64,000 nucleotides of DNA. Source: Polaribacter butkevichii (lineage in GTDB: Bacteria; Bacteroidota; Bacteroidia; Flavobacteriales; Flavobacteriaceae). A model generated the notes under the pieces. That model saw only the letters and a program-made list of their open reading frames with translations, ran no database searches and was not told where the DNA came from. The stretch is taken from contig NZ_CP150661.1 of NCBI RefSeq assembly GCF_038024105.1, positions 1,755,001 to 1,819,000 on the forward strand. Reading direction: 5' to 3'. Positions 1 through 64,000 of this stretch are shown in pieces; the first letter of the stretch is position 1; the number at the start of each line of letters is the position of its first letter. Both the position numbers and the translations under genes were made by a program.

Positions 1-689
1 GTAAACCTTATACTGATAGAGATAACCATTTTGGAGCATTAATCTACTCACCAGAGAGATATCAAGAAATTGCCAAACAAATTGCAGCTTCAGACTTTCA
101 AATGAACACACATGCCATTGGCGATTCTGCAAATACTTGGTTGTTAAAAACGTATAAAGAGGTTTTAAAAGATGCCAAAAACAGACGTTGGCGCATAGAA
201 CATGCTCAAATTATTGCTCCAGAAGATTTTGATTTGTTCGATAATATTATTCCGTCTGTACAACCAACCCACGCAACTTCTGACATGTATTGGGCAAAAG
301 ACAGAATTGGAACCAAACGAATGCAAGGGGCTTATGCCTATAAAGATTTATTAAAAAAATACGGAAAAATAGCTTTAGGTACAGATTTCCCTGTAGAACA
401 AGTAAATCCTTTTTTAACTTTCTACGCAGCAACCATTAGAAAAGACATCAATAATTACCCTGAAAACGGATTTCAGATGGAAAATGCTCTAACTAGAGAA
501 GAAACCTTAAAAGGGATGACTATTTGGGCTGCATATTCTAATTTTGAAGAACAAGAAAAAGGTTCTATTGAAATAGGCAAGTTTGCTGATTTTGTAATTC
601 TAAATCAAGATATTATGAAAGTAGAAGGTGATAAAATTCCTAAAACAAAAGCAGTTGAAACATACTTAAATGGAGAAAAAGTGTATTAA
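1..689 (+). CDS. Amidohydrolase family protein (YtcJ-like), C-terminal part
   Basis: The frame is open from base 3, so the gene begins before the window and only about 229 C-terminal residues are visible. Motifs fit the amidohydrolase 3 (YtcJ-like) group: NTHAIGD near base 104, RIEHAQ, then GTDFPVE. In this superfamily these His and Asp residues coordinate metal in a TIM-barrel hydrolase. The end (GKFADFVILNQD, then a short beta strand ending in GEKVY) is the usual small beta-sandwich tail. Substrate cannot be read from the sequence. The first in-frame ATG (base 102) is internal, because the upstream codons continue the same protein. The family call is solid and specificity unknown. Confidence 0.85.
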   Translation, partial: KPYTDRDNHFGALIYSPERYQEIAKQIAASDFQMNTHAIGDSANTWLLKTYKEVLKDAKNRRWRIEHAQIIAPEDFDLFDNIIPSVQPTHATSDMYWAKDRIGTKRMQGAYAYKDLLKKYGKIALGTDFPVEQVNPFLTFYAATIRKDINNYPENGFQMENALTREETLKGMTIWAAYSNFEEQEKGSIEIGKFADFVILNQDIMKVEGDKIPKTKAVETYLNGEKVY

Positions 690-716
690 TAACAATGCAA
701 TTTTACAACAATTTAC

Positions 717-753
717 ACACCTAAAACTTGTTTTAAAGTTTTAGGTGTTTTTA
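717..753. terminator. Bidirectional intrinsic terminator
   Basis: A 13-bp perfect stem (ACACCTAAAACTT with AAGTTTTAGGTGT) is followed by a T run. It lies between the convergent amidohydrolase and FUSC genes. Confidence 0.8.
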
Positions 754-783
754 TAAAAAAGCGAAATTAAAACAACCTTAGAG

Positions 784-2997
784 CTAAACTTTTTTAATGT
801 TTTTCACCAAACTTTCAGACAAACTCAACAACCACCTAACTTGTTCAGAAATTAATTGTGTTTCATGTAATTGCGATCTCATTTCTTTAGAAATAGGTAA
901 TCCTTTTTTTATTTCGGCATCTCTTAAAGCTGATAAATTATGAAAATAATCTTCATAATTTTTTGTTGCCATAGTAAGCTCTTCACTATCTAAATTAGCA
1001 GTAGTTTCTGCATTATTTAAAATGGCTATTGCTTTATTTAACTGAAATAAAATATGCTTTATATAAATTTCAAATTGTTTTGGCACCTTACCGGTTTCAT
1101 TAGTTCTTATATACATGCCTAATGAAGATAGAGAGGATAAATAGGTATTAAAAATAGTCATTAACTCGTAAAATATTACAATATTTTCTTGTTTAGATTT
1201 TGGTTCTTGTGCCAATCTTTGATAAGCTGCATTTAAGTTTCCTACTTGTAAAAAAGCTTCTTTTCTTGCCAGAGCATACTCGGTAGGGACTTCTCCTTTT
1301 TTATGATAAAACAAATCTATTTGTATCAATAGTTTAGAAAAACCTTCTATAGAATTTAAGAAAAACTCCTTAATATTCTTAGCTTCCCACGCTGGCCAAA
1401 AAAAGTAATTAGCTACATAAGCCAAAAGAGAACCTATTAAGGTATCAAAAACTCTAAACTTTATAACTGTTAAAATATTAGGATTCATTAAAGCATAAAT
1501 AAAAATAACATAGAGGGTAATAAATGCAGCTCCGTTTCTATAGTTTTGTTTCACTAAAGAAAAACCAATAATTAAAGACGATACAGATATCAGACCATAA
1601 ATAATTGGATTTTGCGTTAAAAAAACAATTCCAACACCTACCGTAGCGCCTATTAACGTACCTAATACTCTATGTTTTGTTCTTTCTTTGGTTAAGCCAT
1701 AACTAGGTCTCATAATAACCACAATGGTTAATAGAATCCAATAAGGCTGTTGCATATCAATTGCAAAACCAATCATTAAACCAATAAGCATGGTAAGTGT
1801 TAATCTTAACGAATGCCTAAATATGGGCGACTTTAAACTAAAGTTTGCTTTTAGTTTTTTAAGGTCATAATCTTGAGGAGTTAAAAATTGTTCGGCATCT
1901 TTTATGGCCCTAATTTTATCGTTTTTAGAATAATTATCTAATACTCTAAAAATATCCATTAAATTACCAATTTGCTTTTCTTGATACGCTTTATAATTTA
2001 ATAAAAAGATTACTCCTTCTCTAGATTCGGGCAAGCCAACAGTAACTTTATAGATTTCTATATGATTTTGTATTTTTTTAAGTAGAATTTTAAAATTATT
2101 ATGAAAAGTAAGTTTTTCTTCTTTTAAAATAACTTTTGAAATGTGGTTTAACCTCTTTGAAACTTCAAAAATTAATAGTTTAAACTCATCTACTTTTTCT
2201 TGATGTTCCTTAAACAAAGCATCAAACTTGTCATAATCAACCGTGTTTGAAATAGCTAATTCATATATTTCTATAATTTTAGAAAAGATTAGCTGTTGAC
2301 GTCTTGTTCTATTACTAAAAACCAAGCTAAACCTTTTTTCTAAAACAACTTCTCTTATCGTTTCATGCAGTTCATTAATATCTACTTGAAGTTTAAAATT
2401 TTCTTCTAAAAGGGCTGTTCTATTTTCTGTATCTACCAATAACTTTCCACGAATTTTTACAAACTCTGCCGTTTTTTCAATTAATTGAACAAACAAATAA
2501 TCTACTTGTAATTTTGGTAACACTAACTCTGTTAAGGTGGTTAAAAATAAATACCAAATACCCCCCAAAGCAATAAGTAACGAATGCTCAAAAACAGAAA
2601 TTTCTATACTATGGGGTGCCAAAGCCAAAACAAGTGAAATTAAGCCTGCAAATGAAATTAAAGATGCTCTAAAACTAAAAACAGAAAGATATGAAATAGA
2701 AAATACAAGAATAATTAATAAAGGAATTAAAACAAAGTAACTCGTAAAACTCCCAATTAATAGCGTTACTACAAAAGTTAAAAAAATGGAAGCAACAATA
2801 CCAAAAAACTTATGTTTTAAACTTCCAGAAATATCAGATGGAGCACAGAAAATGGCTCCTAAGGCAATACTAAACCCTATCTTAAAGCTATCAAAAAAAT
2901 AAATAGATATTAGTACAGGAATTACCATTGCTAAAGCAACCACCAGTGCTTTAATAAAATACACCCCTTTAAAATATCTAATTAAATTTTTAATCAT
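784..2997 (-). CDS. FUSC family inner membrane protein (YccS/YhfK type)
   Basis: This 737-residue protein has the FUSC layout. A first block of about six hydrophobic segments (residues 10-165) is followed by a long charged helical region (about 165-395), a second hydrophobic block (about 395-540) and a helical C-terminal tail. The second block has the SPIFRHSLRLTLTM entry and the PYWILLTIVVIMRPSYGLT stretch typical of FUSC/aromatic acid exporter-like domains. Relatives such as YccS are predicted inner-membrane transporters, but no substrate is known for this type. It is a single gene, convergent with the amidohydrolase. The start lies directly before hydrophobic segment one. Confidence 0.85.
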   Translation of the reverse strand: MIKNLIRYFKGVYFIKALVVALAMVIPVLISIYFFDSFKIGFSIALGAIFCAPSDISGSLKHKFFGIVASIFLTFVVTLLIGSFTSYFVLIPLLIILVFSISYLSVFSFRASLISFAGLISLVLALAPHSIEISVFEHSLLIALGGIWYLFLTTLTELVLPKLQVDYLFVQLIEKTAEFVKIRGKLLVDTENRTALLEENFKLQVDINELHETIREVVLEKRFSLVFSNRTRRQQLIFSKIIEIYELAISNTVDYDKFDALFKEHQEKVDEFKLLIFEVSKRLNHISKVILKEEKLTFHNNFKILLKKIQNHIEIYKVTVGLPESREGVIFLLNYKAYQEKQIGNLMDIFRVLDNYSKNDKIRAIKDAEQFLTPQDYDLKKLKANFSLKSPIFRHSLRLTLTMLIGLMIGFAIDMQQPYWILLTIVVIMRPSYGLTKERTKHRVLGTLIGATVGVGIVFLTQNPIIYGLISVSSLIIGFSLVKQNYRNGAAFITLYVIFIYALMNPNILTVIKFRVFDTLIGSLLAYVANYFFWPAWEAKNIKEFFLNSIEGFSKLLIQIDLFYHKKGEVPTEYALARKEAFLQVGNLNAAYQRLAQEPKSKQENIVIFYELMTIFNTYLSSLSSLGMYIRTNETGKVPKQFEIYIKHILFQLNKAIAILNNAETTANLDSEELTMATKNYEDYFHNLSALRDAEIKKGLPISKEMRSQLHETQLISEQVRWLLSLSESLVKNIKKV

Positions 2998-3207
2998 ACA
3001 TAAAATTAATACTCAAATTTAAGAAGTTTTTTCTAGGTAAGTCTATTTATTTAATCATTTTAAATTGATAAATAAAAGAATGTTTTTATATACTAATTAC
3101 AATATTATTAAAGAGAAAAAAGGCGAATTTTCTTCCCCTGATTATTGAAAGAAAATACCTCATTAAGTAACACATAACACCAATTTTCTCTAAAATACTA
3201 TTTTTTA

Positions 3208-3441
3208 CTATCTATGAGAACCATCACAAAAGGGTTCATTTTTAGTGGCTTTACAAGCACATAAATTTCTTGTTTCTGTTTTTTCTGCAGTAAACACATT
3301 TGGGCTCATTCCTGTTCCTTTATGCTTTCCATCACATAACGGTTGTTTTTCCGATAACCCGCAAGTACACCAAGCGTAGTTTTTTCCTTCTTCTAATGCT
3401 ACTGCAATAGATGCATTTCCTGCTCTTTTTGGTAATTTCAT
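3208..3441 (-). CDS. CDGSH iron-sulfur domain protein (two motifs)
   Basis: This 77-residue protein has two CDGSH-type cluster motifs. The first is CTCGLSEKQPLCDGKH (about residues 25-40) and the second CACKATKNEPFCDGSH (about 61-76). Each supplies the three Cys and one His that bind a [2Fe-2S] cluster in mitoNEET-like proteins. Small bacterial members with two motifs are usually soluble and of unclear role, probably electron or cluster transfer. It is monocistronic. The start is the only Met giving the complete N-terminal strand. Confidence 0.88.
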   Translation of the reverse strand: MKLPKRAGNASIAVALEEGKNYAWCTCGLSEKQPLCDGKHKGTGMSPNVFTAEKTETRNLCACKATKNEPFCDGSHR

Positions 3442-3553
3442 ATTTTTTATTTTAGAGTATCAATATAAGCAATTTTATGATTAATTTCTATTTTGAAGTT
3501 ATAGAATGATTTGTAATTCTATTATATTAGCCAATAATTTATAAAATCATAAA

Positions 3554-4390
3554 ATGAAATCATACGTATATCTATTTTTCTCTTTAATTCTTTTTACTTC
3601 TTGTGTTGGTAATGACTCTCCTACTTTTGAGCCACAAACGGAAGCAGACATCCTAGAATACATTTCAGAGAACAACCTAAACACTGCAAAAACTAATTCT
3701 GGTTTATATTACGTTATTAATAATGAAGGCACAGGAACAAGGCCAACAGAAAACGATATTGTAGAGGTTGATTACAAAGCCTATTTGTTAGACGGAACTA
3801 TTTATGATGAAAGAGAATCTATTATATTAAATTTAGGCTTAGTTATTGATGGCTTAAGAGAAGGTGTTCAACTTTTAAAAGAAGGCGGAGACGCAACTTT
3901 ATTAATACCTTATCAATTAGCTTTTGGAGAAAGTGGCAATAGCTCTGGTTCAATTCCTGGAGGTACTGTTTTAATTTTCGAAATAAAACTTAAGGCTTCT
4001 TATCCTGATTATAAATCTCAAAATGATGCTTCAATTTTAAAATATATTGATGATAATAATTTAGTAGCAACAAAAACAGATTCTGGCTTATACTATGTAA
4101 AAACCAAAGAAGGTGATGGAAATAAACCAGCAAGTAGCACTGCTAATGTTACTGTTACTTATAAAGGTTACCTATTAAATGGAAGTGTTTTTGACGAAAA
4201 TTTAAACGGGTTTACCACAAACCTAAATAACGTTATTTCTGGTTGGACAGAAGGAATTCAACTTTTTAAAGAAGGAGGAGAAGGAATCCTTTTAATCCCT
4301 TCTAATTTAGCCTATGGTGAAGCTGGAAATGGTACTATACCCGGAGGAGCCGTTTTAGTCTTTGAAATAAAATTGATTAGTGTAAACTAA
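3554..4390 (+). CDS. Lipoprotein with two FKBP-type peptidyl-prolyl isomerase domains
   Basis: The 278-residue product starts with a lipoprotein signal (hydrophobic run ending LILFTSC, Cys at residue 17). Two FKBP domains follow, at about residues 30-155 and 156-278. Each has the 'SGLYYV...GTG' entry, a central 'Y.A/GYLL.G..(Y/F)DE' strand and a 'IPGG(T/A)VL(I/V)FEIKL' end. FKBP domains catalyse prolyl cis-trans isomerisation; this one would act in the periplasm or at the outer membrane. The repeats are diverged, so the duplication is not recent. Whether both active sites work is unclear: the second domain has FDEN where the first has YDER. Confidence 0.88.
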   Translation: MKSYVYLFFSLILFTSCVGNDSPTFEPQTEADILEYISENNLNTAKTNSGLYYVINNEGTGTRPTENDIVEVDYKAYLLDGTIYDERESIILNLGLVIDGLREGVQLLKEGGDATLLIPYQLAFGESGNSSGSIPGGTVLIFEIKLKASYPDYKSQNDASILKYIDDNNLVATKTDSGLYYVKTKEGDGNKPASSTANVTVTYKGYLLNGSVFDENLNGFTTNLNNVISGWTEGIQLFKEGGEGILLIPSNLAYGEAGNGTIPGGAVLVFEIKLISVN

Positions 4391-4407
4391 CCCAATTTAA
4401 AACTCAT

Positions 4408-4442
4408 AAAAAAAGCGAAACTGATTAAGTTTCGCTTTTTTT
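4408..4442. terminator. Bidirectional intrinsic terminator
   Basis: The stem AAAAGCGAAAC / GTTTCGCTTTT with a 7-base loop is flanked by A and T runs. It serves the convergent FKBP and S41 protease genes. Confidence 0.85.
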
Positions 4443-4459
4443 ATTTTATAATATATACG

Positions 4460-7400
4460 TTAATTCAAATCTTGCAATAACACTTCAACGGCTTTTTTAA
4501 GTTGATCATCTTCTCCCCTTGCTTTCCAACCTGGTTTATTTTGCACTAAAACATCTGGTACTGCAGGTCCATTTTCCATATTCATACCAGATTCTTTAAC
4601 ATACCATGCTCTGTATGGCATTCTAATAGAACCGTCTTGTAATCTTTGAGAACCGGTAGAAATTACGGCACCAAATGTTGGTTGTCCAACAACTTTGCCT
4701 AGCTTAAAACTTTTAAAAGCATGTGCAAAAATTTCTGCGTTAGAATAACTGCTTTCGTTAGTTAAAGCAACTAAAGGCTTTGTATTTACAGCCAATAAAG
4801 CTCTTTCATTAAAAGGATAATTTCCTGCAAACTTCTTGTTATCTCTTTGTAAATTATCTGTAGCTCCTCTTGGTACTGTATAAGAATGTTGTTGTACCGT
4901 TAAAACTGCCATTAAACGATCTGTGGTCCAACCTCCACCATTATTTCTAACATCAATTACAATTCCTTTTTTACCATAACCACTTGCTTTTAGTTCTCTT
5001 TCAAAACGCTCAAAGCTTGGTAAATTCATACCCTGTATGTGAATGTATCCTAATTGTCCGTTAGAATATTCATCTACTAACTTTTTTCTAGAGTTTATCC
5101 ACTCTTCATATCGTAAATTACTAATCGTTCTGGTAGATTCTGTTCTTACCACAACTTCTCTTTTATCAGCTAGATCTAATAAGATTTCATTTTCAGAACT
5201 ATTTTTCAACAAACTATAAAAGTTAGTATTTTCTTTAATTTTCACTCCATTTACAGCAGTAATAACATCTCCTTTATGCAAAGAAACATTGTTTTTTGTT
5301 GCAGCAGAGTTTGGTAAAATAAAATTGATTTTAACGCCATTTTTCACATTAGAAACATCTAAACCTAACAATCCTATTTTATCATCAGAAACCTTTTCTG
5401 GAGTTGCTCCTCTATAGCCCATATGACTTGCATTTAATTGCCCTAACATATTATTAAACATAAAAGAATAATCTTGCTTGGTAGCTGCTGCCAAAACCAT
5501 AGGTCTATATCTTTCTACAATCTTACTCCAATTATAACCATGATATTTAGGATCATAAAAACCTGCTGTTATAGCTCTAACTCCTTCTTCAAAAACTTGT
5601 TCATTTAATTTACTAAAATCCGTTGTATAGGTTGCAGAATGAGAAAAAGAAGCTACTTTATCTGTCTTTAAGTTTAATGATTTTAATTGTCCTTTAGAAG
5701 AATAATATAAATTATCCTTATGCAAACTAAATCCATTTACACTAGAAACATCTTTAACTAATTTTGCTTTACCTCCTTTTAAATCTATTTTATAATACCC
5801 ATTTTGTTGTGTTGCTGGGTCTGTAGCAGAAATATACATACTTTTACTATCTGCACTAAAAAGTCTACCATACTCATTACCTGCCCAATTAGTTACCTGA
5901 ACTAACCGATCGTAAATTTTATCTTCATCTATTTTTACATGTACAACAGGCTTTTCTACCTTGCTTTTAGCTTCTTCTTTAGTGCTATAATAATCGCCAT
6001 CTTCAAAATCTGTTTTTGTTTTTTCCCAATCAGATTTTTCTAACCAAATCATCCAAGTATCATAATTTATTCCGCCTCTATCTCCTGCTCTATTAGAAAC
6101 AAAAGAAAGTTTTTTTCCATCAGGACTCCAAACTGGAGAAGAATCTGACCTTGGATGCATAGAAACATTCATTTTCTTTGATGGATTTTCTATAGATTGA
6201 ATATAAATTTCACTGTCAAAATTTAAGTCTTCTTGCGAGTAAGCAATGTATTTACTATCCGGACTCCAAGAAACGCCTTCTGCTGCTGCCCAAGAATCTG
6301 AGTAACTTTTTGGGCTTACTATTTTACCATCTTTTAAGTCTGCAATTATTAATTGACCTCTACCAACTCTGTAAGAAATTTTCTTTCCGTTTGGTGCTAC
6401 TAAAGGTTCAAAAACATCTATTTTACTTTTTGTAAGTCTCGTTATTTTTGTTTTTAAACTTCTGCTTAAATCAACTTTATCATCAGTAGAAACCACTTTA
6501 TAAAGTTCATTTTGACCATCTCTATCCGATAAAAAACCTAATGTATTATCATCTATCCAAAAAGGATTATCATCTTTAAAAGGATGCTTACTAACGTTAT
6601 TGCTTTTTATTTTATCCTTATTATTTTCTTTTACAAAAATTTCGCCATTAATACTTAAAGCAATTAATTTACCATTAGGAGATACTTGTACATCTTTAAT
6701 TCCGTTAGATACCGTTTCTGTTTCTTTTAACTCAAATCTATTATCTGTAGTTAAGTTTAGGTTTATTTTTGATGTTTTATGATTCTGTATTTTAAAAACA
6801 TCTAACCCACTGTTGTAAACAACACTTCCATTATTACTTACAGAAAAAGATAATACTCCATTCACTTTTAAATCTGTTAATTTATTTTCAGTATCACTTT
6901 TACTTCCATCTACATTTAAGGATGTTTTGTAAATATTGTATCTACCGCTTTTAGAACCTATATAATACAGGTTGTTTTGAGCGTCCCAAAGTGGAGAGTG
7001 ATCATTTTTATTACTAGTAGTAATTTGAAAATATGCTTTCGTTTTTAAATTATAAACCCAAATATCTCTTTGTGCAGGACCATTATAATCTTCTCTAGAA
7101 ATTCTACAAGTTCCTTTTACAAAAGCAACAAAATTACCATTTGGAGAAATTGAAGCCTGACTACCTAAAGCGGTCATAAAACGATTTGGAGTTTCTCCGT
7201 TTTCATCAATTTTATAAATAGATGTTTCTCTTTCTGTTCCTTTGTAAATTCTATTACTAGAAAATATAATTTCACCATTAGAGTTCCATTGACTAGGTGT
7301 GTCTGTTGTTGGATAAAAGGTTAATTGCTCTGGAATTCCGCCACTTAAATTCGTTTTGAAAATATTGGTGTTTTTTCTTCTGTTTGATGTAAAAACTAAT

Positions 7401-7627
7401 TGACTACTATTTGGATTCCATATAGGATTACTCTCATAAGCCTGATGAATGGTTAACCGCTTAGTTTGGTTAGTCATTAAATCTAAAACCCAAATATCCC
7501 CGTCATAACTAAATGCCATTTTAGAAGCATCCGGACTGATAGAAGGCATTCTTATAAAAGTGTTTTGGGCAGTTAAAAGAGTTGTAGTACAGAATACTAC
7601 AAACACAAATAAAGTTTTTTTAATCAT
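4460..7627 (-). CDS. Tricorn-like S41 family peptidase, exported
   Basis: This 1055-residue protein begins with a signal peptide (about residues 1-20, ending TAQ). A long beta-propeller region of TolB/PD40 repeats follows (about 25-540; repeated patterns such as SPDG/SPDSK and 'W(S/N)P'). Then come a linker, a PDZ domain (about 750-830) and a C-terminal S41 protease domain (about 850-1050). The S41 part has VIDVRNNGGG and TNESSYSNAEIFAHAFK, whose Ser is the likely nucleophile. This is the tricorn protease layout in a secreted version common in Bacteroidetes, probably degrading peptides in the periplasm. It is monocistronic. Confidence 0.9.
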   Translation of the reverse strand: MIKKTLFVFVVFCTTTLLTAQNTFIRMPSISPDASKMAFSYDGDIWVLDLMTNQTKRLTIHQAYESNPIWNPNSSQLVFTSNRRKNTNIFKTNLSGGIPEQLTFYPTTDTPSQWNSNGEIIFSSNRIYKGTERETSIYKIDENGETPNRFMTALGSQASISPNGNFVAFVKGTCRISREDYNGPAQRDIWVYNLKTKAYFQITTSNKNDHSPLWDAQNNLYYIGSKSGRYNIYKTSLNVDGSKSDTENKLTDLKVNGVLSFSVSNNGSVVYNSGLDVFKIQNHKTSKINLNLTTDNRFELKETETVSNGIKDVQVSPNGKLIALSINGEIFVKENNKDKIKSNNVSKHPFKDDNPFWIDDNTLGFLSDRDGQNELYKVVSTDDKVDLSRSLKTKITRLTKSKIDVFEPLVAPNGKKISYRVGRGQLIIADLKDGKIVSPKSYSDSWAAAEGVSWSPDSKYIAYSQEDLNFDSEIYIQSIENPSKKMNVSMHPRSDSSPVWSPDGKKLSFVSNRAGDRGGINYDTWMIWLEKSDWEKTKTDFEDGDYYSTKEEAKSKVEKPVVHVKIDEDKIYDRLVQVTNWAGNEYGRLFSADSKSMYISATDPATQQNGYYKIDLKGGKAKLVKDVSSVNGFSLHKDNLYYSSKGQLKSLNLKTDKVASFSHSATYTTDFSKLNEQVFEEGVRAITAGFYDPKYHGYNWSKIVERYRPMVLAAATKQDYSFMFNNMLGQLNASHMGYRGATPEKVSDDKIGLLGLDVSNVKNGVKINFILPNSAATKNNVSLHKGDVITAVNGVKIKENTNFYSLLKNSSENEILLDLADKREVVVRTESTRTISNLRYEEWINSRKKLVDEYSNGQLGYIHIQGMNLPSFERFERELKASGYGKKGIVIDVRNNGGGWTTDRLMAVLTVQQHSYTVPRGATDNLQRDNKKFAGNYPFNERALLAVNTKPLVALTNESSYSNAEIFAHAFKSFKLGKVVGQPTFGAVISTGSQRLQDGSIRMPYRAWYVKESGMNMENGPAVPDVLVQNKPGWKARGEDDQLKKAVEVLLQDLN

Positions 7628-7714
7628 TATAGTAAGGTATTTAATGACTAAAATAAACTTTATTAAATGCTTAGCCTTTTTTAAAAGACTCTTTAAGAAA
7701 TATTTAAGAATTCC

Positions 7715-8482
7715 TTAACTAATTATCGGTTTTATAAAATCATCAATCTTATCAATTCCGTTTAAACCTAAATTCTTTATAAATGCAGAACCAATTATAG
7801 TTCCGTTTGCATATTTACAAGCAGTAGTAAATGTCTGTTTATCAGAAATACCAAAACCAATAATTAGATTACTCTTTAAGTTCATACTTTTAATTCTTTC
7901 GAAATACGCAACTTGATTGTTAGAAATATCACCTTTTGCCCCTGTAATAGAAGCAGAAGCCACCACATAAATAAAAGCTTTAGAATAAGCATCTATCTTT
8001 CTAATTCTTTCTTCGGATGTGTGCGGAGTTATTAAAAACACATTTGTAAGTCCGTATTTTTCAAATAAATCTTTATAATGATTTTCAAATTCTACCATTG
8101 GTAAATCTGGTAAAATAACCGTTTCGATACCACAATCTACTACTTTCTGGCAAAATTTATCTTCACCATATTTAAGCATCTGATTTAAATATCCCATTAA
8201 AACTAAAGGTGTTTTATTGGTTTCTTTAACCGTCATTAATTGATCAAAAATAAGATCTAAATTAATACCGTTTTCTAATGCTTTCTGGCTACTATCTTGT
8301 ATAGTTGGTCCGTCTGCTAAAGGATCTGAATATGGCAAACCTACTTCTATAAAGTCTACACCACTTTTTTCTAGTTCTGATATCACTTTAGTGGTATCAT
8401 CTAATTTTGGATATCCACAAGTAAAATAAATAGATAATAAATTTTTATCTTTTCTCTGAAATAATTCTTGAATTGAATTCAT
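7715..8482 (-). CDS. trpA: Tryptophan synthase alpha chain
   Basis: TrpA cleaves indole-3-glycerol phosphate to indole and glyceraldehyde-3-phosphate and channels indole to TrpB. The 255-residue protein has the TIM-barrel signature FIEVGLPYSDPLADGPTIQ, with the catalytic Glu and Asp in place. Phosphate-binding GFGIS and GTIIGSAF follow near the C-terminus. It is the last gene of the minus-strand trp operon, 122 bases after trpB, and the gap is filled by a palindromic repeat. Confidence 0.96.
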   Translation of the reverse strand: MNSIQELFQRKDKNLLSIYFTCGYPKLDDTTKVISELEKSGVDFIEVGLPYSDPLADGPTIQDSSQKALENGINLDLIFDQLMTVKETNKTPLVLMGYLNQMLKYGEDKFCQKVVDCGIETVILPDLPMVEFENHYKDLFEKYGLTNVFLITPHTSEERIRKIDAYSKAFIYVVASASITGAKGDISNNQVAYFERIKSMNLKSNLIIGFGISDKQTFTTACKYANGTIIGSAFIKNLGLNGIDKIDDFIKPIIS

Positions 8483-8497
8483 ATTTATGTTGTTTTG

Positions 8498-8600
8498 TCA
8501 GTTCGAGTAATTTTCGATTTTTTGAGAAAATTGTATCGAGAACTAATTGCATCTCGATACAAATTTATTCATTCCTCATAAATTCACTCGATGTGACATT
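8498..8600. repeat. Palindromic repeat family B, trpB-trpA gap
   Basis: The element starts GTCAGTTCGAG and ends CTCGATGTGACATT. An inner inverted pair is TTGTATCGAGA with TCTCGATACAA. It is a longer member of the family also seen at 10261-10287, 13351-13408 and 15585-15685. It fills nearly the whole space between trpB and trpA. Confidence 0.75.
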
Positions 8601-8604
8601 AGTT

Positions 8605-9789
8605 TCAGTCTTCTAAGTGATTGATATACGTTTCTAAATCTTTATCTCCTCTACCCGATAAATTTACTACCACAACTTGGTCTTTTCTAAATTTAATTTT
8701 TGGTAAAACAGCCAAAGCATGCGCGCTTTCTAAAGCAGGAATAATTCCTTCTATTCTAGTTAATTCATAAGCGGCAGCCAACGCTTCTTTATCGGTTGCA
8801 TCCATAAATTTGGCTCTTTTACTTTCATATAAAAAAGCATGTAAAGGGCCAACTCCCGGATAATCTAAACCTGCAGAAATAGAATAAGGCTCAACAATTT
8901 GTCCGTATTCATCTTGCATTAAAATGGTTTTAGAACCATGAATAATCCCTACTTCTCCTAATTGAGAAGTGGCAGCACTTTCTCCAGAATTCACTCCCAA
9001 ACCAGAAGCTTCTACAGCAATAAGTTCTACATCTTCATCATCCATATAATGATAAAAAGCACCAGCAGCATTAGATCCTCCACCAACACAAGCAATTATT
9101 GTATCCGGATTTTCTTTTCCTGTTTTCTCTTTTAATTGCCATTTAATTTCTTCGGATATTACCGCTTGTAAACGGGCCACCATATCTGGATATGGATGTG
9201 GGCCAACAACAGAACCAATTAAATAAAAGGTTTCAGGATGCTGAATCCAATATCTTATTGCCTCGTTTGTTGCATCTTTTAAAGTTCTACTTCCGCTTAA
9301 AGCAGGAATTACTTTTGCACCCAACATTTTCATACGAGCAACATTTGGCGCTTGACGCTCAATATCTTTTTCTCCCATAAAAACAGTACACTCTAAGCCC
9401 ATTAAAGCACAAACAGTAGCGGTAGCAACTCCGTGTTGCCCTGCGCCTGTTTCTGCAATAATTTTAGTCTTCCCTAATTTCTTAGCAACTAAAATCTGAC
9501 CTATAGTATTGTTTATTTTATGTGCGCCTGTATGGTTTAAATCTTCTCGTTTTAAATAAATAAAAGCGCCATATTTTTCTGATAAACGTTTTGCCAAATA
9601 CAACGGACTTGGGCGACCAACGTAATCTTTTAATAACGATTTGTATTCTTCTTGAAACTCATCAGATTCTAATATTTGAATGTAATTATCTTCTAATTCT
9701 TTCACATTTGGATATAACAATTCTGGAATGAATGCGCCTCCAAATTGTCCGTAATAACCGTTTTTGTCTGGGTGAAATTTTGATTTCAT
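8605..9789 (-). CDS. trpB: Tryptophan synthase beta chain
   Basis: TrpB condenses indole with serine, using PLP. The 394-residue protein has the PLP-lysine motif [15 protein letters not shown] (Lys of HKIN), [12 protein letters not shown] for the substrate carboxylate, and GGGSNAAG binding the PLP phosphate. Length matches standard TrpB1. It sits between trpF and trpA. The [18 protein letters not shown] start agrees with the family N-terminus. Confidence 0.97.
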
Positions 9790-9804
9790 ATTTTATAATA
9801 TTCT

Positions 9805-9870
9805 GTCATTGCGAGGAACAAGGCAATCTCTTAATTAATAAGCAGATTACTTCACTACGTTCGTAATGAC
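9805..9870. repeat. Palindromic repeat family A, trpF-trpB gap
   Basis: The element runs GTCATTGCGAGGAAC ... CGTTCGTAATGAC, with inner AGGCAATCT / AGATTACTTC partly complementary. Its minus-strand left part is read as the last codons of trpF: the final residues VITNVVK and the stop lie inside the element. Confidence 0.8.
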
Positions 9871-10554
9871 GTTCTTTTTAAATTTTTCTAATTCTTCTAT
9901 TTTCTTAACTCCTGGTTTACTTTCAAACTGACTATTTACATCTAATGCATAAATTGGTAAATCTGATTTCATTATTTTTTTAACCTCTTCTACATCTTCC
10001 AATCCAATACCTCCACTTAAAAAGAAAGGTACATCAAAAGGATATTCCTCTAAAACAGACCAATCGAATTTTGTTCCGTTTCCTCCTCTTTCCTTTCCTT
10101 TTGTATCAAACAAAAAGAAATCTACAACTTCTAAATAAGGCTTTAAAACGTCAAAATTAAACTCGTCTTTAATACCGAAAACCTTAATAACCTCAACTTC
10201 ATTTTCAGAAATGTAGTGCTTGTTTTTTTGCTTTTTGATACTTTTATTTTCTTCAATCTTTAGTTCTCGACTGCGCTCGAACTGACATTTTAATTCTTTT
10301 ATATAATCAACAGATTCATCTCCGTGTAATTGAATAGCGTCTATTCTGTATTCTTCTACTAAAGAAATTACAATCTCTGGATATTCATTTACAAAAACAC
10401 CTGTTTTTTTGATTGATTTTGAAAACTCTGGAATAATTCCTTCAAAATTTCTTTTTGATTTTTCATAGAAAATAAAACCCAAATAGTCAGGTTGCAAATC
10501 CGCAACTTGTTGGATATTCTCTACATATTTCATTCCGCAAACCTTGAGCTTCAT
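9847..10554 (-). CDS. trpF: Phosphoribosylanthranilate isomerase with repeat-derived insertion
   Basis: TrpF isomerises phosphoribosylanthranilate to CdRP in tryptophan synthesis. Family marks are KVCGMK at the N-terminus (catalytic Cys), QLHGDE, FDTKGKERGGNG and FFLSGGIGLEDV with the phosphate site. At 235 residues it is about 25-30 longer than usual. The excess sits between YIKELK and VEVIKVFGI (about residues 90-117) and begins CQFERSREL, which is translated family B palindrome (10261-10287). The C-terminal VITNVVK is translated family A repeat. The core motifs are all intact, so the gene is probably functional. Confidence 0.93.
   Translation of the reverse strand: MKLKVCGMKYVENIQQVADLQPDYLGFIFYEKSKRNFEGIIPEFSKSIKKTGVFVNEYPEIVISLVEEYRIDAIQLHGDESVDYIKELKCQFERSRELKIEENKSIKKQKNKHYISENEVEVIKVFGIKDEFNFDVLKPYLEVVDFFLFDTKGKERGGNGTKFDWSVLEEYPFDVPFFLSGGIGLEDVEEVKKIMKSDLPIYALDVNSQFESKPGVKKIEELEKFKKNVITNVVK
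10261..10287. repeat. Palindromic repeat family B inside trpF coding sequence
   Basis: A 27-base copy of the TTCGAGCGCAGTCGAGAA palindrome lies in frame within trpF. The same core occurs between genes at 13351-13376 and 13385-13408. In the trpF frame it encodes CQFERSREL. Confidence 0.85.
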
Positions 10555-10564
10555 TCTTTTTATG

Positions 10565-10646
10565 GTTTAATTGTGTAAATGTTTAATCGTGTAATTATTT
10601 ATACTCAAACTCTTTTTTACACAATTCAACAATTACACGTTTACAC
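10565..10646. repeat. Inverted GTGTAA-rich repeat family D, trpC-trpF gap
   Basis: The left arm iterates GTTTAATTGTGTAA / GTTTAATCGTGTAA. The right arm is roughly its reverse complement (ACACAATT...AATTACACGTTTACAC). A related copy is at 41041-41110, between hpt-adk and obg. Confidence 0.7.
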
Positions 10647-10652
10647 TTTTTT

Positions 10653-11441
10653 TTAGTGTATTTGATTGATAAAATCTAAACAAGCTTCTCCCGGATTATC
10701 AGTTTTCATAAAATTTTCTCCAATTAAAAATCCTTGAAAACCAAACTCTTTTAATCCTGTAATAATTTTAGGATCAGAAATTCCGCTTTCAGAAACTTTT
10801 AAACACGTATCCGGAATTTGACCTGCTAACTTAATTGAATGCTCCAAATCGACTTCAAAAGTATTTAAATTTCTATTGTTGATTCCGATAATTTTATTGT
10901 CTAAATCGTTAATCTTATCTAAATCTTCTTGCGTATGAATTTCATACAAAACTTCTAAACCTAAATCTGTTGCTAAGTTTCCGTAGTTTTTTAATTCGGT
11001 TGCTGTTAAACAAGACGCAATTAATAAAATGACATCTGCACCAATTGCTTTTGCTTCTACAATCTGAAATCCATCAACAATAAAATCTTTTCTTAAAATT
11101 GGTTTTTGTTGGTTGATGATTCTTGCTTCCATCAAATCAGCCATAGAACCTCCAAAAAAAGAAGTATCTGTTAAGATAGATTGTGCCGCCACATTTGCAT
11201 CTAAATAGCCATTAGTAACTTCTGCAATGGTTGCTTTGTCATTAATAATTCCTTTAGAAGGAGATTGACGTTTAAATTCTGCAATAATACCTGTAGAACC
11301 AACTTCTAACAACGATTTTTTTAATGAAAAAGTTGTTCTTCCAAAACTAGGGCTTTGTACTAATTTCTGAACAGGAACTTCGGCTTTTATCTTAGCTATT
11401 TCCTTCTTTTTAAATGCGATTATTTTATCTAAAATTGTCAT
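10653..11441 (-). CDS. trpC: Indole-3-glycerol phosphate synthase
   Basis: TrpC closes the indole ring from CdRP. The 262-residue TIM barrel shows IIAEFKRQSPSKG (catalytic Lys), FIVDGFQIVEA with the RKDF lysine, IGINNRNLNTFEVD, KVSESGI and FLIGENFMK. Length is standard and it is a separate gene rather than fused to trpF. It lies between the inserted four-helix-bundle gene and trpF. Confidence 0.96.
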   Translation of the reverse strand: MTILDKIIAFKKKEIAKIKAEVPVQKLVQSPSFGRTTFSLKKSLLEVGSTGIIAEFKRQSPSKGIINDKATIAEVTNGYLDANVAAQSILTDTSFFGGSMADLMEARIINQQKPILRKDFIVDGFQIVEAKAIGADVILLIASCLTATELKNYGNLATDLGLEVLYEIHTQEDLDKINDLDNKIIGINNRNLNTFEVDLEHSIKLAGQIPDTCLKVSESGISDPKIITGLKEFGFQGFLIGENFMKTDNPGEACLDFINQIH

Positions 11442-11496
11442 ATAATTAATTATGAATTTTAAATTATGAATTACGAGTTCTAGTTACATTAATTCA

Positions 11497-11511
11497 TAAT
11501 TCGTAATTGTT
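11497..11511 (+). repeat. Left 15-bp direct repeat flanking the four-helix-bundle gene
   Basis: TAATTCGTAATTGTT is repeated exactly at 11901-11915. The two copies bracket only the 119-codon gene at 11528-11887. The left flank also holds an inverted ATTATGAATTACGA / AATTCATAATT pair. Confidence 0.75.
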
Positions 11512-11527
11512 CATTAGTAATTGTTAC

Positions 11528-11887
11528 TTACGAATTTGTATTTCTTACTGTTTTTTGAATACTTCCGATAATTTTTAAAATTTCGTCAATATCTGTCAAT
11601 AATGATTCCGATTCTTTATCTGATAAAAAGTCAGTATCTTTTAATAAACGAATCCAATAATGAGATTCTCTTGCTTCCTTATAAGCAATCGTTAATTTAG
11701 CAAAAAAGTCTTTTCTACTTTGTCCTCCAATTGCTTCTTCAACATTTGCTCCAATTGATGTTCCTGAGCGTAACAATTGTTTACTCAACACAAACTCTTT
11801 CTTTTCTTGAGATAAATGTTTGTATAGTTTAACAACTCGAACTGCGAAATTATAACTTTTGATTTGAATTATATTATCCTTTTTCAT
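11528..11887 (-). CDS. Four-helix-bundle protein (S23/IVS type) inside the trp operon
   Basis: The 119-residue protein matches the small four-helix-bundle family first known from 23S rRNA intervening sequences. It has SYNFAVRVVKLY near the start, LLRSGTSIGANVEEAIGGQSRKDF in the middle (about residues 40-62), and ARESHYWIRLL before the last helix. DGR accessory protein Avd belongs to the same fold group. It has no known role in tryptophan synthesis and interrupts trpD-trpC. Exact 15-bp direct repeats flank it at 11497 and 11901, suggesting it came in as a small cassette. Confidence 0.85.
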   Translation of the reverse strand: MKKDNIIQIKSYNFAVRVVKLYKHLSQEKKEFVLSKQLLRSGTSIGANVEEAIGGQSRKDFFAKLTIAYKEARESHYWIRLLKDTDFLSDKESESLLTDIDEILKIIGSIQKTVRNTNS

Positions 11888-11900
11888 AAGTCGTAATTTC

Positions 11901-11915
11901 TAATTCGTAATTGTT
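11901..11915 (+). repeat. Right 15-bp direct repeat flanking the four-helix-bundle gene
   Basis: This is an exact copy of TAATTCGTAATTGTT from 11497-11511, just upstream of the gene start. Confidence 0.75.
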
Positions 11916-11943
11916 AATTATTTACTATTTATCTTATTATTCC

Positions 11944-12061
11944 GTCATTGCGAGGTACTAAGCAATCTGTTCATTTAAATTACAAGATTTCTTCAGTCAC
12001 AAACTTCGTTTGAGTATCTTCAATTAAAAAATATTTTAATTTCAATAATCTTCGGAATGAC
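11944..12061. repeat. Palindromic repeat family A (long form)
   Basis: The ends are GTCATTGCGAGGTAC and TTCGGAATGAC, with AAGCAATCT inside. The middle (ACTTCGTTTGAGTATCTTC...) expands it to 118 bases. It lies between the four-helix-bundle gene and the 58-aa ORF, ending 3 bases before that ORF's stop. Confidence 0.7.
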
Positions 12062-12064
12062 GTT

Positions 12065-12241
12065 TTATTTATTACTATTTATTTTTTTATTTCTATAACT
12101 TAAGAAAAAGTAAATTACAACTCCAACAATCAAACCAACCAAAGTCTGTTTTATAACATCTTTTGTTTGAAGTCCTACTGCTGCTCCCATTATTAAAAAA
12201 GCAGGAATTACTAGAATTATATTTTTTTTCTTTTTTGCCAT
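12065..12241 (-). CDS. Small two-helix membrane protein, 58 residues (predicted)
   Basis: An ATG-started frame of 58 codons encodes a lysine-rich start (MAKKKKN), a hydrophobic helix (about residues 8-24), a short polar turn (LQTKDVIKQT), a second helix (about 33-48) and a polar tail SYRNKKINSNK. The lysine-flanked two-helix pattern is what a real small membrane protein looks like and is unlikely from random AT-rich sequence. It lies inside the trp operon between two family A repeats, with no recognised family. An inserted gene or a small flavobacterial protein are both possible. Confidence 0.6.
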   Translation of the reverse strand: MAKKKKNIILVIPAFLIMGAAVGLQTKDVIKQTLVGLIVGVVIYFFLSYRNKKINSNK

Positions 12242-12253
12242 TTTATCTTGTTT

Positions 12254-12324
12254 GTCATTGCGAGGAACGAAGCAACCTTTTTTTATAAACAGATTACTTC
12301 ACTCGTAACCTCGTTCGTAATGAC
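12254..12324. repeat. Palindromic repeat family A, upstream of trpD stop
   Basis: The element runs GTCATTGCGAGGAACGAAGCAACC ... CTCGTTCGTAATGAC, the most consensus-like copy here. It ends 7 bases past the trpD stop. Confidence 0.82.
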
Positions 12325-12331
12325 GTTCTAA

Positions 12332-13321
12332 TTATAAACTTACTAATTTTTCTAATGTTTGTTTTGCTTTCAATCCAAAAAGCGAATCTTTTGCTTCATT
12401 AAAAGCTGCATCAAAAGGTTTGGTTTCATCAACAATTGTTAACGCAAAAGCAGCATTTGTTAAAACCACATTATTCTGTGCTTCTGTTCCTTTTCCTTCT
12501 AAAATAGCTTTGAAGATTTTTGCTGCATCTGCCACTGAATTCCCTCCAAATATTTCTGATTGCTGAATTCTTTTCTGCCCTAAATCTTCTGGATTTATAA
12601 TTTGTTCTCCGTTTTTAGTAAAGAACTTGAATCCGCTTGTTAACGAAATTTCATCATAACCATCTAACGCGTGAATAATACCATAATTGATATCTTCTTC
12701 TTGCAAAATGTAATTATACAAACGTGCAATTTCTAAATTGAAAGTCCCTAACATATGGTTTTTAGGTGAACTTGGGTTTACCAAAGGACCTAACATATTA
12801 AAGAACGTTTTTAATGCCAACGCTTTTCTTGTAGGACTTACAGCTTTCATTGCTGGATGAAATTTTGGAGCGTGTAAAAAGCAAATGTTTGCTTTCTCTA
12901 AATGTGCTCTCAAAATGTTTTCATCATTGGTGAAATTGTACCCAAAACTTTCTAACATATCAGAAGAACCAGACTGAGAAGACACGGAGTAATTACCGTG
13001 TTTAGCTACTTTTTGTCCTGTTCCTGCAACTACAAAAGAAGTTAGTGTTGATATGTTAAACGTATCTTTTCCATCGCCACCTGTACCAACAATATCTATG
13101 GTATTATAATCTGATAAATCTACTTTTATAGCCAATTCTACCAACGCATCTCTAAAACCAGCAAGTTCATCTGCAGTTATTGGACGCATCATAAAAACCG
13201 TCATAAATGATGCTAAATGCGCATCATTGTATTTCTCTGCAGCAATATCTTTTAAGATTTGTGTTGCTTCAGATTTAGACAATCTCTCGTGATTATATAA
13301 TTTGTTAAGTATATTTTTCAT
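12332..13321 (-). CDS. trpD: Anthranilate phosphoribosyltransferase
   Basis: TrpD transfers phosphoribose from PRPP to anthranilate. The 329-residue protein has the PRPP loop GTGGDGKDTFNIST, the KHGNYSVSSQSGSSDMLE segment and HPAMKAVSPTRKAL (anthranilate contacts), followed by FNMLGPLVNP. Length is standard. Its start codon is preceded directly by a CTGAAATAAATTCAG hairpin that also precedes metF. Confidence 0.96.
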   Translation of the reverse strand: MKNILNKLYNHERLSKSEATQILKDIAAEKYNDAHLASFMTVFMMRPITADELAGFRDALVELAIKVDLSDYNTIDIVGTGGDGKDTFNISTLTSFVVAGTGQKVAKHGNYSVSSQSGSSDMLESFGYNFTNDENILRAHLEKANICFLHAPKFHPAMKAVSPTRKALALKTFFNMLGPLVNPSSPKNHMLGTFNLEIARLYNYILQEEDINYGIIHALDGYDEISLTSGFKFFTKNGEQIINPEDLGQKRIQQSEIFGGNSVADAAKIFKAILEGKGTEAQNNVVLTNAAFALTIVDETKPFDAAFNEAKDSLFGLKAKQTLEKLVSL

Positions 13322-13322
13322 T

Positions 13323-13343
13323 TATGCTGAATTTATTTCAGTA
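13323..13343. repeat. Family E hairpin at the trpD start
   Basis: On the minus strand CTGAAATAAATTCAG forms a 5-bp stem, followed by CATAAATG containing the trpD start. The same 20-base arrangement stands before metF (59161-59181). A related TTCTGAAACAAGTTCAGAA lies in the gat leader (22233-22255). Confidence 0.7.
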
Positions 13344-13350
13344 ACTAATA

Positions 13351-13408
13351 TGTCCGTTCGAGCGCAGTCGAGAACTAAATTAACCTCTCGACTGCGCTCG
13401 AGGAGACA
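13351..13408. repeat. Palindromic repeat family B, trpG-trpD gap
   Basis: Two inverted arms, GTTCGAGCGCAGTCGAGAAC and CTCTCGACTGCGCTCGAG, are separated by an AT-rich loop. It ends 2 bases past the trpG stop. Confidence 0.82.
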
Positions 13409-13410
13409 TT

Positions 13411-13986
13411 TTACTTATTTGCATTAATAAAATTAGTAACCAACTGCTCACCAACATCTGTTAAAATAGATTCTGGATGAAACTGAACCGCAGATATTGG
13501 AAATATTTTGTGTTCAATTGCCTGAATTAATCCATCTTCATCTCTTGCGGTTACTTGTATTTCTTTTGGAAAACCTTCGTCTGTTGCTGCCCAAGAATGG
13601 TAACGTGCCGCCATAAATGTTTCTGGAACATCTTTAAAAATAGTGGCTGAAGGGTCTGAGACCCTCATCTCTGTGGCAACTCCGTGAAAAACATCGTCTA
13701 AATTGATGATTTTTCCTCCGAAAACTTCTGTAATTGCTTGTAAACCTAAACAAACTCCGAATATTGGTTTTACACCGGCGTATGTTTTAATGACTTCCTT
13801 TAAGATTCCTGCTTCATCCGGAATTCCTGGACCTGGAGATAACATAATGATATCATACGTGCCTACATCTGCAATACTGATTTCGTCGTTTCTAAAAACT
13901 GCAGGAAAGTTTCCTGTAATTTTCTCTACCATATGAACTAAGTTATAGGTAAACGAATCGTAATTATCTAAAATTAATATTTTCAT
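13411..13986 (-). CDS. trpG: Anthranilate synthase component II (glutamine amidotransferase)
   Basis: TrpG supplies ammonia from glutamine to TrpE. The class I amidotransferase triad is visible: Cys in FGVCLGLQAITE, and His and Glu in VQFHPESIL. The oxyanion region is LSPGPGIPDEAG. I start it at MKILILDNYDSFTYNL, the family N-terminus, giving 191 residues. An ATG six codons upstream would only add MTIRKN, and those codons overlap the end of a family A repeat. It pairs with trpE upstream. Confidence 0.95.
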   Translation of the reverse strand: MKILILDNYDSFTYNLVHMVEKITGNFPAVFRNDEISIADVGTYDIIMLSPGPGIPDEAGILKEVIKTYAGVKPIFGVCLGLQAITEVFGGKIINLDDVFHGVATEMRVSDPSATIFKDVPETFMAARYHSWAATDEGFPKEIQVTARDEDGLIQAIEHKIFPISAVQFHPESILTDVGEQLVTNFINANK

Positions 13987-13999
13987 GTTTTTTCTAATT

Positions 14000-14086
14000 G
14001 TCATTGCGAAGCAAATTTTTCATTTGCTGTGGCAATCTGTTTATTTATTAAGAGATTACTTCGTCGGAAAAACTCCTCGTAATGAC
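14000..14086. repeat. Palindromic repeat family A, trpE-trpG gap
   Basis: The ends are GTCATTGCGAAGCAAA and CTCCTCGTAATGAC, with GGCAATCTG and AGAGATTACTTCGTC inside. It supplies the spurious upstream ATG of trpG. Confidence 0.8.
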
Positions 14087-14102
14087 TTAAAATTGACTAT
14101 CT

Positions 14103-14177
14103 GCGTTAGGGATTGAAACGGCATCCTTTTTTTCTTTTTCGGAAAAAAGATATAGTGGAAAGCCTATTAAAACGCCC
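14103..14177. repeat. Interspersed repeat family C, directly after trpE stop
   Basis: It reads GCGTTAGGGATTGAAACGG, then CATCC and a T run, then AAAAAAGATATAGTGGAAAGCC, ending AACGCCC. The second copy (59363-59440) is in opposite orientation. Its last base is shared with the trpE stop codon. Confidence 0.8.
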
Positions 14178-15568
14178 TAAATATTTTCTGCTAAAATTAA
14201 CGCTTTCTTTAAAGCTGCTAACTTATTATTTACTTCTTGTAATTCTTTTTCTTCGTCGGAATGAATAACGATTCCTGCGCCTGCTTGCGAATATAAAACA
14301 TTGTTTTTACTAACAAAAGAACGAATGGCAATGGCCAAATTTACAGAACCATCTAAACCGATAATTCCGACTGCTCCTCCGTAAAAACCACGGGTTTGAT
14401 TTTCATATTTATCGATCAACTCCATTGCTTTGTACTTTGGCGCGCCACTTAAGGTTCCGGCAGGAAAAGTGTCTCCAACAATTTCTATTGGGTTTCCTTT
14501 AATCTTACCTCTAACCGTAGAAACCAAGTGAATTACGTGGCTAAAATACTGCACTTCTTTAAATACCTCAACAGTAACTTTATCGGCATGTTTGCTTAAA
14601 TCGTTACGGGCTAAATCTACCAACATTACGTGTTCTGCCGTTTCCTTTTTATCTTCGGATAATTTTTTACCCAACTTAATGTCTTCTGCCATATCGCCCG
14701 TTCTTCTAAACGTACCTGCAATAGGATTGATAGTGGCTTTACCTGCAGAAATTTTAATTTGTGCTTCTGGTGAAGATCCCATTAATTTGAATGAACCGTA
14801 ATCGAAATAAAATAAATATGGCGACGGGTTTATAGAACGTAATGCTCTATAAACATTGAATTCGTCTCCTTTAAATTTTTGTTGAAATTGGCGTGACAAA
14901 ACCAATTGAAAAACATCACCTCTTTTACAGTGTGATTTTGCTTTTCTAACATAATCGATAAATTCTTCTCCTGTTGTATTTGAAGTTTCTTCGCCTACAA
15001 TTTCGAATTTTTGTGTATTAAAAGATTGTGCATCTATAATAGTTTGAACTTCTTTAATACGAGATGCTGTACCTTCTTCTACATTTTCTATCAGCGTCAT
15101 TTCATCATTAAAATGATTGATGGCAATAATAAAACGGTAAAAACTGTATTGCATTTCTGGAATTGCAGAGGGTGCTTTTTTGTTTTTAAATTGAATATTC
15201 TCAAAATACTGAACAGAATCAAAGGTTGTATACCCGTACAATCCGTTGAACGATTTTAATTCGGCTGGACACTCTAAATCTATAGCATTGGTAAACTTAT
15301 CAAACAATTCATAAAAGTTTTTGTTGATAGGTTGCTGATCTAGTTGTGTTCCTTTATGAGAAACAGAAAACTGATAATCGTCCACTTTCATCGTTAAAAT
15401 GGGCTCTACCGCAATAAATGAAAAACTTTCTTCTTTACTATGATAATCTGAACTTTCTAACAACAAAGTGTTAGCGTATTTATCTCTAAAACGCAAATAC
15501 AAACCAACCGGTGTAACGGTATCTGCAATCTTTGTTTTGTGAATTGTTTTAAACTGTAATTTTTTCAT
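14177..15568 (-). CDS. trpE: Anthranilate synthase component I
   Basis: TrpE makes anthranilate from chorismate and ammonia. The 463-residue protein has the chorismate-binding C-terminal domain with SPEAQIKI, PIAGTFRRT, EHVMLVDLARNDL, TFPAGTLSGAPK and GGAVGIIGLDG. The N-terminal LLESSDYH is the LLES motif that binds tryptophan for feedback inhibition, so the enzyme is likely Trp-sensitive. It is the first structural gene of the operon, 156 bases downstream of the leader terminator. Confidence 0.97.
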   Translation of the reverse strand: MKKLQFKTIHKTKIADTVTPVGLYLRFRDKYANTLLLESSDYHSKEESFSFIAVEPILTMKVDDYQFSVSHKGTQLDQQPINKNFYELFDKFTNAIDLECPAELKSFNGLYGYTTFDSVQYFENIQFKNKKAPSAIPEMQYSFYRFIIAINHFNDEMTLIENVEEGTASRIKEVQTIIDAQSFNTQKFEIVGEETSNTTGEEFIDYVRKAKSHCKRGDVFQLVLSRQFQQKFKGDEFNVYRALRSINPSPYLFYFDYGSFKLMGSSPEAQIKISAGKATINPIAGTFRRTGDMAEDIKLGKKLSEDKKETAEHVMLVDLARNDLSKHADKVTVEVFKEVQYFSHVIHLVSTVRGKIKGNPIEIVGDTFPAGTLSGAPKYKAMELIDKYENQTRGFYGGAVGIIGLDGSVNLAIAIRSFVSKNNVLYSQAGAGIVIHSDEEKELQEVNNKLAALKKALILAENI

Positions 15569-15584
15569 GTTACTTTTTGTTTGG

Positions 15585-15685
15585 TCTAGCGCAGTCGAGA
15601 CCTTTTTAGAACCTCTCGAGAACTGCGTTCGATACTTTCAACCAAATATATTTTGGTTTTAGTAATGCTCGAGGGAACATTTGTC
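15585..15685. repeat. Palindromic repeat family B, between attenuator and trpE
   Basis: CTAGCGCAGTCGAGACC, TCTCGAGAACTGCGTTCGA and GCTCGAGGGAACATT form a degenerate, extended family B element. It lies in the untranslated region between the leader terminator and the trpE start. Confidence 0.65.
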
Positions 15686-15724
15686 TATTCTTTTTTACTT
15701 TGGATGATTTAAAAAATCATCATA

Positions 15725-15757
15725 AAAAAAAGGCTTATCGTGAGATAAGCCTTTTTT
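15725..15757 (-). terminator. trp leader attenuator terminator
   Basis: On the minus strand GGCTTATC pairs with GATAAGCC around a TCAC loop, extended by A/T pairs and followed by seven T. It lies downstream of the leader peptide and upstream of trpE, so it can only act as a premature terminator. Confidence 0.88.
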
Positions 15758-15809
15758 AATTTATGTTATATATACATATAGGATTCTTCTCACTTATGAA
15801 TTAAGAGAG
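15725..15809 (-). promoter_or_regulatory. trp attenuator: alternative 1:2, 2:3 and 3:4 hairpins
   Basis: Segment 1 (15802-15809, CTCTCTTA, directly after the Trp codons) pairs with segment 2 (15789-15796, TAAGTGAG) with one mismatch. Segment 2 can instead pair through GTGAGA (15788-15793) with TCTCAC (15740-15745) in the terminator's 5' arm. Segment 3 otherwise pairs with segment 4 to make the terminator. A ribosome stalled on the Trp codons would cover segment 1 and favour readthrough. The pairings are read by eye, without energy calculation. Confidence 0.8.
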
Positions 15810-15844
15810 TTCCACCACCAAGTATTTTTTGTATTGTTTTTCAT
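15794..15844 (-). CDS. trpL: trp operon leader peptide
   Basis: A 16-codon frame encodes MKNNTKNTWWWNSLNS, with three consecutive Trp codons (TGG x3, 15812-15820). The stop codon lies inside attenuator segment 2. Placement between a promoter and a terminator in front of trpE matches classic ribosome-mediated trp attenuation. The -7 promoter box ends only 7 bases before the ATG, so the message may be almost leaderless. Confidence 0.88.
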   Translation of the reverse strand: MKNNTKNTWWWNSLNS

Positions 15845-15851
15845 TCTGAAA

Positions 15852-15859
15852 CAAAAATA
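15852..15859 (-). promoter_or_regulatory. trp promoter -7 box
   Basis: TATTTTTG on the minus strand fits the Bacteroidetes TAnnTTTG box. An ATTG lies about 20 bases upstream as a -33 element. Confidence 0.65.
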
Positions 15860-15932
15860 AGATAGATTTTTAAAATAGGCAATGTTTAGATAGATTTTAT
15901 TTAAAATAAAATCATTATTAAACTGAAAAAGA

Positions 15933-15964
15933 ATTGTTTAGTTTGATTGAAAATGGTAACTTTA
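15933..15964 (+). promoter_or_regulatory. Candidate promoter of the 3-hydroxyacyl-CoA dehydrogenase gene
   Basis: ATTG, 20 bases, TAACTTTA. This is one base off the TAnnTTTG box and 62 bases before the chosen start. Confidence 0.45.
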
Positions 15965-16026
15965 TGTACATCTAAACAATATATAATGCATCAATAATAT
16001 TGATACACTATGTTAGCAAAAATAAA

Positions 16027-16932
16027 ATGAAATATAAAAATATAACTGTTGCTGGAAGTGGTGTTTTAGGTTATCAAATTGCTTTTCAAATTGCTTTTCA
16101 AGGTTTTAACGTAACTATTTACGATATTAATGATGAAGTTTTAGAAAAAGCAAAATCAAAATTTAAAATAATCGCTAAGGCTTTTAAATCAGATTTAAAC
16201 GCAACTCAAGAACAATTAGATATAACCTTTAAAAACTTAACTTATACTTCAAATTTAACAGAATCCGTAAAAGATGCTGACTTATTGATTGAGGCTATTC
16301 CAGAAAATATAGCAATAAAAATAAGTTTTTATGAGCGCTTAGCTAAAGTTGCTCCCAAAAAAACAATTTTTGCTACAAATTCATCTACACTTCTACCAAG
16401 TCAACTTGCTGATTCCACAGGAAGACCAAAGCAGTTTTTAGCTTTACATTTTGCTAATAATATTTGGAAACATAACACGGCAGAAATAATGGGACACCCT
16501 ACAACAGACCCTAAAATTTTTAAAGACTTAATTATATTTGCTAAAGCAATAGGAATGTTACCATTACCTCTACACAAAGAGCAACCTGGATATATATTAA
16601 ACTCATTATTAGTACCTTTATTAAGCGCTAGCTTAGACTTATTAGTTAAAGAAGTGTCTGACCCTTATACAATTGATAAAACATGGATGAAAGCTACTGG
16701 AGCTCCAATTGGTCCTTTTGCAATATTAGATACTGTTGGTATAAACACGGTTTATAATATTAACTTATCATCTGCAGAAGAAACACAAGAACCACTTGCC
16801 TTTAAAACGGTAAAATACTTGAAAGAAAATTTTATTGATAAAAATAAATTAGGTATTTCTACAGGTGAAGGTTTTTACAAGTATCCAAACCCTAGATTCT
16901 TAGATTCTGATTTCTTAAAAATAAAACCATAA
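16027..16932 (+). CDS. 3-hydroxyacyl-CoA dehydrogenase, NAD-binding type
   Basis: The protein has the Rossmann GSGVLGYQIA at the N-terminus, then the HAD features EAIPENIAIKISFYERL, FATNSSTLLPSQLA and ALHFANNIW (catalytic His). A C-terminal domain has PGYILNSLLVPLL and GPFAILDTVG. It oxidises 3-hydroxyacyl-CoA with NAD in beta-oxidation or a related pathway. I use the ATG at 16027 (301 residues), which puts the Rossmann strand at the start; an upstream TTG would add nine unlikely residues. A small IAFQIAFQ tandem duplication follows the GxGxxG loop. It stands alone. Confidence 0.88.
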   Translation: MKYKNITVAGSGVLGYQIAFQIAFQGFNVTIYDINDEVLEKAKSKFKIIAKAFKSDLNATQEQLDITFKNLTYTSNLTESVKDADLLIEAIPENIAIKISFYERLAKVAPKKTIFATNSSTLLPSQLADSTGRPKQFLALHFANNIWKHNTAEIMGHPTTDPKIFKDLIIFAKAIGMLPLPLHKEQPGYILNSLLVPLLSASLDLLVKEVSDPYTIDKTWMKATGAPIGPFAILDTVGINTVYNINLSSAEETQEPLAFKTVKYLKENFIDKNKLGISTGEGFYKYPNPRFLDSDFLKIKP

Positions 16933-17159
16933 CAACTTAACTCTACTTATTAGCAGCTTAAATACTTAATCATAAATTTTGTCTTTAGTAGCTTTTAGGC
17001 TTTTTTTGAAGTGTGTTTTAATAAAGTCTGCCAAATATTTTTGATTTGACTTTACAAAAAAATTAAGTATTCATTTAACCACAGGCCAAACTTAGCCTTA
17101 CTACATTTTTATTAGTTCTCCTTTTTAAATCATAGAAAACATCATATTTAACCAAACAA

Positions 17160-17186
17160 AAAAAATCTCGCTTTCGCGAGATTTTA
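17160..17186 (-). terminator. Terminator of the gat operon
   Basis: On the minus strand AAAATCTCGC / GCGAGATTTT around a 4-base loop is followed by a long T run, 25 bases past the gatB::aspS stop. Confidence 0.88.
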
Positions 17187-17210
17187 ATATTTTCAAGAAT
17201 TCTTAAAAGA

Positions 17211-20200
17211 CTATTTCCTTATAATTCTAACATTCATTTCTTCTACCTTTTTATCAGATAAAATTGAAGGTGCATTAAACAATAAATCTTCTGATGATCC
17301 TGTTTTAGGGAAAGCCATTACTTCTCTAATAGAAGCTTTCTTTTCTAAAATCATCATTAATCTATCTACTCCCCAAGCAATTCCTCCGTGTGGTGGCGCT
17401 CCATACTGAAAAGCTTTGTACATTGTACCCACACTTTTCATCATTTCTTCTTTATCATAACCCATATTTTTATAGGTTGCTTCTAAAATTTCTGCCTTAT
17501 GTGCACGCACAGAACCTCCACCAATCTCATAACCGTTTAAGATTAAATCGTATTGTTGCGCTATAATAGTTCCTATTTCTTCTCCTTCTCCAGTCATGTG
17601 CTTTTCTAAGTCATAGATTGCTGGCATAGAAAAAGGGTTGTGTGTAAATGTCCATCTTCCTTCATCTGTTTTTTCAAACATTGGAAAATCTACCACCCAC
17701 GCTGGTCTTAATTCTTTAGGATTTATCAATTTAAAAATGCGTCCCATTTCTTGACGAACAGCATCTAATGCTTTGTTTGCTGTTGCATAATCTGCTGCTG
17801 AGAAAAATACAATATCACCAACTTTAGCATCTGTAGCTTTTATAATATTTGCTGCAATTTCTTCTCCTAAAAACTTAATAATTGGCGACTGTAAATCATT
17901 TTCATTTACAATAATATATGCCAAACCACCTAATCCATTTTGTTGTGCAATTGCAGTTAAGTTTTCAATTTGCCCTTTAGAAGCTCTTTTATTTCCTTGT
18001 TCAGCTGCAGAAACTTTAATACATTTTACAATTCCGCCTTCTTCAATTGGTTTGCTAAAAACTTGGAATGTGGTATCTTTTACAATATCCGTAATGTCTT
18101 GCATTTGCAATCCGTAACGTAAATCGGGTCTATCACAACCATATTTATCCATTGCGTTTTTATACGTAATTACTTCAAAAGGATGTAAAACCCATTTTTT
18201 ACCATAGATTTTCTTCACAATCTCATTAAACATTTTGGTATTTAAATCGATAATTTGCTGCATACTTGCGTATGCCATTTCTATATCTAATTGTGTAAAC
18301 TCTGGTTGTCTGTCTCCACGAGAATCTTCATCTCTAAAGCAACGTGCTATTTGAAAATATTTTTCAAAACCACCCACCATTAACATTTGTTTAAATTGTT
18401 GTGGCGCTTGCGGAAGCGTGTAAAAAGAACCCGCTTGTTTTCTTGTAGGCACAATAAATTCTCTTGCTCCTTCGTCTGTACCAGCCGTTAAAATAGGCGT
18501 TTCAATTTCTAAAAACTCTTCTTCGTCTAAGATATCACGCATTAGCTTGATTACTCTATGACGGTTCACAATAGCTTTACGAACCTCATCATTTCTATGA
18601 TCTAAAAACTTATATTGAAAACGAACATTCTCGTTCGATTTCATCGCTCTTTTTATTTCAAAAGGAAGCGTTTTAGATAAGTTTAAAATATCTAAAGCAG
18701 ACGTTTCTAATTCTAATTTACCAGTTCTTAAACCTGCGTTATAATCATCTTCATTTCTTTTAACTACAACTCCGGTAACAGAAATTACAGATTCTGATTT
18801 TAACTTTACAAGCTCATCTAAGTTAGGAAATGTTTCTCTACTTAAACGTACTTGAAAAACTTGATTGCTAGAATCGCGTAAATCAATAAAAATTAATTCA
18901 CCATGATCTCTAACACTAGAAACCCAACCAGATAAAGTAACCTCATCATTAATTGAGTCTTCCGATAATTGAGAAATTTTATGAGTTCTATATTCCTCTT
19001 TTATAATAATCGGAACTTGAGGTAACGTTTCTTCTTCTATTTTTGCTTTTGGCTGATCGCTAGTTGCTTTTGACTCATCAGCTACAGCTGCACTCGTAGT
19101 CGTTATAACATCCGCAGAACAAGCATTTAATATTTCTTGACGAATTACTTTCCCTGAAGCTCCTTTACCAATAATACCAATAACTTTACCAACAAGAATA
19201 CCTGCTTTACCTTGGTTTCCTGCTTTAATATCGTTTGCAGTTGCTTCATTTTCTGAAACTACTTTTGCAACGGCATCTTTAATTTTATCTTCAGAAATTG
19301 TATTGTCTTCAAAGTACTTTTTATAATCGAAAGTTCTATCTTTTAAATACGATGTAATTCCGTTTTGCACTAAAACTGACGTTATTTTATCGTCTTTAAA
19401 TAATTGAAAAATCTCAATTAATTGATCAACACTATGAATATTCTCATATTCATCTGCACCAATATTATTTACCAATGTTTTGGCAACGAAAGAAGCATCA
19501 TTTATTTTATTATTGATAGCAACAAAAACTTCTGAACGCAAAGAATCTGCAGTAAAAAACTTAGCATCTTGTGGTAAAACACCCCCATTTATCAAAATAG
19601 ATTCTACTGCAAAAGGCAATGAACTGATATCTACATCGATACTTTCTACTACTTTTTTAATGTTGACAAAAGGTAAATCTGGCTCAGAAATAAAACGATA
19701 ATCTGCCTCAAACTCCTTTTTACGCATGGTTTTAGTCTGCTTTAAATCTGCATCCCATAAAACCGTTGTTTGGTCTGGTCTAAATGCCTTATTTTCTACG
19801 TAATAACTTAATTGCTTTTCAATTTCTTCCTTTAAAGCATCTACCATAAACTTAAAAGAATTTAAGTTTTTGATTTCTGTTCTTGGGTTTAAATCATACG
19901 TGTGTTTTTTACGAAGCGATACAGAAACATCCGATTTAAACTCCCCTTTTTCTAAGTTAGCTTCAGATATTTTTAAATTCTGAACAATTCTTTGAATATA
20001 CTGTGCATACGTAGATGCATCTTCTATATGACGAATACAAGGATCTGTTACAATTTCTATTAACGGAACTCCTGCTTTGTTAAAATCTACTAAAGAAATT
20101 TTCTTTTCGTGCATTAATTTTGCAGCATCTTCCTCTATGTGAACTTGCGTTAAGCTCACTGTAAATTGCGAACCATCATTTCTATAACAAGAAACTTGTC

Positions 20201-20546
20201 CATCTGGTATTACAGGATTATGAAACTGTGTAATCTGAATGTTCTTTGGATTATCTGGGTATTCATAATGTTTACGATCCCAAGAAATAACTTCATTAGA
20301 AAAAGTAGATTTTACTGCTTTTCCAAAATAAATAGCTTTTGTAATTGCCTCTTTATTTATAGAAGGTAAAACCCCCATTTGCCCTGTACAAACTGAACAG
20401 ATATTTTGGTTTGGTTGTTCTATTTCTTGATTTGCACAAGAGCAGAATAACTTTGTTTTTGTATTTAATCGAACGTGAGTTTCAATACCGATTACTAACT
20501 CTAAGTCGTGCTTTTTTATAAGCTCATTTAATTGTTCCAGTTCCAT
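17211..20546 (-). CDS. gatB-aspS: GatB-AspRS fusion: amidotransferase subunit B fused to aspartyl-tRNA synthetase
   Basis: One 1111-residue frame joins two complete enzymes. Residues 1-475 are GatB: VIGIETHVRL, zinc cysteines CSC and CSVC, FNKAGVPLIEIV, and the tRNA-binding tail ending near GASGKVIRQEIL. Residues about 476-513 are an Ala/Thr/Glu/Lys linker. Residues about 514-1111 are bacterial-size AspRS: OB fold (GWVSSVRDHGELIFIDLRD), motif 2 FRDEDSRGDRQPEFTQLDIE, GAD insert, and motif 3 GGIAWGVDRL. His548 (RDHG) occupies the position where discriminating E. coli AspRS has Leu30 and non-discriminating P. aeruginosa AspRS has His31. The ATG overlaps the gatA stop (TAATG). Inference: Asp-tRNA(Asn) made by one half is passed to the other. 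Confidence 0.95.
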   Translation of the reverse strand: MELEQLNELIKKHDLELVIGIETHVRLNTKTKLFCSCANQEIEQPNQNICSVCTGQMGVLPSINKEAITKAIYFGKAVKSTFSNEVISWDRKHYEYPDNPKNIQITQFHNPVIPDGQVSCYRNDGSQFTVSLTQVHIEEDAAKLMHEKKISLVDFNKAGVPLIEIVTDPCIRHIEDASTYAQYIQRIVQNLKISEANLEKGEFKSDVSVSLRKKHTYDLNPRTEIKNLNSFKFMVDALKEEIEKQLSYYVENKAFRPDQTTVLWDADLKQTKTMRKKEFEADYRFISEPDLPFVNIKKVVESIDVDISSLPFAVESILINGGVLPQDAKFFTADSLRSEVFVAINNKINDASFVAKTLVNNIGADEYENIHSVDQLIEIFQLFKDDKITSVLVQNGITSYLKDRTFDYKKYFEDNTISEDKIKDAVAKVVSENEATANDIKAGNQGKAGILVGKVIGIIGKGASGKVIRQEILNACSADVITTTSAAVADESKATSDQPKAKIEEETLPQVPIIIKEEYRTHKISQLSEDSINDEVTLSGWVSSVRDHGELIFIDLRDSSNQVFQVRLSRETFPNLDELVKLKSESVISVTGVVVKRNEDDYNAGLRTGKLELETSALDILNLSKTLPFEIKRAMKSNENVRFQYKFLDHRNDEVRKAIVNRHRVIKLMRDILDEEEFLEIETPILTAGTDEGAREFIVPTRKQAGSFYTLPQAPQQFKQMLMVGGFEKYFQIARCFRDEDSRGDRQPEFTQLDIEMAYASMQQIIDLNTKMFNEIVKKIYGKKWVLHPFEVITYKNAMDKYGCDRPDLRYGLQMQDITDIVKDTTFQVFSKPIEEGGIVKCIKVSAAEQGNKRASKGQIENLTAIAQQNGLGGLAYIIVNENDLQSPIIKFLGEEIAANIIKATDAKVGDIVFFSAADYATANKALDAVRQEMGRIFKLINPKELRPAWVVDFPMFEKTDEGRWTFTHNPFSMPAIYDLEKHMTGEGEEIGTIIAQQYDLILNGYEIGGGSVRAHKAEILEATYKNMGYDKEEMMKSVGTMYKAFQYGAPPHGGIAWGVDRLMMILEKKASIREVMAFPKTGSSEDLLFNAPSILSDKKVEEMNVRIIRK

Positions 20547-21946
20547 TATATCGTATCTTTTAAGAAGTTAGCAAACTTCAAAACAAGTTCGTCATTATTT
20601 TTTGCTGCCGTAATTTGTAATCCTGTTTCTGTTCCTTGTGGCACGGTTAACGTTGGCAATTGCCCTAAACTAAAACCAACCGTATAGGCATCCGACAAAT
20701 ACATTGCTAAAGGATCTTTTAAACTATCGCCAATTTTTGGTGGCGAATTTGGTGTTACTGGTGATAAAATAATAGCAACTTCTTTAAAATCTTTTTCAAA
20801 ATTAGCTATAATTTGATCTCTTACATTTAATCCTTTTAAGTAAATTTCATCAGAAAAACCTTGAGATAATACTTGGTTCCCACCAACAATTCTACGTTTA
20901 GATTCTTCCGAGAAATTTTCTAAACGTGTAATAGAATATGTATCTTTTAAAGTATCGCCTTCTATTCTGTTTCCGTAATTGGTACCATCTAATCTAGATA
21001 GATTCGATGCTGTTTCTGCCATTGCTAAAGTATAGTAGGTAGAAACTAAGGTGTCAGACTCAAAGAAATCTAATTCTTTTACTTCAATTCCTTTGGCTTT
21101 TATTTTTTCTATGGTTGCTAAAAAATCCGCTTTTACTTTTGCATCAATCGCATCATTTTCGATGAAATTTTTAAAGTATCCAACAGTTTTTATTTCATCA
21201 GCATTTAAAATAGTTGCTTCAGAGATTGCTTCCGATTGATACGTGGTTTGATCTTTAATATCCTTACCACTCATCACATTTAAAACAATTCTAATATCTT
21301 CAATCGATTTTGCAATTGGGCCAACACAATCTGTAGACGATGCGTACGCCATTAATCCGTATCTAGAAATTCTTCCGTACGTTGGTTTTAATCCGTAGAC
21401 ATTATTATAACCTGCCGGTTGACGAACAGAACCTCCTGTATCTCCACCAATTGAAAATACCGTAAAATCTTTGGCTACATTTACTGCAGAACCCCCACTA
21501 GAACCTCCAGAAACTAAATCTGTATTGATTGCGTTTTTAACGGCTCCGAAAATGGTGTTTTCAGAAGAAGAACCGTGTCCAAAAGAATCACAATTTTCTT
21601 TTACTAATGGTATTGCGCCTGCATCAAATAATTTTTGAATGGCAGTTGCCGTGTAAGGCGATTTGTACTTTTTTAATAAATCTGAACTCGCCGTTGTTAA
21701 AGTTCCTTGTACCATGTACACGTCTTTAATTCCGAACGGAATTCCCTCTAACAAACCAATTTCTTGTCCGCTTGCAATTTTAGCATCTACTTTAGCAGCT
21801 AATTCTAGCGCCAAGGTATCTAAAAGTGAATTGACGGTATTGTGTGTGTTCGATTTTAATAAATCTAATCTTTCTTGTACCAGTTTTGTACACGAAATTT
21901 CTTTGTTCACCAATTGTTGGTGAATTTTATGTATTTGCGATTCCAT
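20546..21946 (-). CDS. gatA: Asp/Glu-tRNA amidotransferase subunit A
   Basis: GatA is the amidase subunit that releases ammonia from glutamine for transamidation of mischarged tRNA. The 466-residue protein shows the amidase signature: Lys in LEGIPFGIKDVY and the SSSENTIFGAVKNAIN segment. The glycine/serine loop GGSSGGSAVNVAKDFTVFSIGGDTGGSVRQPA holds the Ser-cisSer-Lys triad partners. Length is near standard. It starts 2 bases after the gatC stop and overlaps gatB::aspS by one base, implying coupled translation. Confidence 0.96.
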   Translation of the reverse strand: MESQIHKIHQQLVNKEISCTKLVQERLDLLKSNTHNTVNSLLDTLALELAAKVDAKIASGQEIGLLEGIPFGIKDVYMVQGTLTTASSDLLKKYKSPYTATAIQKLFDAGAIPLVKENCDSFGHGSSSENTIFGAVKNAINTDLVSGGSSGGSAVNVAKDFTVFSIGGDTGGSVRQPAGYNNVYGLKPTYGRISRYGLMAYASSTDCVGPIAKSIEDIRIVLNVMSGKDIKDQTTYQSEAISEATILNADEIKTVGYFKNFIENDAIDAKVKADFLATIEKIKAKGIEVKELDFFESDTLVSTYYTLAMAETASNLSRLDGTNYGNRIEGDTLKDTYSITRLENFSEESKRRIVGGNQVLSQGFSDEIYLKGLNVRDQIIANFEKDFKEVAIILSPVTPNSPPKIGDSLKDPLAMYLSDAYTVGFSLGQLPTLTVPQGTETGLQITAAKNNDELVLKFANFLKDTI

Positions 21947-21948
21947 AA

Positions 21949-22215
21949 TTATTCTTCTATCACTTTAGAAACTACTAAAAAACCATTCTTTTCTTTCGGA
22001 AAGTTTTCAATAATTATTTGTTTTTCTGCCTGCGGACTATCAATAACAATATCTTCTCTTAAATCATCTAAAGTTACAGCATTGTTATGATTGGTATTCA
22101 CGTTATTATCTGATGTATTTGCATTTTTAATTACCTCAAACAATTGATTCACCGATTCCGATGGCTCTGCTCCTTTAATACTAGACAAAATGTCTACCGT
22201 CATTATTTTGCTCAT
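21949..22215 (-). CDS. gatC: Amidotransferase subunit C, diverged
   Basis: The 88-residue product is recognised mainly by its C-terminal half. LDDLREDIVIDSPQAEKQIIIENFPKEKNGFLVVSKVIEE matches the GatC pattern of LREDxxxxS...NAP...GFFxVPKVIE, which wraps around GatA. The N-terminal half (about residues 1-45) lacks the usual helical signature and contains an Asn-rich stretch (NTSDNNVNTNHNN). Position as first gene before gatA supports GatC. The function is known from the family; the divergence is seen here. Confidence 0.85.
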   Translation of the reverse strand: MSKIMTVDILSSIKGAEPSESVNQLFEVIKNANTSDNNVNTNHNNAVTLDDLREDIVIDSPQAEKQIIIENFPKEKNGFLVVSKVIEE

Positions 22216-22232
22216 TTCTTTATTTTTTAATT

Positions 22233-22255
22233 AAGATTCTGAAACAAGTTCAGAA
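22233..22255. repeat. Family E hairpin in the gat leader
   Basis: TTCTGAAACAAGTTCAGAA forms a 7-bp inverted repeat between the leader terminator and the gatC start. It is related to the hairpins before trpD and metF. Confidence 0.6.
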
Positions 22256-22261
22256 CATGAA

Positions 22262-22288
22262 AAAAGCCTTCCGATTAGGAAGGCTTTA
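22262..22288 (-). terminator. gat leader attenuator terminator
   Basis: On the minus strand AAAGCCTTCC pairs with GGAAGGCTTT around TAATC, followed by a T run. It sits 50 bases before gatC, downstream of the leader peptide, so it would stop transcription before the first gat gene. Confidence 0.88.
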
Positions 22289-22356
22289 TGTATATATCTA
22301 TAAACAACAACCTCCCTACCCTAACAATTAGGATTATTGAAATTACGATTGTTATT
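22277..22356 (-). promoter_or_regulatory. Asn-responsive attenuator of the gat operon (predicted)
   Basis: Three mutually exclusive pairings are visible. Segment 1 (22347-22356, AATAACAATC, inside the Asn codon run) can pair over 10 bp with GGTTGTTGTT (22304-22313). Segment 2 (22310-22319, TAGGGAGGTT, sharing GGTT with that strand) can pair over 10 bp with AGCCTTCCTA (22277-22286), the 5' arm of the terminator. Otherwise that arm forms the terminator. A ribosome stalled at Asn codons would block segment 1, free segment 2 and allow transcription into gatC. Pairings were found by eye and include G-U pairs. Confidence 0.82.
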
Positions 22357-22368
22357 ATTATTTATCAT
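22321..22368 (-). CDS. Asn-rich leader peptide of the gatCAB-aspS operon
   Basis: A 15-codon frame encodes MINNNNNRNFNNPNC, with nine Asn codons, then TAG. It lies 18 bases downstream of a consensus promoter box and about 35 bases upstream of the leader terminator. By analogy with trp, his and thr leader peptides, the overrepresented residue names the sensed aminoacyl-tRNA, here Asn-tRNA(Asn). That is exactly what the downstream amidotransferase and AspRS would make together. Confidence 0.85.
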   Translation of the reverse strand: MINNNNNRNFNNPNC

Positions 22369-22385
22369 TGTAACGTTATTGACGT

Positions 22386-22415
22386 CAAATATATAGAGAA
22401 AATGTCGTTTACAAT
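22386..22415 (-). promoter_or_regulatory. Promoter of the gat operon
   Basis: ATTG (22412-22415), an 18-base spacer, then TATATTTG (22386-22393) on the minus strand is a full Bacteroidetes consensus. The leader peptide starts 17 bases later. Confidence 0.78.
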
Positions 22416-22589
22416 CTTCTTTTTTAAGATTTTATACAACCTTTACAATATTTCTAATATATCCTTGTTTATTTATTGATATAACAAAATATTAAAGTTT
22501 ATTTACAAGAAATCTACTAATTAAATAGTAGGTTCCTTATAAATACAACGGCAAAATTGGGGGACTTCACTATTTATAATAAAAAAAAC

Positions 22590-24353
22590 TTACTTTCTTA
22601 AAGGAATTGCAATATTAGGATAATCTGTAATTAAACCATCTACCCCCATATTTAACAAGTTAATCATATCTTCTTTCTTATTTACTGTCCAAGGAATAAC
22701 TCTCATATTATTTTTCTGAATATTAGCAACCTCCTCTTTATTTAACAACACAAAATATGGACTATAAATTGCTGGCACAAAACTTAACATCTGCATGTTT
22801 GTTTTAAAATCATTCTGATACGTTAAAAATGCCAACGTAAATTCTGGATACGTTTTATGAATATATTCTAAAACCCTAGGATCAAAACTTTGAATAACGA
22901 TTCTTTCTACAGGTAATTTTGCTTTTTTTAATTGCGCTATTACAAGATCTGAAAATTTAGCTACAGTAGGTTGAAATCCATCTTTTTCATCCGTAGGCGT
23001 ACTTTTAATTTCTATATTATAAAGAATTTCAGTGTTTTTAGTTTCAGCAAAAGCAATTACTTCAGACAACAAGGGCTTGTAAGCAGCAACTTTTTCTTGC
23101 TCAGGGAACTTAGGATTCCCTAATGAACCAACATCATATTTCTTTATTTTCTGATACTTATTTTTATACATATTAAAAGCAGCAGCATCTTTTTTTGTAA
23201 TACGATTTCCTTTGGCATCTAACGTAATTTCATCATTCAACCAAGGCTCATGAGAAACCACTACTTTGTTGTCTTTACTAATAACCACATCTAACTCTAT
23301 GGTATTTACACCTAAATTTAATGCTTTTTCAAAAGCTTGCATTGTATTTTCTGGTGATAAACCTCTTGCACCTCTATGCCCTTGCAATTCAAAATCATAT
23401 TGCTGCTTTTTCTCTAAAATAGTTGCATCAATAAAAGCTACAGTTTCATTGTATACACTCTCCCAATCATTCGATCTTAAATCACACGCAATTACATGAT
23501 TTCCGGCTTTCGGAAAAGCTACTTTCTTTTTTTTATCAACAGAAGTACCTATACCCTCATACATTTTTAGAATTGCATCCACAGAAACTACCTGATCTTG
23601 TTCTTCTTCATTCTTATAATAATACCCTACAAAAACAGGAATCTTAACTTTAGAGAATGTTTGCGGAGTCATGTTGCTGATTAACATTTTTATTAAAGCT
23701 TCATACCCATTAACATGATAAGAAGTAGACCAATATTTAGCTTCTTCTTCAGGTCTTTTTTGCTTGATAATTTCACCGTGATTCATTTTTATAAATCCGG
23801 CTTTTCCTTCTGGAGTTACAATGGCTGCAAATGCAGGATTTTTAAGTCCGATAAACGGAGAATACATTACCAATCCTAAAATAGAAGCATCTTCTGATGC
23901 TAATTTTAAACTTAAAGTTCCACCTGTTGATGTACTTACTAAAATAACTTTCTTACCAATCTTTTTTCCTATTTCTAAAGCTTCTTTAGCAGAAGCGATA
24001 TAATTTTCTGGTGTTAAATTTATAAAGTTATCATCTCTACCCAAACCATGTTCTTTTAAACGAGATAGGTAAACATTTGCATTGTATTTCTTAGAAAGCA
24101 TGCTCATTACCGGCTCCCCTTCTCTACCACTTGCACCAAAACCATGTAAATACACAAACGCTATAGGAGATTGTTTTTCCTTATAATTTTCTGACCAAAT
24201 AATTCTGGCTTCATTTCCTGATTTCATTCCTTTAACATGAGCTTCTTTATCATTTATACTTTTTTCTAAAGCAGCTAAATTTACAACTTCTTGTCCTTTA
24301 ACAACAGTAATAAACAGTATTAAAAAAAGAAACGATAAAATATTTTTTTTCAT
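22590..24353 (-). CDS. Exported alpha/beta hydrolase fused to glycerophosphodiester phosphodiesterase
   Basis: The start MKKNILSFLFLILF gives a signal peptide; an ATG nine codons upstream would place MVFFLIIIT before it. The N-terminal half (to about residue 318) is an alpha/beta hydrolase with YLHGFGASGREG, the nucleophile elbow VSTSTGGT and a late AGNHV histidine. The C-terminal half (about 319-587) is a GDPD domain with GHRGARGLSPENT, ELDVVISKD, NIEIKS and the closing GLITDYP. GDPD hydrolyses glycerophosphodiesters. The pair could act in sequence on exogenous phospholipids, first deacylating and then cleaving the diester; that is inference. It sits downstream of a TonB receptor, separated by a terminator-like hairpin. 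Confidence 0.88.
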   Translation of the reverse strand: MKKNILSFLFLILFITVVKGQEVVNLAALEKSINDKEAHVKGMKSGNEARIIWSENYKEKQSPIAFVYLHGFGASGREGEPVMSMLSKKYNANVYLSRLKEHGLGRDDNFINLTPENYIASAKEALEIGKKIGKKVILVSTSTGGTLSLKLASEDASILGLVMYSPFIGLKNPAFAAIVTPEGKAGFIKMNHGEIIKQKRPEEEAKYWSTSYHVNGYEALIKMLISNMTPQTFSKVKIPVFVGYYYKNEEEQDQVVSVDAILKMYEGIGTSVDKKKKVAFPKAGNHVIACDLRSNDWESVYNETVAFIDATILEKKQQYDFELQGHRGARGLSPENTMQAFEKALNLGVNTIELDVVISKDNKVVVSHEPWLNDEITLDAKGNRITKKDAAAFNMYKNKYQKIKKYDVGSLGNPKFPEQEKVAAYKPLLSEVIAFAETKNTEILYNIEIKSTPTDEKDGFQPTVAKFSDLVIAQLKKAKLPVERIVIQSFDPRVLEYIHKTYPEFTLAFLTYQNDFKTNMQMLSFVPAIYSPYFVLLNKEEVANIQKNNMRVIPWTVNKKEDMINLLNMGVDGLITDYPNIAIPLRK

Positions 24354-24367
24354 TGTTATTATAATTA

Positions 24368-24414
24368 AAAAAAAGACCACTAAAATTGTAAATACATTTT
24401 TAGCAGTCTTTCTT
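24368..24414 (-). terminator. Hairpin between TonB receptor and hydrolase-GDPD gene
   Basis: On the minus strand AAAGAC-TG-CTAAAA pairs with TTTTAG-TG-GTCTTT across an AT loop and runs into eight T. It may be a partial terminator within a two-gene unit. Confidence 0.65.
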
Positions 24415-24429
24415 ATTTATTTTTAAACC

Positions 24430-26934
24430 TTAAAATTTTATTTTTAATTGCGCTCCAAAGAACCTTGGTGGACCAGCAATAAAAGTCGGAATTCCGAAAG
24501 CACCACCTGTATTACCTGCATCAATAATGTATTGTTTATCCAAAGCATTGTTCATATAAAAACCTAGCTCATACATTTTGTTTATAGTAAGCCCTACTTT
24601 ATAATTTAAAATTCCATAACCCTCTTGTGAAATATTAGGTAAATTGGTTTCTTCAAAAAACACTTTAGACTTATAGGTATATGTTGGTCTAAAAAAGAAA
24701 TCTAAATTTTTGTTGATTTTTGGGTTGATATTAAAACCTAAAGAGAATGAGTGCTTAGGGGTTAATCTAAATGTATTTCCAGCTAAAGCTTGTTCATTTC
24801 CATTAGCATCTTTATCATCAAAAGAAGCATCTATATACCCATAGTTTGCAAAGAAACTGCTACTTTTTGTAAAAGCAAATTGCGTAGCTGCTTCAAAACC
24901 AAATGTACTTGCATTTCCACTATCCTCTGGCGTAGACACAAGTTTTCCATCTTCAAACTTGGTAATTGTTGTTTGAAAATTAGAATAATCATACATATAC
25001 CCATTGATATCAAACTGTAATCTATTATTTAAGAACAACGATTTTGCACCAACCTCATAAGACATTACTGTTTCATCAGATAATATATTTGTTTCCGTTG
25101 CTGTAACACTAATAACGTTAGGTCTTCTTCCTCTTGCAGCTGTTCCGAAAAAAGTAATATTATCATTCACATCATAATTTACTGCGAAACGACCAACTGC
25201 TGATAAAAAATTATCACTTGCTTCTATCTTTTCTCCGTTGGTACTTGCAAATAATACATTTGGATGATTTCCTGTTAAATACCCTAAATTAGAAGGAGTA
25301 GCAGCATCTTCTACTTGATAAGCCGCATTAATGTTTTCCCAAGTAGCTCTTAACCCTAAAGTAATCGATAATTTATCTGTAACATCATAAGAAGCATCCG
25401 CAAAAACATCGCCAGAATAATTTTTACCAAAATTAGTATACGTTTCTTTATTATAAGAACTTAAAGGAGCACCTGCTATTGCACCAAATGTTGCAGAATC
25501 ATTAGGTATGTTTGACAACAAAGTTGGCACACCATTCACAACAAAAGCAGTAGGATTTAAAAGTAACACACCAAAACTTCTCTCATCCAATTCCCATGGT
25601 ACTTCTTGCGAACCATCTTCAAAGAAAAAATTTCCACCAAAGAAACCTCTAAACTTCTCATCTGTATCAAAATTAAATCGAACCTCTTGACTAAATTGTT
25701 TTCCTTTAGCAATTTCTCTAAAATAAAGAGCAGGAGCCGCAGTTCCATCAGCATCAAAAGCTTCATTAGAATCAAATTGTCTATAAGCGGTTGTAGAAGT
25801 AACACCCCAAACATCATTCAGCTCATGTTTTAAAATACCTGTAACACCGTAAACAGTTCTATCTAAACCTAATTCTTCTCCTCTTTCTAAATCAGCAAAA
25901 GTATTTGGGTTTGTATCGCCACCAATTGGCGCATAAGTTCCACTTTTAAAAGAAGTACCAGGAGGCGTATCTTTTTGCCAGTTTGCAATAACATCTAAAG
26001 TTGTATTATCATTTATTAGATATTTAAATGATGTTCTAAAAGCAAGTGTTTCTTTTCCGTTTAAATCTCCACCAGAAACATTTTCGATAAAACCATCTCT
26101 AGAATTGTAAATTGCGGCAGCTCTAAAAAACAATTTATCATCCACCAAAGGTGTATTGTAATACCCTGTTGTTAAAACCTGATTGTAATTACCATAACCA
26201 ACTTTTACAGCTCCAGATGTTTCATTTTTTGCTTTATTTTGTATGATATGCATGGCACCAATTTGTGCTCCTCTACCAAACAAGGTTCCTTGCGGACCTT
26301 TTAAAACCTCTACACGTTCAATATCATACAATTCTACAACAGATCCTCTAGATTTACTAATTGAAACTCCGTCTTGAAAGATAGAAACTCTTGGTTCTAC
26401 TCTAGAATCTCCACTATCACTTGTAATTCCTCTAATAACAATTCCGGGATTATTAACACTTTGAATCTGCACTTGAAAACCAGGTACATATTCTGATAAA
26501 GCATCATACTCAAAAGTCCCTTGATTTTCTATAAAATCTGTTCCGTAAGAAGTAATAGCAATTGGAACATCTTTATTCTTTTGCTCTCTTTTCTGAGATG
26601 TTACCACAACACCTTCTAACATATATGAACTTTCTTTTAAACTAAAGTTTTCAATTGTTTCTGAATTACTAATTAATACTTTCTTTATAATTGTATTATA
26701 TCCTAAATATGAAACTTCAACAACATAAGACGCATTTGCAATTTTCTCTAATATAAATTCTCCATTTTCATTAGAAGTTGCACCTAAAGACAATTTTTTT
26801 ATATAAACATTTGCCCCCACAATAGGTTCTCCTTGCTCTGTGGTTATAGTTCCTTTTAATACGCTAACATCTTGTGCCTTTATACTAATTAAACTAAAGA
26901 GTGTTAAAAAAGTAAATAAAAATTTAAAATGCAT
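24430..26934 (-). CDS. TonB-dependent outer membrane receptor with carboxypeptidase-like N-terminal domain
   Basis: The 834-residue protein has a signal peptide (ending SIKAQ). A CarboxypepD_reg-like domain (about 22-110, GEPIVGANVYIKKLSLGATSNENGEF) is followed by a plug (about 115-225, with VEVLKGPQGTLFGRGA) and a 22-strand barrel ending in an aromatic KIKF. The plug and barrel resemble plain iron/vitamin-type TonB receptors rather than SusC. No SusD follows; instead there is the hydrolase-GDPD gene, hinting at lipid or phosphodiester uptake. The ligand is not readable. Confidence 0.9.
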   Translation of the reverse strand: MHFKFLFTFLTLFSLISIKAQDVSVLKGTITTEQGEPIVGANVYIKKLSLGATSNENGEFILEKIANASYVVEVSYLGYNTIIKKVLISNSETIENFSLKESSYMLEGVVVTSQKREQKNKDVPIAITSYGTDFIENQGTFEYDALSEYVPGFQVQIQSVNNPGIVIRGITSDSGDSRVEPRVSIFQDGVSISKSRGSVVELYDIERVEVLKGPQGTLFGRGAQIGAMHIIQNKAKNETSGAVKVGYGNYNQVLTTGYYNTPLVDDKLFFRAAAIYNSRDGFIENVSGGDLNGKETLAFRTSFKYLINDNTTLDVIANWQKDTPPGTSFKSGTYAPIGGDTNPNTFADLERGEELGLDRTVYGVTGILKHELNDVWGVTSTTAYRQFDSNEAFDADGTAAPALYFREIAKGKQFSQEVRFNFDTDEKFRGFFGGNFFFEDGSQEVPWELDERSFGVLLLNPTAFVVNGVPTLLSNIPNDSATFGAIAGAPLSSYNKETYTNFGKNYSGDVFADASYDVTDKLSITLGLRATWENINAAYQVEDAATPSNLGYLTGNHPNVLFASTNGEKIEASDNFLSAVGRFAVNYDVNDNITFFGTAARGRRPNVISVTATETNILSDETVMSYEVGAKSLFLNNRLQFDINGYMYDYSNFQTTITKFEDGKLVSTPEDSGNASTFGFEAATQFAFTKSSSFFANYGYIDASFDDKDANGNEQALAGNTFRLTPKHSFSLGFNINPKINKNLDFFFRPTYTYKSKVFFEETNLPNISQEGYGILNYKVGLTINKMYELGFYMNNALDKQYIIDAGNTGGAFGIPTFIAGPPRFFGAQLKIKF

Positions 26935-27451
26935 TTTATTGAGTTTAAAATTAATTAGAATGCAAATTTATCTTTGTGAAGCAAGACTCTTGTTAACTTA
27001 AAATCATACAATAGTTACTTTTTAAATAGTTAGACCCCATTTTTTACAAATAATTCACGAAACAATAACACAAAAAATTAAACATATTAATAGGGTTTGT
27101 TTTTCTCAGAAAAAACCTAAATATGTACAGCTGAATAACACCTACTTAATCATTTTACCGAGGCAGAAATCTTGTTCTAACAAAACGATACTAACTTACT
27201 CTATGGTAATAAATACAATCTAAATAATACGCTATTATTCCATTAAACAAAAAACACCCCCTATTTTACAATATAGAAACAAAAGATTTAAGCCACTTTT
27301 AATCATTCTGATTTTCAAGAAGAAACAAAAAATATTAAAATTAATTTTAAAACCATTTTTAAGCCATTTAAGCCACTTTTAAGAAATCAACAAATGTTGA
27401 TAATTTTTAAACAAAATTGCTAAAAACACTTTAAAAGCACTTTAAAATCCG

Positions 27452-27459
27452 TAAATTTG
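27452..27459 (+). promoter_or_regulatory. gyrB promoter -7 box
   Basis: TAAATTTG, with TTTA 18 bases upstream as a weak -33 element. Transcription would start near 27463. Confidence 0.6.
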
Positions 27460-27460
27460 A

Positions 27461-27501
27461 GATTACTGAAATTTATTTTTTAAAAACGAATTTCAGCAAT
27501 C
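27461..27501 (+). promoter_or_regulatory. Hairpin at the predicted 5' end of gyrB mRNA
   Basis: GATT-A-CTGAAATT (27461-27473) pairs with AATTTCAG-C-AATC (27489-27501) around a T/A-rich loop. It would be the first structure of the transcript and may stabilise or regulate it. Confidence 0.6.
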
Positions 27502-27504
27502 TAA

Positions 27505-29466
<1,962 letters not shown>

Positions 29467-29491
29467 AATTTCAACCTAAATAATTTTATTT

Positions 29492-29530
29492 AACACACAT
29501 TTCTACTCGTAGAAGTGTGTGTTTTTTTTT
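29492..29530 (+). terminator. gyrB terminator
   Basis: AACACACATTTCTAC / GTAGAAGTGTGTGTT with a two-base loop, then nine T. Confidence 0.88.
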
Positions 29531-29730
29531 GATACTTTTATCAAGTTTCTTAGACAGCTATTTCTTTAAAAAGATACAGTTAAAAAATAAAAGCCTACTT
29601 ACTACTAATGAAAAACACCCGTTTTTAACCGTTTATAACCTCATTAAACTTTACTTATTGATATATTTTTCTATTTTAGCCGATAAAGCCAGTAAATTTT
29701 AACCAATTACAAACTAAACTATATTACAAA

Positions 29731-30732
29731 ATGAAAAAAGGAATTTTAATATTTATAGGTGTATTCACCTTAACATTTAACACCAAAGCTCAAGATGGTT
29801 TTGAGGAAATTATATTAGGAGGACAAGAGGATGCTAAAAAAATTCTTGAAGGCTATTTTGCTCCTGCAATGGAAGGTTTTATATACTCTATGAATAATGG
29901 ATGGGCACACACTGCCAAAGTACATAAAGTTTTAGGATTCGATTTAACTATCGGAGCAAGTGGCGCTTTAGTTCCTTCATCTAAAGAAATATTTACCGCA
30001 ACCGGACTTACACATAATACAAATAATGACGGGGTTTATACAGGGCCAACATTAATGGGAGAAGGTGAAGGAAACACGTATACCGTAACAAAAGATGGAG
30101 AAACAATCTCTATACAAATGCCAGGAGGTATTGCAGAAGACTTACCCGTAAGCGCTGTACCCGCACCAACATTACAATTAAACATAGGTTTACCTTACAA
30201 ATTTGAAGCAATGGTTAGATATTTCCCTGAAACAGATTTTGGTGATGATGGAGGAAGCGCAAAAATGATAGGATTAGGTTTAAAGAAAGAAATTACCAGC
30301 TGGTTTGGACCTTTAGACAAACTACCTCTACATGTATCTTTACTTGCATCTTACACTACTTTAAACGTAATATATGGTTTTGAAAACACTGACAATGAAG
30401 AACTCGACATAGATAACGGAGCTGCAGAATTTGATTTAAAAGCATTTAATGTACAAGCATTGGCTTCGTTAAACTTTCCAATTATAAATGTTTATGGAGG
30501 TATTGGTTATGGTTCTGGAAACAGCGACTTTAAAATGACCGGAACGTATACTTACGATAAAGGAGGTTCTAATGAAGAAGAATTAACTCCACCAGATTTA
30601 AAATTTTCTGCAGCAAGTTTTAAAACAACTCTTGGAGCAAGATTAAGCTTAGGTTTCTTTAAAATATTTGCAGATTACACTCTACAAGAATACAATACAG
30701 TTTCGGCAGGTATTGCATTTAGTATTAGATAG
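29731..30732 (+). CDS. Exported protein of the DUF6588 type
   Basis: The 333-residue product has a signal peptide (ends NTKAQ). The start DGFEEIILGGQEDAKKILEGYFAPAMEGFIYSMNNGWAHTAKVHK agrees with flavobacterial proteins I recall as DUF6588. Later segments alternate short amphipathic strands and end SAGIAFSIR, suggesting an outer-membrane beta-barrel. The function is unknown. It is monocistronic, with a strong terminator downstream. Confidence 0.72.
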   Translation: MKKGILIFIGVFTLTFNTKAQDGFEEIILGGQEDAKKILEGYFAPAMEGFIYSMNNGWAHTAKVHKVLGFDLTIGASGALVPSSKEIFTATGLTHNTNNDGVYTGPTLMGEGEGNTYTVTKDGETISIQMPGGIAEDLPVSAVPAPTLQLNIGLPYKFEAMVRYFPETDFGDDGGSAKMIGLGLKKEITSWFGPLDKLPLHVSLLASYTTLNVIYGFENTDNEELDIDNGAAEFDLKAFNVQALASLNFPIINVYGGIGYGSGNSDFKMTGTYTYDKGGSNEEELTPPDLKFSAASFKTTLGARLSLGFFKIFADYTLQEYNTVSAGIAFSIR

Positions 30733-30752
30733 AAAAGCTCGAAATCCTTTTC

Positions 30753-30788
30753 GCAAAAAGACACCTTTTTAAGGTGTCTTTTTGCTTT
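30753..30788 (+). terminator. Terminator after the DUF6588-like gene
   Basis: A perfect 15-bp stem, GCAAAAAGACACCTT / AAGGTGTCTTTTTGC, with a 3-base loop. Confidence 0.87.
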
Positions 30789-30817
30789 TAAAGAACTAAA
30801 ATCTTAAGTAAATTTCG

Positions 30818-30825
30818 TATTTTTG
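30818..30825 (+). promoter_or_regulatory. mdh promoter -7 box
   Basis: TATTTTTG, 42 bases before the mdh start. Confidence 0.55.
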
Positions 30826-30867
30826 TTAGAGTTAAAATTTATTATAAATCTTAAAATTATATATATG

Positions 30868-31791
30868 AAAGTTTCAGTAGTAGGAGCAGGTGCAGTAGGA
30901 GCAAGTTGTGCAGAATACATCGCAATTAAAAACTTCGCAGCAGAAGTAGTTATTTTAGACATTAAAGAAGGTTTTGCCGAGGGTAAAGCAATGGACTTAA
31001 TGCAAACTGCCTCTTTAAATGGTTTTGATACAAAAATAACAGGAAGCACAAGTGATTATTCTAAAACAGCAAATTCTGATGTTTGTATAATTACCTCTGG
31101 TATTCCTCGTAAACCAGGAATGACACGTGAAGAATTAATTGGAATTAATGCAGGAATTGTAAAAACAGTTTCAGCAAACTTAATAGAACATTCTCCAAAT
31201 ACAATTATTATTGTAGTATCGAATCCAATGGATACGATGACATATTTAGTTCATAAAACTACTGGCTTACCAAAAAATAAAATTATTGGAATGGGTGGTG
31301 CTTTAGATTCTGCTCGTTTTAAATACAGATTAGCTGAAGCTTTAGGAGCTCCTATTTCTGATGTTGACGGTATGGTTATTGGTGGTCACTCAGATAAAGG
31401 AATGGTACCATTAATTGGAAAAGCAGCTAGAAATAGTGTTGTTGTTTCAGAGTTTTTATCTGAAGAACGTATGGATCAAGTTGTACAAGACACTAAAGTT
31501 GGTGGTGCAACCCTTACTGGTTTATTAGGTACTTCTGCTTGGTACGCTCCAGGTGCAGCAGTTTCTGCAATGGTGCAAGCAATTGCTTGTGATACTAAAA
31601 AAATATTCCCTTGTTCTGCATTATTAGAAGGTGAATTTGGTTTAAGCGATTTATCAATTGGTGTACCTTGTGTATTAGGTGCTAACGGAATTGAAAAAAT
31701 TGTTGAAATTAGCTTAACAGATGCTGAAAAAGCAAAATTAGTAGAATCTGCAGCTGGTGTAAAAGCAACTAACGGTTTATTAGAATTATAA
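30868..31791 (+). CDS. mdh: Malate dehydrogenase (LDH-like type)
   Basis: Mdh interconverts malate and oxaloacetate with NAD in the citric acid cycle. The protein has GAGAVGASCAEY, the substrate loop SGIPRKPGMTRE (Arg in this loop marks malate rather than lactate specificity), VVSNPMDTMTYL and the catalytic His in GGHSDKGMVP. I start at the ATG giving MKVSVVGAGAVG (307 residues); a TTG upstream would add 15 residues over the promoter box. It is monocistronic. Confidence 0.95.
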   Translation, partial: KVSVVGAGAVGASCAEYIAIKNFAAEVVILDIKEGFAEGKAMDLMQTASLNGFDTKITGSTSDYSKTANSDVCIITSGIPRKPGMTREELIGINAGIVKTVSANLIEHSPNTIIIVVSNPMDTMTYLVHKTTGLPKNKIIGMGGALDSARFKYRLAEALGAPISDVDGMVIGGHSDKGMVPLIGKAARNSVVVSEFLSEERMDQVVQDTKVGGATLTGLLGTSAWYAPGAAVSAMVQAIACDTKKIFPCSALLEGEFGLSDLSIGVPCVLGANGIEKIVEISLTDAEKAKLVESAAGVKATNGLLEL

Positions 31792-31836
31792 ATCTATTAA
31801 TAGATTTTATCTAACACCGCATTTAATATTTAAAAG

Positions 31837-31867
31837 CCTCAAAGACATTTTCTTTGAGGTTTTTTTA
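31837..31867 (+). terminator. mdh terminator
   Basis: CCTCAAAGA / TCTTTGAGG around a 5-base loop, then seven T. Confidence 0.88.
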
Positions 31868-32029
31868 TACTTCACTATTTGTTAGAAACAGCGTTTATCA
31901 AAATAAAAAGCTCCACTCCTATTACATTAAACTTAGTCCGTATACTTTTTCTAAAACCATAATAATTTCAAAGATTTATACTGTACTTAAAACATCAATA
32001 ATCAATCTTCTTATAGATTTACAGATAAC

Positions 32030-34171
32030 ATGTATCTTAGCATTCTAATTATTGAAAAAGTGAAAAAGCAAACACATACTCTTTTAAAAAACATATACGG
32101 TTACGAGAATTTTCGTCCTTTACAAGAAGAAATTATAGACAGAACCCTAGAAGGAAAAGACAGTTTTGTATTAATGCCAACTGGAGGAGGAAAATCTATC
32201 TGTTTTCAAATCCCCGCATTAATTTTTGATGGAATTACCATTGTAGTTTCCCCACTTATTTCATTAATGAAAGACCAAGTACAAGCTTTAAAGGCAAACG
32301 GAATAAAAGCGGATTTCTTTAACAGCTCTAATTCTCCACAAGAGGAAAACGAAGTCATAAATAAAGCAATCAATCAAGAAATACAATTATTATATTTATC
32401 ACCAGAAAAATTAATATCAGTAAGCAATACCTGGTTAAAAGAACTCAACATAAAACTAGTAGCTATTGACGAAGCCCATTGTGTAAGTATGTGGGGACAT
32501 GATTTTAGACCTGAATATACACAACTAAAAGTATTTAGAAATTCTATACCACACGTACCTTTTATGGCATTAACCGCCACGGCGGATAAATCTGCTAGAA
32601 AAGATATAGAAACTCAACTAGGTTTAACAAATTCAAAATTATTTATTTCTTCTTTTGACCGAAAAAACTTAAGTATAGAAGTAAGAGGACAAGTACAGAA
32701 AAAGAAAAAACTACAAGAAATTACCAGTTTTATAAAACGAAGAAAAAACGAAAGCGGTATTATTTATTGTTTAAGCAGAAAAAATACAGAGGAAGTAGCA
32801 AACTACCTTAAAAAAGAAGGGCATTCTGTTGCATTTTATCATGCAGGAATGAATCATGAAGAAAGAGAAAGCACGCAAACCGATTTTATAAATGACGATG
32901 TAAAAATAGTGGTTGCCACTATCGCCTTTGGGATGGGAATTGACAAATCGAATGTTCGTTTTGTAATTCATTATAATTTACCAAAAAACCTAGAAGGTTA
33001 TTATCAAGAAATAGGAAGAGCAGGAAGAGATGGATTACCATCAGAAACCATTTTATACTACAACATGAGAGATTTTGTGTTGTACAGCCAATTTGCAGAT
33101 GGCGGCGCAAACAGTGCCATGCAAAAAGAAAAACTAAATAGGATGCTTCAGTTTGCAGAAGCAAAATCATGCAGAAGAAAAATATTATTATCCTATTTTG
33201 GAGAACACCTTACTGAAAATTGCGGCAATTGTGATGTTTGCGAAAATCCACCTCAAGATTTTGACGGTACTGTTTTAACTCAAAAGGCACTTTCGGGAAT
33301 TGCTAGAATGAAAGAAAAAGACGGAATTACCATGTTAATAAATGTATTACGAGGCAGTAATAATGCAGACATTCACACAAAACAGTATTACAATTTAAAA
33401 ACCTACGGAATTGGTAAAGATGTTAGCTTTTTTGATTGGCGAGATTATGTAATTCAAATGGCAAATCAAGGTCTTATAGAAATTATGTATAGCGAAAATT
33501 CTGCTTTAAAAATATCACCCATCGGGTGGGAAGTTTTAAAAGGAGAAAAAAAAATACGCTTAACCACCCCTGTAAAAATTGATGATAAACAGAAAAAAGA
33601 AAAAGCACCAAAAATTACCACTGAAGGAGAAACAAATAAAGATTTATTTACAGAACTTAAAAAAATAAGATACGCCATTTCTAAGGAAGAAAAAATGCCC
33701 GCTTACATTATTTTTAACGATAAAACATTAAAATTAATGGCAAGTGAGCTTCCAACAACAGAAAATGAATTTTTAGCAATTTCTGGGGTAGGAATGAATA
33801 AAATGGAAAAATATGGTGAGGAGTTTATGACTGTAATTCGTAAATTTAAAAACGTAGCCAAACCCAGAAAAATTACCACCATACAAAAAACTTTTAATTT
33901 ATATAATTCGGGATTAAATCCTGCAGAAATTGCAGAAGAAAGAAGTTTATCTATAACCACTATATTTTCACATTTATCTCAACTATACATGGAAGGAAAA
34001 AATGTGAATTTAGAAAAACTTGTAGATAAAAAAGTGGTAGACAAAGTACGAGTTGCTTTTAATGAATTAGACAGAAAAATAGAACTGAAACCAATTTACG
34101 ACAAACTAAACGAAGAAGTTTCTTACGGAGAAATAAGACTTAGCATTACGCTCATCCTAAAGAATGAATAG
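32030..34171 (+). CDS. recQ: ATP-dependent DNA helicase RecQ
   Basis: RecQ unwinds DNA 3'-5' in recombination and repair. Walker A is PTGGGKSICFQIPA and the DEAH box IDEAHCVS. Helicase C has GIIYCLSRK and QEIGRAGRDG, zinc cysteines lie in CRRKIL...CGNCDVC, and RQC and HRDC domains follow (about residues 510-600). A C-terminal helix-turn-helix extension has NSGLNPAEIAEERSLSITTIF. The ATG at 32030 prepends MYLSILIIEK, which is atypical. The GTG at 32060 (VKKQTHTLLK) is a strong alternative start, because TATCTTAG over the ATG looks like a promoter box. Confidence 0.95.
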   Translation: MYLSILIIEKVKKQTHTLLKNIYGYENFRPLQEEIIDRTLEGKDSFVLMPTGGGKSICFQIPALIFDGITIVVSPLISLMKDQVQALKANGIKADFFNSSNSPQEENEVINKAINQEIQLLYLSPEKLISVSNTWLKELNIKLVAIDEAHCVSMWGHDFRPEYTQLKVFRNSIPHVPFMALTATADKSARKDIETQLGLTNSKLFISSFDRKNLSIEVRGQVQKKKKLQEITSFIKRRKNESGIIYCLSRKNTEEVANYLKKEGHSVAFYHAGMNHEERESTQTDFINDDVKIVVATIAFGMGIDKSNVRFVIHYNLPKNLEGYYQEIGRAGRDGLPSETILYYNMRDFVLYSQFADGGANSAMQKEKLNRMLQFAEAKSCRRKILLSYFGEHLTENCGNCDVCENPPQDFDGTVLTQKALSGIARMKEKDGITMLINVLRGSNNADIHTKQYYNLKTYGIGKDVSFFDWRDYVIQMANQGLIEIMYSENSALKISPIGWEVLKGEKKIRLTTPVKIDDKQKKEKAPKITTEGETNKDLFTELKKIRYAISKEEKMPAYIIFNDKTLKLMASELPTTENEFLAISGVGMNKMEKYGEEFMTVIRKFKNVAKPRKITTIQKTFNLYNSGLNPAEIAEERSLSITTIFSHLSQLYMEGKNVNLEKLVDKKVVDKVRVAFNELDRKIELKPIYDKLNEEVSYGEIRLSITLILKNE

Positions 34172-34183
34172 ATCTGATTAAAA

Positions 34184-34224
34184 AAATAGACTCTCTAAAA
34201 ACAAAAAAAGAGAAAACTCTATTT
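34184..34224. terminator. Shared terminator of recQ and fhs
   Basis: AAATAGA.CTCTCT pairs with AGAGAAAACTCTATTT around an A-rich loop, with A and T runs on both sides. It just overlaps the fhs stop codon. Confidence 0.6.
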
Positions 34225-35899
34225 AAGACAATCCAGAAATAACACCATCATTATCAATTGTCATATTTTCTGATGCTGGAATAGTTGGCAACCCAGGCAT
34301 TCTCATCATTTTTCCTAAAATAGGAATAACAAACTGTGCTCCTGCCGCAATTTCAATTTCTCTAACAGTTACCGTAAAACCTTCTGGCCTACCAATTAAC
34401 GTTTGATTGTCTGAAAATGATTTTTGTGTTTTAGCCATACAAATAGCAAAATCATTAAACCCTAATCTATCAATTCTTCTTAAATTTAATTGTGCCAACT
34501 TACTATACTCCACCGCTACTGCTCCATAAATTTCTTTAGCTATGATTTCTATTTTATCCTTTATTGGGCTTTTCCAATCATATAAAGGTTTAAATTGACT
34601 TGCTTTATTTTTAACAATATTTACAACAGCTTTTGCTAAATTGATTGTCCCCTTTCCTCCTTTTGCCCATCCTTCAGCCAAAACAGCTTCAACACCTAAA
34701 CTTGCACATTTATCTATTACAAAATTAACCTCCTCGTTAGTATCGGAAGTAAACGAATTAATCGCCACTACAGGCTCTATATGGAACTTTCTAATATTTT
34801 CTATGTGCTTTTCTAGATTTTTAAACCCTTCTATCACCTTTTCTAAATCTGGCGTATTGTATGCTTCTTTTTTAGCACCTCCATGATGACGTAAAGCTCT
34901 AATTGTTGCAACCAAAACCACACATTTAGGATTCAATTTTGCAAAAGTAGATTTAATATTTAAAAACTTTTCCGCCCCCAAATCTGCACCAAAACCAGCT
35001 TCTGTTACCACATAATTAGACAAAGACAACCCCATTTTTGTAGCTATTATTGTATTGGTTCCTTGTGCAATGTTTGCAAAAGGTCCGCCATGAATAATTG
35101 CTGGATTCCCTTCTAACGTTTGTACAAGGTTAGGTTTAATAGCCTCTTTAAGCAAAATAGCCATGGCATTTTCTGCTTTTAAATCACGTGCAAAAACGGG
35201 TTTATTATCAAAAGTAAATCCTATAAAAATATCGCCCAAACGTTTTTTTAGATTTTCTAAATCAGACGCCATACATAAAATAGCCATCACTTCAGAAGCC
35301 GGTGTAATATTAAAACCATCTTGTCTTGGCACACCATTAGAAGTCCCTCCAAGCCCTATCGTTATATCTCGCAGCGCTCTATCATTCATATCAATAACCC
35401 TTTTCCAAAGAATAGTTCTAGGATCTATATTTAAGTTATTGGTTTTACTCTGTATATTATTATCAATTAAAGCAGACAATAAGTTATTTGCTTTTTCTAC
35501 CGCATTAAAATCACCTATAAAATGCAAATTGATATCTTCCATAGGTATTACCTGAGAATATCCTCCACCAGCAGCTCCACCTTTCATACCAAAAACAGGC
35601 CCTAAAGAAGGCTCTCTTAAAACCACTGTTGCTTGTTTTCCTATTTTATTCAACCCTTCGGTTAAACCAATAGAAACCGTTGTTTTTCCCTCACCAGCAG
35701 GAGTTGGTGTTAAAGCCGTCACCAATACTAAATTATTATGAGCCACTTTTTCATCATCAATTAAAGATAAAGGTAGTTTTGCTTTATATTTCCCATACAT
35801 TTCCAATTCATCATCATCTACACTTAATTTTTGAGCAATTTTTGTAATATGTTGAATGGTATTTGCTTGTGCAATTTGAATATCGGTTAAATGTGTCAT
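34223..35899 (-). CDS. fhs: Formate-tetrahydrofolate ligase
   Basis: Fhs makes 10-formyl-THF from formate, THF and ATP, feeding purine and one-carbon metabolism. The 558-residue protein has the P-loop TPTPAGEGKTTVSIGL, REPSLGPVFGMKGGAAGGG, the ITIGLGG loop, EAGFGADLGAEKF and RHHGGAKKE. Length matches the family. It is a single gene, convergent with recQ. In this window it shares the one-carbon theme with metF and metH, but not the operon. Confidence 0.96.
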   Translation of the reverse strand: MTHLTDIQIAQANTIQHITKIAQKLSVDDDELEMYGKYKAKLPLSLIDDEKVAHNNLVLVTALTPTPAGEGKTTVSIGLTEGLNKIGKQATVVLREPSLGPVFGMKGGAAGGGYSQVIPMEDINLHFIGDFNAVEKANNLLSALIDNNIQSKTNNLNIDPRTILWKRVIDMNDRALRDITIGLGGTSNGVPRQDGFNITPASEVMAILCMASDLENLKKRLGDIFIGFTFDNKPVFARDLKAENAMAILLKEAIKPNLVQTLEGNPAIIHGGPFANIAQGTNTIIATKMGLSLSNYVVTEAGFGADLGAEKFLNIKSTFAKLNPKCVVLVATIRALRHHGGAKKEAYNTPDLEKVIEGFKNLEKHIENIRKFHIEPVVAINSFTSDTNEEVNFVIDKCASLGVEAVLAEGWAKGGKGTINLAKAVVNIVKNKASQFKPLYDWKSPIKDKIEIIAKEIYGAVAVEYSKLAQLNLRRIDRLGFNDFAICMAKTQKSFSDNQTLIGRPEGFTVTVREIEIAAGAQFVIPILGKMMRMPGLPTIPASENMTIDNDGVISGLS

Positions 35900-36076
35900 A
35901 TTTATAATTTACGCCTCGTTACATTATCAATTTCAGTGATTAAATATAATCAATTTTAAAACTTTATAAAAATAGAATGTTTTTATATTAAAAAATTACA
36001 GATAACACAATTAACTAAAAAATTTTTATGTTAAAATAAGATGCTTTATTTGAGAAGTAGAAAGCAATCTTTTTTA

Positions 36077-36084
36077 TATATTTG
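36077..36084 (+). promoter_or_regulatory. -7 box abutting a start codon
   Basis: TATATTTG ends 4 bases before the ATG at 36089. If it is used, the transcript would be leaderless. Confidence 0.55.
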
Positions 36085-36088
36085 ACAC

Positions 36089-36691
36089 ATGCAAGCAAAA
36101 TGGTACTTTGGTACTTTATTTTTATTATTCATTTACTTCGGAGCATTCCAAGATCAGGTTTCTATACCTAATCAAGAAATTGCTTTAGAATTTGTTGACT
36201 CTAAAACAAACGATAAGGATATAGAAAACACTATTGCAAACGTAAAAGAAAAACTATTAAAAGTAGGTGTTGCAAATATAACCATCAACAAAACCCAAAA
36301 AGGTACTTTAAAAATTTCTTATTATAGTACTATTACTATTGATGCTGTTAAAAAAGAACTTGTAAAGGACACTCAATTCGTTTTAAATAAAGATTCTGAC
36401 AACGAAGAACAAAGTGAAAATTCTTCTAATTACAATATTGATATCTATGAATTAAAAAATCAAACGGATATTTCTAATTTAGATGATAAATTTGTATTTG
36501 AAATTAAGTATAATTCAGACAGATTTACAACTTTAGATTATTATGCTCTTGCCAAAAATGTTGACCCATACAAAACAGATCAACTTTTTAAAACAGCCTA
36601 CAAAATCAGTAAAAACCATCCATTTTCTAAGGATAGAACTTCATACAAAGAACCTGAAGTTAGAGCGGGACCCAAAAACTATACCAGCTAA
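36089..36691 (+). CDS. Exported protein of unknown function upstream of secDF
   Basis: The 200-residue product has one N-terminal hydrophobic segment (about residues 5-20) and is otherwise soluble, so it is probably anchored or exported. I do not recognise a family. Residues about 40-95 (VKEKLLKVGVANITI, KGTLKISYYS, ITIDAVKKEL) resemble in pattern the ferredoxin-like subdomain of SecD (LRSRIDKFGVTQPNI, GRIQIELPG, DIERVTRLI). The C-terminal tail is rich in Lys, Pro and Tyr. It lies 155 bases upstream of secDF, but secDF has its own promoter. Confidence 0.6.
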   Translation: MQAKWYFGTLFLLFIYFGAFQDQVSIPNQEIALEFVDSKTNDKDIENTIANVKEKLLKVGVANITINKTQKGTLKISYYSTITIDAVKKELVKDTQFVLNKDSDNEEQSENSSNYNIDIYELKNQTDISNLDDKFVFEIKYNSDRFTTLDYYALAKNVDPYKTDQLFKTAYKISKNHPFSKDRTSYKEPEVRAGPKNYTS

Positions 36692-36777
36692 AAAACATAT
36701 TGACTTATGTTTTTTTCATTCCCTTTAAATTAATGAGTATCACACTCATAATCACACAAAAACAATCAACAAAAATA

Positions 36778-36809
36778 ATTGTCAGGTTATACGAGAAACT
36801 ATATATTTG
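36778..36809 (+). promoter_or_regulatory. secDF promoter
   Basis: ATTG (36778-36781), 20 bases, TATATTTG (36802-36809), which is full consensus. Confidence 0.75.
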
Positions 36810-36846
36810 CTCGTTTTAAAAAAAAGTCGACAATAAAATAAAGAAC

Positions 36847-39822
36847 ATGCAAAACAAAGGACTTATTAAGTTATTCGCAATCCTTTTTGGATTAGTGAGT
36901 TTATATCAATTATCATTTACGTTTTTAGCCAATAAGGTTGAAGATGACGCAGTTAGTTATGCAGAAAGTAAAGGAGCTGATACAGATGCAAGACAAAGAG
37001 CTACTTTTGAAAGAAAGTACTTAGATAGTGTTGCCAACAAAGACATCATAAACTTAGGTATTACACAATACTCTTACAATGATGTAAAAGACAAAGAAAT
37101 GAATCTTGGTCTTGATTTAAAAGGTGGTATTAATGCTATTTTACAAGTATCTGTAAAAGAAGTTTTAAAAAGTTTATCTAACGATTCTAAAAACGTAGTT
37201 TTTAACCAGGCTTTAGAAGCGGCAGATGAAGCTCAAAAAAACAGTAATGCTACATACTTAGACTTATTTTTTCAAGAATTTGAAAAAGTTGCAGGAGACA
37301 CTAAATTAAGTGATCCATCTATTTTTGGAACCAAAGCTTTAAGTGAGAAAATTACTTTTAATGAAGGTAATGCTACTGTTAAAGCAACATTACAAGAAGA
37401 AATTAACAGTTCTATTGGTACTGCTTTTGAAGTATTAAGAAGTAGAATTGATAAATTTGGTGTTACACAACCTAACATTCAAAGAATTGGAAATTCTGGA
37501 AGAATTCAAATTGAATTACCAGGAGCAAAAGATATTGAGCGTGTAACTAGATTAATTACTAGTAAAGCAGAATTACAATTTTGGGAAGTATATACCAATG
37601 CAGAAATTCAAAATTTCTTTTTTACAGCAAATAGTAAAGTTGCAGAAATTTTAAAAGACAACACCGTTTTAGAAAAAGCAATCGATTCTACTAAAAAAGA
37701 TGATATTGATGATTTATTAGGTGAAACAAAAGATTCTACAGACGTAAATCAAAAAAACCTTTTTACGTATTTATATCCTAATGTAGCACAATCTCAACAA
37801 CAAATGAGCTCTTTAGTTGCTCAGGCTAGAGTTTTAGATACTGCTACTGTAAATAGTTTATTAAAAAGAAAAGAAGTTAGAGCTTTATTACCTAACGAAT
37901 TAAAATACGTTAAATTCTTATGGGACTATAAAGCCAATAAAAGTACAGACGGAACAGAATTAATAGGATTATATGCTATTAAAGGAAACCGTAACGATAG
38001 AGCTACAATTGAAGGTGATGTAATTTTAGATGCTTCTCAAGTATTTGACCAATTAAACAAACCAGAGGTTAGTATGACTATGAATAGTTCTGGCACTAAA
38101 CAATGGGCTAAAATGACTACTGATAACCAAGGTAAATTTGTAGCTGTTGTTTTAGATAACTATGTATATACAGCGCCTTCTGTAAACTTACCTATTACTG
38201 GTGGTAGAACTTCTATTTCTGGTGGAAGTATGACAATTTCTGAAGCAGAAGATATTGCTACCGTTTTAAAAGCTGGTAAATTACCCGCAGCTGCAAGAAT
38301 TATTCAAGCAGAGGTTGTAGGACCATCTTTAGGTCAAGAATCTATAGATCACAGTATTCAGTCATTTGGTTTGGCTATTTTCTTAGTATTAGTTTGGATG
38401 ATTTTATACTACGGTAAAGCTGGTTTATACGCAGATATTGCCTTAGCAGTAAACATCTTATTTATTTTTGGAATTTTAGCTTCTTTCAACGCTGTGTTAA
38501 CATTACCTGGTATTGCAGGTATTATCTTAACCATTGGTATGTCTGTAGATGCAAACGTTATTATCTTTGAGAGGATTAAAGAAAGTTTGTCTATTAAAAA
38601 AGGATTAAAACAATCTGTAGAAGAAGGTTTCTCTATTAAAGGAGCTTTATCTGCAATTATAGATGCAAATATTACTACTCTTTTAACAGGTGTAATTTTA
38701 TATGTTTTTGGTACAGGACCAATTAAAGGTTTTGCATTAACATTAATGATTGGTATTGCTACTTCTTTATTTACTGCTGTATTTATTACACGTTTATTAA
38801 TTGACAGAGCTGTTGATAAAGGTGGTAACTTAACATTTAACACTTCTATCTCTAAAGGATGGTTCCAAAACATAAATGTAGAGTTCTTAAGAAAACGTAA
38901 AATTGCATACTTCATTTCTGGTGCTGTAATTCTTGCCGGAATTATTTCTATATTCTCTATCGGATTAAAACAAGGTGTAGATTTTAAAGGAGGACGTTCT
39001 TATGTTGTTCGTTTCGACCAAACAATGAACGCAACAGAAGTTGCATCTACCTTAAAAGACGCTTTTGGTACTGCTCCAGAAGTAAAAACATATGGTTCTG
39101 ATCATCAATTAAAAATAACAACGGTTTATAAAATTGACGAAGAAGGACAAGATGTAGATGACCAAGTTCAAAATGCATTATTTACAGGATTAAAATCTTA
39201 TTTAGGAAACACTTCTTACGAAGACTTTAAGCCAGGTTTTGAAAAAGAAGGTTCTGGTGTAATGAGCTACATGAAAGTAGAACCAACCATTGCAGATGAT
39301 ATTAAAACATCAGCATTGTATGCAGTTCTAGGATCTTTATTAGTAGTTTTCTTATACATATTATTACGTTTTAGAAAGGTATCTTTCTCTATTGGTGCTG
39401 TAGTTGCAGTTTTCCATGATGTTTTAATTGTATTAGGTGTATTCTCTATTACTTACAACTTTATGCCTTTTGATATGGAAGTTGGACAATCTTTTATTGC
39501 AGCAATTCTAACGGTGGTCGGTTACTCTCTAAATGATACGGTGGTAATTTTTGATAGAATTAGAGAATTTACTGGTACACATCCTAACTGGAAATATAGT
39601 GAGGTTGTAGACAAAGCATTGAGCTCTACATTAGGGAGAACCATAAATACTTCTTTAACAACATTATTAGTAATGTTAGCAATCTTCTTATTTGGAGGAG
39701 ATTCTATTAAAGGATTTATGTTCGCATTAATTGTTGGTGTAGTAGTTGGTACATATTCATCATTATTTGTGGCAACACCAGTAATGTTTGATACTTCTAA
39801 AAAAGAAGAAAAAAATAATTAA
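36847..39822 (+). CDS. secDF: Protein translocase subunit SecDF (fused)
   Basis: SecDF uses the proton gradient to help SecYEG complete protein export. The 991-residue protein joins SecD (about 1-650) and SecF (about 680-985). SecD has GLDLKGGINAILQV, the P1 head with RSRIDKFGVTQPNIQ, and a TM block with GMSVDANVIIFERIKE. SecF has GVDFKGGRSYVVRF and GYSLNDTVVIFDRIREF. The conserved Asp and Arg of the TM core are present. Fused SecDF is normal in Bacteroidetes. The large P1 insertion around residues 270-400 is also usual for the group. Confidence 0.96.
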   Translation: MQNKGLIKLFAILFGLVSLYQLSFTFLANKVEDDAVSYAESKGADTDARQRATFERKYLDSVANKDIINLGITQYSYNDVKDKEMNLGLDLKGGINAILQVSVKEVLKSLSNDSKNVVFNQALEAADEAQKNSNATYLDLFFQEFEKVAGDTKLSDPSIFGTKALSEKITFNEGNATVKATLQEEINSSIGTAFEVLRSRIDKFGVTQPNIQRIGNSGRIQIELPGAKDIERVTRLITSKAELQFWEVYTNAEIQNFFFTANSKVAEILKDNTVLEKAIDSTKKDDIDDLLGETKDSTDVNQKNLFTYLYPNVAQSQQQMSSLVAQARVLDTATVNSLLKRKEVRALLPNELKYVKFLWDYKANKSTDGTELIGLYAIKGNRNDRATIEGDVILDASQVFDQLNKPEVSMTMNSSGTKQWAKMTTDNQGKFVAVVLDNYVYTAPSVNLPITGGRTSISGGSMTISEAEDIATVLKAGKLPAAARIIQAEVVGPSLGQESIDHSIQSFGLAIFLVLVWMILYYGKAGLYADIALAVNILFIFGILASFNAVLTLPGIAGIILTIGMSVDANVIIFERIKESLSIKKGLKQSVEEGFSIKGALSAIIDANITTLLTGVILYVFGTGPIKGFALTLMIGIATSLFTAVFITRLLIDRAVDKGGNLTFNTSISKGWFQNINVEFLRKRKIAYFISGAVILAGIISIFSIGLKQGVDFKGGRSYVVRFDQTMNATEVASTLKDAFGTAPEVKTYGSDHQLKITTVYKIDEEGQDVDDQVQNALFTGLKSYLGNTSYEDFKPGFEKEGSGVMSYMKVEPTIADDIKTSALYAVLGSLLVVFLYILLRFRKVSFSIGAVVAVFHDVLIVLGVFSITYNFMPFDMEVGQSFIAAILTVVGYSLNDTVVIFDRIREFTGTHPNWKYSEVVDKALSSTLGRTINTSLTTLLVMLAIFLFGGDSIKGFMFALIVGVVVGTYSSLFVATPVMFDTSKKEEKNN

Positions 39823-39841
39823 AATTATTTTAAGAGATATT

Positions 39842-39886
39842 AAAACCGTTTTTAATTTGTAACTATCAGATTAAAAACGGTTTTTT
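39842..39886 (+). terminator. secDF terminator
   Basis: AAAACCGTTTTTAAT / ATTAAAAACGGTTTT, then TT. Confidence 0.85.
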
Positions 39887-39904
39887 CATTCAACATATAG
39901 TTAT

Positions 39905-39912
39905 TAAATTTG
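39905..39912 (+). promoter_or_regulatory. hpt-adk promoter -7 box
   Basis: TAAATTTG ends 7 bases before the start ATG, predicting an almost leaderless mRNA. Confidence 0.55.
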
Positions 39913-39919
39913 CAATCTA

Positions 39920-41038
39920 ATGAGTATTATAAAACTTCAAGACTTACACTTTAAACCTTATATAGATCAGGAAGAAATTGCCGCTATTGTAAAATATTTA
40001 GCAATTCAAGTAAAAGCAGATTTGCCTAAAGGCGAAATTCCTCTTTTTGTAGGTATCCTAAATGGATGTTTTTTATTTGCTGCAGATTTTATTAGAGAAT
40101 TTAACGGAAACTGCGAAGTTTCATTTGTAAAATTAGCTTCCTATAACGGAACCTCATCTACAGACAACGTAAAAGAGCTAGTTGGTATTAATGAAGACTT
40201 AACAGGAAGAACTGTAATTATATTAGAAGATATTATAGACACAGGAAATACACTTCAAGAAATTTATAATATCTTTAGAGATAAAAACGTAAAACAACTA
40301 AAAGTTGCAACGTTATTTTTTAAACCAGATGTATTTAAAAAAGAACTACCAATAGATTATGTCGGAAAAAGTATTGAAGATAAATTTATTGTTGGTTACG
40401 GATTAGATTACAATGGTTTGGGTAGAAATTACCCAGCAATTTATCAATTATCAACACAACCCAAAATGAAAAACATCGTATTATTTGGCCCTCCAGGAGC
40501 AGGAAAAGGAACACAAGCAGAATTTTTAAAAGACATGTACAACTTGGTACATATCTCTACCGGAGATGTATTCCGTTTTAATATTAAAAACCAAACAGAA
40601 TTAGGGTTATTAGCTAAAAAATATATGGATGAAGGAGATTTAGTTCCGGATGAAGTAACTATTAATATGCTAAAAGCAGAAGTAGAAAAAAATGCAGATG
40701 CTAATGGTTTTATCTTTGATGGTTTTCCTAGAACAGAGTCTCAAGCAAAAGCTTTAGATACTTTTTTAGCTGAAAAAGGAGAACAAATAAACGGTATGGT
40801 TGCTTTAGAAGTACCAGAAGATGCTTTGGTAACTCGTTTATTAGAAAGAGGAAAAACAAGTGGTAGAACAGACGATACTGATGAAAGTAAAATTAGAAAT
40901 CGTTTTAACGAATACAATACAAAAACAGCTATTTTAAAGGATTATTTTGACGCTCAAGATAAATACTACGGAATTAACGGTGTAGGTTCTATTGATGAAA
41001 TTACACAACGTATTGCTAAAGTATTTGATACTTTATAA
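39920..41038 (+). CDS. hpt-adk: Hypoxanthine phosphoribosyltransferase-adenylate kinase fusion
   Basis: Residues 1-182 are a hypoxanthine phosphoribosyltransferase: FVGILNGCFLFAADFIRE, the PRPP loop VIILEDIIDTGNTLQEI, and VGYGLDYNGLGRNYPAIYQL. Residues 183-372 are adenylate kinase: GPPGAGKGTQAEFL, ISTGDVFRFNI, FDGFPRT and RLLERGKTSGRTDDT. The short lid lacks zinc cysteines. The fusion joins purine salvage (IMP/GMP formation) to AMP phosphorylation and is, from memory, common in Flavobacteriia. An ATG at residue 183 could also start a separate Adk. obg follows. Confidence 0.93.
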   Translation: MSIIKLQDLHFKPYIDQEEIAAIVKYLAIQVKADLPKGEIPLFVGILNGCFLFAADFIREFNGNCEVSFVKLASYNGTSSTDNVKELVGINEDLTGRTVIILEDIIDTGNTLQEIYNIFRDKNVKQLKVATLFFKPDVFKKELPIDYVGKSIEDKFIVGYGLDYNGLGRNYPAIYQLSTQPKMKNIVLFGPPGAGKGTQAEFLKDMYNLVHISTGDVFRFNIKNQTELGLLAKKYMDEGDLVPDEVTINMLKAEVEKNADANGFIFDGFPRTESQAKALDTFLAEKGEQINGMVALEVPEDALVTRLLERGKTSGRTDDTDESKIRNRFNEYNTKTAILKDYFDAQDKYYGINGVGSIDEITQRIAKVFDTL

Positions 41039-41040
41039 AC

Positions 41041-41110
41041 CGTTTAACTGTTAAATTGTGTAAAAGTTTAATAGGTAAACTAAAATTAATTACACGCTTA
41101 AACAACAATT
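41041..41110. repeat. GTGTAA-rich repeat family D, hpt-adk to obg gap
   Basis: GTTTAACTGTTAAATTGTGTAAAAG... and ...AATTACACGCTTAAAC are inverted and related to the element at 10565-10646. Confidence 0.65.
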
Positions 41111-42112
41111 ATGACTGAAGGAAATTTTGTCGATTACATAAAAATCTATGCTTCTTCTGGTAAAGGAGGCCAAGGTTCTATGCACTTGCATAGAGAGAAG
41201 TATATTACCAAAGGTGGACCCGATGGTGGAGATGGTGGACGTGGAGGACACATTATTTTACGCGGTGATAAAAATATGTGGACCTTGTTTCACTTAAAGT
41301 TTAAACGTCATTTTAGAGCAGCTAGTGGTGGTGGCGGAAGCGCTAGTAGAAGTTCTGGTGCAGATGCAGAAGATATTTATATTGATGTTCCTTTAGGGAC
41401 TATTATAAAAGATGCAGATACAGATGAAGTAATTGTTGAAGTTACAGAGCACCAAAAAGAAATAATTTTATTACGCGGAGGAAAAGGAGGTCTAGGAAAC
41501 TGGAACTTTAAATCATCTACCAATCAAACACCAAGATACGCACAACCTGGTATGGATGGTTTTGATGGTTGGTTTAGAATGGAGTTAAAGTTATTAGCAG
41601 ATGTTGGTTTAGTTGGTTTCCCAAATGCTGGAAAATCTACTTTATTATCTGTTTTGACTTCTGCAAAACCAAAAATTGCAGATTATGCATTTACAACGCT
41701 AAAACCTAACTTAGGTATTGTAGAACATAGAAATCATCAAACATTTGTAATTGCAGATATTCCTGGAATTATAGAAGGTGCTGCAGAAGGAAAAGGTTTA
41801 GGACATCGTTTTTTACGTCATATAGAACGTAATTCTGCTTTGTTATTCTTAGTTCCTGCAGATAGTGATGATATTAATAAAGAATACGAAATTCTTTTAA
41901 ATGAGCTTAAAAAACACAATCCAGAATTATTAGACAAAGACAGGTTACTGGCTATTTCTAAAACGGATATGTTAGATGAAGAATTAAAAGCAGAAATAAA
42001 AGCAGATTTACCTAAAGGTGTAGAAACCATCTTTATATCATCTGTAGCTGAAATTGGTTTACAAGAATTAAAAGATAAACTTTGGGCAATGTTAAACCAA
42101 ACAGTGTCATAG
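41111..42112 (+). CDS. obgE: GTPase Obg (CgtA)
   Basis: Obg is a ribosome-associated GTPase in 50S assembly and stress control. The 333-residue protein has the glycine-rich Obg fold ([34 protein letters not shown]). The G domain (about 160-330) has [27 protein letters not shown] and ISKTDML in place of the classic NKxD, followed by SS-VAEIG. There is no C-terminal OCT domain, as usual in this phylum. It is separated from hpt-adk by a repeat only, so co-transcription is likely. Confidence 0.96.
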
Positions 42113-42159
42113 TAAAAATTATTTTTTAAGAAGTTAAATTTAGAATCTACATATAGATT

Positions 42160-42208
42160 AAAAGGTTGTAATTCATGTATTTAGCATTAATTATAACCTT
42201 TTTTTTCA
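42160..42208 (+). terminator. obg terminator
   Basis: AAAAGGTTGTAATT / AATTATAACCTTTT with a loop of about 15 bases and a T run. Confidence 0.75.
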
Positions 42209-42255
42209 TGGTAAAATTAGAAAAGAATAATAGATTACTTAATACTTACAGAAAA

Positions 42256-42292
42256 CAAAAAGAACCTTTTTATATATAAAAAGGTTCTTTTT
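42256..42292. terminator. Bidirectional terminator, obg / Sus locus
   Basis: AAAAAGAACCTTTTTATA / TATAAAAAGGTTCTTTTT is a near-perfect long inverted repeat with A and T runs. It serves mainly the minus-strand SusC/SusD operon. Confidence 0.85.
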
Positions 42293-42323
42293 TTACTTGA
42301 AAAAAATTGGGGGAACTAAATAT

Positions 42324-43697
42324 TTAAAAATCATACCACTGAGCAAGCATTGTAGTATCATCAACAGGTATTAAACCAAATGTATTTTGATTTGCATTTA
42401 AATTTTCTTTTTTCTGTATATAAAAACCACTATCTCTAAATAAGAACTCTAACAATGGTAATGCTCCGCTTCTTCTACTGGTATTAACAGGTACTGTTTC
42501 TAAAAGTTTGACAATTTTATTACCAATAGTTGTTTCTGTAATAGTATATGTACAAGGAAATCTCAAAGAAAATTCATTAGCCCCAGAAAAATAATAAATG
42601 TGTACATAAGGAGCTGTATCTAAATTTCGAATATAAACTCTAGAGATTCTACGCCCAGACTGAGTATCTATAAAATGTTGTACAAAATCATTAAAGAAAT
42701 TTACAAAAGGCTCACTAGATTGGTCTATAGATGTAAAGTCACTATTTGTTCTTAAAACTCTAATACTATTATTACCACTCGGCTCATTTCCAAAATCATA
42801 AAAAGGTAATAAAAAATTTAACTCATCAGCATAATTTAAAGTCAATTTAACACCATCAACCTCTGCCACAAATTCATCACTTTCTACATTATAAACAAAC
42901 TCGTTTAAAGTTACATTGTCTATTTCTAAAGCAGGACTAATAATAAACCCCGTAGGTGTAGGTGCAACGCCAAAGCTAAGATCTGTTTTCTCAGCATCTT
43001 TTGTTATTGCTGTAACGGTAGCAAATCTTCTAGCATCGTTAAAAGAAAAACTATATAAAGTAGTTTTACCACCACTTTCTAAAGTTAAGTTTCTAAAAAC
43101 AGATTTTAATGGATCTATTGGAATATTGGTTTCTAACATTGATCTGTTTTGAGTTGTTAAACCAGCCCAATCTTCTTTAGATGCTTTAGAAAAACGGATG
43201 ATAATATCTCTGTCTCTATTAGATTTAAAAAGAATATCTTCTCCGTCTGTTTTAAAGTATAAAAACTCGAAACTACCTTTATAACCTTGCCCTCTAAGGT
43301 CATCATCAGGATAATTATTTGAATCTGATAGCTCATGAATTACATTTTTTGTTGTAAAAGTAAGCTTAATGGTAGACCCCAATGTAATATCATACAAACT
43401 AGCTGTAGAAACGTCTGGTGTTCCAAAATCAGAATCCATAATAACTTCTGAATCACTTATAAAATCGAATAAAAAAGTAAAACCACCTAGTTCTGTATCA
43501 TCTGTAAAATAAGTTGTTTTCCAACCATTTTCTGAGCTTTGTAGAGATGTTTTTAACTCGGATATGCTCTTTTCAATTCTAACTGTTGGTACATCATCAA
43601 ACAACAGTTCTGGATCACTATTATCTTGACAGCTGTTAAACACTACAAGACAAAAAGCTAAAATTAATTGATATTTATTTATTTTAAATTTTTTCAT
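42324..43697 (-). CDS. DUF4302 lipoprotein of the Sus-like locus
   Basis: The 457-residue product is a lipoprotein (signal ending LVVFNSC, Cys near residue 23). The start of the mature part (PTVRIEKSISELKTSLQSSENGWKTTYF..ELGGFTFLFDF) fits the DUF4302 family found beside SusC/SusD genes. The biochemical role is unknown; substrate binding at the cell surface is a reasonable guess. It is the last gene of the four-gene operon, 10 bases after the metallopeptidase gene. Confidence 0.82.
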   Translation of the reverse strand: MKKFKINKYQLILAFCLVVFNSCQDNSDPELLFDDVPTVRIEKSISELKTSLQSSENGWKTTYFTDDTELGGFTFLFDFISDSEVIMDSDFGTPDVSTASLYDITLGSTIKLTFTTKNVIHELSDSNNYPDDDLRGQGYKGSFEFLYFKTDGEDILFKSNRDRDIIIRFSKASKEDWAGLTTQNRSMLETNIPIDPLKSVFRNLTLESGGKTTLYSFSFNDARRFATVTAITKDAEKTDLSFGVAPTPTGFIISPALEIDNVTLNEFVYNVESDEFVAEVDGVKLTLNYADELNFLLPFYDFGNEPSGNNSIRVLRTNSDFTSIDQSSEPFVNFFNDFVQHFIDTQSGRRISRVYIRNLDTAPYVHIYYFSGANEFSLRFPCTYTITETTIGNKIVKLLETVPVNTSRRSGALPLLEFLFRDSGFYIQKKENLNANQNTFGLIPVDDTTMLAQWYDF

Positions 43698-43707
43698 GTT
43701 ATTTGTT

Positions 43708-44688
43708 TTATTTAATTGCTTCTAAAATATTATCTGTAGCTAATTGCTGTAACTCATATAAATCTATATTAAAAGATTTCTTAAAGTACTCTGCAACAAT
43801 TGCCTCTTTTGCTTTTATAAGCGCAATAGCATTATCTGCTTGTGGAGTTGCTGTTACGGTAGCGGCTTGTGTTGCAGCATCTTTTTCTGCTTGCGAAGCA
43901 CTACTACCTAAATTGTCTAAAGCATTAGAAACCGCATTAGATATAATTCTACGTTTAATATTGTCTAGAAGTTCTTGATATTCTGTAGCATTATTAGTAA
44001 GCATTGTTTCTACCATTTCTGCAAAATCTTCATTCTCATTTAACCTAGCATAATCGGTAATAAAACCAAGACTGTTTGCAATATCAAACCTTTCTTGTTC
44101 ATCTGCAGGATTAAACCATTGTGCAGTATAACCTCCTGGTGTTATTTGTTTAAATGCTTCTTCATCATAACGCACTTGCTGATTTAAAATGTGCGTATAC
44201 TCATGCTGAATAGTTCTAATAAATTCTACAACACCGTTTTTACTTTTTACATCTACTAAATCAGTTTCAAATAAAACAATGTTTTTTCCTCCTTCAGCAA
44301 AACCTAAAGTTCTTGTTCCGCTTGGGTTTAAATTTAAACCACCAACTAAAACCATTTCTCTTGGTGCAATTTTTTTTACAAAATCTTCACCACCTAACTC
44401 AGTGTAAGTATCAATCCAAACTTTTTTAACAACCTCCATAACAGGCACAACTTTATTTAAAGTTGGAGGAAATAAATACCTATTTAAATCTACTCTACCT
44501 TCATCCCATTGATAGTTAACATCAATATTATATGGATTGGTAAAATTTTCTCTTAACCACAGATCTGTAGAATTTAAATCTGGTGTTTGAGTATTTAAAT
44601 TGCTATCTGTTAAAGCCTCTTCTTGTTGATTACAAGCAGTTATAATTCCTAAAAATAGTACTGTAATGTATATATATAATTTTTTCAT
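43708..44688 (-). CDS. Zinc metallopeptidase lipoprotein of the Sus-like locus
   Basis: The 326-residue lipoprotein (signal ending GIITAC) carries TIQHEYTHILNQ, an HExxH zinc site at about residues 163-167. A likely third ligand lies in the ENEDFAEM region (about 218-225). It corresponds to the group described as substrate-import-associated zinc metallohydrolase lipoproteins, found with SusC/SusD pairs. It may cut a proteinaceous ligand or process a component at the cell surface. It starts 2 bases after the SusD-like stop, so translation is probably coupled. Confidence 0.85.
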   Translation of the reverse strand: MKKLYIYITVLFLGIITACNQQEEALTDSNLNTQTPDLNSTDLWLRENFTNPYNIDVNYQWDEGRVDLNRYLFPPTLNKVVPVMEVVKKVWIDTYTELGGEDFVKKIAPREMVLVGGLNLNPSGTRTLGFAEGGKNIVLFETDLVDVKSKNGVVEFIRTIQHEYTHILNQQVRYDEEAFKQITPGGYTAQWFNPADEQERFDIANSLGFITDYARLNENEDFAEMVETMLTNNATEYQELLDNIKRRIISNAVSNALDNLGSSASQAEKDAATQAATVTATPQADNAIALIKAKEAIVAEYFKKSFNIDLYELQQLATDNILEAIK

Positions 44689-44690
44689 AA

Positions 44691-46184
44691 TTATCTAGGA
44701 TTTGGTGTTAATCCAAAGTTTATTGCAGACTCTGGTATTTGTAATTGTTTTCTTAAATCTTCTTTAGCCAATTCTACATCTCTATCCTCTTTTCTATAAT
44801 ATCTTTTTATGGCAATGTTAAATCGTCTAACATCAAACCATCTTACCCCTTCGTGATAAAATTCTTTTTGTCTGAATTTTAAAATAGCATTAATAAAAGA
44901 AATTTGTTTATCATCTTTAAAAGAATAAAAAGGCGTTAATTCATCTTTTGTTACAGGAAACATGTTAACCACCATCTCTTCAGTTAAAACATCTGTAGCA
45001 CTATCATGTCCTTCTGTTTTCTTTGATAAAAAATCATTTAAATCTTTTAAACAGTTAGTATAATCTTCTAGCATAGCATAAGCTTCTGCTCTATTTAAAA
45101 GTACTTCATCATAACCAAATAAAACCTGACTAGTAAAACCTCTACCAGTACCTGCAGATTGATTTGTTATTTTAAAATACTCATCAAACTTAGGTAAATT
45201 AAACCCTTCTACAGAACCAAAAATATCATAAGCCCAACCTTTACCAAAAGGGTTGTCTGCCTCAAATATGGCATCAGAATTTAAATTTGATAACCCATAA
45301 TTAGTTCTCCAAAAATTTCTTGCCCACCAAGACATTGTAGAGCTTACAAGAATATTTGAATCTTCTAAAGAATTGCTATATTGAAGTGTTCTTTGCGAAT
45401 AAGATAAATTTTGATATGCAAGTAAATCTCTTATTTGCGATTTAGGATTGGTAAGAATTTTATTGGCATAAGAAATAACCTCAACCCAATCTCCTTTATA
45501 TTGATAAAACCTAGTAGCAAAAGCATTTGCAGCTGCTTTAGAAAAATGAAATTTAGCATTTTTTTCTCTATCTTGTATTAAATCCATTCCCTCTAATAAA
45601 TCTTTCTCTACCAAATCATACACTTCTGCAACTGTATTTCTAGTATAACTTTGTATTAAAGCCGTTTCTGGTTCTGTTACATAAGGAATTCCTAAATCTG
45701 ATTCTGAAGTAGTTGGATTATAATGTTTACCCCAAAAATTAACTAACATAAAATGTGCATATGCTCTTGCTAGCAAAGCTTCTCCTTTTTGCGCATCTAA
45801 ATTAGATTGTCCTTCTAATTCTTTTATAGAAGCTAAAGCTTGGTTAGCTTGTGCAATTGCTTCATAAGTATTAGACCAAAAAAATGTTGGTGTATCTTGG
45901 TCATCAGCTAAACTAGTACTCCAAGTAAACATTTGTTCTCCAAGAAAAACATTTATGTAACTTCTTATATTTGATCTAGAAGTAGCATTGTCTGACATTA
46001 TTTCTGCCATTAATTGATAATTTCCTTCTGAATAAGCACCGGTAACTAAACCACTTATTTTTTCTGGAGAATCTATTTCTGCTCTATTATCTGGTAATTC
46101 AGATAAATAATCATCACAACTAATTATTAAAAATAAAAATATAATTGTGGTTATTTTTAAAATATTTGTCTGTATTTTTTTCAT
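44691..46184 (-). CDS. RagB/SusD family nutrient-uptake lipoprotein
   Basis: The 497-residue protein is a lipoprotein (signal ending LFLIISC). It has SusD features: TPR-like helices with ALLARAYAHFMLVNFWG, YPYVTEP-like GIPYVTEPE, AANAFATRFYQYKGDW, the EVLLNRAEAYA stretch, and the late FYHEGVRWFDVRRF. SusD proteins lid the SusC barrel and bind ligand at the surface. It lies 11 bases after susC. Confidence 0.94.
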   Translation of the reverse strand: MKKIQTNILKITTIIFLFLIISCDDYLSELPDNRAEIDSPEKISGLVTGAYSEGNYQLMAEIMSDNATSRSNIRSYINVFLGEQMFTWSTSLADDQDTPTFFWSNTYEAIAQANQALASIKELEGQSNLDAQKGEALLARAYAHFMLVNFWGKHYNPTTSESDLGIPYVTEPETALIQSYTRNTVAEVYDLVEKDLLEGMDLIQDREKNAKFHFSKAAANAFATRFYQYKGDWVEVISYANKILTNPKSQIRDLLAYQNLSYSQRTLQYSNSLEDSNILVSSTMSWWARNFWRTNYGLSNLNSDAIFEADNPFGKGWAYDIFGSVEGFNLPKFDEYFKITNQSAGTGRGFTSQVLFGYDEVLLNRAEAYAMLEDYTNCLKDLNDFLSKKTEGHDSATDVLTEEMVVNMFPVTKDELTPFYSFKDDKQISFINAILKFRQKEFYHEGVRWFDVRRFNIAIKRYYRKEDRDVELAKEDLRKQLQIPESAINFGLTPNPR

Positions 46185-46195
46185 TATAATTTATT

Positions 46196-49100
46196 TTATA
46201 GTCCAATATTTAAAGACATTGTAAACTGTCTAGTTATAGGTAAAGCAACACCACCTGTGCCATAAAATTCTGGATCTTGACCATTTAATTTATCATCTGA
46301 ATACAATAAAAACAAGTTAGTTCCTTGAAATTTTATTTTTAAATGAGAAAGGCTTAGTTTATCTAATACATCTTTATTAAAACTATATCCTAAAGAAATA
46401 CTTTTCATTCTTAAGAAATCTCCGTCTGCAACTCTTGCATCAGAAAAATTATAAGCATTATAAGCTCTAGATAAATCGCTACTATTGTAAATATTATTAT
46501 CTCTAACATCTATAACTTTAGGAATATTGGTAACATTTTCATCACCAGGTAAAAGCCATCTATTTACACTACTTTTTGTAAATACATTTGTACCAGAATA
46601 AAAGTTATCTAAAGAAGGGTTTAACCTTACCACATTACCACCAGATCCTGTAATTAACATATTCAAATCCCAATTTTTATATTTAAATGAATTTGAAATA
46701 CCCCCCGCTATGTTTGGTAACACAGAACCATTGTACACTAAATAATCTGTAATATTAGAACTGTCTTGAAAATCTACATCGGTAACAGGGTTATCTCCTT
46801 CTGGTAAAACAAATGTTGGAATACCGTCTGAATTTAATCCATCAAATTGAAAAGAAAATAAAGAATTATTTGGATATCCTTCTAACTGCCCTCCTTGTAA
46901 ACCAACAACATCTATTACTCTAGGTGTATTTTGAAGTTTTGTTATTTTTTGATCGAAAAAAGAGAAATTAAAAGAAGAAGTCCAACTAAAATTATCTGTT
47001 TTTACGTTTGTTGATGTTAAAGCAAATTCGATACCTTTTTGAGTGGTATCAGAATTGTTTCCTCTTTTAACAAATTCACCTCCAATACCAGAAGTTCTTA
47101 CAAAATCTATATTATCAAAAATATCTCTTTTATATACATCTGCTGTAAATTGAATTCTATTATTAAATAAACCTAAGTCTACACCAATATTTAATTCGTT
47201 TTGTTTTTCCCAAGTTAATTCTGAGTTTTCTAAATCTTGAATATCTAAATACGTTTCTCTTTCCGTAGGTGTTAATCTATCTGTAATTTCACTTCTAAAA
47301 ATAGCCAAAGAGTTGGTAGCAGGACCAGGAGAAGCACTTAAACCATAAGAAGCTCTAAATTGCAAGTTATTAATAACGTCTGATTTTTGTATAAAATTCT
47401 CTTCAGTTGCATTCCATTTTGCACTTACAGTACCTGTAGGCAACCATCTAGATTTGGTGCTTCTACCTTGTCTGTTAGAGCCATCATATCTTCCTGTTAA
47501 AGAAAAAACATATTTGTTATTGTAAGTATAAGTTGTTCTACCAAAGAAAGCTACTGTTCTTTCTCTATCTCTTCCTAAGCCAAAATAGTTTCCTCCTTCT
47601 GCAATTACTTTTTCTAATAATCTAGCATCTGTAAATGGTACAAATCCATTTTCATATTGCAAACCATAGCCTGTAAAATTCTCGTTATTTCTATCTACAT
47701 ATCTTAATTCTTGACCTAATAAAGCATTAAAATCATGTTTTTCATTAAACTCTTTTTTTAACTGAAAACTATTTCTAACATAATAAGAGGTTAAACTGTT
47801 ATCAAATTTACGATATAAACCTCCTTCTGGAAAAACAGGAACAGGAACTGCATCTAAATTATTTGGATCTCTATATAAAAAGATATTTGCATTTGCTATT
47901 ACACTTGTTTCATCGGCATTATAAGCTTTAACAACATTAGAGTTTTCTCTAATTTGATGCTCTCTAACACTATTTACGTATCTAGCAGATGCATTTAAAT
48001 CGTATGTAATATTATCTGATATTTTATAAGAAGCATCTAATTGAAAACGAATATCTTTTACATCTAAATCTAATGTGTTGTTTTCTAATTCTTCTAAAAT
48101 ATTAAACGGTGCCCAATTATTTGTGTAATATTCTAAATTACCATCATTATCTCTTGGTCTTAAAGCTCTAGAAGTATTTAATGCATAACTAAATGGATTA
48201 ATATCAAAATTTCTACTAAACTGACCGTCTACAACATTGGCTTCTCTATTAAAAGAACCTGGTGCTTTTTGATTTCTAACAGAGGCAACTGTAGCAATTG
48301 ATAAGTTAAACTTATCTGAAAAGTAAAATGTATTCTTTAAATTAGTTGTTATTCTAGATACTTTATCGGCAACAGACCACCCTGGATCGTGTAAAAAACC
48401 TATAGATGCATAAAAAGAATTGTTTTCTCCACCTCCTGTAAAGTTTAGTGTATGATTTTGCATTAAAGACTGTCTAAACAATTTTTTAAACCAATTGGTA
48501 TTTGCTAATTCATAATCCTTTAAAAAAGCACTTCTTCCTTCTGCCGTATTTGGCACTCCAAAACCACCATTAGAATAGCTATTAATTTTCTTTTCTAGAA
48601 TACCATAAACTCCAGAAAATCTAGAATTACCTACATCTGGTAATCTTAAATAACCTTGACTTCTTAAGCCTTCTAAAACACCAATGGTTTCTTTAGAGTC
48701 TAAAATATCGTATTGAGAATACGATGGAATATCTCTTACTGTTTGTTCTAAAGTATAACTTACTTTTAAAGGGCTCTCTCTTTTACCACTTTTAGTAGTT
48801 ATAACTACAACTCCATTTCTTGCTCTTGCACCATAAATAGAGGTTGCAGAAGCATCTTTTAAAATATCTATTTTTTCTATATCTGTAGCATTTACACCTG
48901 CAATAGAAGAACTAATTAAAGTAGAAGCATCCCCAGAAGTTAAGGCATCTAAATCTTGCTCTACAATATCTTCTTGCACCACACCATCTATAACGTACAA
49001 TGGGTTATTGTTACCAAAAACAGAAGAAGAACCTCTAATTGTAATTTGAGGTGCTGCACCAAAAGTTCCTGTAATATTCTGTACAACAACACCGGCTACT

Positions 49101-49840
49101 TTACCTTCTAACATTCTACTTACATCATTTATACCATCAATTTTTAAATCTGCCGACTTAATTGTTGTTGCTGCTCCTGTAAAACTTTTCTTGTTAATTT
49201 TATCGTAACCTGTTGTGATAACAATTTCTGCTAAGTTTTCTGATGATTCTTGTAAGATTACCTTTATTACAAACAAACTACCAACCACAACTTCTTTAGA
49301 TTGAAAACCTAAAGATTGAAAAACCAATACATCTCCTTTAGAAGCTGGTATAGAAAATTCTCCATTAAAATCTGTAGCCGTACCAACACCTGTTGCTTTT
49401 ACACGTACAGATGCTCCCATAACCGGCATGCCTTTATCATCAACTAAAACACCAGAAACTTTTTGTTGTACTGGTTTTTTCTTTAATAAAATTGAACCAT
49501 TTTTATTAAATTGATAAATAACATTACTTGCTTCTAAACTTTTATCTAAAAGATCTTTTACAATAATAATACCCTTGTGTAAACTAACTTTAGGTAGTTT
49601 TTTAAAGATACTGTTTTCGTAAACAAACGTGTAATCTGTTTGCTTTTTAATTAAGTCAAAAACTTCCTCTACAGATATGGTTTTATCTGTGTCTATTTTA
49701 ATTTTTGCGTTTTGAGAAACTCCCTCGCTGGGCACAAATGCAAACGAGATTGCGCAGAATAGGTATATGAACGTTTTCATAATAGTTGTTAATAGCTTTT
49801 TTCGCAACAGAAAAAAGTCTCCAATAAATTTAATTTCCAT
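46196..49840 (-). CDS. SusC/RagA family TonB-linked outer membrane transporter with STN domain
   Basis: The 1214-residue protein has an N-terminal extension and signal (about 1-43), then a secretin/TonB N-terminal (STN) domain (about 55-115). A carboxypeptidase-like domain (about 128-205, DDKGMPVMGASVRVKATGVGT), plug (about 210-350, with DILKDASATSIYGARARNGVVVITTK) and barrel follow. The STN domain is the part that signals to FecR, which fits the sigma and FecR genes upstream. The ligand is unknown. The start before FFLLRKKLLTTIMKTFIYLFC is kept because STN-type SusC proteins often carry such an extension. Confidence 0.95.
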   Translation of the reverse strand: MEIKFIGDFFLLRKKLLTTIMKTFIYLFCAISFAFVPSEGVSQNAKIKIDTDKTISVEEVFDLIKKQTDYTFVYENSIFKKLPKVSLHKGIIIVKDLLDKSLEASNVIYQFNKNGSILLKKKPVQQKVSGVLVDDKGMPVMGASVRVKATGVGTATDFNGEFSIPASKGDVLVFQSLGFQSKEVVVGSLFVIKVILQESSENLAEIVITTGYDKINKKSFTGAATTIKSADLKIDGINDVSRMLEGKVAGVVVQNITGTFGAAPQITIRGSSSVFGNNNPLYVIDGVVQEDIVEQDLDALTSGDASTLISSSIAGVNATDIEKIDILKDASATSIYGARARNGVVVITTKSGKRESPLKVSYTLEQTVRDIPSYSQYDILDSKETIGVLEGLRSQGYLRLPDVGNSRFSGVYGILEKKINSYSNGGFGVPNTAEGRSAFLKDYELANTNWFKKLFRQSLMQNHTLNFTGGGENNSFYASIGFLHDPGWSVADKVSRITTNLKNTFYFSDKFNLSIATVASVRNQKAPGSFNREANVVDGQFSRNFDINPFSYALNTSRALRPRDNDGNLEYYTNNWAPFNILEELENNTLDLDVKDIRFQLDASYKISDNITYDLNASARYVNSVREHQIRENSNVVKAYNADETSVIANANIFLYRDPNNLDAVPVPVFPEGGLYRKFDNSLTSYYVRNSFQLKKEFNEKHDFNALLGQELRYVDRNNENFTGYGLQYENGFVPFTDARLLEKVIAEGGNYFGLGRDRERTVAFFGRTTYTYNNKYVFSLTGRYDGSNRQGRSTKSRWLPTGTVSAKWNATEENFIQKSDVINNLQFRASYGLSASPGPATNSLAIFRSEITDRLTPTERETYLDIQDLENSELTWEKQNELNIGVDLGLFNNRIQFTADVYKRDIFDNIDFVRTSGIGGEFVKRGNNSDTTQKGIEFALTSTNVKTDNFSWTSSFNFSFFDQKITKLQNTPRVIDVVGLQGGQLEGYPNNSLFSFQFDGLNSDGIPTFVLPEGDNPVTDVDFQDSSNITDYLVYNGSVLPNIAGGISNSFKYKNWDLNMLITGSGGNVVRLNPSLDNFYSGTNVFTKSSVNRWLLPGDENVTNIPKVIDVRDNNIYNSSDLSRAYNAYNFSDARVADGDFLRMKSISLGYSFNKDVLDKLSLSHLKIKFQGTNLFLLYSDDKLNGQDPEFYGTGGVALPITRQFTMSLNIGL

Positions 49841-49929
49841 AAATTTGTTAAGTGTTTAATTATTAATAAGCATGAACCTAAGGAATTGTGGTTTTAATAT
49901 TGTGAGAGATAGGTAAACCACGTTCCTTT

Positions 49930-51069
49930 TTATTTTCTAAATTTAATTTTTGTATTATTTATTTCATAAGTAATATCTGTTGTATTTATAATTGCATCTA
50001 AGACAGATTTTATATCTTGCTTTTTACTTAAAACTCCATTAAATCTTAAATCTTCTATTTTGTGATTTTCAAAAGAGATGTTAACATCATAACATCTAGA
50101 AAGTATTTTTGTGATTTCTAACAAAGAAGTATTCTCAAAATTAAAATACCCATTTACCCAATAAATTTTATCTTTTGCATCTACGTACTTCTTTTGCATT
50201 TCTAATGTTAAGACATTTAAAGTTATCTCTTGATTAGATTCTAAATACATTTTATGGTTTTTATTATTTTCTACAACTACCTTACCTTCTATTAATGTAG
50301 TAGTTATTAAATGATCATCTGGATATGCTTTTATATTAAAATGGGTTCCTAAAACAGATACTTTCTGTAAAGAATTTAAAACACTAAAGCCATCTCCAAA
50401 ATTATTTTTACTTGATGAAACTTCAAAATAAGCTTCCCCATAAATTAACTCTACAGTTCTTGGTTGTCCCTTAATAAAGTTTACCGGATATTTAAGCTTA
50501 GATTCTGAATTTAACCACACTTTAGTTCCATCTGCCAAGGTTAAAGAAAATTCTCCTCCTTTTTTTGTTGTTAGGTAATTGTAGGTAATTTCAGGTTGAG
50601 TTGTAACTTCTTTAGATTCCTTTGTACTGTTTTTTTTGTATGCAATACTTTTATCATCACTTTTAAAAAGAGCATTTTCTATTTTATGATCATTAGAAAG
50701 AAGTATTTCTTTACCATCATCTAAAGTTAATATAGCCTTGTTACTGTAACCTGAATGAATAGTTGTTTTTGACGTTTTTACTTTTTTATTTAGTGGATTT
50801 AACAAATAAGATATTGAAAATAATAATGCAATTGAAGCTGCTGCCGCATAATATTTCCAAATTGTTTTTTTTGTGATTTTTGCTTTACCCTTTATTGCAT
50901 TCCAATTCTTTTCTTTATCAAAAAGGTATTTTTCAGAATTCTTGTTTGCTTGTACACTTTTAAAATACGCTCTATGTTTTTCAGATTCTGAATACCATTT
51001 ATCAAACTCTACGTTTTCTTCTTCAGAAAGCGTATTGTTTATCTTTTTTATTATTAAGAAAAATTCCAT
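49930..51069 (-). CDS. FecR family anti-sigma regulator
   Basis: The 379-residue protein has a cytoplasmic sigma-binding N-terminus with WYSESEKHRAYF (about residues 25-36) and one TM helix (about 72-92, AAAASIALLFSISYLL). The periplasmic FecR domain has GGEFSLTLADGTKVWLNSESKLKYP and RTVELIYGEAYFEV. A C-terminal domain has LLEITKILSRCYDVNISFE. It would hold the upstream ECF sigma factor until SusC's STN domain signals ligand. It lies between the sigma gene and susC. Confidence 0.93.
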   Translation of the reverse strand: MEFFLIIKKINNTLSEEENVEFDKWYSESEKHRAYFKSVQANKNSEKYLFDKEKNWNAIKGKAKITKKTIWKYYAAAASIALLFSISYLLNPLNKKVKTSKTTIHSGYSNKAILTLDDGKEILLSNDHKIENALFKSDDKSIAYKKNSTKESKEVTTQPEITYNYLTTKKGGEFSLTLADGTKVWLNSESKLKYPVNFIKGQPRTVELIYGEAYFEVSSSKNNFGDGFSVLNSLQKVSVLGTHFNIKAYPDDHLITTTLIEGKVVVENNKNHKMYLESNQEITLNVLTLEMQKKYVDAKDKIYWVNGYFNFENTSLLEITKILSRCYDVNISFENHKIEDLRFNGVLSKKQDIKSVLDAIINTTDITYEINNTKIKFRK

Positions 51070-51188
51070 TTTAAAAATGTCTTTTTTTAAGTGTAATTAT
51101 AATTTGTAATTAAATACTATACACTAAAGACAATGTAAAACTAAAAAAGGGTGACAAAAAAAGCAATAAATTTTAAAAAAAATTCAAA

Positions 51189-51770
51189 TTAAACTAACAT
51201 CAAGACAAAAACATTGATAAATATTAACCAAAAAAGCAAAATCACTAAAGAATCATTAATCTTTATTTTAGCTCTTTTTAACTGTGTTTTAACCGTATTT
51301 AGAGAAATATTTAGTTCTTCTGCAATTTCATTATACTTATAATCTTCTATAAACTTTAATTTAAAAATTTTTTGCATTTTTAATGGCATCTCATCTACAA
51401 TTGCTAAAACCTTTAAATAAAGAGTATTGTTCTCTTCTGTAAAATTAAGTATTTCTACACGATCAATTAAAGACCTACTATACTCTATGTAATCTTGGTT
51501 ATCAGTAATTTTTATAGCTTTTAAATGATTCAAACATCTATTTTTAACCATCACAAATAAGTAGGCTTTAAATGATGTTTTTATTTCTATTTTTTCTGAG
51601 TGTTCCCATATATAAACAAATACTTCTTGAACAACATCTTCACTAACTGAAAAATCTGATACATATCTATTAGCAAAAATTACTAAATCCTGAAAAAATA
51701 AATCGTAACATTTTTTAAAAGCAACGGTATCTTTCTTTTTTATTTGCGCTATTAAAAAATGGTTGTTCAT
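51189..51770 (-). CDS. ECF RNA polymerase sigma factor
   Basis: The 193-residue protein has sigma region 2 (SEDVVQEVFVYIWEH, about 42-56) and region 4 (LPLKMQKIFKLKFIEDYKYNEIAEELNISLNTVKTQLKRA, about 130-170). It ends in a hydrophobic segment (about 173-193), which is common in Bacteroidetes ECF factors paired with FecR and SusC. It is expected to direct transcription of the SusC/SusD operon downstream. Confidence 0.94.
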   Translation of the reverse strand: MNNHFLIAQIKKKDTVAFKKCYDLFFQDLVIFANRYVSDFSVSEDVVQEVFVYIWEHSEKIEIKTSFKAYLFVMVKNRCLNHLKAIKITDNQDYIEYSRSLIDRVEILNFTEENNTLYLKVLAIVDEMPLKMQKIFKLKFIEDYKYNEIAEELNISLNTVKTQLKRAKIKINDSLVILLFWLIFINVFVLMLV

Positions 51771-51806
51771 AAAAATTATACTAATTTACTTATTTCTAAA
51801 AATACT

Positions 51807-51850
51807 TTTGTCTTATAAAACAAGAACTTATTCTTATTTTATAAGACAAA
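51807..51850. promoter_or_regulatory. Perfect inverted repeat 37 bases upstream of the ECF sigma start
   Basis: TTTGTCTTATAAAA / TTTTATAAGACAAA with a 16-base loop. It could be an operator or a leader hairpin of the sigma gene; no further evidence. Confidence 0.5.
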
Positions 51851-52020
51851 GAAGGTTAAAAAGAATTTTTATTACCGTAAATATAAAACATTAAATATAA
51901 ATTAATTTAATGTTACCATAATTCTCATTTTGTAAAGCAATTATTACGAAACCGCTATATTTACTATATAAAAATCATTTAAAAAATAAATTATGCACTA
52001 AAAAAAAAGCATATCTATAA

Positions 52021-52050
52021 AAAAAATAGCTTTAAAATAAAGCTATTTTC
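52021..52050 (-). terminator. Terminator after the TonB-C-like lipoprotein gene
   Basis: AAAATAGCTTT / AAAGCTATTTT around a 5-base loop, followed on the minus strand by T-rich sequence. Confidence 0.7.
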
Positions 52051-52094
52051 TCTATATTAAAAAAATAACTAATTAATAATAAATTCTATCTTTT

Positions 52095-52571
52095 TTATTC
52101 TTTTAATTGAATTCTAATTGGCAACCTATATTTTGTAGTAACGGGGATACCTCTTTTGTTTGCAGGATAAATTTTGGGCAATTTCTCTACACATGCCTTA
52201 AGTAAACTATCTAGTTTGGGCAATTCTCTTTTTATGGTATCTGAAGACTGAATAGCACCTAACAAGAAAACTCCTTCTGCATTTATAACTAAATCAACAT
52301 AAATAATTTCATCAATAGACTCCTTGATAGACAATGAGTTTTTTTGCAACTCCGAACCTATTTTCTGATGAATGGTTGTTCTAAAACAATCCATTTTTTC
52401 TTGTTTATCAATAATCGCATCACAAGTTTTAAAAGAAGGAAAAGTATCTACCGAAGAAAAATCTACAATAGTATCTAAATCTACTGTATTTTTATCCTTT
52501 GGAGGACAAATTAAATCACACGAAGTGATAAAAACCAACATTAGTAAAAAAGATAAACCCCTTAAAAACAT
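52095..52571 (-). CDS. Lipoprotein with TonB C-terminal-like domain
   Basis: The 158-residue product is a lipoprotein (signal ending LVFITSC, Cys at 18). Its body parallels the C-terminal domain of the M56 protein encoded just upstream. Shared landmarks in order are FPSFKTC/FPGCESG, DCFR/DCFS, a hydrophobic strand with 'I..EG...L/V', LPKIYPANKRG / LPKMIPGEQDGK, and a final Y(R/S)(L/I)P(I/V). That domain resembles the TonB C-terminal fold. It lies 186 bases after the M56 gene, past a terminator-like hairpin. The function is unknown; a detached partner of the M56 sensor is plausible. Confidence 0.75.
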   Translation of the reverse strand: MFLRGLSFLLMLVFITSCDLICPPKDKNTVDLDTIVDFSSVDTFPSFKTCDAIIDKQEKMDCFRTTIHQKIGSELQKNSLSIKESIDEIIYVDLVINAEGVFLLGAIQSSDTIKRELPKLDSLLKACVEKLPKIYPANKRGIPVTTKYRLPIRIQLKE

Positions 52572-52685
52572 ACTTTTATTTAGAGTGTGAATTTACTAAA
52601 TTTTGTCGACTTGTGTTCTAAACTTTTTAGACAGAAAAATAAAGCCCTTTTTTAGTTTTAAAACAACTTATATTTAAAATAAAAA

Positions 52686-52714
52686 AGCCGAAGCTTACAC
52701 CTCGACTTTAACTA
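52686..52714 (-). terminator. Terminator after the M56 gene
   Basis: On the minus strand AAGTCGAGG pairs with CTTCGGCTT around a 6-base loop, followed by T-rich sequence. Confidence 0.7.
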
Positions 52715-52757
52715 TTTCAAATAATTATACACTTAATTTTTCCTTTTCATAGATGTA

Positions 52758-54308
52758 TTAATTTACTATTATTGAAACCGGAATTGAATATTTTACACCT
52801 ACTCTTTTACCATCTTGTTCACCAGGAATCATTTTAGGCAACGTATTCATTACCCCAATAACTTCTTCCTTAAGATCTTTATGTGGTGCTCTTACATTTA
52901 CATCTACTACATTCCCCTCTTTATCAATTTTAAAACCTATAAAAATCCTTTTCTTCCCTGCTTTTAAACCCAATTGATTTGGTAAATCTGCATTAAAATT
53001 TCTTGTAAAATGTTTTCTAACCATTATAGAAAAACAATCTTTATCACCAGATTCACAACCTGGAAAAGTTGGTACTTTATCTATAGCCATAAATGAAACT
53101 TCTTCCGTTTCTACCAATTGTTCCTCACTATTTCTTGGCATTTTAGAAAAATCAAGAATGGTTGCTAAAGTTTTTCTTCCATTTTTCTTTTTATAAATCT
53201 TATGTTTATACATGGTAGAATATTTTTCATTCTTTACAGAATTAAATCTATTCATAATTTCATCGTATTCCTCTCTTTCTTCAACAGTAAGGTCACTCAC
53301 ACTAACTTCTACTCCTTCAGGAATTCTAGATCCAAAATAAGAATCCAAATAAGTTTCATTTTTACCCTTTGTAGCAGTTACACCATCCTTCATTTCAAAG
53401 TATCTAGTTTGCAACTCTTTTTTTACAACAACATCTTCCTTTACTTCATTTTCTACACAAGAAGTGTAAAATAACATACTCGCCAATACCGGAATTAACA
53501 CCAAATACTTTAACTGATTCATTTTTTTTGATTGTGTCTTTTTCATCATAATAATTCTTTTTTTGATTAAGGTTTTTTTATAAAATTGGTTCACAAAGGC
53601 AATGTTTTCAACTTGAAAAAAGTTGGATAATAAGTTATTGATATAAATTTCTTTTGTTTCAGACTTTGCAGCTACTTCGTCAGAAATATACTCGTGAATG
53701 AGTGTTATTCTCTTTTGATAAATAAAAATCATTGGGTTAAACCACATTAGGATTTTTAAAAATTCGAAGAATAATAAATCCAAAGAATGCTTTTGCTTAC
53801 TGTGCACCAATTCGTGTGCAATAATTTGTGCTTGTTGAGACTTTGGAATTTCTTTTCCTATAAAGATAAAGTTGAAAAAAGAAAATGCTTTGGTTTGATT
53901 TGGTATTAGAACTAAAGTGTGATTCGCTTTTTTTACAAGTTCGCTTCTTCTAATTAGGTTTGTTATTTTAAACAATTTTATTAAAAAAAGCATCAAAAAA
54001 ATACTGAATCCAAACCAAAATAAAAGGTGTGCATAATTTATAGATTGATACAAACTCGTTTCTTGAATAACATCCTGAATAACTTTTTCTGGTGATAAAA
54101 CAATTTCTGGTAAATAAATAATAAACTCTTCTGGAACCGCTTTTTGAAACGTCGGAATTTTAATAAAGGGTAAAATAAAAGATACAATGGGTGTACTAAT
54201 TAAATACCATCTGTTTTTTGTAAAAAAGGTTTCTTTACTTAAAAAGAAATCATAAATAGCCAAAAATAATACTTGAAATAATATGACTTGTAGAATATAA
54301 TTTATCAT
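52758..54308 (-). CDS. M56 family metallopeptidase (BlaR1-like) with TonB-like C-terminal domain
   Basis: The 516-residue membrane protein has TM helices at about residues 2-20, 34-50 and 92-112. A cytoplasmic zinc protease loop has IIAHELVHSKQKHSLD (HExxH, about 163-167) and EYISDEVAA, and another TM near 268-285 ends in a TSC. The periplasmic part (about 290-516) ends in a TonB C-terminal-like domain (FPGCESGDKDC... to YSIPVSIIV). In BlaR1 systems such proteases inactivate the BlaI repressor. The BlaI gene lies 148 bases upstream on the same strand, so this is a sensor-repressor pair. The stimulus is unknown. Confidence 0.9.
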   Translation of the reverse strand: MINYILQVILFQVLFLAIYDFFLSKETFFTKNRWYLISTPIVSFILPFIKIPTFQKAVPEEFIIYLPEIVLSPEKVIQDVIQETSLYQSINYAHLLFWFGFSIFLMLFLIKLFKITNLIRRSELVKKANHTLVLIPNQTKAFSFFNFIFIGKEIPKSQQAQIIAHELVHSKQKHSLDLLFFEFLKILMWFNPMIFIYQKRITLIHEYISDEVAAKSETKEIYINNLLSNFFQVENIAFVNQFYKKTLIKKRIIMMKKTQSKKMNQLKYLVLIPVLASMLFYTSCVENEVKEDVVVKKELQTRYFEMKDGVTATKGKNETYLDSYFGSRIPEGVEVSVSDLTVEEREEYDEIMNRFNSVKNEKYSTMYKHKIYKKKNGRKTLATILDFSKMPRNSEEQLVETEEVSFMAIDKVPTFPGCESGDKDCFSIMVRKHFTRNFNADLPNQLGLKAGKKRIFIGFKIDKEGNVVDVNVRAPHKDLKEEVIGVMNTLPKMIPGEQDGKRVGVKYSIPVSIIVN

Positions 54309-54322
54309 AGCTTTTTTTTAAT

Positions 54323-54398
54323 GTCATTTCGAAATGAGTCTTTTTAGACGATTGAGAAATCTAAAATGAGATTCCTCTTCGTATCTCATCAGAATGAC
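54323..54398. repeat. Palindromic repeat family A-like, between blaI and M56 genes
   Basis: GTCATTTCGAAATGAG...AGAAATCTAAAATGAGATT...CATCAGAATGAC is a diverged relative of the trp-operon family A elements, with the same GTCATT/AATGAC ends. Confidence 0.7.
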
Positions 54399-54456
54399 AG
54401 GTTTTGTAAACTGCAAACTGTGACGAAATACTGCCAACTGAATACTGAAAGACTGC

Positions 54457-54819
54457 CTACTTTTTCTTATTCACTTCCTTTAAAATAGATTCTAATTCCG
54501 CAACATCCATTTTATTTTCTTTCACAAAAAAGGAAACCATACTTTTAAAAGAACCATCAAAATAACCGTTCATTAATTTGTGTAAACTCTGGTTGCTATA
54601 TGCTTCTTTTTCTATTATTGGAAAATATAAAAAACCTCTTCCAACTGGTTTATGATCTACAAATTCCTTCGTTTCTAAAATTCTAACAATGGTAGAAACG
54701 GTATTATATGCAGGTTTGGGTTCTGGTAATTTATCTATCACTTCTTTTACAGATGCTTCTTGTAAATCCCATAAGACTTGCATAATCTGCTCTTCTGCTT
54801 TTGTTAATTGTTTGCTCAT
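54457..54819 (-). CDS. BlaI/MecI/CopY family repressor
   Basis: The 120-residue winged-helix repressor has LTKAEEQIMQVLWDLQEASVKEVIDKLPEPKPAYNTVSTIVRILETKEFVDHKPVGRGFLYFP, the standard BlaI DNA-binding domain, and a C-terminal dimer and cleavage region. It probably controls itself and the M56 gene. Three AACTA-N6-TAGTT sites overlap its promoter. Beta-lactam resistance should not be assumed: no beta-lactamase is nearby. Confidence 0.92.
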   Translation of the reverse strand: MSKQLTKAEEQIMQVLWDLQEASVKEVIDKLPEPKPAYNTVSTIVRILETKEFVDHKPVGRGFLYFPIIEKEAYSNQSLHKLMNGYFDGSFKSMVSFFVKENKMDVAELESILKEVNKKK

Positions 54820-54825
54820 AATTAT

Positions 54826-54841
54826 AACTAAGTTTTTAGTT
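54826..54841. promoter_or_regulatory. BlaI operator 1
   Basis: AACTA-AGTTTT-TAGTT, 6 bases upstream of the blaI-like start and downstream of the -7 box. Confidence 0.7.
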
Positions 54842-54849
54842 CAATAATG

Positions 54850-54857
54850 CAAATATA
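54850..54857 (-). promoter_or_regulatory. blaI-like gene promoter -7 box
   Basis: TATATTTG on the minus strand, touching operator 2. TTAG about 19 bases upstream overlaps operator 3. Confidence 0.65.
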
Positions 54858-54872
54858 ACTAAATATTTAGTT
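54857..54872. promoter_or_regulatory. BlaI operator 2
   Basis: AACTAAATATTTAGTT is a perfect 16-base palindrome in the promoter spacer. Confidence 0.75.
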
Positions 54873-54874
54873 TA

Positions 54875-54890
54875 AACTAATTTTATAGTT
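54875..54890. promoter_or_regulatory. BlaI operator 3
   Basis: AACTA-ATTTTA-TAGTT, 18 bases from operator 2 centre to centre, over the -33 region. Confidence 0.7.
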
Positions 54891-54985
54891 AATAATATTT
54901 GTAACAAAACTTAACTATAATCGTCTTATAATTAGAAAACTGTAATGTTTATAGACAATAAACCAGTATAATTATTAAAATTTTT

Positions 54986-55486
54986 ATGGATATATTTTTA
55001 TTGCTACTAGGCTTCCTTTTTGTTTGCTTAGGCATTATTGGGGCTTTTTTACCCGTCTTACCCGGACCTTTAACAAGTTGGGTAGGCTTACTTTTATTAC
55101 ATTCCACTAAAATAATTCCGATGGATTGGACTTTTTTAGGAATTACTTTAGCCGTTGCCATTCTAATTTGGATTCTCGATTACTTTATACCAGGAATGGG
55201 CACAAAACGTTTTGGCGGCACAAAATATGGGGTTTACGGTACTACCATTGGTTTATTTGTCGGTTTGTTCTCTCCTATTCCATTCGGAATGTTAATTGGT
55301 GCTTTTTTGGGTGCCTTTATAGGAGAATTACTTTATGATAGCAAAGACACAAACCGAGCATTAAAAGCTTCTTTTGGTGCATTTCTTGGTTTTTTAGCTT
55401 CAGCTACTATTAAATTTTCTATTGCAGCCATCTATTTTGTGCTATTTATAATTCAGTTTTGGAAATATAAGAGTATTTTCTTTTAG
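54986..55486 (+). CDS. DUF456 domain membrane protein
   Basis: The 166-residue protein is almost entirely hydrophobic, with a glycine-rich pattern. It has LGFLFVCLGIIGAFLPVLPGPLTSWVGLLLLH, then the DYFIPGMGTKRFGGTKYGVYGTTIGLFVGLF signature of DUF456, then IGAFLGAFIGELLY and KASFGAFLGFLAS. There are about four or five TM segments. The function is unknown. It is monocistronic and divergent from the BlaI gene. Confidence 0.88.
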   Translation: MDIFLLLLGFLFVCLGIIGAFLPVLPGPLTSWVGLLLLHSTKIIPMDWTFLGITLAVAILIWILDYFIPGMGTKRFGGTKYGVYGTTIGLFVGLFSPIPFGMLIGAFLGAFIGELLYDSKDTNRALKASFGAFLGFLASATIKFSIAAIYFVLFIIQFWKYKSIFF

Positions 55487-55655
55487 TGCTATTTCCATTT
55501 TTAAAAAATTATCAATTTTACAGAAATTAAGAGATTTCTAAGAAGTAAGCTAGTAAGCTATAAAAATAAAGCAACCTTAAATGTTTTCTATAAATAGGAT
55601 AAAAAACAAGTTTTACTTTTCTACCTAAATGAAGTCGAATCATATAATTTTAAAC

Positions 55656-55688
55656 AAAAAAAAGCTCTGAATATAAATTCAGAGCTTT
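55656..55688 (-). terminator. rpsT terminator
   Basis: On the minus strand AAAGCTCTGAATT / ATTCAGAGCTTT is followed by eight T. Confidence 0.88.
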
Positions 55689-55709
55689 AAATTTTAAACT
55701 AATAAAATC

Positions 55710-55961
55710 TTACATTGCAGCAACGTGCTTTGTTAATTTAGATTTTAAATTAGCTGCTTTATTTTTATGTATAATGTTATTCTTAGCCAACTTGTCTAAC
55801 ATAGATATAACCTTACCTAATTTAGTTTCAGCATCAGCTTTATCTTCTACAGAACGTAAGTCTCTTACAGCATTACGAGTAGTTTTATGCTGATATTTGT
55901 TACGTAACCTTTTAGCTTCGTTACTTCTAATTCTCTTTAATGCTGACTGATGATTTGCCAT
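55710..55961 (-). CDS. rpsT: 30S ribosomal protein S20
   Basis: The 83-residue basic protein has the S20 start [22 protein letters not shown] and ends [24 protein letters not shown]. It binds 16S rRNA. It lies 37 bases downstream of tRNA-Glu on the same strand, so both are likely transcribed together. Confidence 0.96.
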
Positions 55962-55998
55962 AATTCTTAACTTATTAGTTTTTTATATTAAAACTTTG

Positions 55999-56070
55999 TA
56001 GTCCGTACGGGAATCGAACCCGTGTTACATGGATGAAAACCATGCGTCCTAACCCCTAGACGAACGGACC
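55999..56070 (-). tRNA. tRNA-Glu (TTC anticodon)
   Basis: The 7-bp acceptor GGTCCGT / ACGGACT, D arm TCTAGGGGTTAGGA, anticodon stem-loop GCATGGTTTTCATCCATGT-type with TTC, and T arm CGGGTTCGATTCCCG fold into a full cloverleaf. The CCA is not encoded. Confidence 0.93.
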
Positions 56071-56099
56071 ATAACAATTAAAATTTATAATTGCGCGTG

Positions 56100-56129
56100 C
56101 AAATATACAATGTTTTTTAATTCTTGCAA
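56100..56129 (-). promoter_or_regulatory. tRNA-Glu promoter
   Basis: TTG (56127-56129), 19 bases, TATATTTG (56100-56107) on the minus strand. The ACATTGTATATTTGCA context is shared with the tRNA-Asp promoter. Confidence 0.72.
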
Positions 56130-56420
56130 GAAAACATTCTAAAACATCGCTATTTTATTTAATAAAAATAATAAAACAAAATATCCCATACACAAAAAAA
56201 ACACACAAAATACTCATTATCAGGTGGTAAGGTTGTTTTTAACTTAATTTTTTTTAAAAAAATAAATTGTTTTTTTTCTAAAAAATCACACATGAATATT
56301 AAGTTTAACCTAATAGATTAAGAAAGTCGTTTAAAATTAATCTTCATGTAAAAGAAAATTGTATTTAAAAAAAACAAAGAAAGTAAAACCTATAATTATT
56401 TAAAATAGATATATAAACAA

Positions 56421-56450
56421 AAAAAGCACCTCATAAATGAAGTGCTTTTC
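56421..56450 (-). terminator. tRNA-Asp terminator
   Basis: On the minus strand AAAGCACTTCAT / ATGAGGTGCTTT, then T7, right after the tRNA. Confidence 0.82.
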
Positions 56451-56451
56451 G

Positions 56452-56525
56452 CGGTCTGGACGGGACTCGAACCCGCGACCCCCTGCGTGACAGGCAGGTA
56501 TTCTAACCAGCTGAACTACCAGACC
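56452..56525 (-). tRNA. tRNA-Asp (GTC anticodon)
   Basis: Acceptor GGTCTGG / CCAGACC, anticodon stem CCTGC-CTGTCAC-GCAGG (anticodon GTC) and T arm GCGGGTTCGAGTCCCGT give a full cloverleaf with discriminator G. The CCA is not encoded. Confidence 0.93.
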
Positions 56526-56542
56526 GTTGCTTTTAGCGGTTG

Positions 56543-56550
56543 CAAATATA
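56543..56550 (-). promoter_or_regulatory. tRNA-Asp promoter -7 box
   Basis: TATATTTG on the minus strand, with TTG 19 bases upstream. Confidence 0.7.
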
Positions 56551-56589
56551 CAATGTATTTTTACATACACAACATAAAATAAGAAAAAA

Positions 56590-57510
56590 TTAATTATTTT
56601 TTTTTCTACTTATTAAATAAGCCGTTAAAATAGCATTATAGCCTGTATGAATATCTACCGGCACATAATCAATTTTATATTGTAAACATTTATTTTTCAA
56701 CTCATTAAAATAAGTATCAACTAATTCTTTATATTTTTCCCGAACGTTTTCGGCATACACGTTAATCTCCTCTCCTGTTTCAACATCCATAAACTTTTTA
56801 GGAACATTATCAAAATTGAAGTTGTATTCTGTTTCCCCATCATAGGTATGAAACAAAATAACTTCGTGTTTGTTATATTTAAGGTGTTTTAAAGCTTCAA
56901 AAAGAATCTCATTATCTTTATAGGGCTGAAACATATCTGTAAAAACAAAAATTAATGAGCGCCTGTGTATCTTCTCTGCTATTTCATGCAAATATTTATA
57001 AGTTTCCGTAGATGTGCTAGATTTAGAAACTAATAATTGCTCTAATTGATGTAATAACATTTTTCTATGGCGCTCACTTCCTTTTTCTGGCGCATAGTAC
57101 TCATAGGTATCAGCATAAATACTTAAACCAACAGCATCTCTTTGTCTTTTTAAAATTTCCATTAAAGACGCTGCTGCTATTGCAGAAAAACCAATTTTAT
57201 TTAAAGAGTCTACCGTTTGCTTTTTAACAATAGGATAATGCATAGATGCAGAATTATCTATAATGATATGACATCTTAAATTGGTTTCTTCTTCATACTT
57301 TTTGGTATATAACTTCTCTGTTTTAGCAAATAATTTCCAATCTATATGCCGTGTACTTTCTCCTTTATTGTATAATTTATGCTCAGAAAACTCTACAGAA
57401 AACCCATGAAACGGACTTTTATGAATTCCGGTTACAAAACCTTCTACCACTTGCTTTGCCAACAAGTCTAGATTTTTAATTTCTGACGACTTTACTTCGG
57501 ATAAATTCAT
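56590..57510 (-). CDS. DUF58 domain protein
   Basis: The 306-residue soluble protein has the DUF58 entry (VVEGFVTGIHKSPFHGFSVEFSEHKLY, then STRHIDWKLFAKTEKLYTKKYEEE). A von Willebrand A-like fold follows, with the metal site DNSASM. DUF58 proteins usually accompany a MoxR ATPase and membrane VWA proteins, but none of those lies in this part of the window. The role is unclear, possibly assembly or chaperone-like. There is no signal peptide. Confidence 0.9.
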   Translation of the reverse strand: MNLSEVKSSEIKNLDLLAKQVVEGFVTGIHKSPFHGFSVEFSEHKLYNKGESTRHIDWKLFAKTEKLYTKKYEEETNLRCHIIIDNSASMHYPIVKKQTVDSLNKIGFSAIAAASLMEILKRQRDAVGLSIYADTYEYYAPEKGSERHRKMLLHQLEQLLVSKSSTSTETYKYLHEIAEKIHRRSLIFVFTDMFQPYKDNEILFEALKHLKYNKHEVILFHTYDGETEYNFNFDNVPKKFMDVETGEEINVYAENVREKYKELVDTYFNELKNKCLQYKIDYVPVDIHTGYNAILTAYLISRKKNN

Positions 57511-57610
57511 ATTTGCTTTAATATTTTAAGCTCTTCTTAAATTATCTGTAATCGCTTTTACTAATCAAGAACAAATCTTCTAAATACAATAATTACGAAA
57601 CACCTAAAAT

Positions 57611-57645
57611 AAAAAAAGGTTTGACGTTAGCCAAACCTTTATCTT
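57611..57645 (-). terminator. trxA terminator
   Basis: On the minus strand AAAGGTTTG / CAAACCTTT with an 8-base loop, then T7. Confidence 0.87.
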
Positions 57646-57667
57646 ATTAAAAAATGAATACTACTAA

Positions 57668-57985
57668 TTATATAGCCGCATCAATTTTACCTGTATATAC
57701 ATTTTTAGGCGCAACACCTACTTGCTTATCTACAACCTCTCCGTTTTTAAAGATTAAAACAGTTGGTATGTTACGTACTCCATATTTTGCTGCAAATTCT
57801 TGGTTAGCATCAACATCAACTTTACCTACAATAGCTTTTCCTTCATACTCAGCATGAATTTCATCAACAATTGGTCCTACCATTCTACATGGTCCACACC
57901 AAGCTGCCCAAAAATCTACCAATACTGGTTTATCAGATTTTAATACTAATTCGTCAAAGTTTGCGTCTGTTATTTCTAATGCCAT
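57668..57985 (-). CDS. trxA: Thioredoxin
   Basis: The 105-residue cytosolic thioredoxin has the redox site AAWCGPCRMVGP (about residues 29-40), the cis-proline region RNIPTVLIFKNGE and the family length. It reduces protein disulfides. It is monocistronic. A TACTTTTG box (58023-58030, minus strand) is a possible promoter. Confidence 0.96.
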   Translation of the reverse strand: MALEITDANFDELVLKSDKPVLVDFWAAWCGPCRMVGPIVDEIHAEYEGKAIVGKVDVDANQEFAAKYGVRNIPTVLIFKNGEVVDKQVGVAPKNVYTGKIDAAI

Positions 57986-58202
57986 TTTTATATTTTTAAA
58001 TTGTTATTTCTGTTTTGAGTTACAAAAGTAATCATTTTATTTACTTTCTTGTTTTCAAAAAAATTACTTTTTCTTATTTGTCTATAAATAGTACTTATCT
58101 TAAAAATAAAAAATTCATTAAAAAGCGACTAATACATGCCTTTTTTTTAATGAATTCTTATTTTAATATTTTCTTTTTTAAAAGAAAAACAATTTTTTAT
58201 TT

Positions 58203-59159
58203 TTAAAATAATTCCGATGCGATTGCCTGTATATTATCACTCTTCCCCATAGAATAATAGTGTAAAACGGGCACTCCTGCTGCTAATAATTCTTTAGATT
58301 GTTGTATTGCAAACTCAATACCAACCTGTCTTACCGCTTTATTATCCTTACAACCATCTACAGCGTCTATTAAATCTTGTGGTAAATCTATTTTAAAAAC
58401 TTGTGGTAAAACTTGTAAATGCCTTTTAACCGCTAAAGGTTTAATACCCGGAATAATAGGAACATTAATCCCCATTTCTCTAGCTGCTTTTACAAACTCG
58501 AAATATTTGTTATTATCAAAAAACATTTGCGTTACCACATAATCTGCACCTGCATCTACTTTTTCTTTTAAACGTCTTAAATCTGACACTAAAGAAGGTG
58601 CTTCCATGTGCTTTTCTGGATACCCAGCAACACCAATACAAAAATCAGAATAATGTTCTACAAGCACATCATCATGTAAATATTGCCCTCTATTTAAGTT
58701 TGCAATTTGACCTACCAATTCTGTTGCAAAAGCATTTCCTCCTTTTACAGGTTTAAAATACGGCTCATCTTTCATAGAATCGCCACGCAACGCCATTACA
58801 TTATCCAATCCTAAATAATGACAATCTACCAAAACATACTCTGTTTCTTCTTTTGTAAAACCTCCACACAATAAATGCGGAATAGCATCTACCTGATACT
58901 TGTGCATAATAGAAGCACAAATACCCACAGTACCAGGACGCATTCTTGTAATTCTCTTATCTAAAAGTCCGTTTCCTTTGTCTAAATACACGTACTCTTC
59001 TCTCGACGTGGTTACGTCTATAAAAGGTGGTTTAAATTCCATTAAAGGATCTATATTGTTATATAAATCTTGAATATTTTTTCCTTTTTGTGGCGGAATT
59101 ACTTCAAAAGAAAATAACGTTTTTCCGTTTGCATTTTTAATGTGATCTGTAACTTTCAT
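58203..59159 (-). CDS. metF: Methylenetetrahydrofolate reductase
   Basis: MetF reduces 5,10-methylene-THF to 5-methyl-THF, the methyl donor for MetH. The 318-residue TIM barrel has FSFEVIPPQKG, DVTTSREE, HLLCGGFTKEE, MALRGD, CIGVAGYPEKH, KVDAGADYVVTQMFFDN and PIIPGIKPL. Length is typical of the FAD-dependent bacterial form. It closes the methionine block. The start is preceded by a CTGAAATAAATTCAG hairpin as at trpD, and by a 28-codon ORF. Confidence 0.96.
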   Translation of the reverse strand: MKVTDHIKNANGKTLFSFEVIPPQKGKNIQDLYNNIDPLMEFKPPFIDVTTSREEYVYLDKGNGLLDKRITRMRPGTVGICASIMHKYQVDAIPHLLCGGFTKEETEYVLVDCHYLGLDNVMALRGDSMKDEPYFKPVKGGNAFATELVGQIANLNRGQYLHDDVLVEHYSDFCIGVAGYPEKHMEAPSLVSDLRRLKEKVDAGADYVVTQMFFDNNKYFEFVKAAREMGINVPIIPGIKPLAVKRHLQVLPQVFKIDLPQDLIDAVDGCKDNKAVRQVGIEFAIQQSKELLAAGVPVLHYYSMGKSDNIQAIASELF

Positions 59160-59160
59160 T

Positions 59161-59181
59161 TATGCTGAATTTATTTCAGTA
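59161..59181. repeat. Family E hairpin at the metF start
   Basis: CTGAAATAAATTCAG then CATAAATG on the minus strand, identical to the copy before trpD. Confidence 0.7.
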
Positions 59182-59182
59182 T

Positions 59183-59269
59183 TTAATAGAAGTAAGCAAC
59201 AACTAATGCAGAAAACGATAACAATAAAAACTGTAGAAGGAATTTTAATTCTATTCTATATCTTTTCAT
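59183..59269 (-). CDS. Possible 28-residue membrane peptide upstream of metF
   Basis: An ATG frame encodes a basic start (MKRYRIELK) and one hydrophobic helix of about 18 residues, ending FY. It stops 23 bases before metF. It is only a candidate: the pattern fits a single-pass micropeptide, but short frames arise by chance. Confidence 0.3.
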   Translation of the reverse strand: MKRYRIELKFLLQFLLLSFSALVVAYFY

Positions 59270-59362
59270 TTCTTAAATTTTCCGCAAAAATGTACTTTCC
59301 TATTGTATTATTTATTGATTTAAATGTAACAAATTGTTAATTTAATGTTTTATTCATTTTTT

Positions 59363-59440
59363 GGGCGTTACCACAAGGGTCGCGCTTTACACTATATCTT
59401 TTTTTAAACAAAAAAAGGATGCCGTTTCAATCGCTAACGC
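59363..59440. repeat. Interspersed repeat family C, directly after the 78-aa gene
   Basis: Read on the minus strand it is GCGTTAGCGATTGAAACGG, CATCC, T-run, AAAAAAAGATATAGTGTAAAGCG, ... GGTAACGCCC. This is the same element as 14103-14177. Its first base is the last base of the neighbouring stop codon. Confidence 0.8.
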
Positions 59441-59676
59441 TACCTATTTAGTAGTTTTTTCACATCTTCAAAATCTTCTTTATACTCCCAATATATCCAT
59501 CTTCCATCTACATAATCCGTTAAGATATATTTTTCGCTTAAAGATTTAATTCGTGATGTTGCTATTAATTTCTTTCCAAATTTCTCCGCAACAACATGCG
59601 TCATTATCTCTTTGTTATTTTTATCATAACCATGAGAAATAACATAACTGCCTAAATGTAACTCTATAAAACTCAT
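59440..59676 (-). CDS. Hypothetical 78-residue protein in the methionine block
   Basis: The small soluble protein alternates beta-strand-like stretches (YVISHGYDKNNKEIMTHVV, KLIATSRIKSL) and ends EYKEDFEDVKKLLNR. I recognise no family. It starts 28 bases after the metH2 stop on the same strand, so it is likely co-transcribed with metH2. The stop codon touches repeat family C. Confidence 0.6.
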   Translation of the reverse strand: MSFIELHLGSYVISHGYDKNNKEIMTHVVAEKFGKKLIATSRIKSLSEKYILTDYVDGRWIYWEYKEDFEDVKKLLNR

Positions 59677-59704
59677 ACTTTATCTATTAAAAGAAGAACT
59701 AACT

Positions 59705-62380
59705 TTATTCTTCTGCTAAAATAGGGTGTAACCATTTTCTAGCCTTTTCTTTTGTAATTCCTTTTCTTGTAAAATAATCTGTTACCTGATCATCTGTAAT
59801 TTTACCCAAACCAAAATACTTAGATTCTTTATTGGCAAAATAATAACCAGAAACAGCAGCTCCAGGCCACATTGCCATACTTTCTGTTAAAGTAACACCA
59901 ATATTTTCTTCTACTTTTAACAGCTCCCAAATCGTTTCTTTTTCTAAATGATCTGGGCAAGCAGGATATCCTGGTGCAGGTCTAATTCCTTTATAACTTT
60001 CTTTTATTAAATCGTCATTTGTTAAACCTTCATCAATATCATATCCCCAATGTTTGGTTCTTACTTGCTTATGTAAATATTCTGCCATGGCTTCTGCAAA
60101 ACGATCTGCAATGGCTTGTGCCATAATTGCGTTATAATCGTCTTCTTTTGCTCTATAGCTTTCTGCTAATTCTTGTGCACCAAAAATACCCACACAAAAG
60201 GCCCCCATATAATCTGTTTTACCAGTTTCTTTTGGGGCAACAAAATCTGCCAAAGCATGATTTGGAATTCCTTCTCTTTTCTTTAATTGTTGACGTAAGG
60301 TTCTAAAGATTGCTATTTCCTCTCCTTTTTTCTGAATAGAAATATCATCGTCATTTATAGAATTTGCCTCAAACAATCCAAAAATTCCTTTAGGTTTTAA
60401 CAATTGTTTTGCTATGATTTCTTTAATCATTTCTTGGGCTTCGGTATACATAATGGTAGCCTGCTCTCCAACAACTTTATCTGTTAAAATATCTGGAAAT
60501 TTACCATGTAAATCCCAACTTCTAAAAAACGGACTCCAATCTATAAATGGCAATAATTCTTTTAAACTTAGTTGTTTTAAAACCTGAATCCCTAATTCTC
60601 TAGGTTTTACAATTTCTGAAGTTTCCCAATCAATTTTATATTTTCTCTTACGTGCTTCTGTTATAGAAATATAAGATTTTTCTTTACCTCGTTTTAAAAA
60701 CTTAGTTCTAAACTCATCATAATCTTTCTTTAACTTCGCAGTATATAAATGGCTCGATTTCTTATTTAACAAATCTCCCACTACCGTTACTGCTCTAGAA
60801 GCATCATTTACATGTACAACCGCATTGCTATATTGTGTATCAATCTTAACTGCCGTGTGTGCTTTAGAGGTTGTTGCACCTCCAATTAACAACGGTAAAA
60901 CAAAATTTTGACGTTGCATTTCTTTTGCTAAATACACCATTTCATCTAACGAAGGCGTAATTAAACCAGATAAACCAATAGCATCAACACGTTCGCTAAT
61001 GGCCATTTCTATAATTTTTTCTGGCGGAACCATTACTCCTAAATCTACAATTTCGTAGTTATTACACGCCAAAACAACACTTACAATATTTTTACCAATA
61101 TCATGCACATCACCTTTTACAGTGGCCATTAATATTTTACCAACCGGCTCTTGCTTGTCTCCTTTTTCTGCTTCTATAAACGGATTTAAATATCCTACTG
61201 CTTTTTTCATTACACGAGCAGATTTTACTACTTGTGGCAAAAACATTTTTCCTGCTCCAAATAAATCACCAACCACATTCATACCAATCATTAAATGCCC
61301 TTCTATAACATCAATTGGTTTTTCTGCTTCTTGTCTTGCGGTTTCTATATCTTCAATAATAAAAGCATCAATACCTTTTACTAAAGCATGTGTAATTCTA
61401 TCTTGTAAAGGGTTTTCTCTCCAAGATAAATCAACCGTTTTTTCTACTTTAGATCCTTTTACTGTTTCAGCAAAATCTAACAAACGCTCAGTAGCATCTT
61501 CTCTTCTATCAAGAATTACATCTTCTACACGTTCTAATAAATCTTTAGGAATGTTATCATACACTTCTAAAAGTGCAGGGTTTACAATACCTATATTCAT
61601 ACCCGCCTGAATAGCATAATACAAGAAAACAGAATGCATTGCTTCTCGTACTCCATCATTTCCTCTAAAAGAAAAAGACACGTTACTTACACCACCACTT
61701 ACACTTGCATTGGGTAAATTTTCTCTTACCCAACGTGTTGCTTCAATAAAATCGATGGCATTTCGTCTGTGTTCATCCATCCCTGTAGCAACCGGAAATA
61801 TATTTAAATCGAAAATAATATCTTCGCTAGGAAAACCTACTTCGTCTACTAAAATATCGTACGATTTTTTAGCAATTTCTATTCTACGTTCATAATTATC
61901 TGCCTGTCCTTCTGCATCAAAAGCCATTACAATTACGGCTGCTCCGTAACGTTTTATTTGTTTTGCCTCCCAAACAAATTTTTCTTTTCCTTCTTTAAGT
62001 GATATCGAATTTACAACACATTTACCTTGTACAACTTGCAAACCTGCTTCTATGATTTCCCATTTAGAACTATCAATCATAATTGGCACTCTACAAATAT
62101 CTGGTTCTGCTGCAATTAAGTTTAAAAAACGAACCATTGCCTCTTTTCCATCAATTAAACCGTCATCAAAATTGATGTCGATAATTTGCGCACCACCATC
62201 TACTTGGTGTCTTGCAATATCTAACGCTTCATCAAATTGTTCGTTTTTTATCAATCTTAAAAACTTACGAGAACCGGCTACATTTGTACGTTCTCCTACG
62301 TTTATAAAATTGCTACTTTCGTTTAGAATTAATGGTTCTAAACCAGACAATTTCATGTATTTTGTTTGTTTCACTTTCAT
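59705..62380 (-). CDS. metH: Methionine synthase, cobalamin part (MetH C-terminal portion)
   Basis: The 891-residue protein has the pterin-binding domain ([20 protein letters not shown], about 24-43, to about 290), cobalamin cap (about 320-410) and the B12-binding domain with [17 protein letters not shown] (about 415-430). The AdoMet activation domain (about 590-890) has [15 protein letters not shown]. The homocysteine-binding module is encoded separately at 62670, so MetH is split. The first four bases overlap the ABM gene (ATGA). It makes methionine from 5-methyl-THF and homocysteine with its partner. Confidence 0.96.
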
Positions 62381-62658
62381 ATATAATGTTCTACTGTTGG
62401 AAAAGGTTTATAAAAATGATGTAATAACTCTTTCCATTTTTGATATTCGTTAGATTTTCTAAAACCGTCTTCGTGATCTTCAATTGTTTCCCAGTTTACG
62501 AGTAAGATAAATTTATTTTCTTGCTCAACACATTTTTTTAACTGATGAGAAACATATCCTTTCTGAGTACTAATAACCTTTTCCGCTTGCTTAAAAGCCG
62601 CTTCAAAGTCTTTAGACAATCCTTCTTTTATATTTAAAATTGCTACTTCTAGTACCAC
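62377..62658 (-). CDS. Antibiotic biosynthesis monooxygenase (ABM) domain protein
   Basis: The 93-residue protein fits the ABM/dimeric alpha-beta-barrel fold: [61 protein letters not shown] and an [12 protein letters not shown] end. It lies between the two metH genes, 11 bases after metH1, and overlaps metH2 by four bases, so it is translated with them. Whether it acts on the methionine pathway is unknown; heme or flavin-free oxygenation are family possibilities. Confidence 0.85.
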
Positions 62659-62669
62659 TTTAATTTAAA

Positions 62670-63668
62670 TTACAAACCACCTACTACTCTAGGTTTATAT
62701 TTTGCTGCAATATTTGCAATCACTCTAATATGTTCTGGTGATGTACCACAACAACCACCAATAATATTAATTAAATCTTTCTTTAAATATTCTTCTATTT
62801 GTTCGCCCATTTCTTCTGGAGTTTCATCATATTCTCCAAAAGCATTTGGTAAACCAGCATTTGGATGTGCTGAAATAGCAAAATCTGTTTTATTTGCGAT
62901 TGCTTGTAAATGAGGTTGCAATAAATTGGCTCCTAAAGCACAATTAAATCCTACAGATAATAATGGAATATGAGAAACCGATATTAAAAATGCTTCGGCT
63001 GTTTGACCAGATAACGTTCTACCAGAAGCGTCTGTAATGGTACCACTCAGCATAATTGGAACCTCTATATTTCTTTCTTCTTTTACTTGTTCTATGGCAA
63101 ATAAAGCTGCTTTTGCATTTAATGTATCAAATACCGTTTCTACTAATAACAAATCTGCGCCACCATCTAACAAAGCTTCTGTTTGTTGTTTGTAAGCAAT
63201 TCTTAACTCATCAAAAGTAACCGCTCGGTAACCTGGGTCATTTACATCTGGAGACATACTAGCAGTTCTATTCGTTGGCCCAATAGAACCTGCTACAAAA
63301 CGTGGTTTGTGCGGCTCTTTTGCTGTAAATGCATCTGCTACTTCTTTAGCTATTTTTGCAGATTGATAATTTAATTCATATACCAAATCTTCCATTTGAT
63401 AATCTGCCATTGCTATGGTAGTACCAGAAAAAGTATTGGTTTCTACAATATCTGCACCAGCTTCAAAATACTTACCATGAATGGTTTTTATTGCTTCTGG
63501 TTGCGTAATAGACAGCAAGTCGTTATTACCTTGTAAAGGTGTTGGATAGTCTTTAAAGCGTTCTCCTCTAAAATCTTCTTCAGTAAATTTATAAGCTTGT
63601 AGCATGGTTCCCATGGCACCATCTAACACTAAAATTCGTTCTTGTAAAGCTTTGTATATATTTGACAT
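62670..63668 (-). CDS. metH: Methionine synthase, homocysteine-binding part (MetH N-terminal portion)
   Basis: The 332-residue homocysteine S-methyltransferase domain has [26 protein letters not shown], and the zinc cysteines in [10 protein letters not shown] and [11 protein letters not shown]. It activates homocysteine for the cobalamin part at 59705. The start codon sits in a hairpin at the end of the SAM riboswitch leader. It is the first gene of the methionine block. Confidence 0.95.
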
Positions 63669-63694
63669 TTTTTGATATTTTTATCAATATGTCA
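63663..63694 (-). promoter_or_regulatory. Start-codon hairpin of metH1 (riboswitch expression platform)
   Basis: On the minus strand TGACAT-AT-TTGATA pairs with TATCAA-AAA-ATGTCA, where ATG is the metH1 start codon. No T run follows, so control at translation is more likely than termination. Confidence 0.65.
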
Positions 63695-63717
63695 TCAGGA
63701 AAGGTAATTTTTTCGCT

Positions 63718-63829
63718 GTTATCTGTCTTTTAATTTTTAAAAACTAAAAGTAGAATGTAGCACCTTTCTCAAGATATGAGAGGTTGCCAAGGCTTCAGCG
63801 GGTCTAATCCCTCTGCCTTTCGTGATAAC
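63718..63829 (-). promoter_or_regulatory. SAM-I (S-box) riboswitch upstream of metH1
   Basis: Minus-strand sequence shows the S-box hallmarks in order. P1 5' strand is GTTATC, then GAAAGGCAGAGGGATTAGACCC, GCTGAAGCCTTGGCAACC, CTCATATCTTGAG (P3), AAGGTGCTACATTC, a P4 stem CTTTTA..TTAAAAG, and P1 3' strand GATAAC. It binds S-adenosylmethionine. High SAM would be expected to lower metH expression. Confidence 0.92.
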
Positions 63830-63853
63830 GTATCAATAAGTTTATGAACTGAA

Positions 63854-63886
63854 CTGCAAATAAAAGGAATATTTTTTTATTTGCAG
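63854..63886 (-). terminator. Hairpin after the cysteine synthase gene
   Basis: A 12-bp stem CTGCAAATAAAA / TTTTATTTGCAG with a 9-base loop, 17 bases past the stop. It probably ends the upstream transcript before the riboswitch. Confidence 0.65.
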
Positions 63887-63902
63887 AATCTATTTGTAAA
63901 AT

Positions 63903-64000
63903 CTACTCTTTTTCGAATAAAGTTGATGATAAATAACGATCTCCTCTATCGCAAATAATTGCTACAACTACACCTTTATCTATTGAATTTGCTACTTTTA
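63903..64000 (-). CDS. Cysteine synthase, C-terminal end (partial)
   Basis: The last 32 codons are visible; the gene continues past the window. The reading VVVAIICDRGDRYLSS..LFEKE matches the conserved C-terminus of O-acetylserine sulfhydrylases (CysK/CysM: CDRGDRYLSTxLF). It would make cysteine from O-acetylserine and sulfide. CysK and CysM cannot be told apart here. Confidence 0.8.
   Translation of the reverse strand, partial: KVANSIDKGVVVAIICDRGDRYLSSTLFEKE

What the first reader, a model, noticed from the sequence alone, without database searches (positions are those of the whole stretch)
22262..22415. Asn-codon leader peptide and attenuator controlling the gatCAB-aspS operon
Seen: consensus promoter, then a 15-codon ORF (MINNNNNRNFNNPNC, nine Asn), then an intrinsic terminator before gatC. 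Two 10-bp alternative pairings are mutually exclusive with each other and with the terminator: 22347-22356 with 22304-22313, and 22310-22319 with 22277-22286. Known: leader-peptide attenuators carry codons for the amino acid their operon supplies. Inference: the operon senses scarcity of Asn-tRNA(Asn) by ribosome stalling and responds by making the enzymes that synthesise it. I know of no described asparagine-sensing ribosome-mediated attenuator on gat genes.
Basis: partly seen in the sequence, partly recalled or inferred. Interest (0 to 1): 0.95.

Follow-up and report, generated by a model that had tools for sequence, protein, structure and literature searches.

The report
Asparagine-sensing switch for asparagine synthesis
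In many flavobacteria the genes predicted to make asparagine on its tRNA are preceded by a conserved 14-17-codon reading frame rich in asparagine codons and by a predicted transcription stop signal, an arrangement that would likely let the genes be read only when charged asparagine tRNA runs short; our literature searches turned up no earlier asparagine-sensing switch of this kind.

Summary
The element is present in 39 of 79 assessable named gat loci; a covariance model finds 29 strong copies in 299 family genomes, all ahead of gatC. Core Asn codons vary mainly AAT/AAC, the stop is UAG in 68 of 68 readable leaders, and the stop-codon hairpin and terminator show compensatory changes. In silico, a ribosome stalled at Asn codons frees the antiterminator in 37-39 of 40 sequences, one at the stop in 0 of 40 (assumed 15-16-nt footprint). 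The operon is probably a tRNA-dependent asparagine-biosynthesis operon: within the genus it excludes canonical asnB (10 versus 14 genomes, no overlap) and occupies the same trpE-gyrB slot; GlnRS is present, AsnA absent; the fused AspRS has the His of non-discriminating enzymes (recalled). Against: no covariation in 2:3, leader absent from 40 of 79 loci, an AsnB-like gene present, nothing measured. A new amino-acid specificity and target for a known mechanism.

The parts
22386..22393 (-). Predicted promoter -7 box TATATTTG (Bacteroidota TAnnTTTG type)
   Evidence: TAnnTTTG found 10-43 nt before the leader ATG in 40 of 40 leaders; consensus type recalled
22321..22368 (-). Leader peptide ORF MINNNNNRNFNNPNC, nine Asn codons, stop UAG
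   Evidence: Sequence; 68 readable leaders (of 69) all end in TAG and have 6-10 Asn; core Asn codons vary mainly AAT/AAC
22347..22356 (-). Segment 1: Asn codons 5-7 and first base of codon 8, pairs with 22303-22312
   Evidence: The 14 rows with the CGT codon, the window's among them, form 9-10 of these 10 pairs; the other register, used by AAT rows, is paired in 93.6% of cells over all rows
22319..22333 (-). Small hairpin holding the last codons and the UAG stop (U-CCUAA / UUAGG-G), inside the 1:2 domain
   Evidence: 100% of cells paired over five pairs; C-G to U-A change on both sides in 3 of 40 rows
22303..22312 (-). Segment 2, part pairing with segment 1 (GGUUGUUGUU)
22309..22318 (-). Segment 2, antiterminator 5' arm, pairs with 22276-22285; overlaps the 1:2 arm by 4 nt
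   Evidence: The eight core pairs are formed in 96.9% of cells in 40 sequences, slid controls at most 72.8%, no both-sided changes
22276..22285 (-). Segment 3: 3' arm of antiterminator and 5' arm of terminator
22260..22287 (-). Intrinsic terminator (10-bp stem 22287-22263, loop of 5, T-run to 22260)
   Evidence: 97.3% of cells paired, 3 pairs with both-sided changes
21949..22215 (-). gatC
   Evidence: TIGR00135 24.9 bits, below its curated cut-off 47.1; identified also by position before gatA
20546..21946 (-). gatA
   Evidence: TIGR00132 430.5 bits, best family, below its cut-off 481.1
17211..20546 (-). gatB::aspS fusion, 1111 aa (GatB residues about 14-473, AspRS about 518-1109)
   Evidence: TIGR00133 336 bits and TIGR00459 647.6 bits, both over cut-off; the ORF runs past gatB in 79 of 80 loci, L011 too short to tell

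Best explanation
This is a conserved Asn-codon leader ORF with overlapping antiterminator and terminator pairings, and it is predicted to act as a ribosome-mediated transcription attenuator that senses charged tRNA-Asn and controls a gatC-gatA-gatB::aspS operon that likely makes asparagine on tRNA-Asn. SHOWN from sequence: leader ORF, terminator-like hairpin, alternative pairings, their conservation, and the operon's mutual exclusion with canonical asnB in the genomes examined. INFERRED: when Asn-tRNA is plentiful the ribosome reaches the UAG stop and covers segment 2, so the 3:4 terminator forms and transcription ends before gatC. When Asn-tRNA is scarce the ribosome stalls at one of the Asn codons. 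It then covers segment 1 but leaves segment 2 free to pair with segment 3, and RNA polymerase reads into the operon. INFERRED: the GatB-fused AspRS is non-discriminating and charges tRNA-Asn with Asp, which GatCAB amidates to Asn-tRNA-Asn. The hairpin that contains the UAG stop may serve as the pause that keeps polymerase and ribosome in step.
For: Leader in 39 of 79 assessable named loci; the model found none in the other 40. 29 of 299 family genomes have a strong model hit (98.9 bits or more, next 55.9), one per genome, all before a gatC-like ORF. 68 of 68 readable leaders have 6-10 Asn and end in UAG; core Asn codons vary mainly AAT/AAC. Helices 1:2, stop hairpin and 3:4: 96.5% of cells paired versus at most 61.2% in slid controls; 5 pairs changed on both sides versus 1.8 (sd 0.8) in shuffles, 0 of 500. 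2:3: 96.9% versus at most 72.8%. All 14 Arg-codon (CGT) rows have G at the facing position. Ribosome masking (16 nt): 2:3 favoured in 39 of 40 with the A-site at Asn positions -12 to -4 from the stop, 37 of 40 at the last, 0 of 40 at the stop; holds for masks of 15-18 nt, mostly for 14. Operon role: own genus, fused gatB in 10 genomes and two-piece canonical asnB in the other 14, no overlap; canonical asnB in 0 of 48 and 0 of 46 fused-operon genomes, two overlapping sets; no AsnA in the 24 genus genomes; GlnRS over cut-off in 23 of 24; asnB and gat share the trpE-gyrB slot; His at the recalled ND-AspRS position in 79 of 79 readable fused proteins.
Against: No transcript, termination or starvation data. 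2:3 has no compensatory changes. Of the 14 both-sided cells, 7 lie in the terminator's loop-closing pair, 3 in the stop hairpin and only 1 in helix 1:2; the count of further pair types is not above shuffles (78 of 500 as high); shuffles do not correct for kinship. Before segment 4 is made, equilibrium folding favours 2:3 even without a ribosome in 37 of 40, so termination without translation is not predicted at that point. On the full leader at equilibrium the terminator dominates even with a stalled ribosome (0.84 versus 0.97), so the switch must be kinetic. A shorter assumed footprint (12-13 nt) abolishes the stop-codon effect, and 20 nt spoils the last Asn position. 40 of 79 loci have the operon without the leader. 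'Canonical' asnB is defined by its match pattern and length, a proxy; the window's genome has one AsnB-like gene, although it lies in a NeuB/glycosyltransferase cluster. AsnRS also charges tRNA-Asn. Non-discriminating AspRS activity is not shown.
Confidence: 0.86

Rival explanations
1. The leader is a real attenuator, but the operon's main job is charging tRNA-Asn for translation (as in bacteria lacking AsnRS), not making asparagine for the cell.
For: 42 of 46 fused-operon genomes have asnS, but three that are 99% complete (G265, G313, G322; the fourth, G356, is 76% complete) have none at E<=1e-80, so the pathway probably can supply Asn-tRNA alone.
Against: AsnRS is present in the window's genome and 42 of 46; the operon replaces asnB, a biosynthetic gene, in the same chromosomal slot.
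Confidence: 0.12
2. The terminator merely ends transcription from upstream, and the Asn run is an AT-rich accident.
For: A same-strand gene (22590-24380) lies upstream in the window; AAT is a common codon in AT-rich DNA.
Against: In four relatives the nearest checked gene upstream of the leader, about 600 bases away, is divergent: gyrB in L165 and L166, trpE in L167 and L168 (smaller ORFs in between were not checked). Asn codons, UAG stop and pairings are conserved; 0 of 46,633 Markov ORFs reach 9 Asn.
Confidence: 0.02
3. The leader works at another level (translation coupling to gatC, or the peptide acts in trans or arrests the ribosome by its own sequence) instead of tRNA sensing by codons.
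For: Phe and Pro positions between the Asn codons are almost invariant (40 of 40 and 37 of 40 rows), more than codon counting needs.
Against: Pro changes to Ser together with its RNA partner (C-G to U-A, 3 rows), so RNA pairing explains that constraint; a terminator hairpin stands between leader and gatC in all 40 aligned rows. Sequestering of the gatC start was not examined separately.
Confidence: 0.06
4. A tRNA-binding or metabolite-binding leader (T-box or riboswitch) instead of a translated leader.
For: Structured leader on an aminoacyl-tRNA pathway operon.
Against: No T-box or riboswitch match here in Rfam 15 at gathering or E<=1; a translated ORF with Asn codon conservation explains the sequence better.
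Confidence: 0.02

Closest known systems
Classical ribosome-mediated attenuators of amino-acid operons (trp, his, phe, thr, leu, ilv leaders; Rfam RF01859 Phe_leader, RF00506 Thr_leader)
   Same: Short leader ORF rich in the codon of the operon's amino acid, alternative 1:2, 2:3, 3:4 pairings, intrinsic terminator (scheme recalled)
   Different: Codon is Asn; target is a tRNA-dependent amidation pathway. Rfam models hit below gathering only: Phe_leader 32 versus 55 bits, Thr_leader 23.5 versus 55
Bacteroid-trp leader RF01692 (present in this window at 15744-15864, minus)
   Same: Same genome and neighbourhood, leader peptide with regulatory codons (MKNNTKNTWWWNSLNS) and terminator-like hairpin
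   Different: Trp codons, trp operon; the RF01692 model does not match the gat leader
tRNA-dependent asparagine biosynthesis of Deinococcus/Thermus and Bdellovibrio (PMC4206432: abstract, section 16 and passages seen)
   Same: AsnRS, GlnRS and GatCAB together, no AsnA or canonical AsnB; Asn made on tRNA-Asn by AspRS plus GatCAB
   Different: Here the second AspRS is of bacterial type and fused to GatB; that survey reports a second AspRS within its AsnRS+GlnRS+GatCAB, no-Asn-synthetase set only in Deinococcus-Thermus (archaeal type). The word attenuation does not occur in its main text
Leader-peptide attenuators outside Proteobacteria/Actinobacteria (hisS/hisZ of Firmicutes, PMC2965389, passages seen)
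   Same: Leader peptide with a run of one codon on an aminoacyl-tRNA gene
   Different: His codons, Firmicutes; no Bacteroid-, gatC or asparag- mentions in that main text

Membership tests
Ribosome-mediated (leader-peptide) transcription attenuator | Short translated leader ORF with a run of codons for the operon's amino acid | tested here: met
   9 of 15 codons Asn; 6-10 Asn in 68 of 68 readable leaders; translation itself, and that Asn is the operon's amino acid, are inferred
Ribosome-mediated (leader-peptide) transcription attenuator | Intrinsic terminator between leader ORF and first gene | tested here: met
   termination not measured
Ribosome-mediated (leader-peptide) transcription attenuator | Antiterminator pairing mutually exclusive with the terminator and overlapping a 1:2 pairing | tested here: met
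   Conserved in 96.9% of cells; no covariation, as expected of an arm with two partners but not proof
Ribosome-mediated (leader-peptide) transcription attenuator | Geometry: stall at regulatory codons frees segment 2, ribosome at stop covers it | tested here: met
   In silico only: 39 or 37 of 40 versus 0 of 40; depends on an assumed mask of about 14-18 nt
Ribosome-mediated (leader-peptide) transcription attenuator | Read-through rises on limitation of the cognate amino acid | not testable with these tools
   No expression data
Bacteroid-trp leader RF01692 | Score above the family's gathering cut-off | tested here: not met
   Match only at 15744-15864, none at the gat leader
Phe_leader RF01859 / Thr_leader RF00506 | Score above gathering | tested here: not met
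   32 versus 55 and 23.5 versus 55 bits
T-box | Rfam T-box match | tested here: not met
   None at gathering or E<=1
tRNA-dependent Asn biosynthesis pathway | GatCAB with GlnRS present, so GatCAB is not needed for Gln | tested here: met
   glnS over cut-off in 23 of 24 genus genomes, the 24th (G004) a contig-end fragment of 405 bits
tRNA-dependent Asn biosynthesis pathway | No AsnA and no canonical AsnB | tested here: met
   AsnA absent in 24 of 24 genus genomes; two-piece canonical asnB in 0 of 46 fused-operon genomes, AsnB-like in 17 of 46 including the window's
tRNA-dependent Asn biosynthesis pathway | Non-discriminating AspRS | tested here: inconclusive
   His of RDHG, as in the two chains named Asp/Asn ligase whose alignments one search shows, in 79 of 79 readable fused proteins; the chains recalled as E. 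coli and T. thermophilus have Leu; meaning of the residue recalled; a second recalled position is Asp, not Gly
tRNA-dependent Asn biosynthesis pathway | tRNA-Asn with U1-A72 | not tested
   No tRNA-Asn in the stretches scanned

The most novel reading that the evidence does not exclude
This is the first asparagine-sensing ribosome-mediated attenuator, and the first attenuator on a tRNA-dependent amino-acid biosynthesis pathway: the molecule sensed (Asn-tRNA-Asn) is also the direct product of the controlled enzymes. It governs a built-in GatB-AspRS transamidation machine that replaced asparagine synthetase in the same chromosomal slot in Flavobacteriaceae.
Probability: 0.75. Interest if true: 0.8.

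Novelty: new variant of a known kind. Interest (0 to 1): 0.74.

Why it matters
Leader-peptide attenuation is textbook biology, but I know of no Asn-responsive case and the searches listed none. Here the sensed molecule would be made on the tRNA by the controlled enzymes, a direct feedback loop without a free amino-acid pool in between. It also offers a regulatory clue that the GatB-AspRS fusion in Flavobacteriaceae is an asparagine-biosynthesis machine that displaced AsnB, which makes a standing annotation ambiguity (why GatCAB in organisms with both GlnRS and AsnRS) testable with one deletion and one reporter.

Tried and rejected
Rejected: a sigma-70 promoter at the leader; T-box, riboswitch or known Rfam leader; GatCAB needed for Gln. 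Asn leaders ahead of canonical asnB: in 13 of 14 asnB genomes of the genus no Asn-rich ORF was seen on the asnB strand; in the 14th (G020, L121) a short ORF MIFTFNNNNSNCLFAS lies 81 nt before asnB, without a terminator hairpin that I could see, and that asnB frame holds an internal stop. The Asn-containing ORFs of L110 and L111 are Trp-type leaders on the opposite strand. The 55.9-bit model hit in G200 shows no such leader, and the 54.5-bit hit in G335 is an Ile/Val leader before an ilvD-like ORF. Leader presence is not tied to the AsnB-like gene (12 of 25 leader genomes, 13 of 23 leader-less). No Bacteroidota genome other than the window's own had a hit at E<=5e-4 in an even sample of 395, some of the same family. 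tRNA-Asn identity could not be checked. My regex missed the leader of L164; the model found it.

Counting notes: L053 was dropped from leader counts (67 bases upstream) and L011 from the fusion count (166 bases downstream). One search was given 50 of the 80 loci; 48 were held. The genome sets and 65/70 overlap. The match list was truncated, so the type of AsnB-like genes was settled for the 46 fused genomes only. G210 has a leader but no gatB hit; its locus L138 ends soon after gatC. L154 has no readable in-frame ATG and is left out of the 68. A2 holds the window and 39 loci; the 29 model hits are not in it.

Full report
OBSERVATION. The minus strand of 22415-22260 reads: a TATATTTG box (22393-22386), an ORF of 15 codons (22368-22321; MINNNNNRNFNNPNC, UAG stop), then GGUAGGGAGGUUGUUGUUU, then a 10-bp hairpin with a T-run (22287-22260), then gatC at 22215. 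They share four bases, and the second uses the terminator's 5' arm. The ORF is exceptional: of 606 ATG-ORFs of 8-30 codons in the window no other exceeds 5 Asn, and none of 46,633 in 60 Markov copies has 9. The fold is more stable than shuffles only with the terminator (z -3.0 with it, -0.28 without it). The downstream genes are gatC, gatA and a single 1111-aa ORF that joins GatB to AspRS (the gatC and gatA matches are below their curated cut-offs).

CONSERVATION. A search with GatA gave 80 named loci, nearly all titled as Flavobacteriaceae; the closest to the window are Polaribacter (93% identity over GatA plus GatB-AspRS to L007). In 79 of 80 the gatB ORF is still open after 999 codons, where the fetched DNA ends (L011 too short). 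39 of 79 loci with upstream sequence carry the leader; a covariance model found none in the other 40. The leader-less loci printed (L034 and L060 were not) have a different sequence directly before gatC. On a tree of GatA plus GatB-AspRS the leader occurs in both main parts and its presence needs 11 changes, at least 10 by well-supported branches, so it has often been lost or gained.

The model R1 gave 29 strong hits in 299 family genomes, one per genome (98.9-130.9 bits; next best 55.9). All 29 lie ahead of a gatC-like ORF; in L132 the nearest ATG gives a longer ORF of 106 codons. In an even sample of 395 phylum genomes only the window's own genome was hit at E<=5e-4.

CODING AND PAIRING EVIDENCE. 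In the 40-row alignment A2 the Asn codons at the core positions are AAT or AAC, with few replacements; one position is CGT (Arg) in 14 rows and CTT in 2. All 68 readable leaders end in UAG. The 14 rows with the Arg codon form 9-10 pairs of a 1:2 register shifted by one codon, and all 14 have G at the facing position, where AAT/AAC rows have A in 19 and G in 5. Counted on A2, helices 1:2, the stop-codon hairpin and 3:4 are paired in 96.5% of cells against at most 61.2% in slid controls; 5 pairs have changes on both sides (shuffled mean 1.8, sd 0.8; 0 of 500 shuffles as high). The number of further pair types is not above shuffles (78 of 500 as high). Of the 14 both-sided cells, 7 lie in the terminator's loop-closing pair and 1 in helix 1:2. 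The clearest case is the stop-codon hairpin, where C-G becomes U-A in 3 rows although this turns Pro into Ser. The antiterminator is paired in 96.9% of cells (slid controls at most 72.8%), without any both-sided change; an arm that must pair with two partners is not free to covary, so this neither proves nor refutes it.

RIBOSOME GEOMETRY. I folded each leader up to the end of segment 3 with the bases under a ribosome masked. With 16 bases masked from the first base of the P-site codon, 2:3 was favoured in 39 of 40 sequences with the A-site at positions -12 to -4 from the stop, 37 of 40 at the last Asn position (-2), 32 of 40 at the last codon and 0 of 40 at the stop. For masks of 15-18 nt the contrast between last Asn and stop holds; at 14 nt the stop still lets 7 of 40 through, at 12-13 nt it no longer blocks, and at 20 nt the last Asn position fails too. 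So, for the usual footprint (recalled), the Asn run ends about where a stall still frees segment 2. Against a simple thermodynamic picture: without a ribosome 2:3 is favoured in 37 of 40 before segment 4 exists, and in the whole leader at equilibrium the terminator stays at 0.84 even with a stalled ribosome (0.97 otherwise). The switch must be kinetic, as in classical attenuators.

WHAT THE OPERON DOES. The window's genome has AsnRS, GlnRS and a separate canonical AspRS. In the 24 genomes of its genus that were examined, a fused gatB is present in 10, and a canonical asnB (defined by proxy: two-piece match to TIGR01536, ORF about 557 aa) in the other 14; none has both, none neither. By chance with fixed totals that split has probability 1 in 1.96 million (hand calculation), not corrected for kinship. 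No genus genome has AsnA. Of 48 fused-operon genomes reached through named loci, 0 have canonical asnB and 25 an AsnB-like gene. In the family sample 46 of 299 have gatB, all over cut-off and in ORFs of 809-1131 codons; 0 of 46 have canonical asnB, 17 an AsnB-like gene, 42 asnS. These sets overlap. At E<=1e-70, 29 of 46 fused genomes and 22 of 253 others lack any AsnB-type gene. The window genome's own AsnB-like gene sits among NeuB, epimerase, cytidylyltransferase and glycosyltransferase genes, so it probably modifies a glycan (inference). asnB lies between trpE and gyrB in 9 of 11 asnB genomes checked on both sides, and the gat operon lies between trpE and gyrB in 6 of 6 other genomes and in the window: one replaces the other in place. 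Genomes of the order with a stand-alone GatB (about 490 aa) have no glnS over cut-off (9 of 9), the usual Gln role.

The fused AspRS carries RDHG at a place where two chains named Asp/Asn ligase in the PDB also have His (4wj3, 5w25; organisms recalled as P. aeruginosa and M. tuberculosis), and where the chains recalled as E. coli and T. thermophilus have Leu; the genome's canonical AspRS has Lys. The His is present in 79 of 79 readable fused proteins. That this residue marks non-discriminating enzymes is recalled, not taken from a call; the second recalled position is Asp here, which is uninformative.

LITERATURE. PMC4206432 (abstract, section 16 and passages seen) shows that the Bdellovibrio AspRS charges tRNA-Asn and, with GatCAB, gives a tRNA-dependent Asn route beside AsnRS and GlnRS, and lists Bacteroidetes among 18 genera with this set and no Asn synthetase, with a second AspRS only in Deinococcus-Thermus. 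PMC2965389 (passages) says that, before its Firmicutes case, leader-peptide systems were to its authors' knowledge shown only in Proteobacteria and Actinobacteria. In PMC2864571, PMC4833913 and PMC1262725 the stem asparag- does not occur in the main text; PMC9976931 was read in passages on AspRS only. None of the listings of ten full-text searches on attenuators, GatCAB and the fusion shows an Asn attenuator. One likely relevant survey (Lopatovskaya and others) was seen only as a citation, so priority is not proven.

VERDICT. It works like a classical attenuator and meets the defining features that could be tested in silico; the regulatory response is untested. New here are the Asn specificity, the tRNA-dependent biosynthesis target, and the in-place replacement of asnB by a GatB-AspRS fusion.

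Noticed in passing
window 17211-20546 (-): GatB and AspRS are fused in one 1111-aa ORF, likewise in 79 of 80 related loci and 46 of 46 gatB-bearing family genomes: possibly a covalently built transamidation machine. One paper search on it listed nothing.
   Followed up: partly
trpE-gyrB interval, window 14177-29466; L164-L169, L171-L181: asnB and the gat operon occupy the same chromosomal slot in different genomes of the genus.
   Followed up: yes
window 15744-15864 (-): Bacteroid-trp leader RF01692 with peptide MKNNTKNTWWWNSLNS, about 6.5 kb from the Asn leader.
   Followed up: partly
L160 about 2292-2410 (+): Ile/Val-rich leader peptide MKRNLINIIAVVIIVIISQ with a GCCTTCC terminator before an ORF that I recognise as ilvD-like: another attenuator type in the family.
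   Followed up: partly
L128, minus strand, 206 nt before asnS: In the window's genome a short ORF MKEINILYNSNNNINF (6 Asn of 16) lies 206 nt before asnS, without an obvious terminator after it; conservation not checked.
   Followed up: no
L121, 81 nt before asnB (G020): Short ORF MIFTFNNNNSNCLFAS ahead of asnB in 1 of 14 asnB genomes of the genus.
   Followed up: partly
G265, G313, G322: Three 99%-complete genomes with the fused operon have no asnS at E<=1e-80 and no leader hit at E<=0.01: possibly fully dependent on the indirect route.
   Followed up: no
L008 (Polaribacter sp. Hel1_85), before gatC: The leader region is replaced by unrelated sequence with another T-tailed hairpin before gatC; possibly a recent loss.
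   Followed up: no
window 63716-63831 (-); 59374-59445 (-); 14095-14173 (+): SAM riboswitch and two Flavo-1 RNAs.
   Followed up: no
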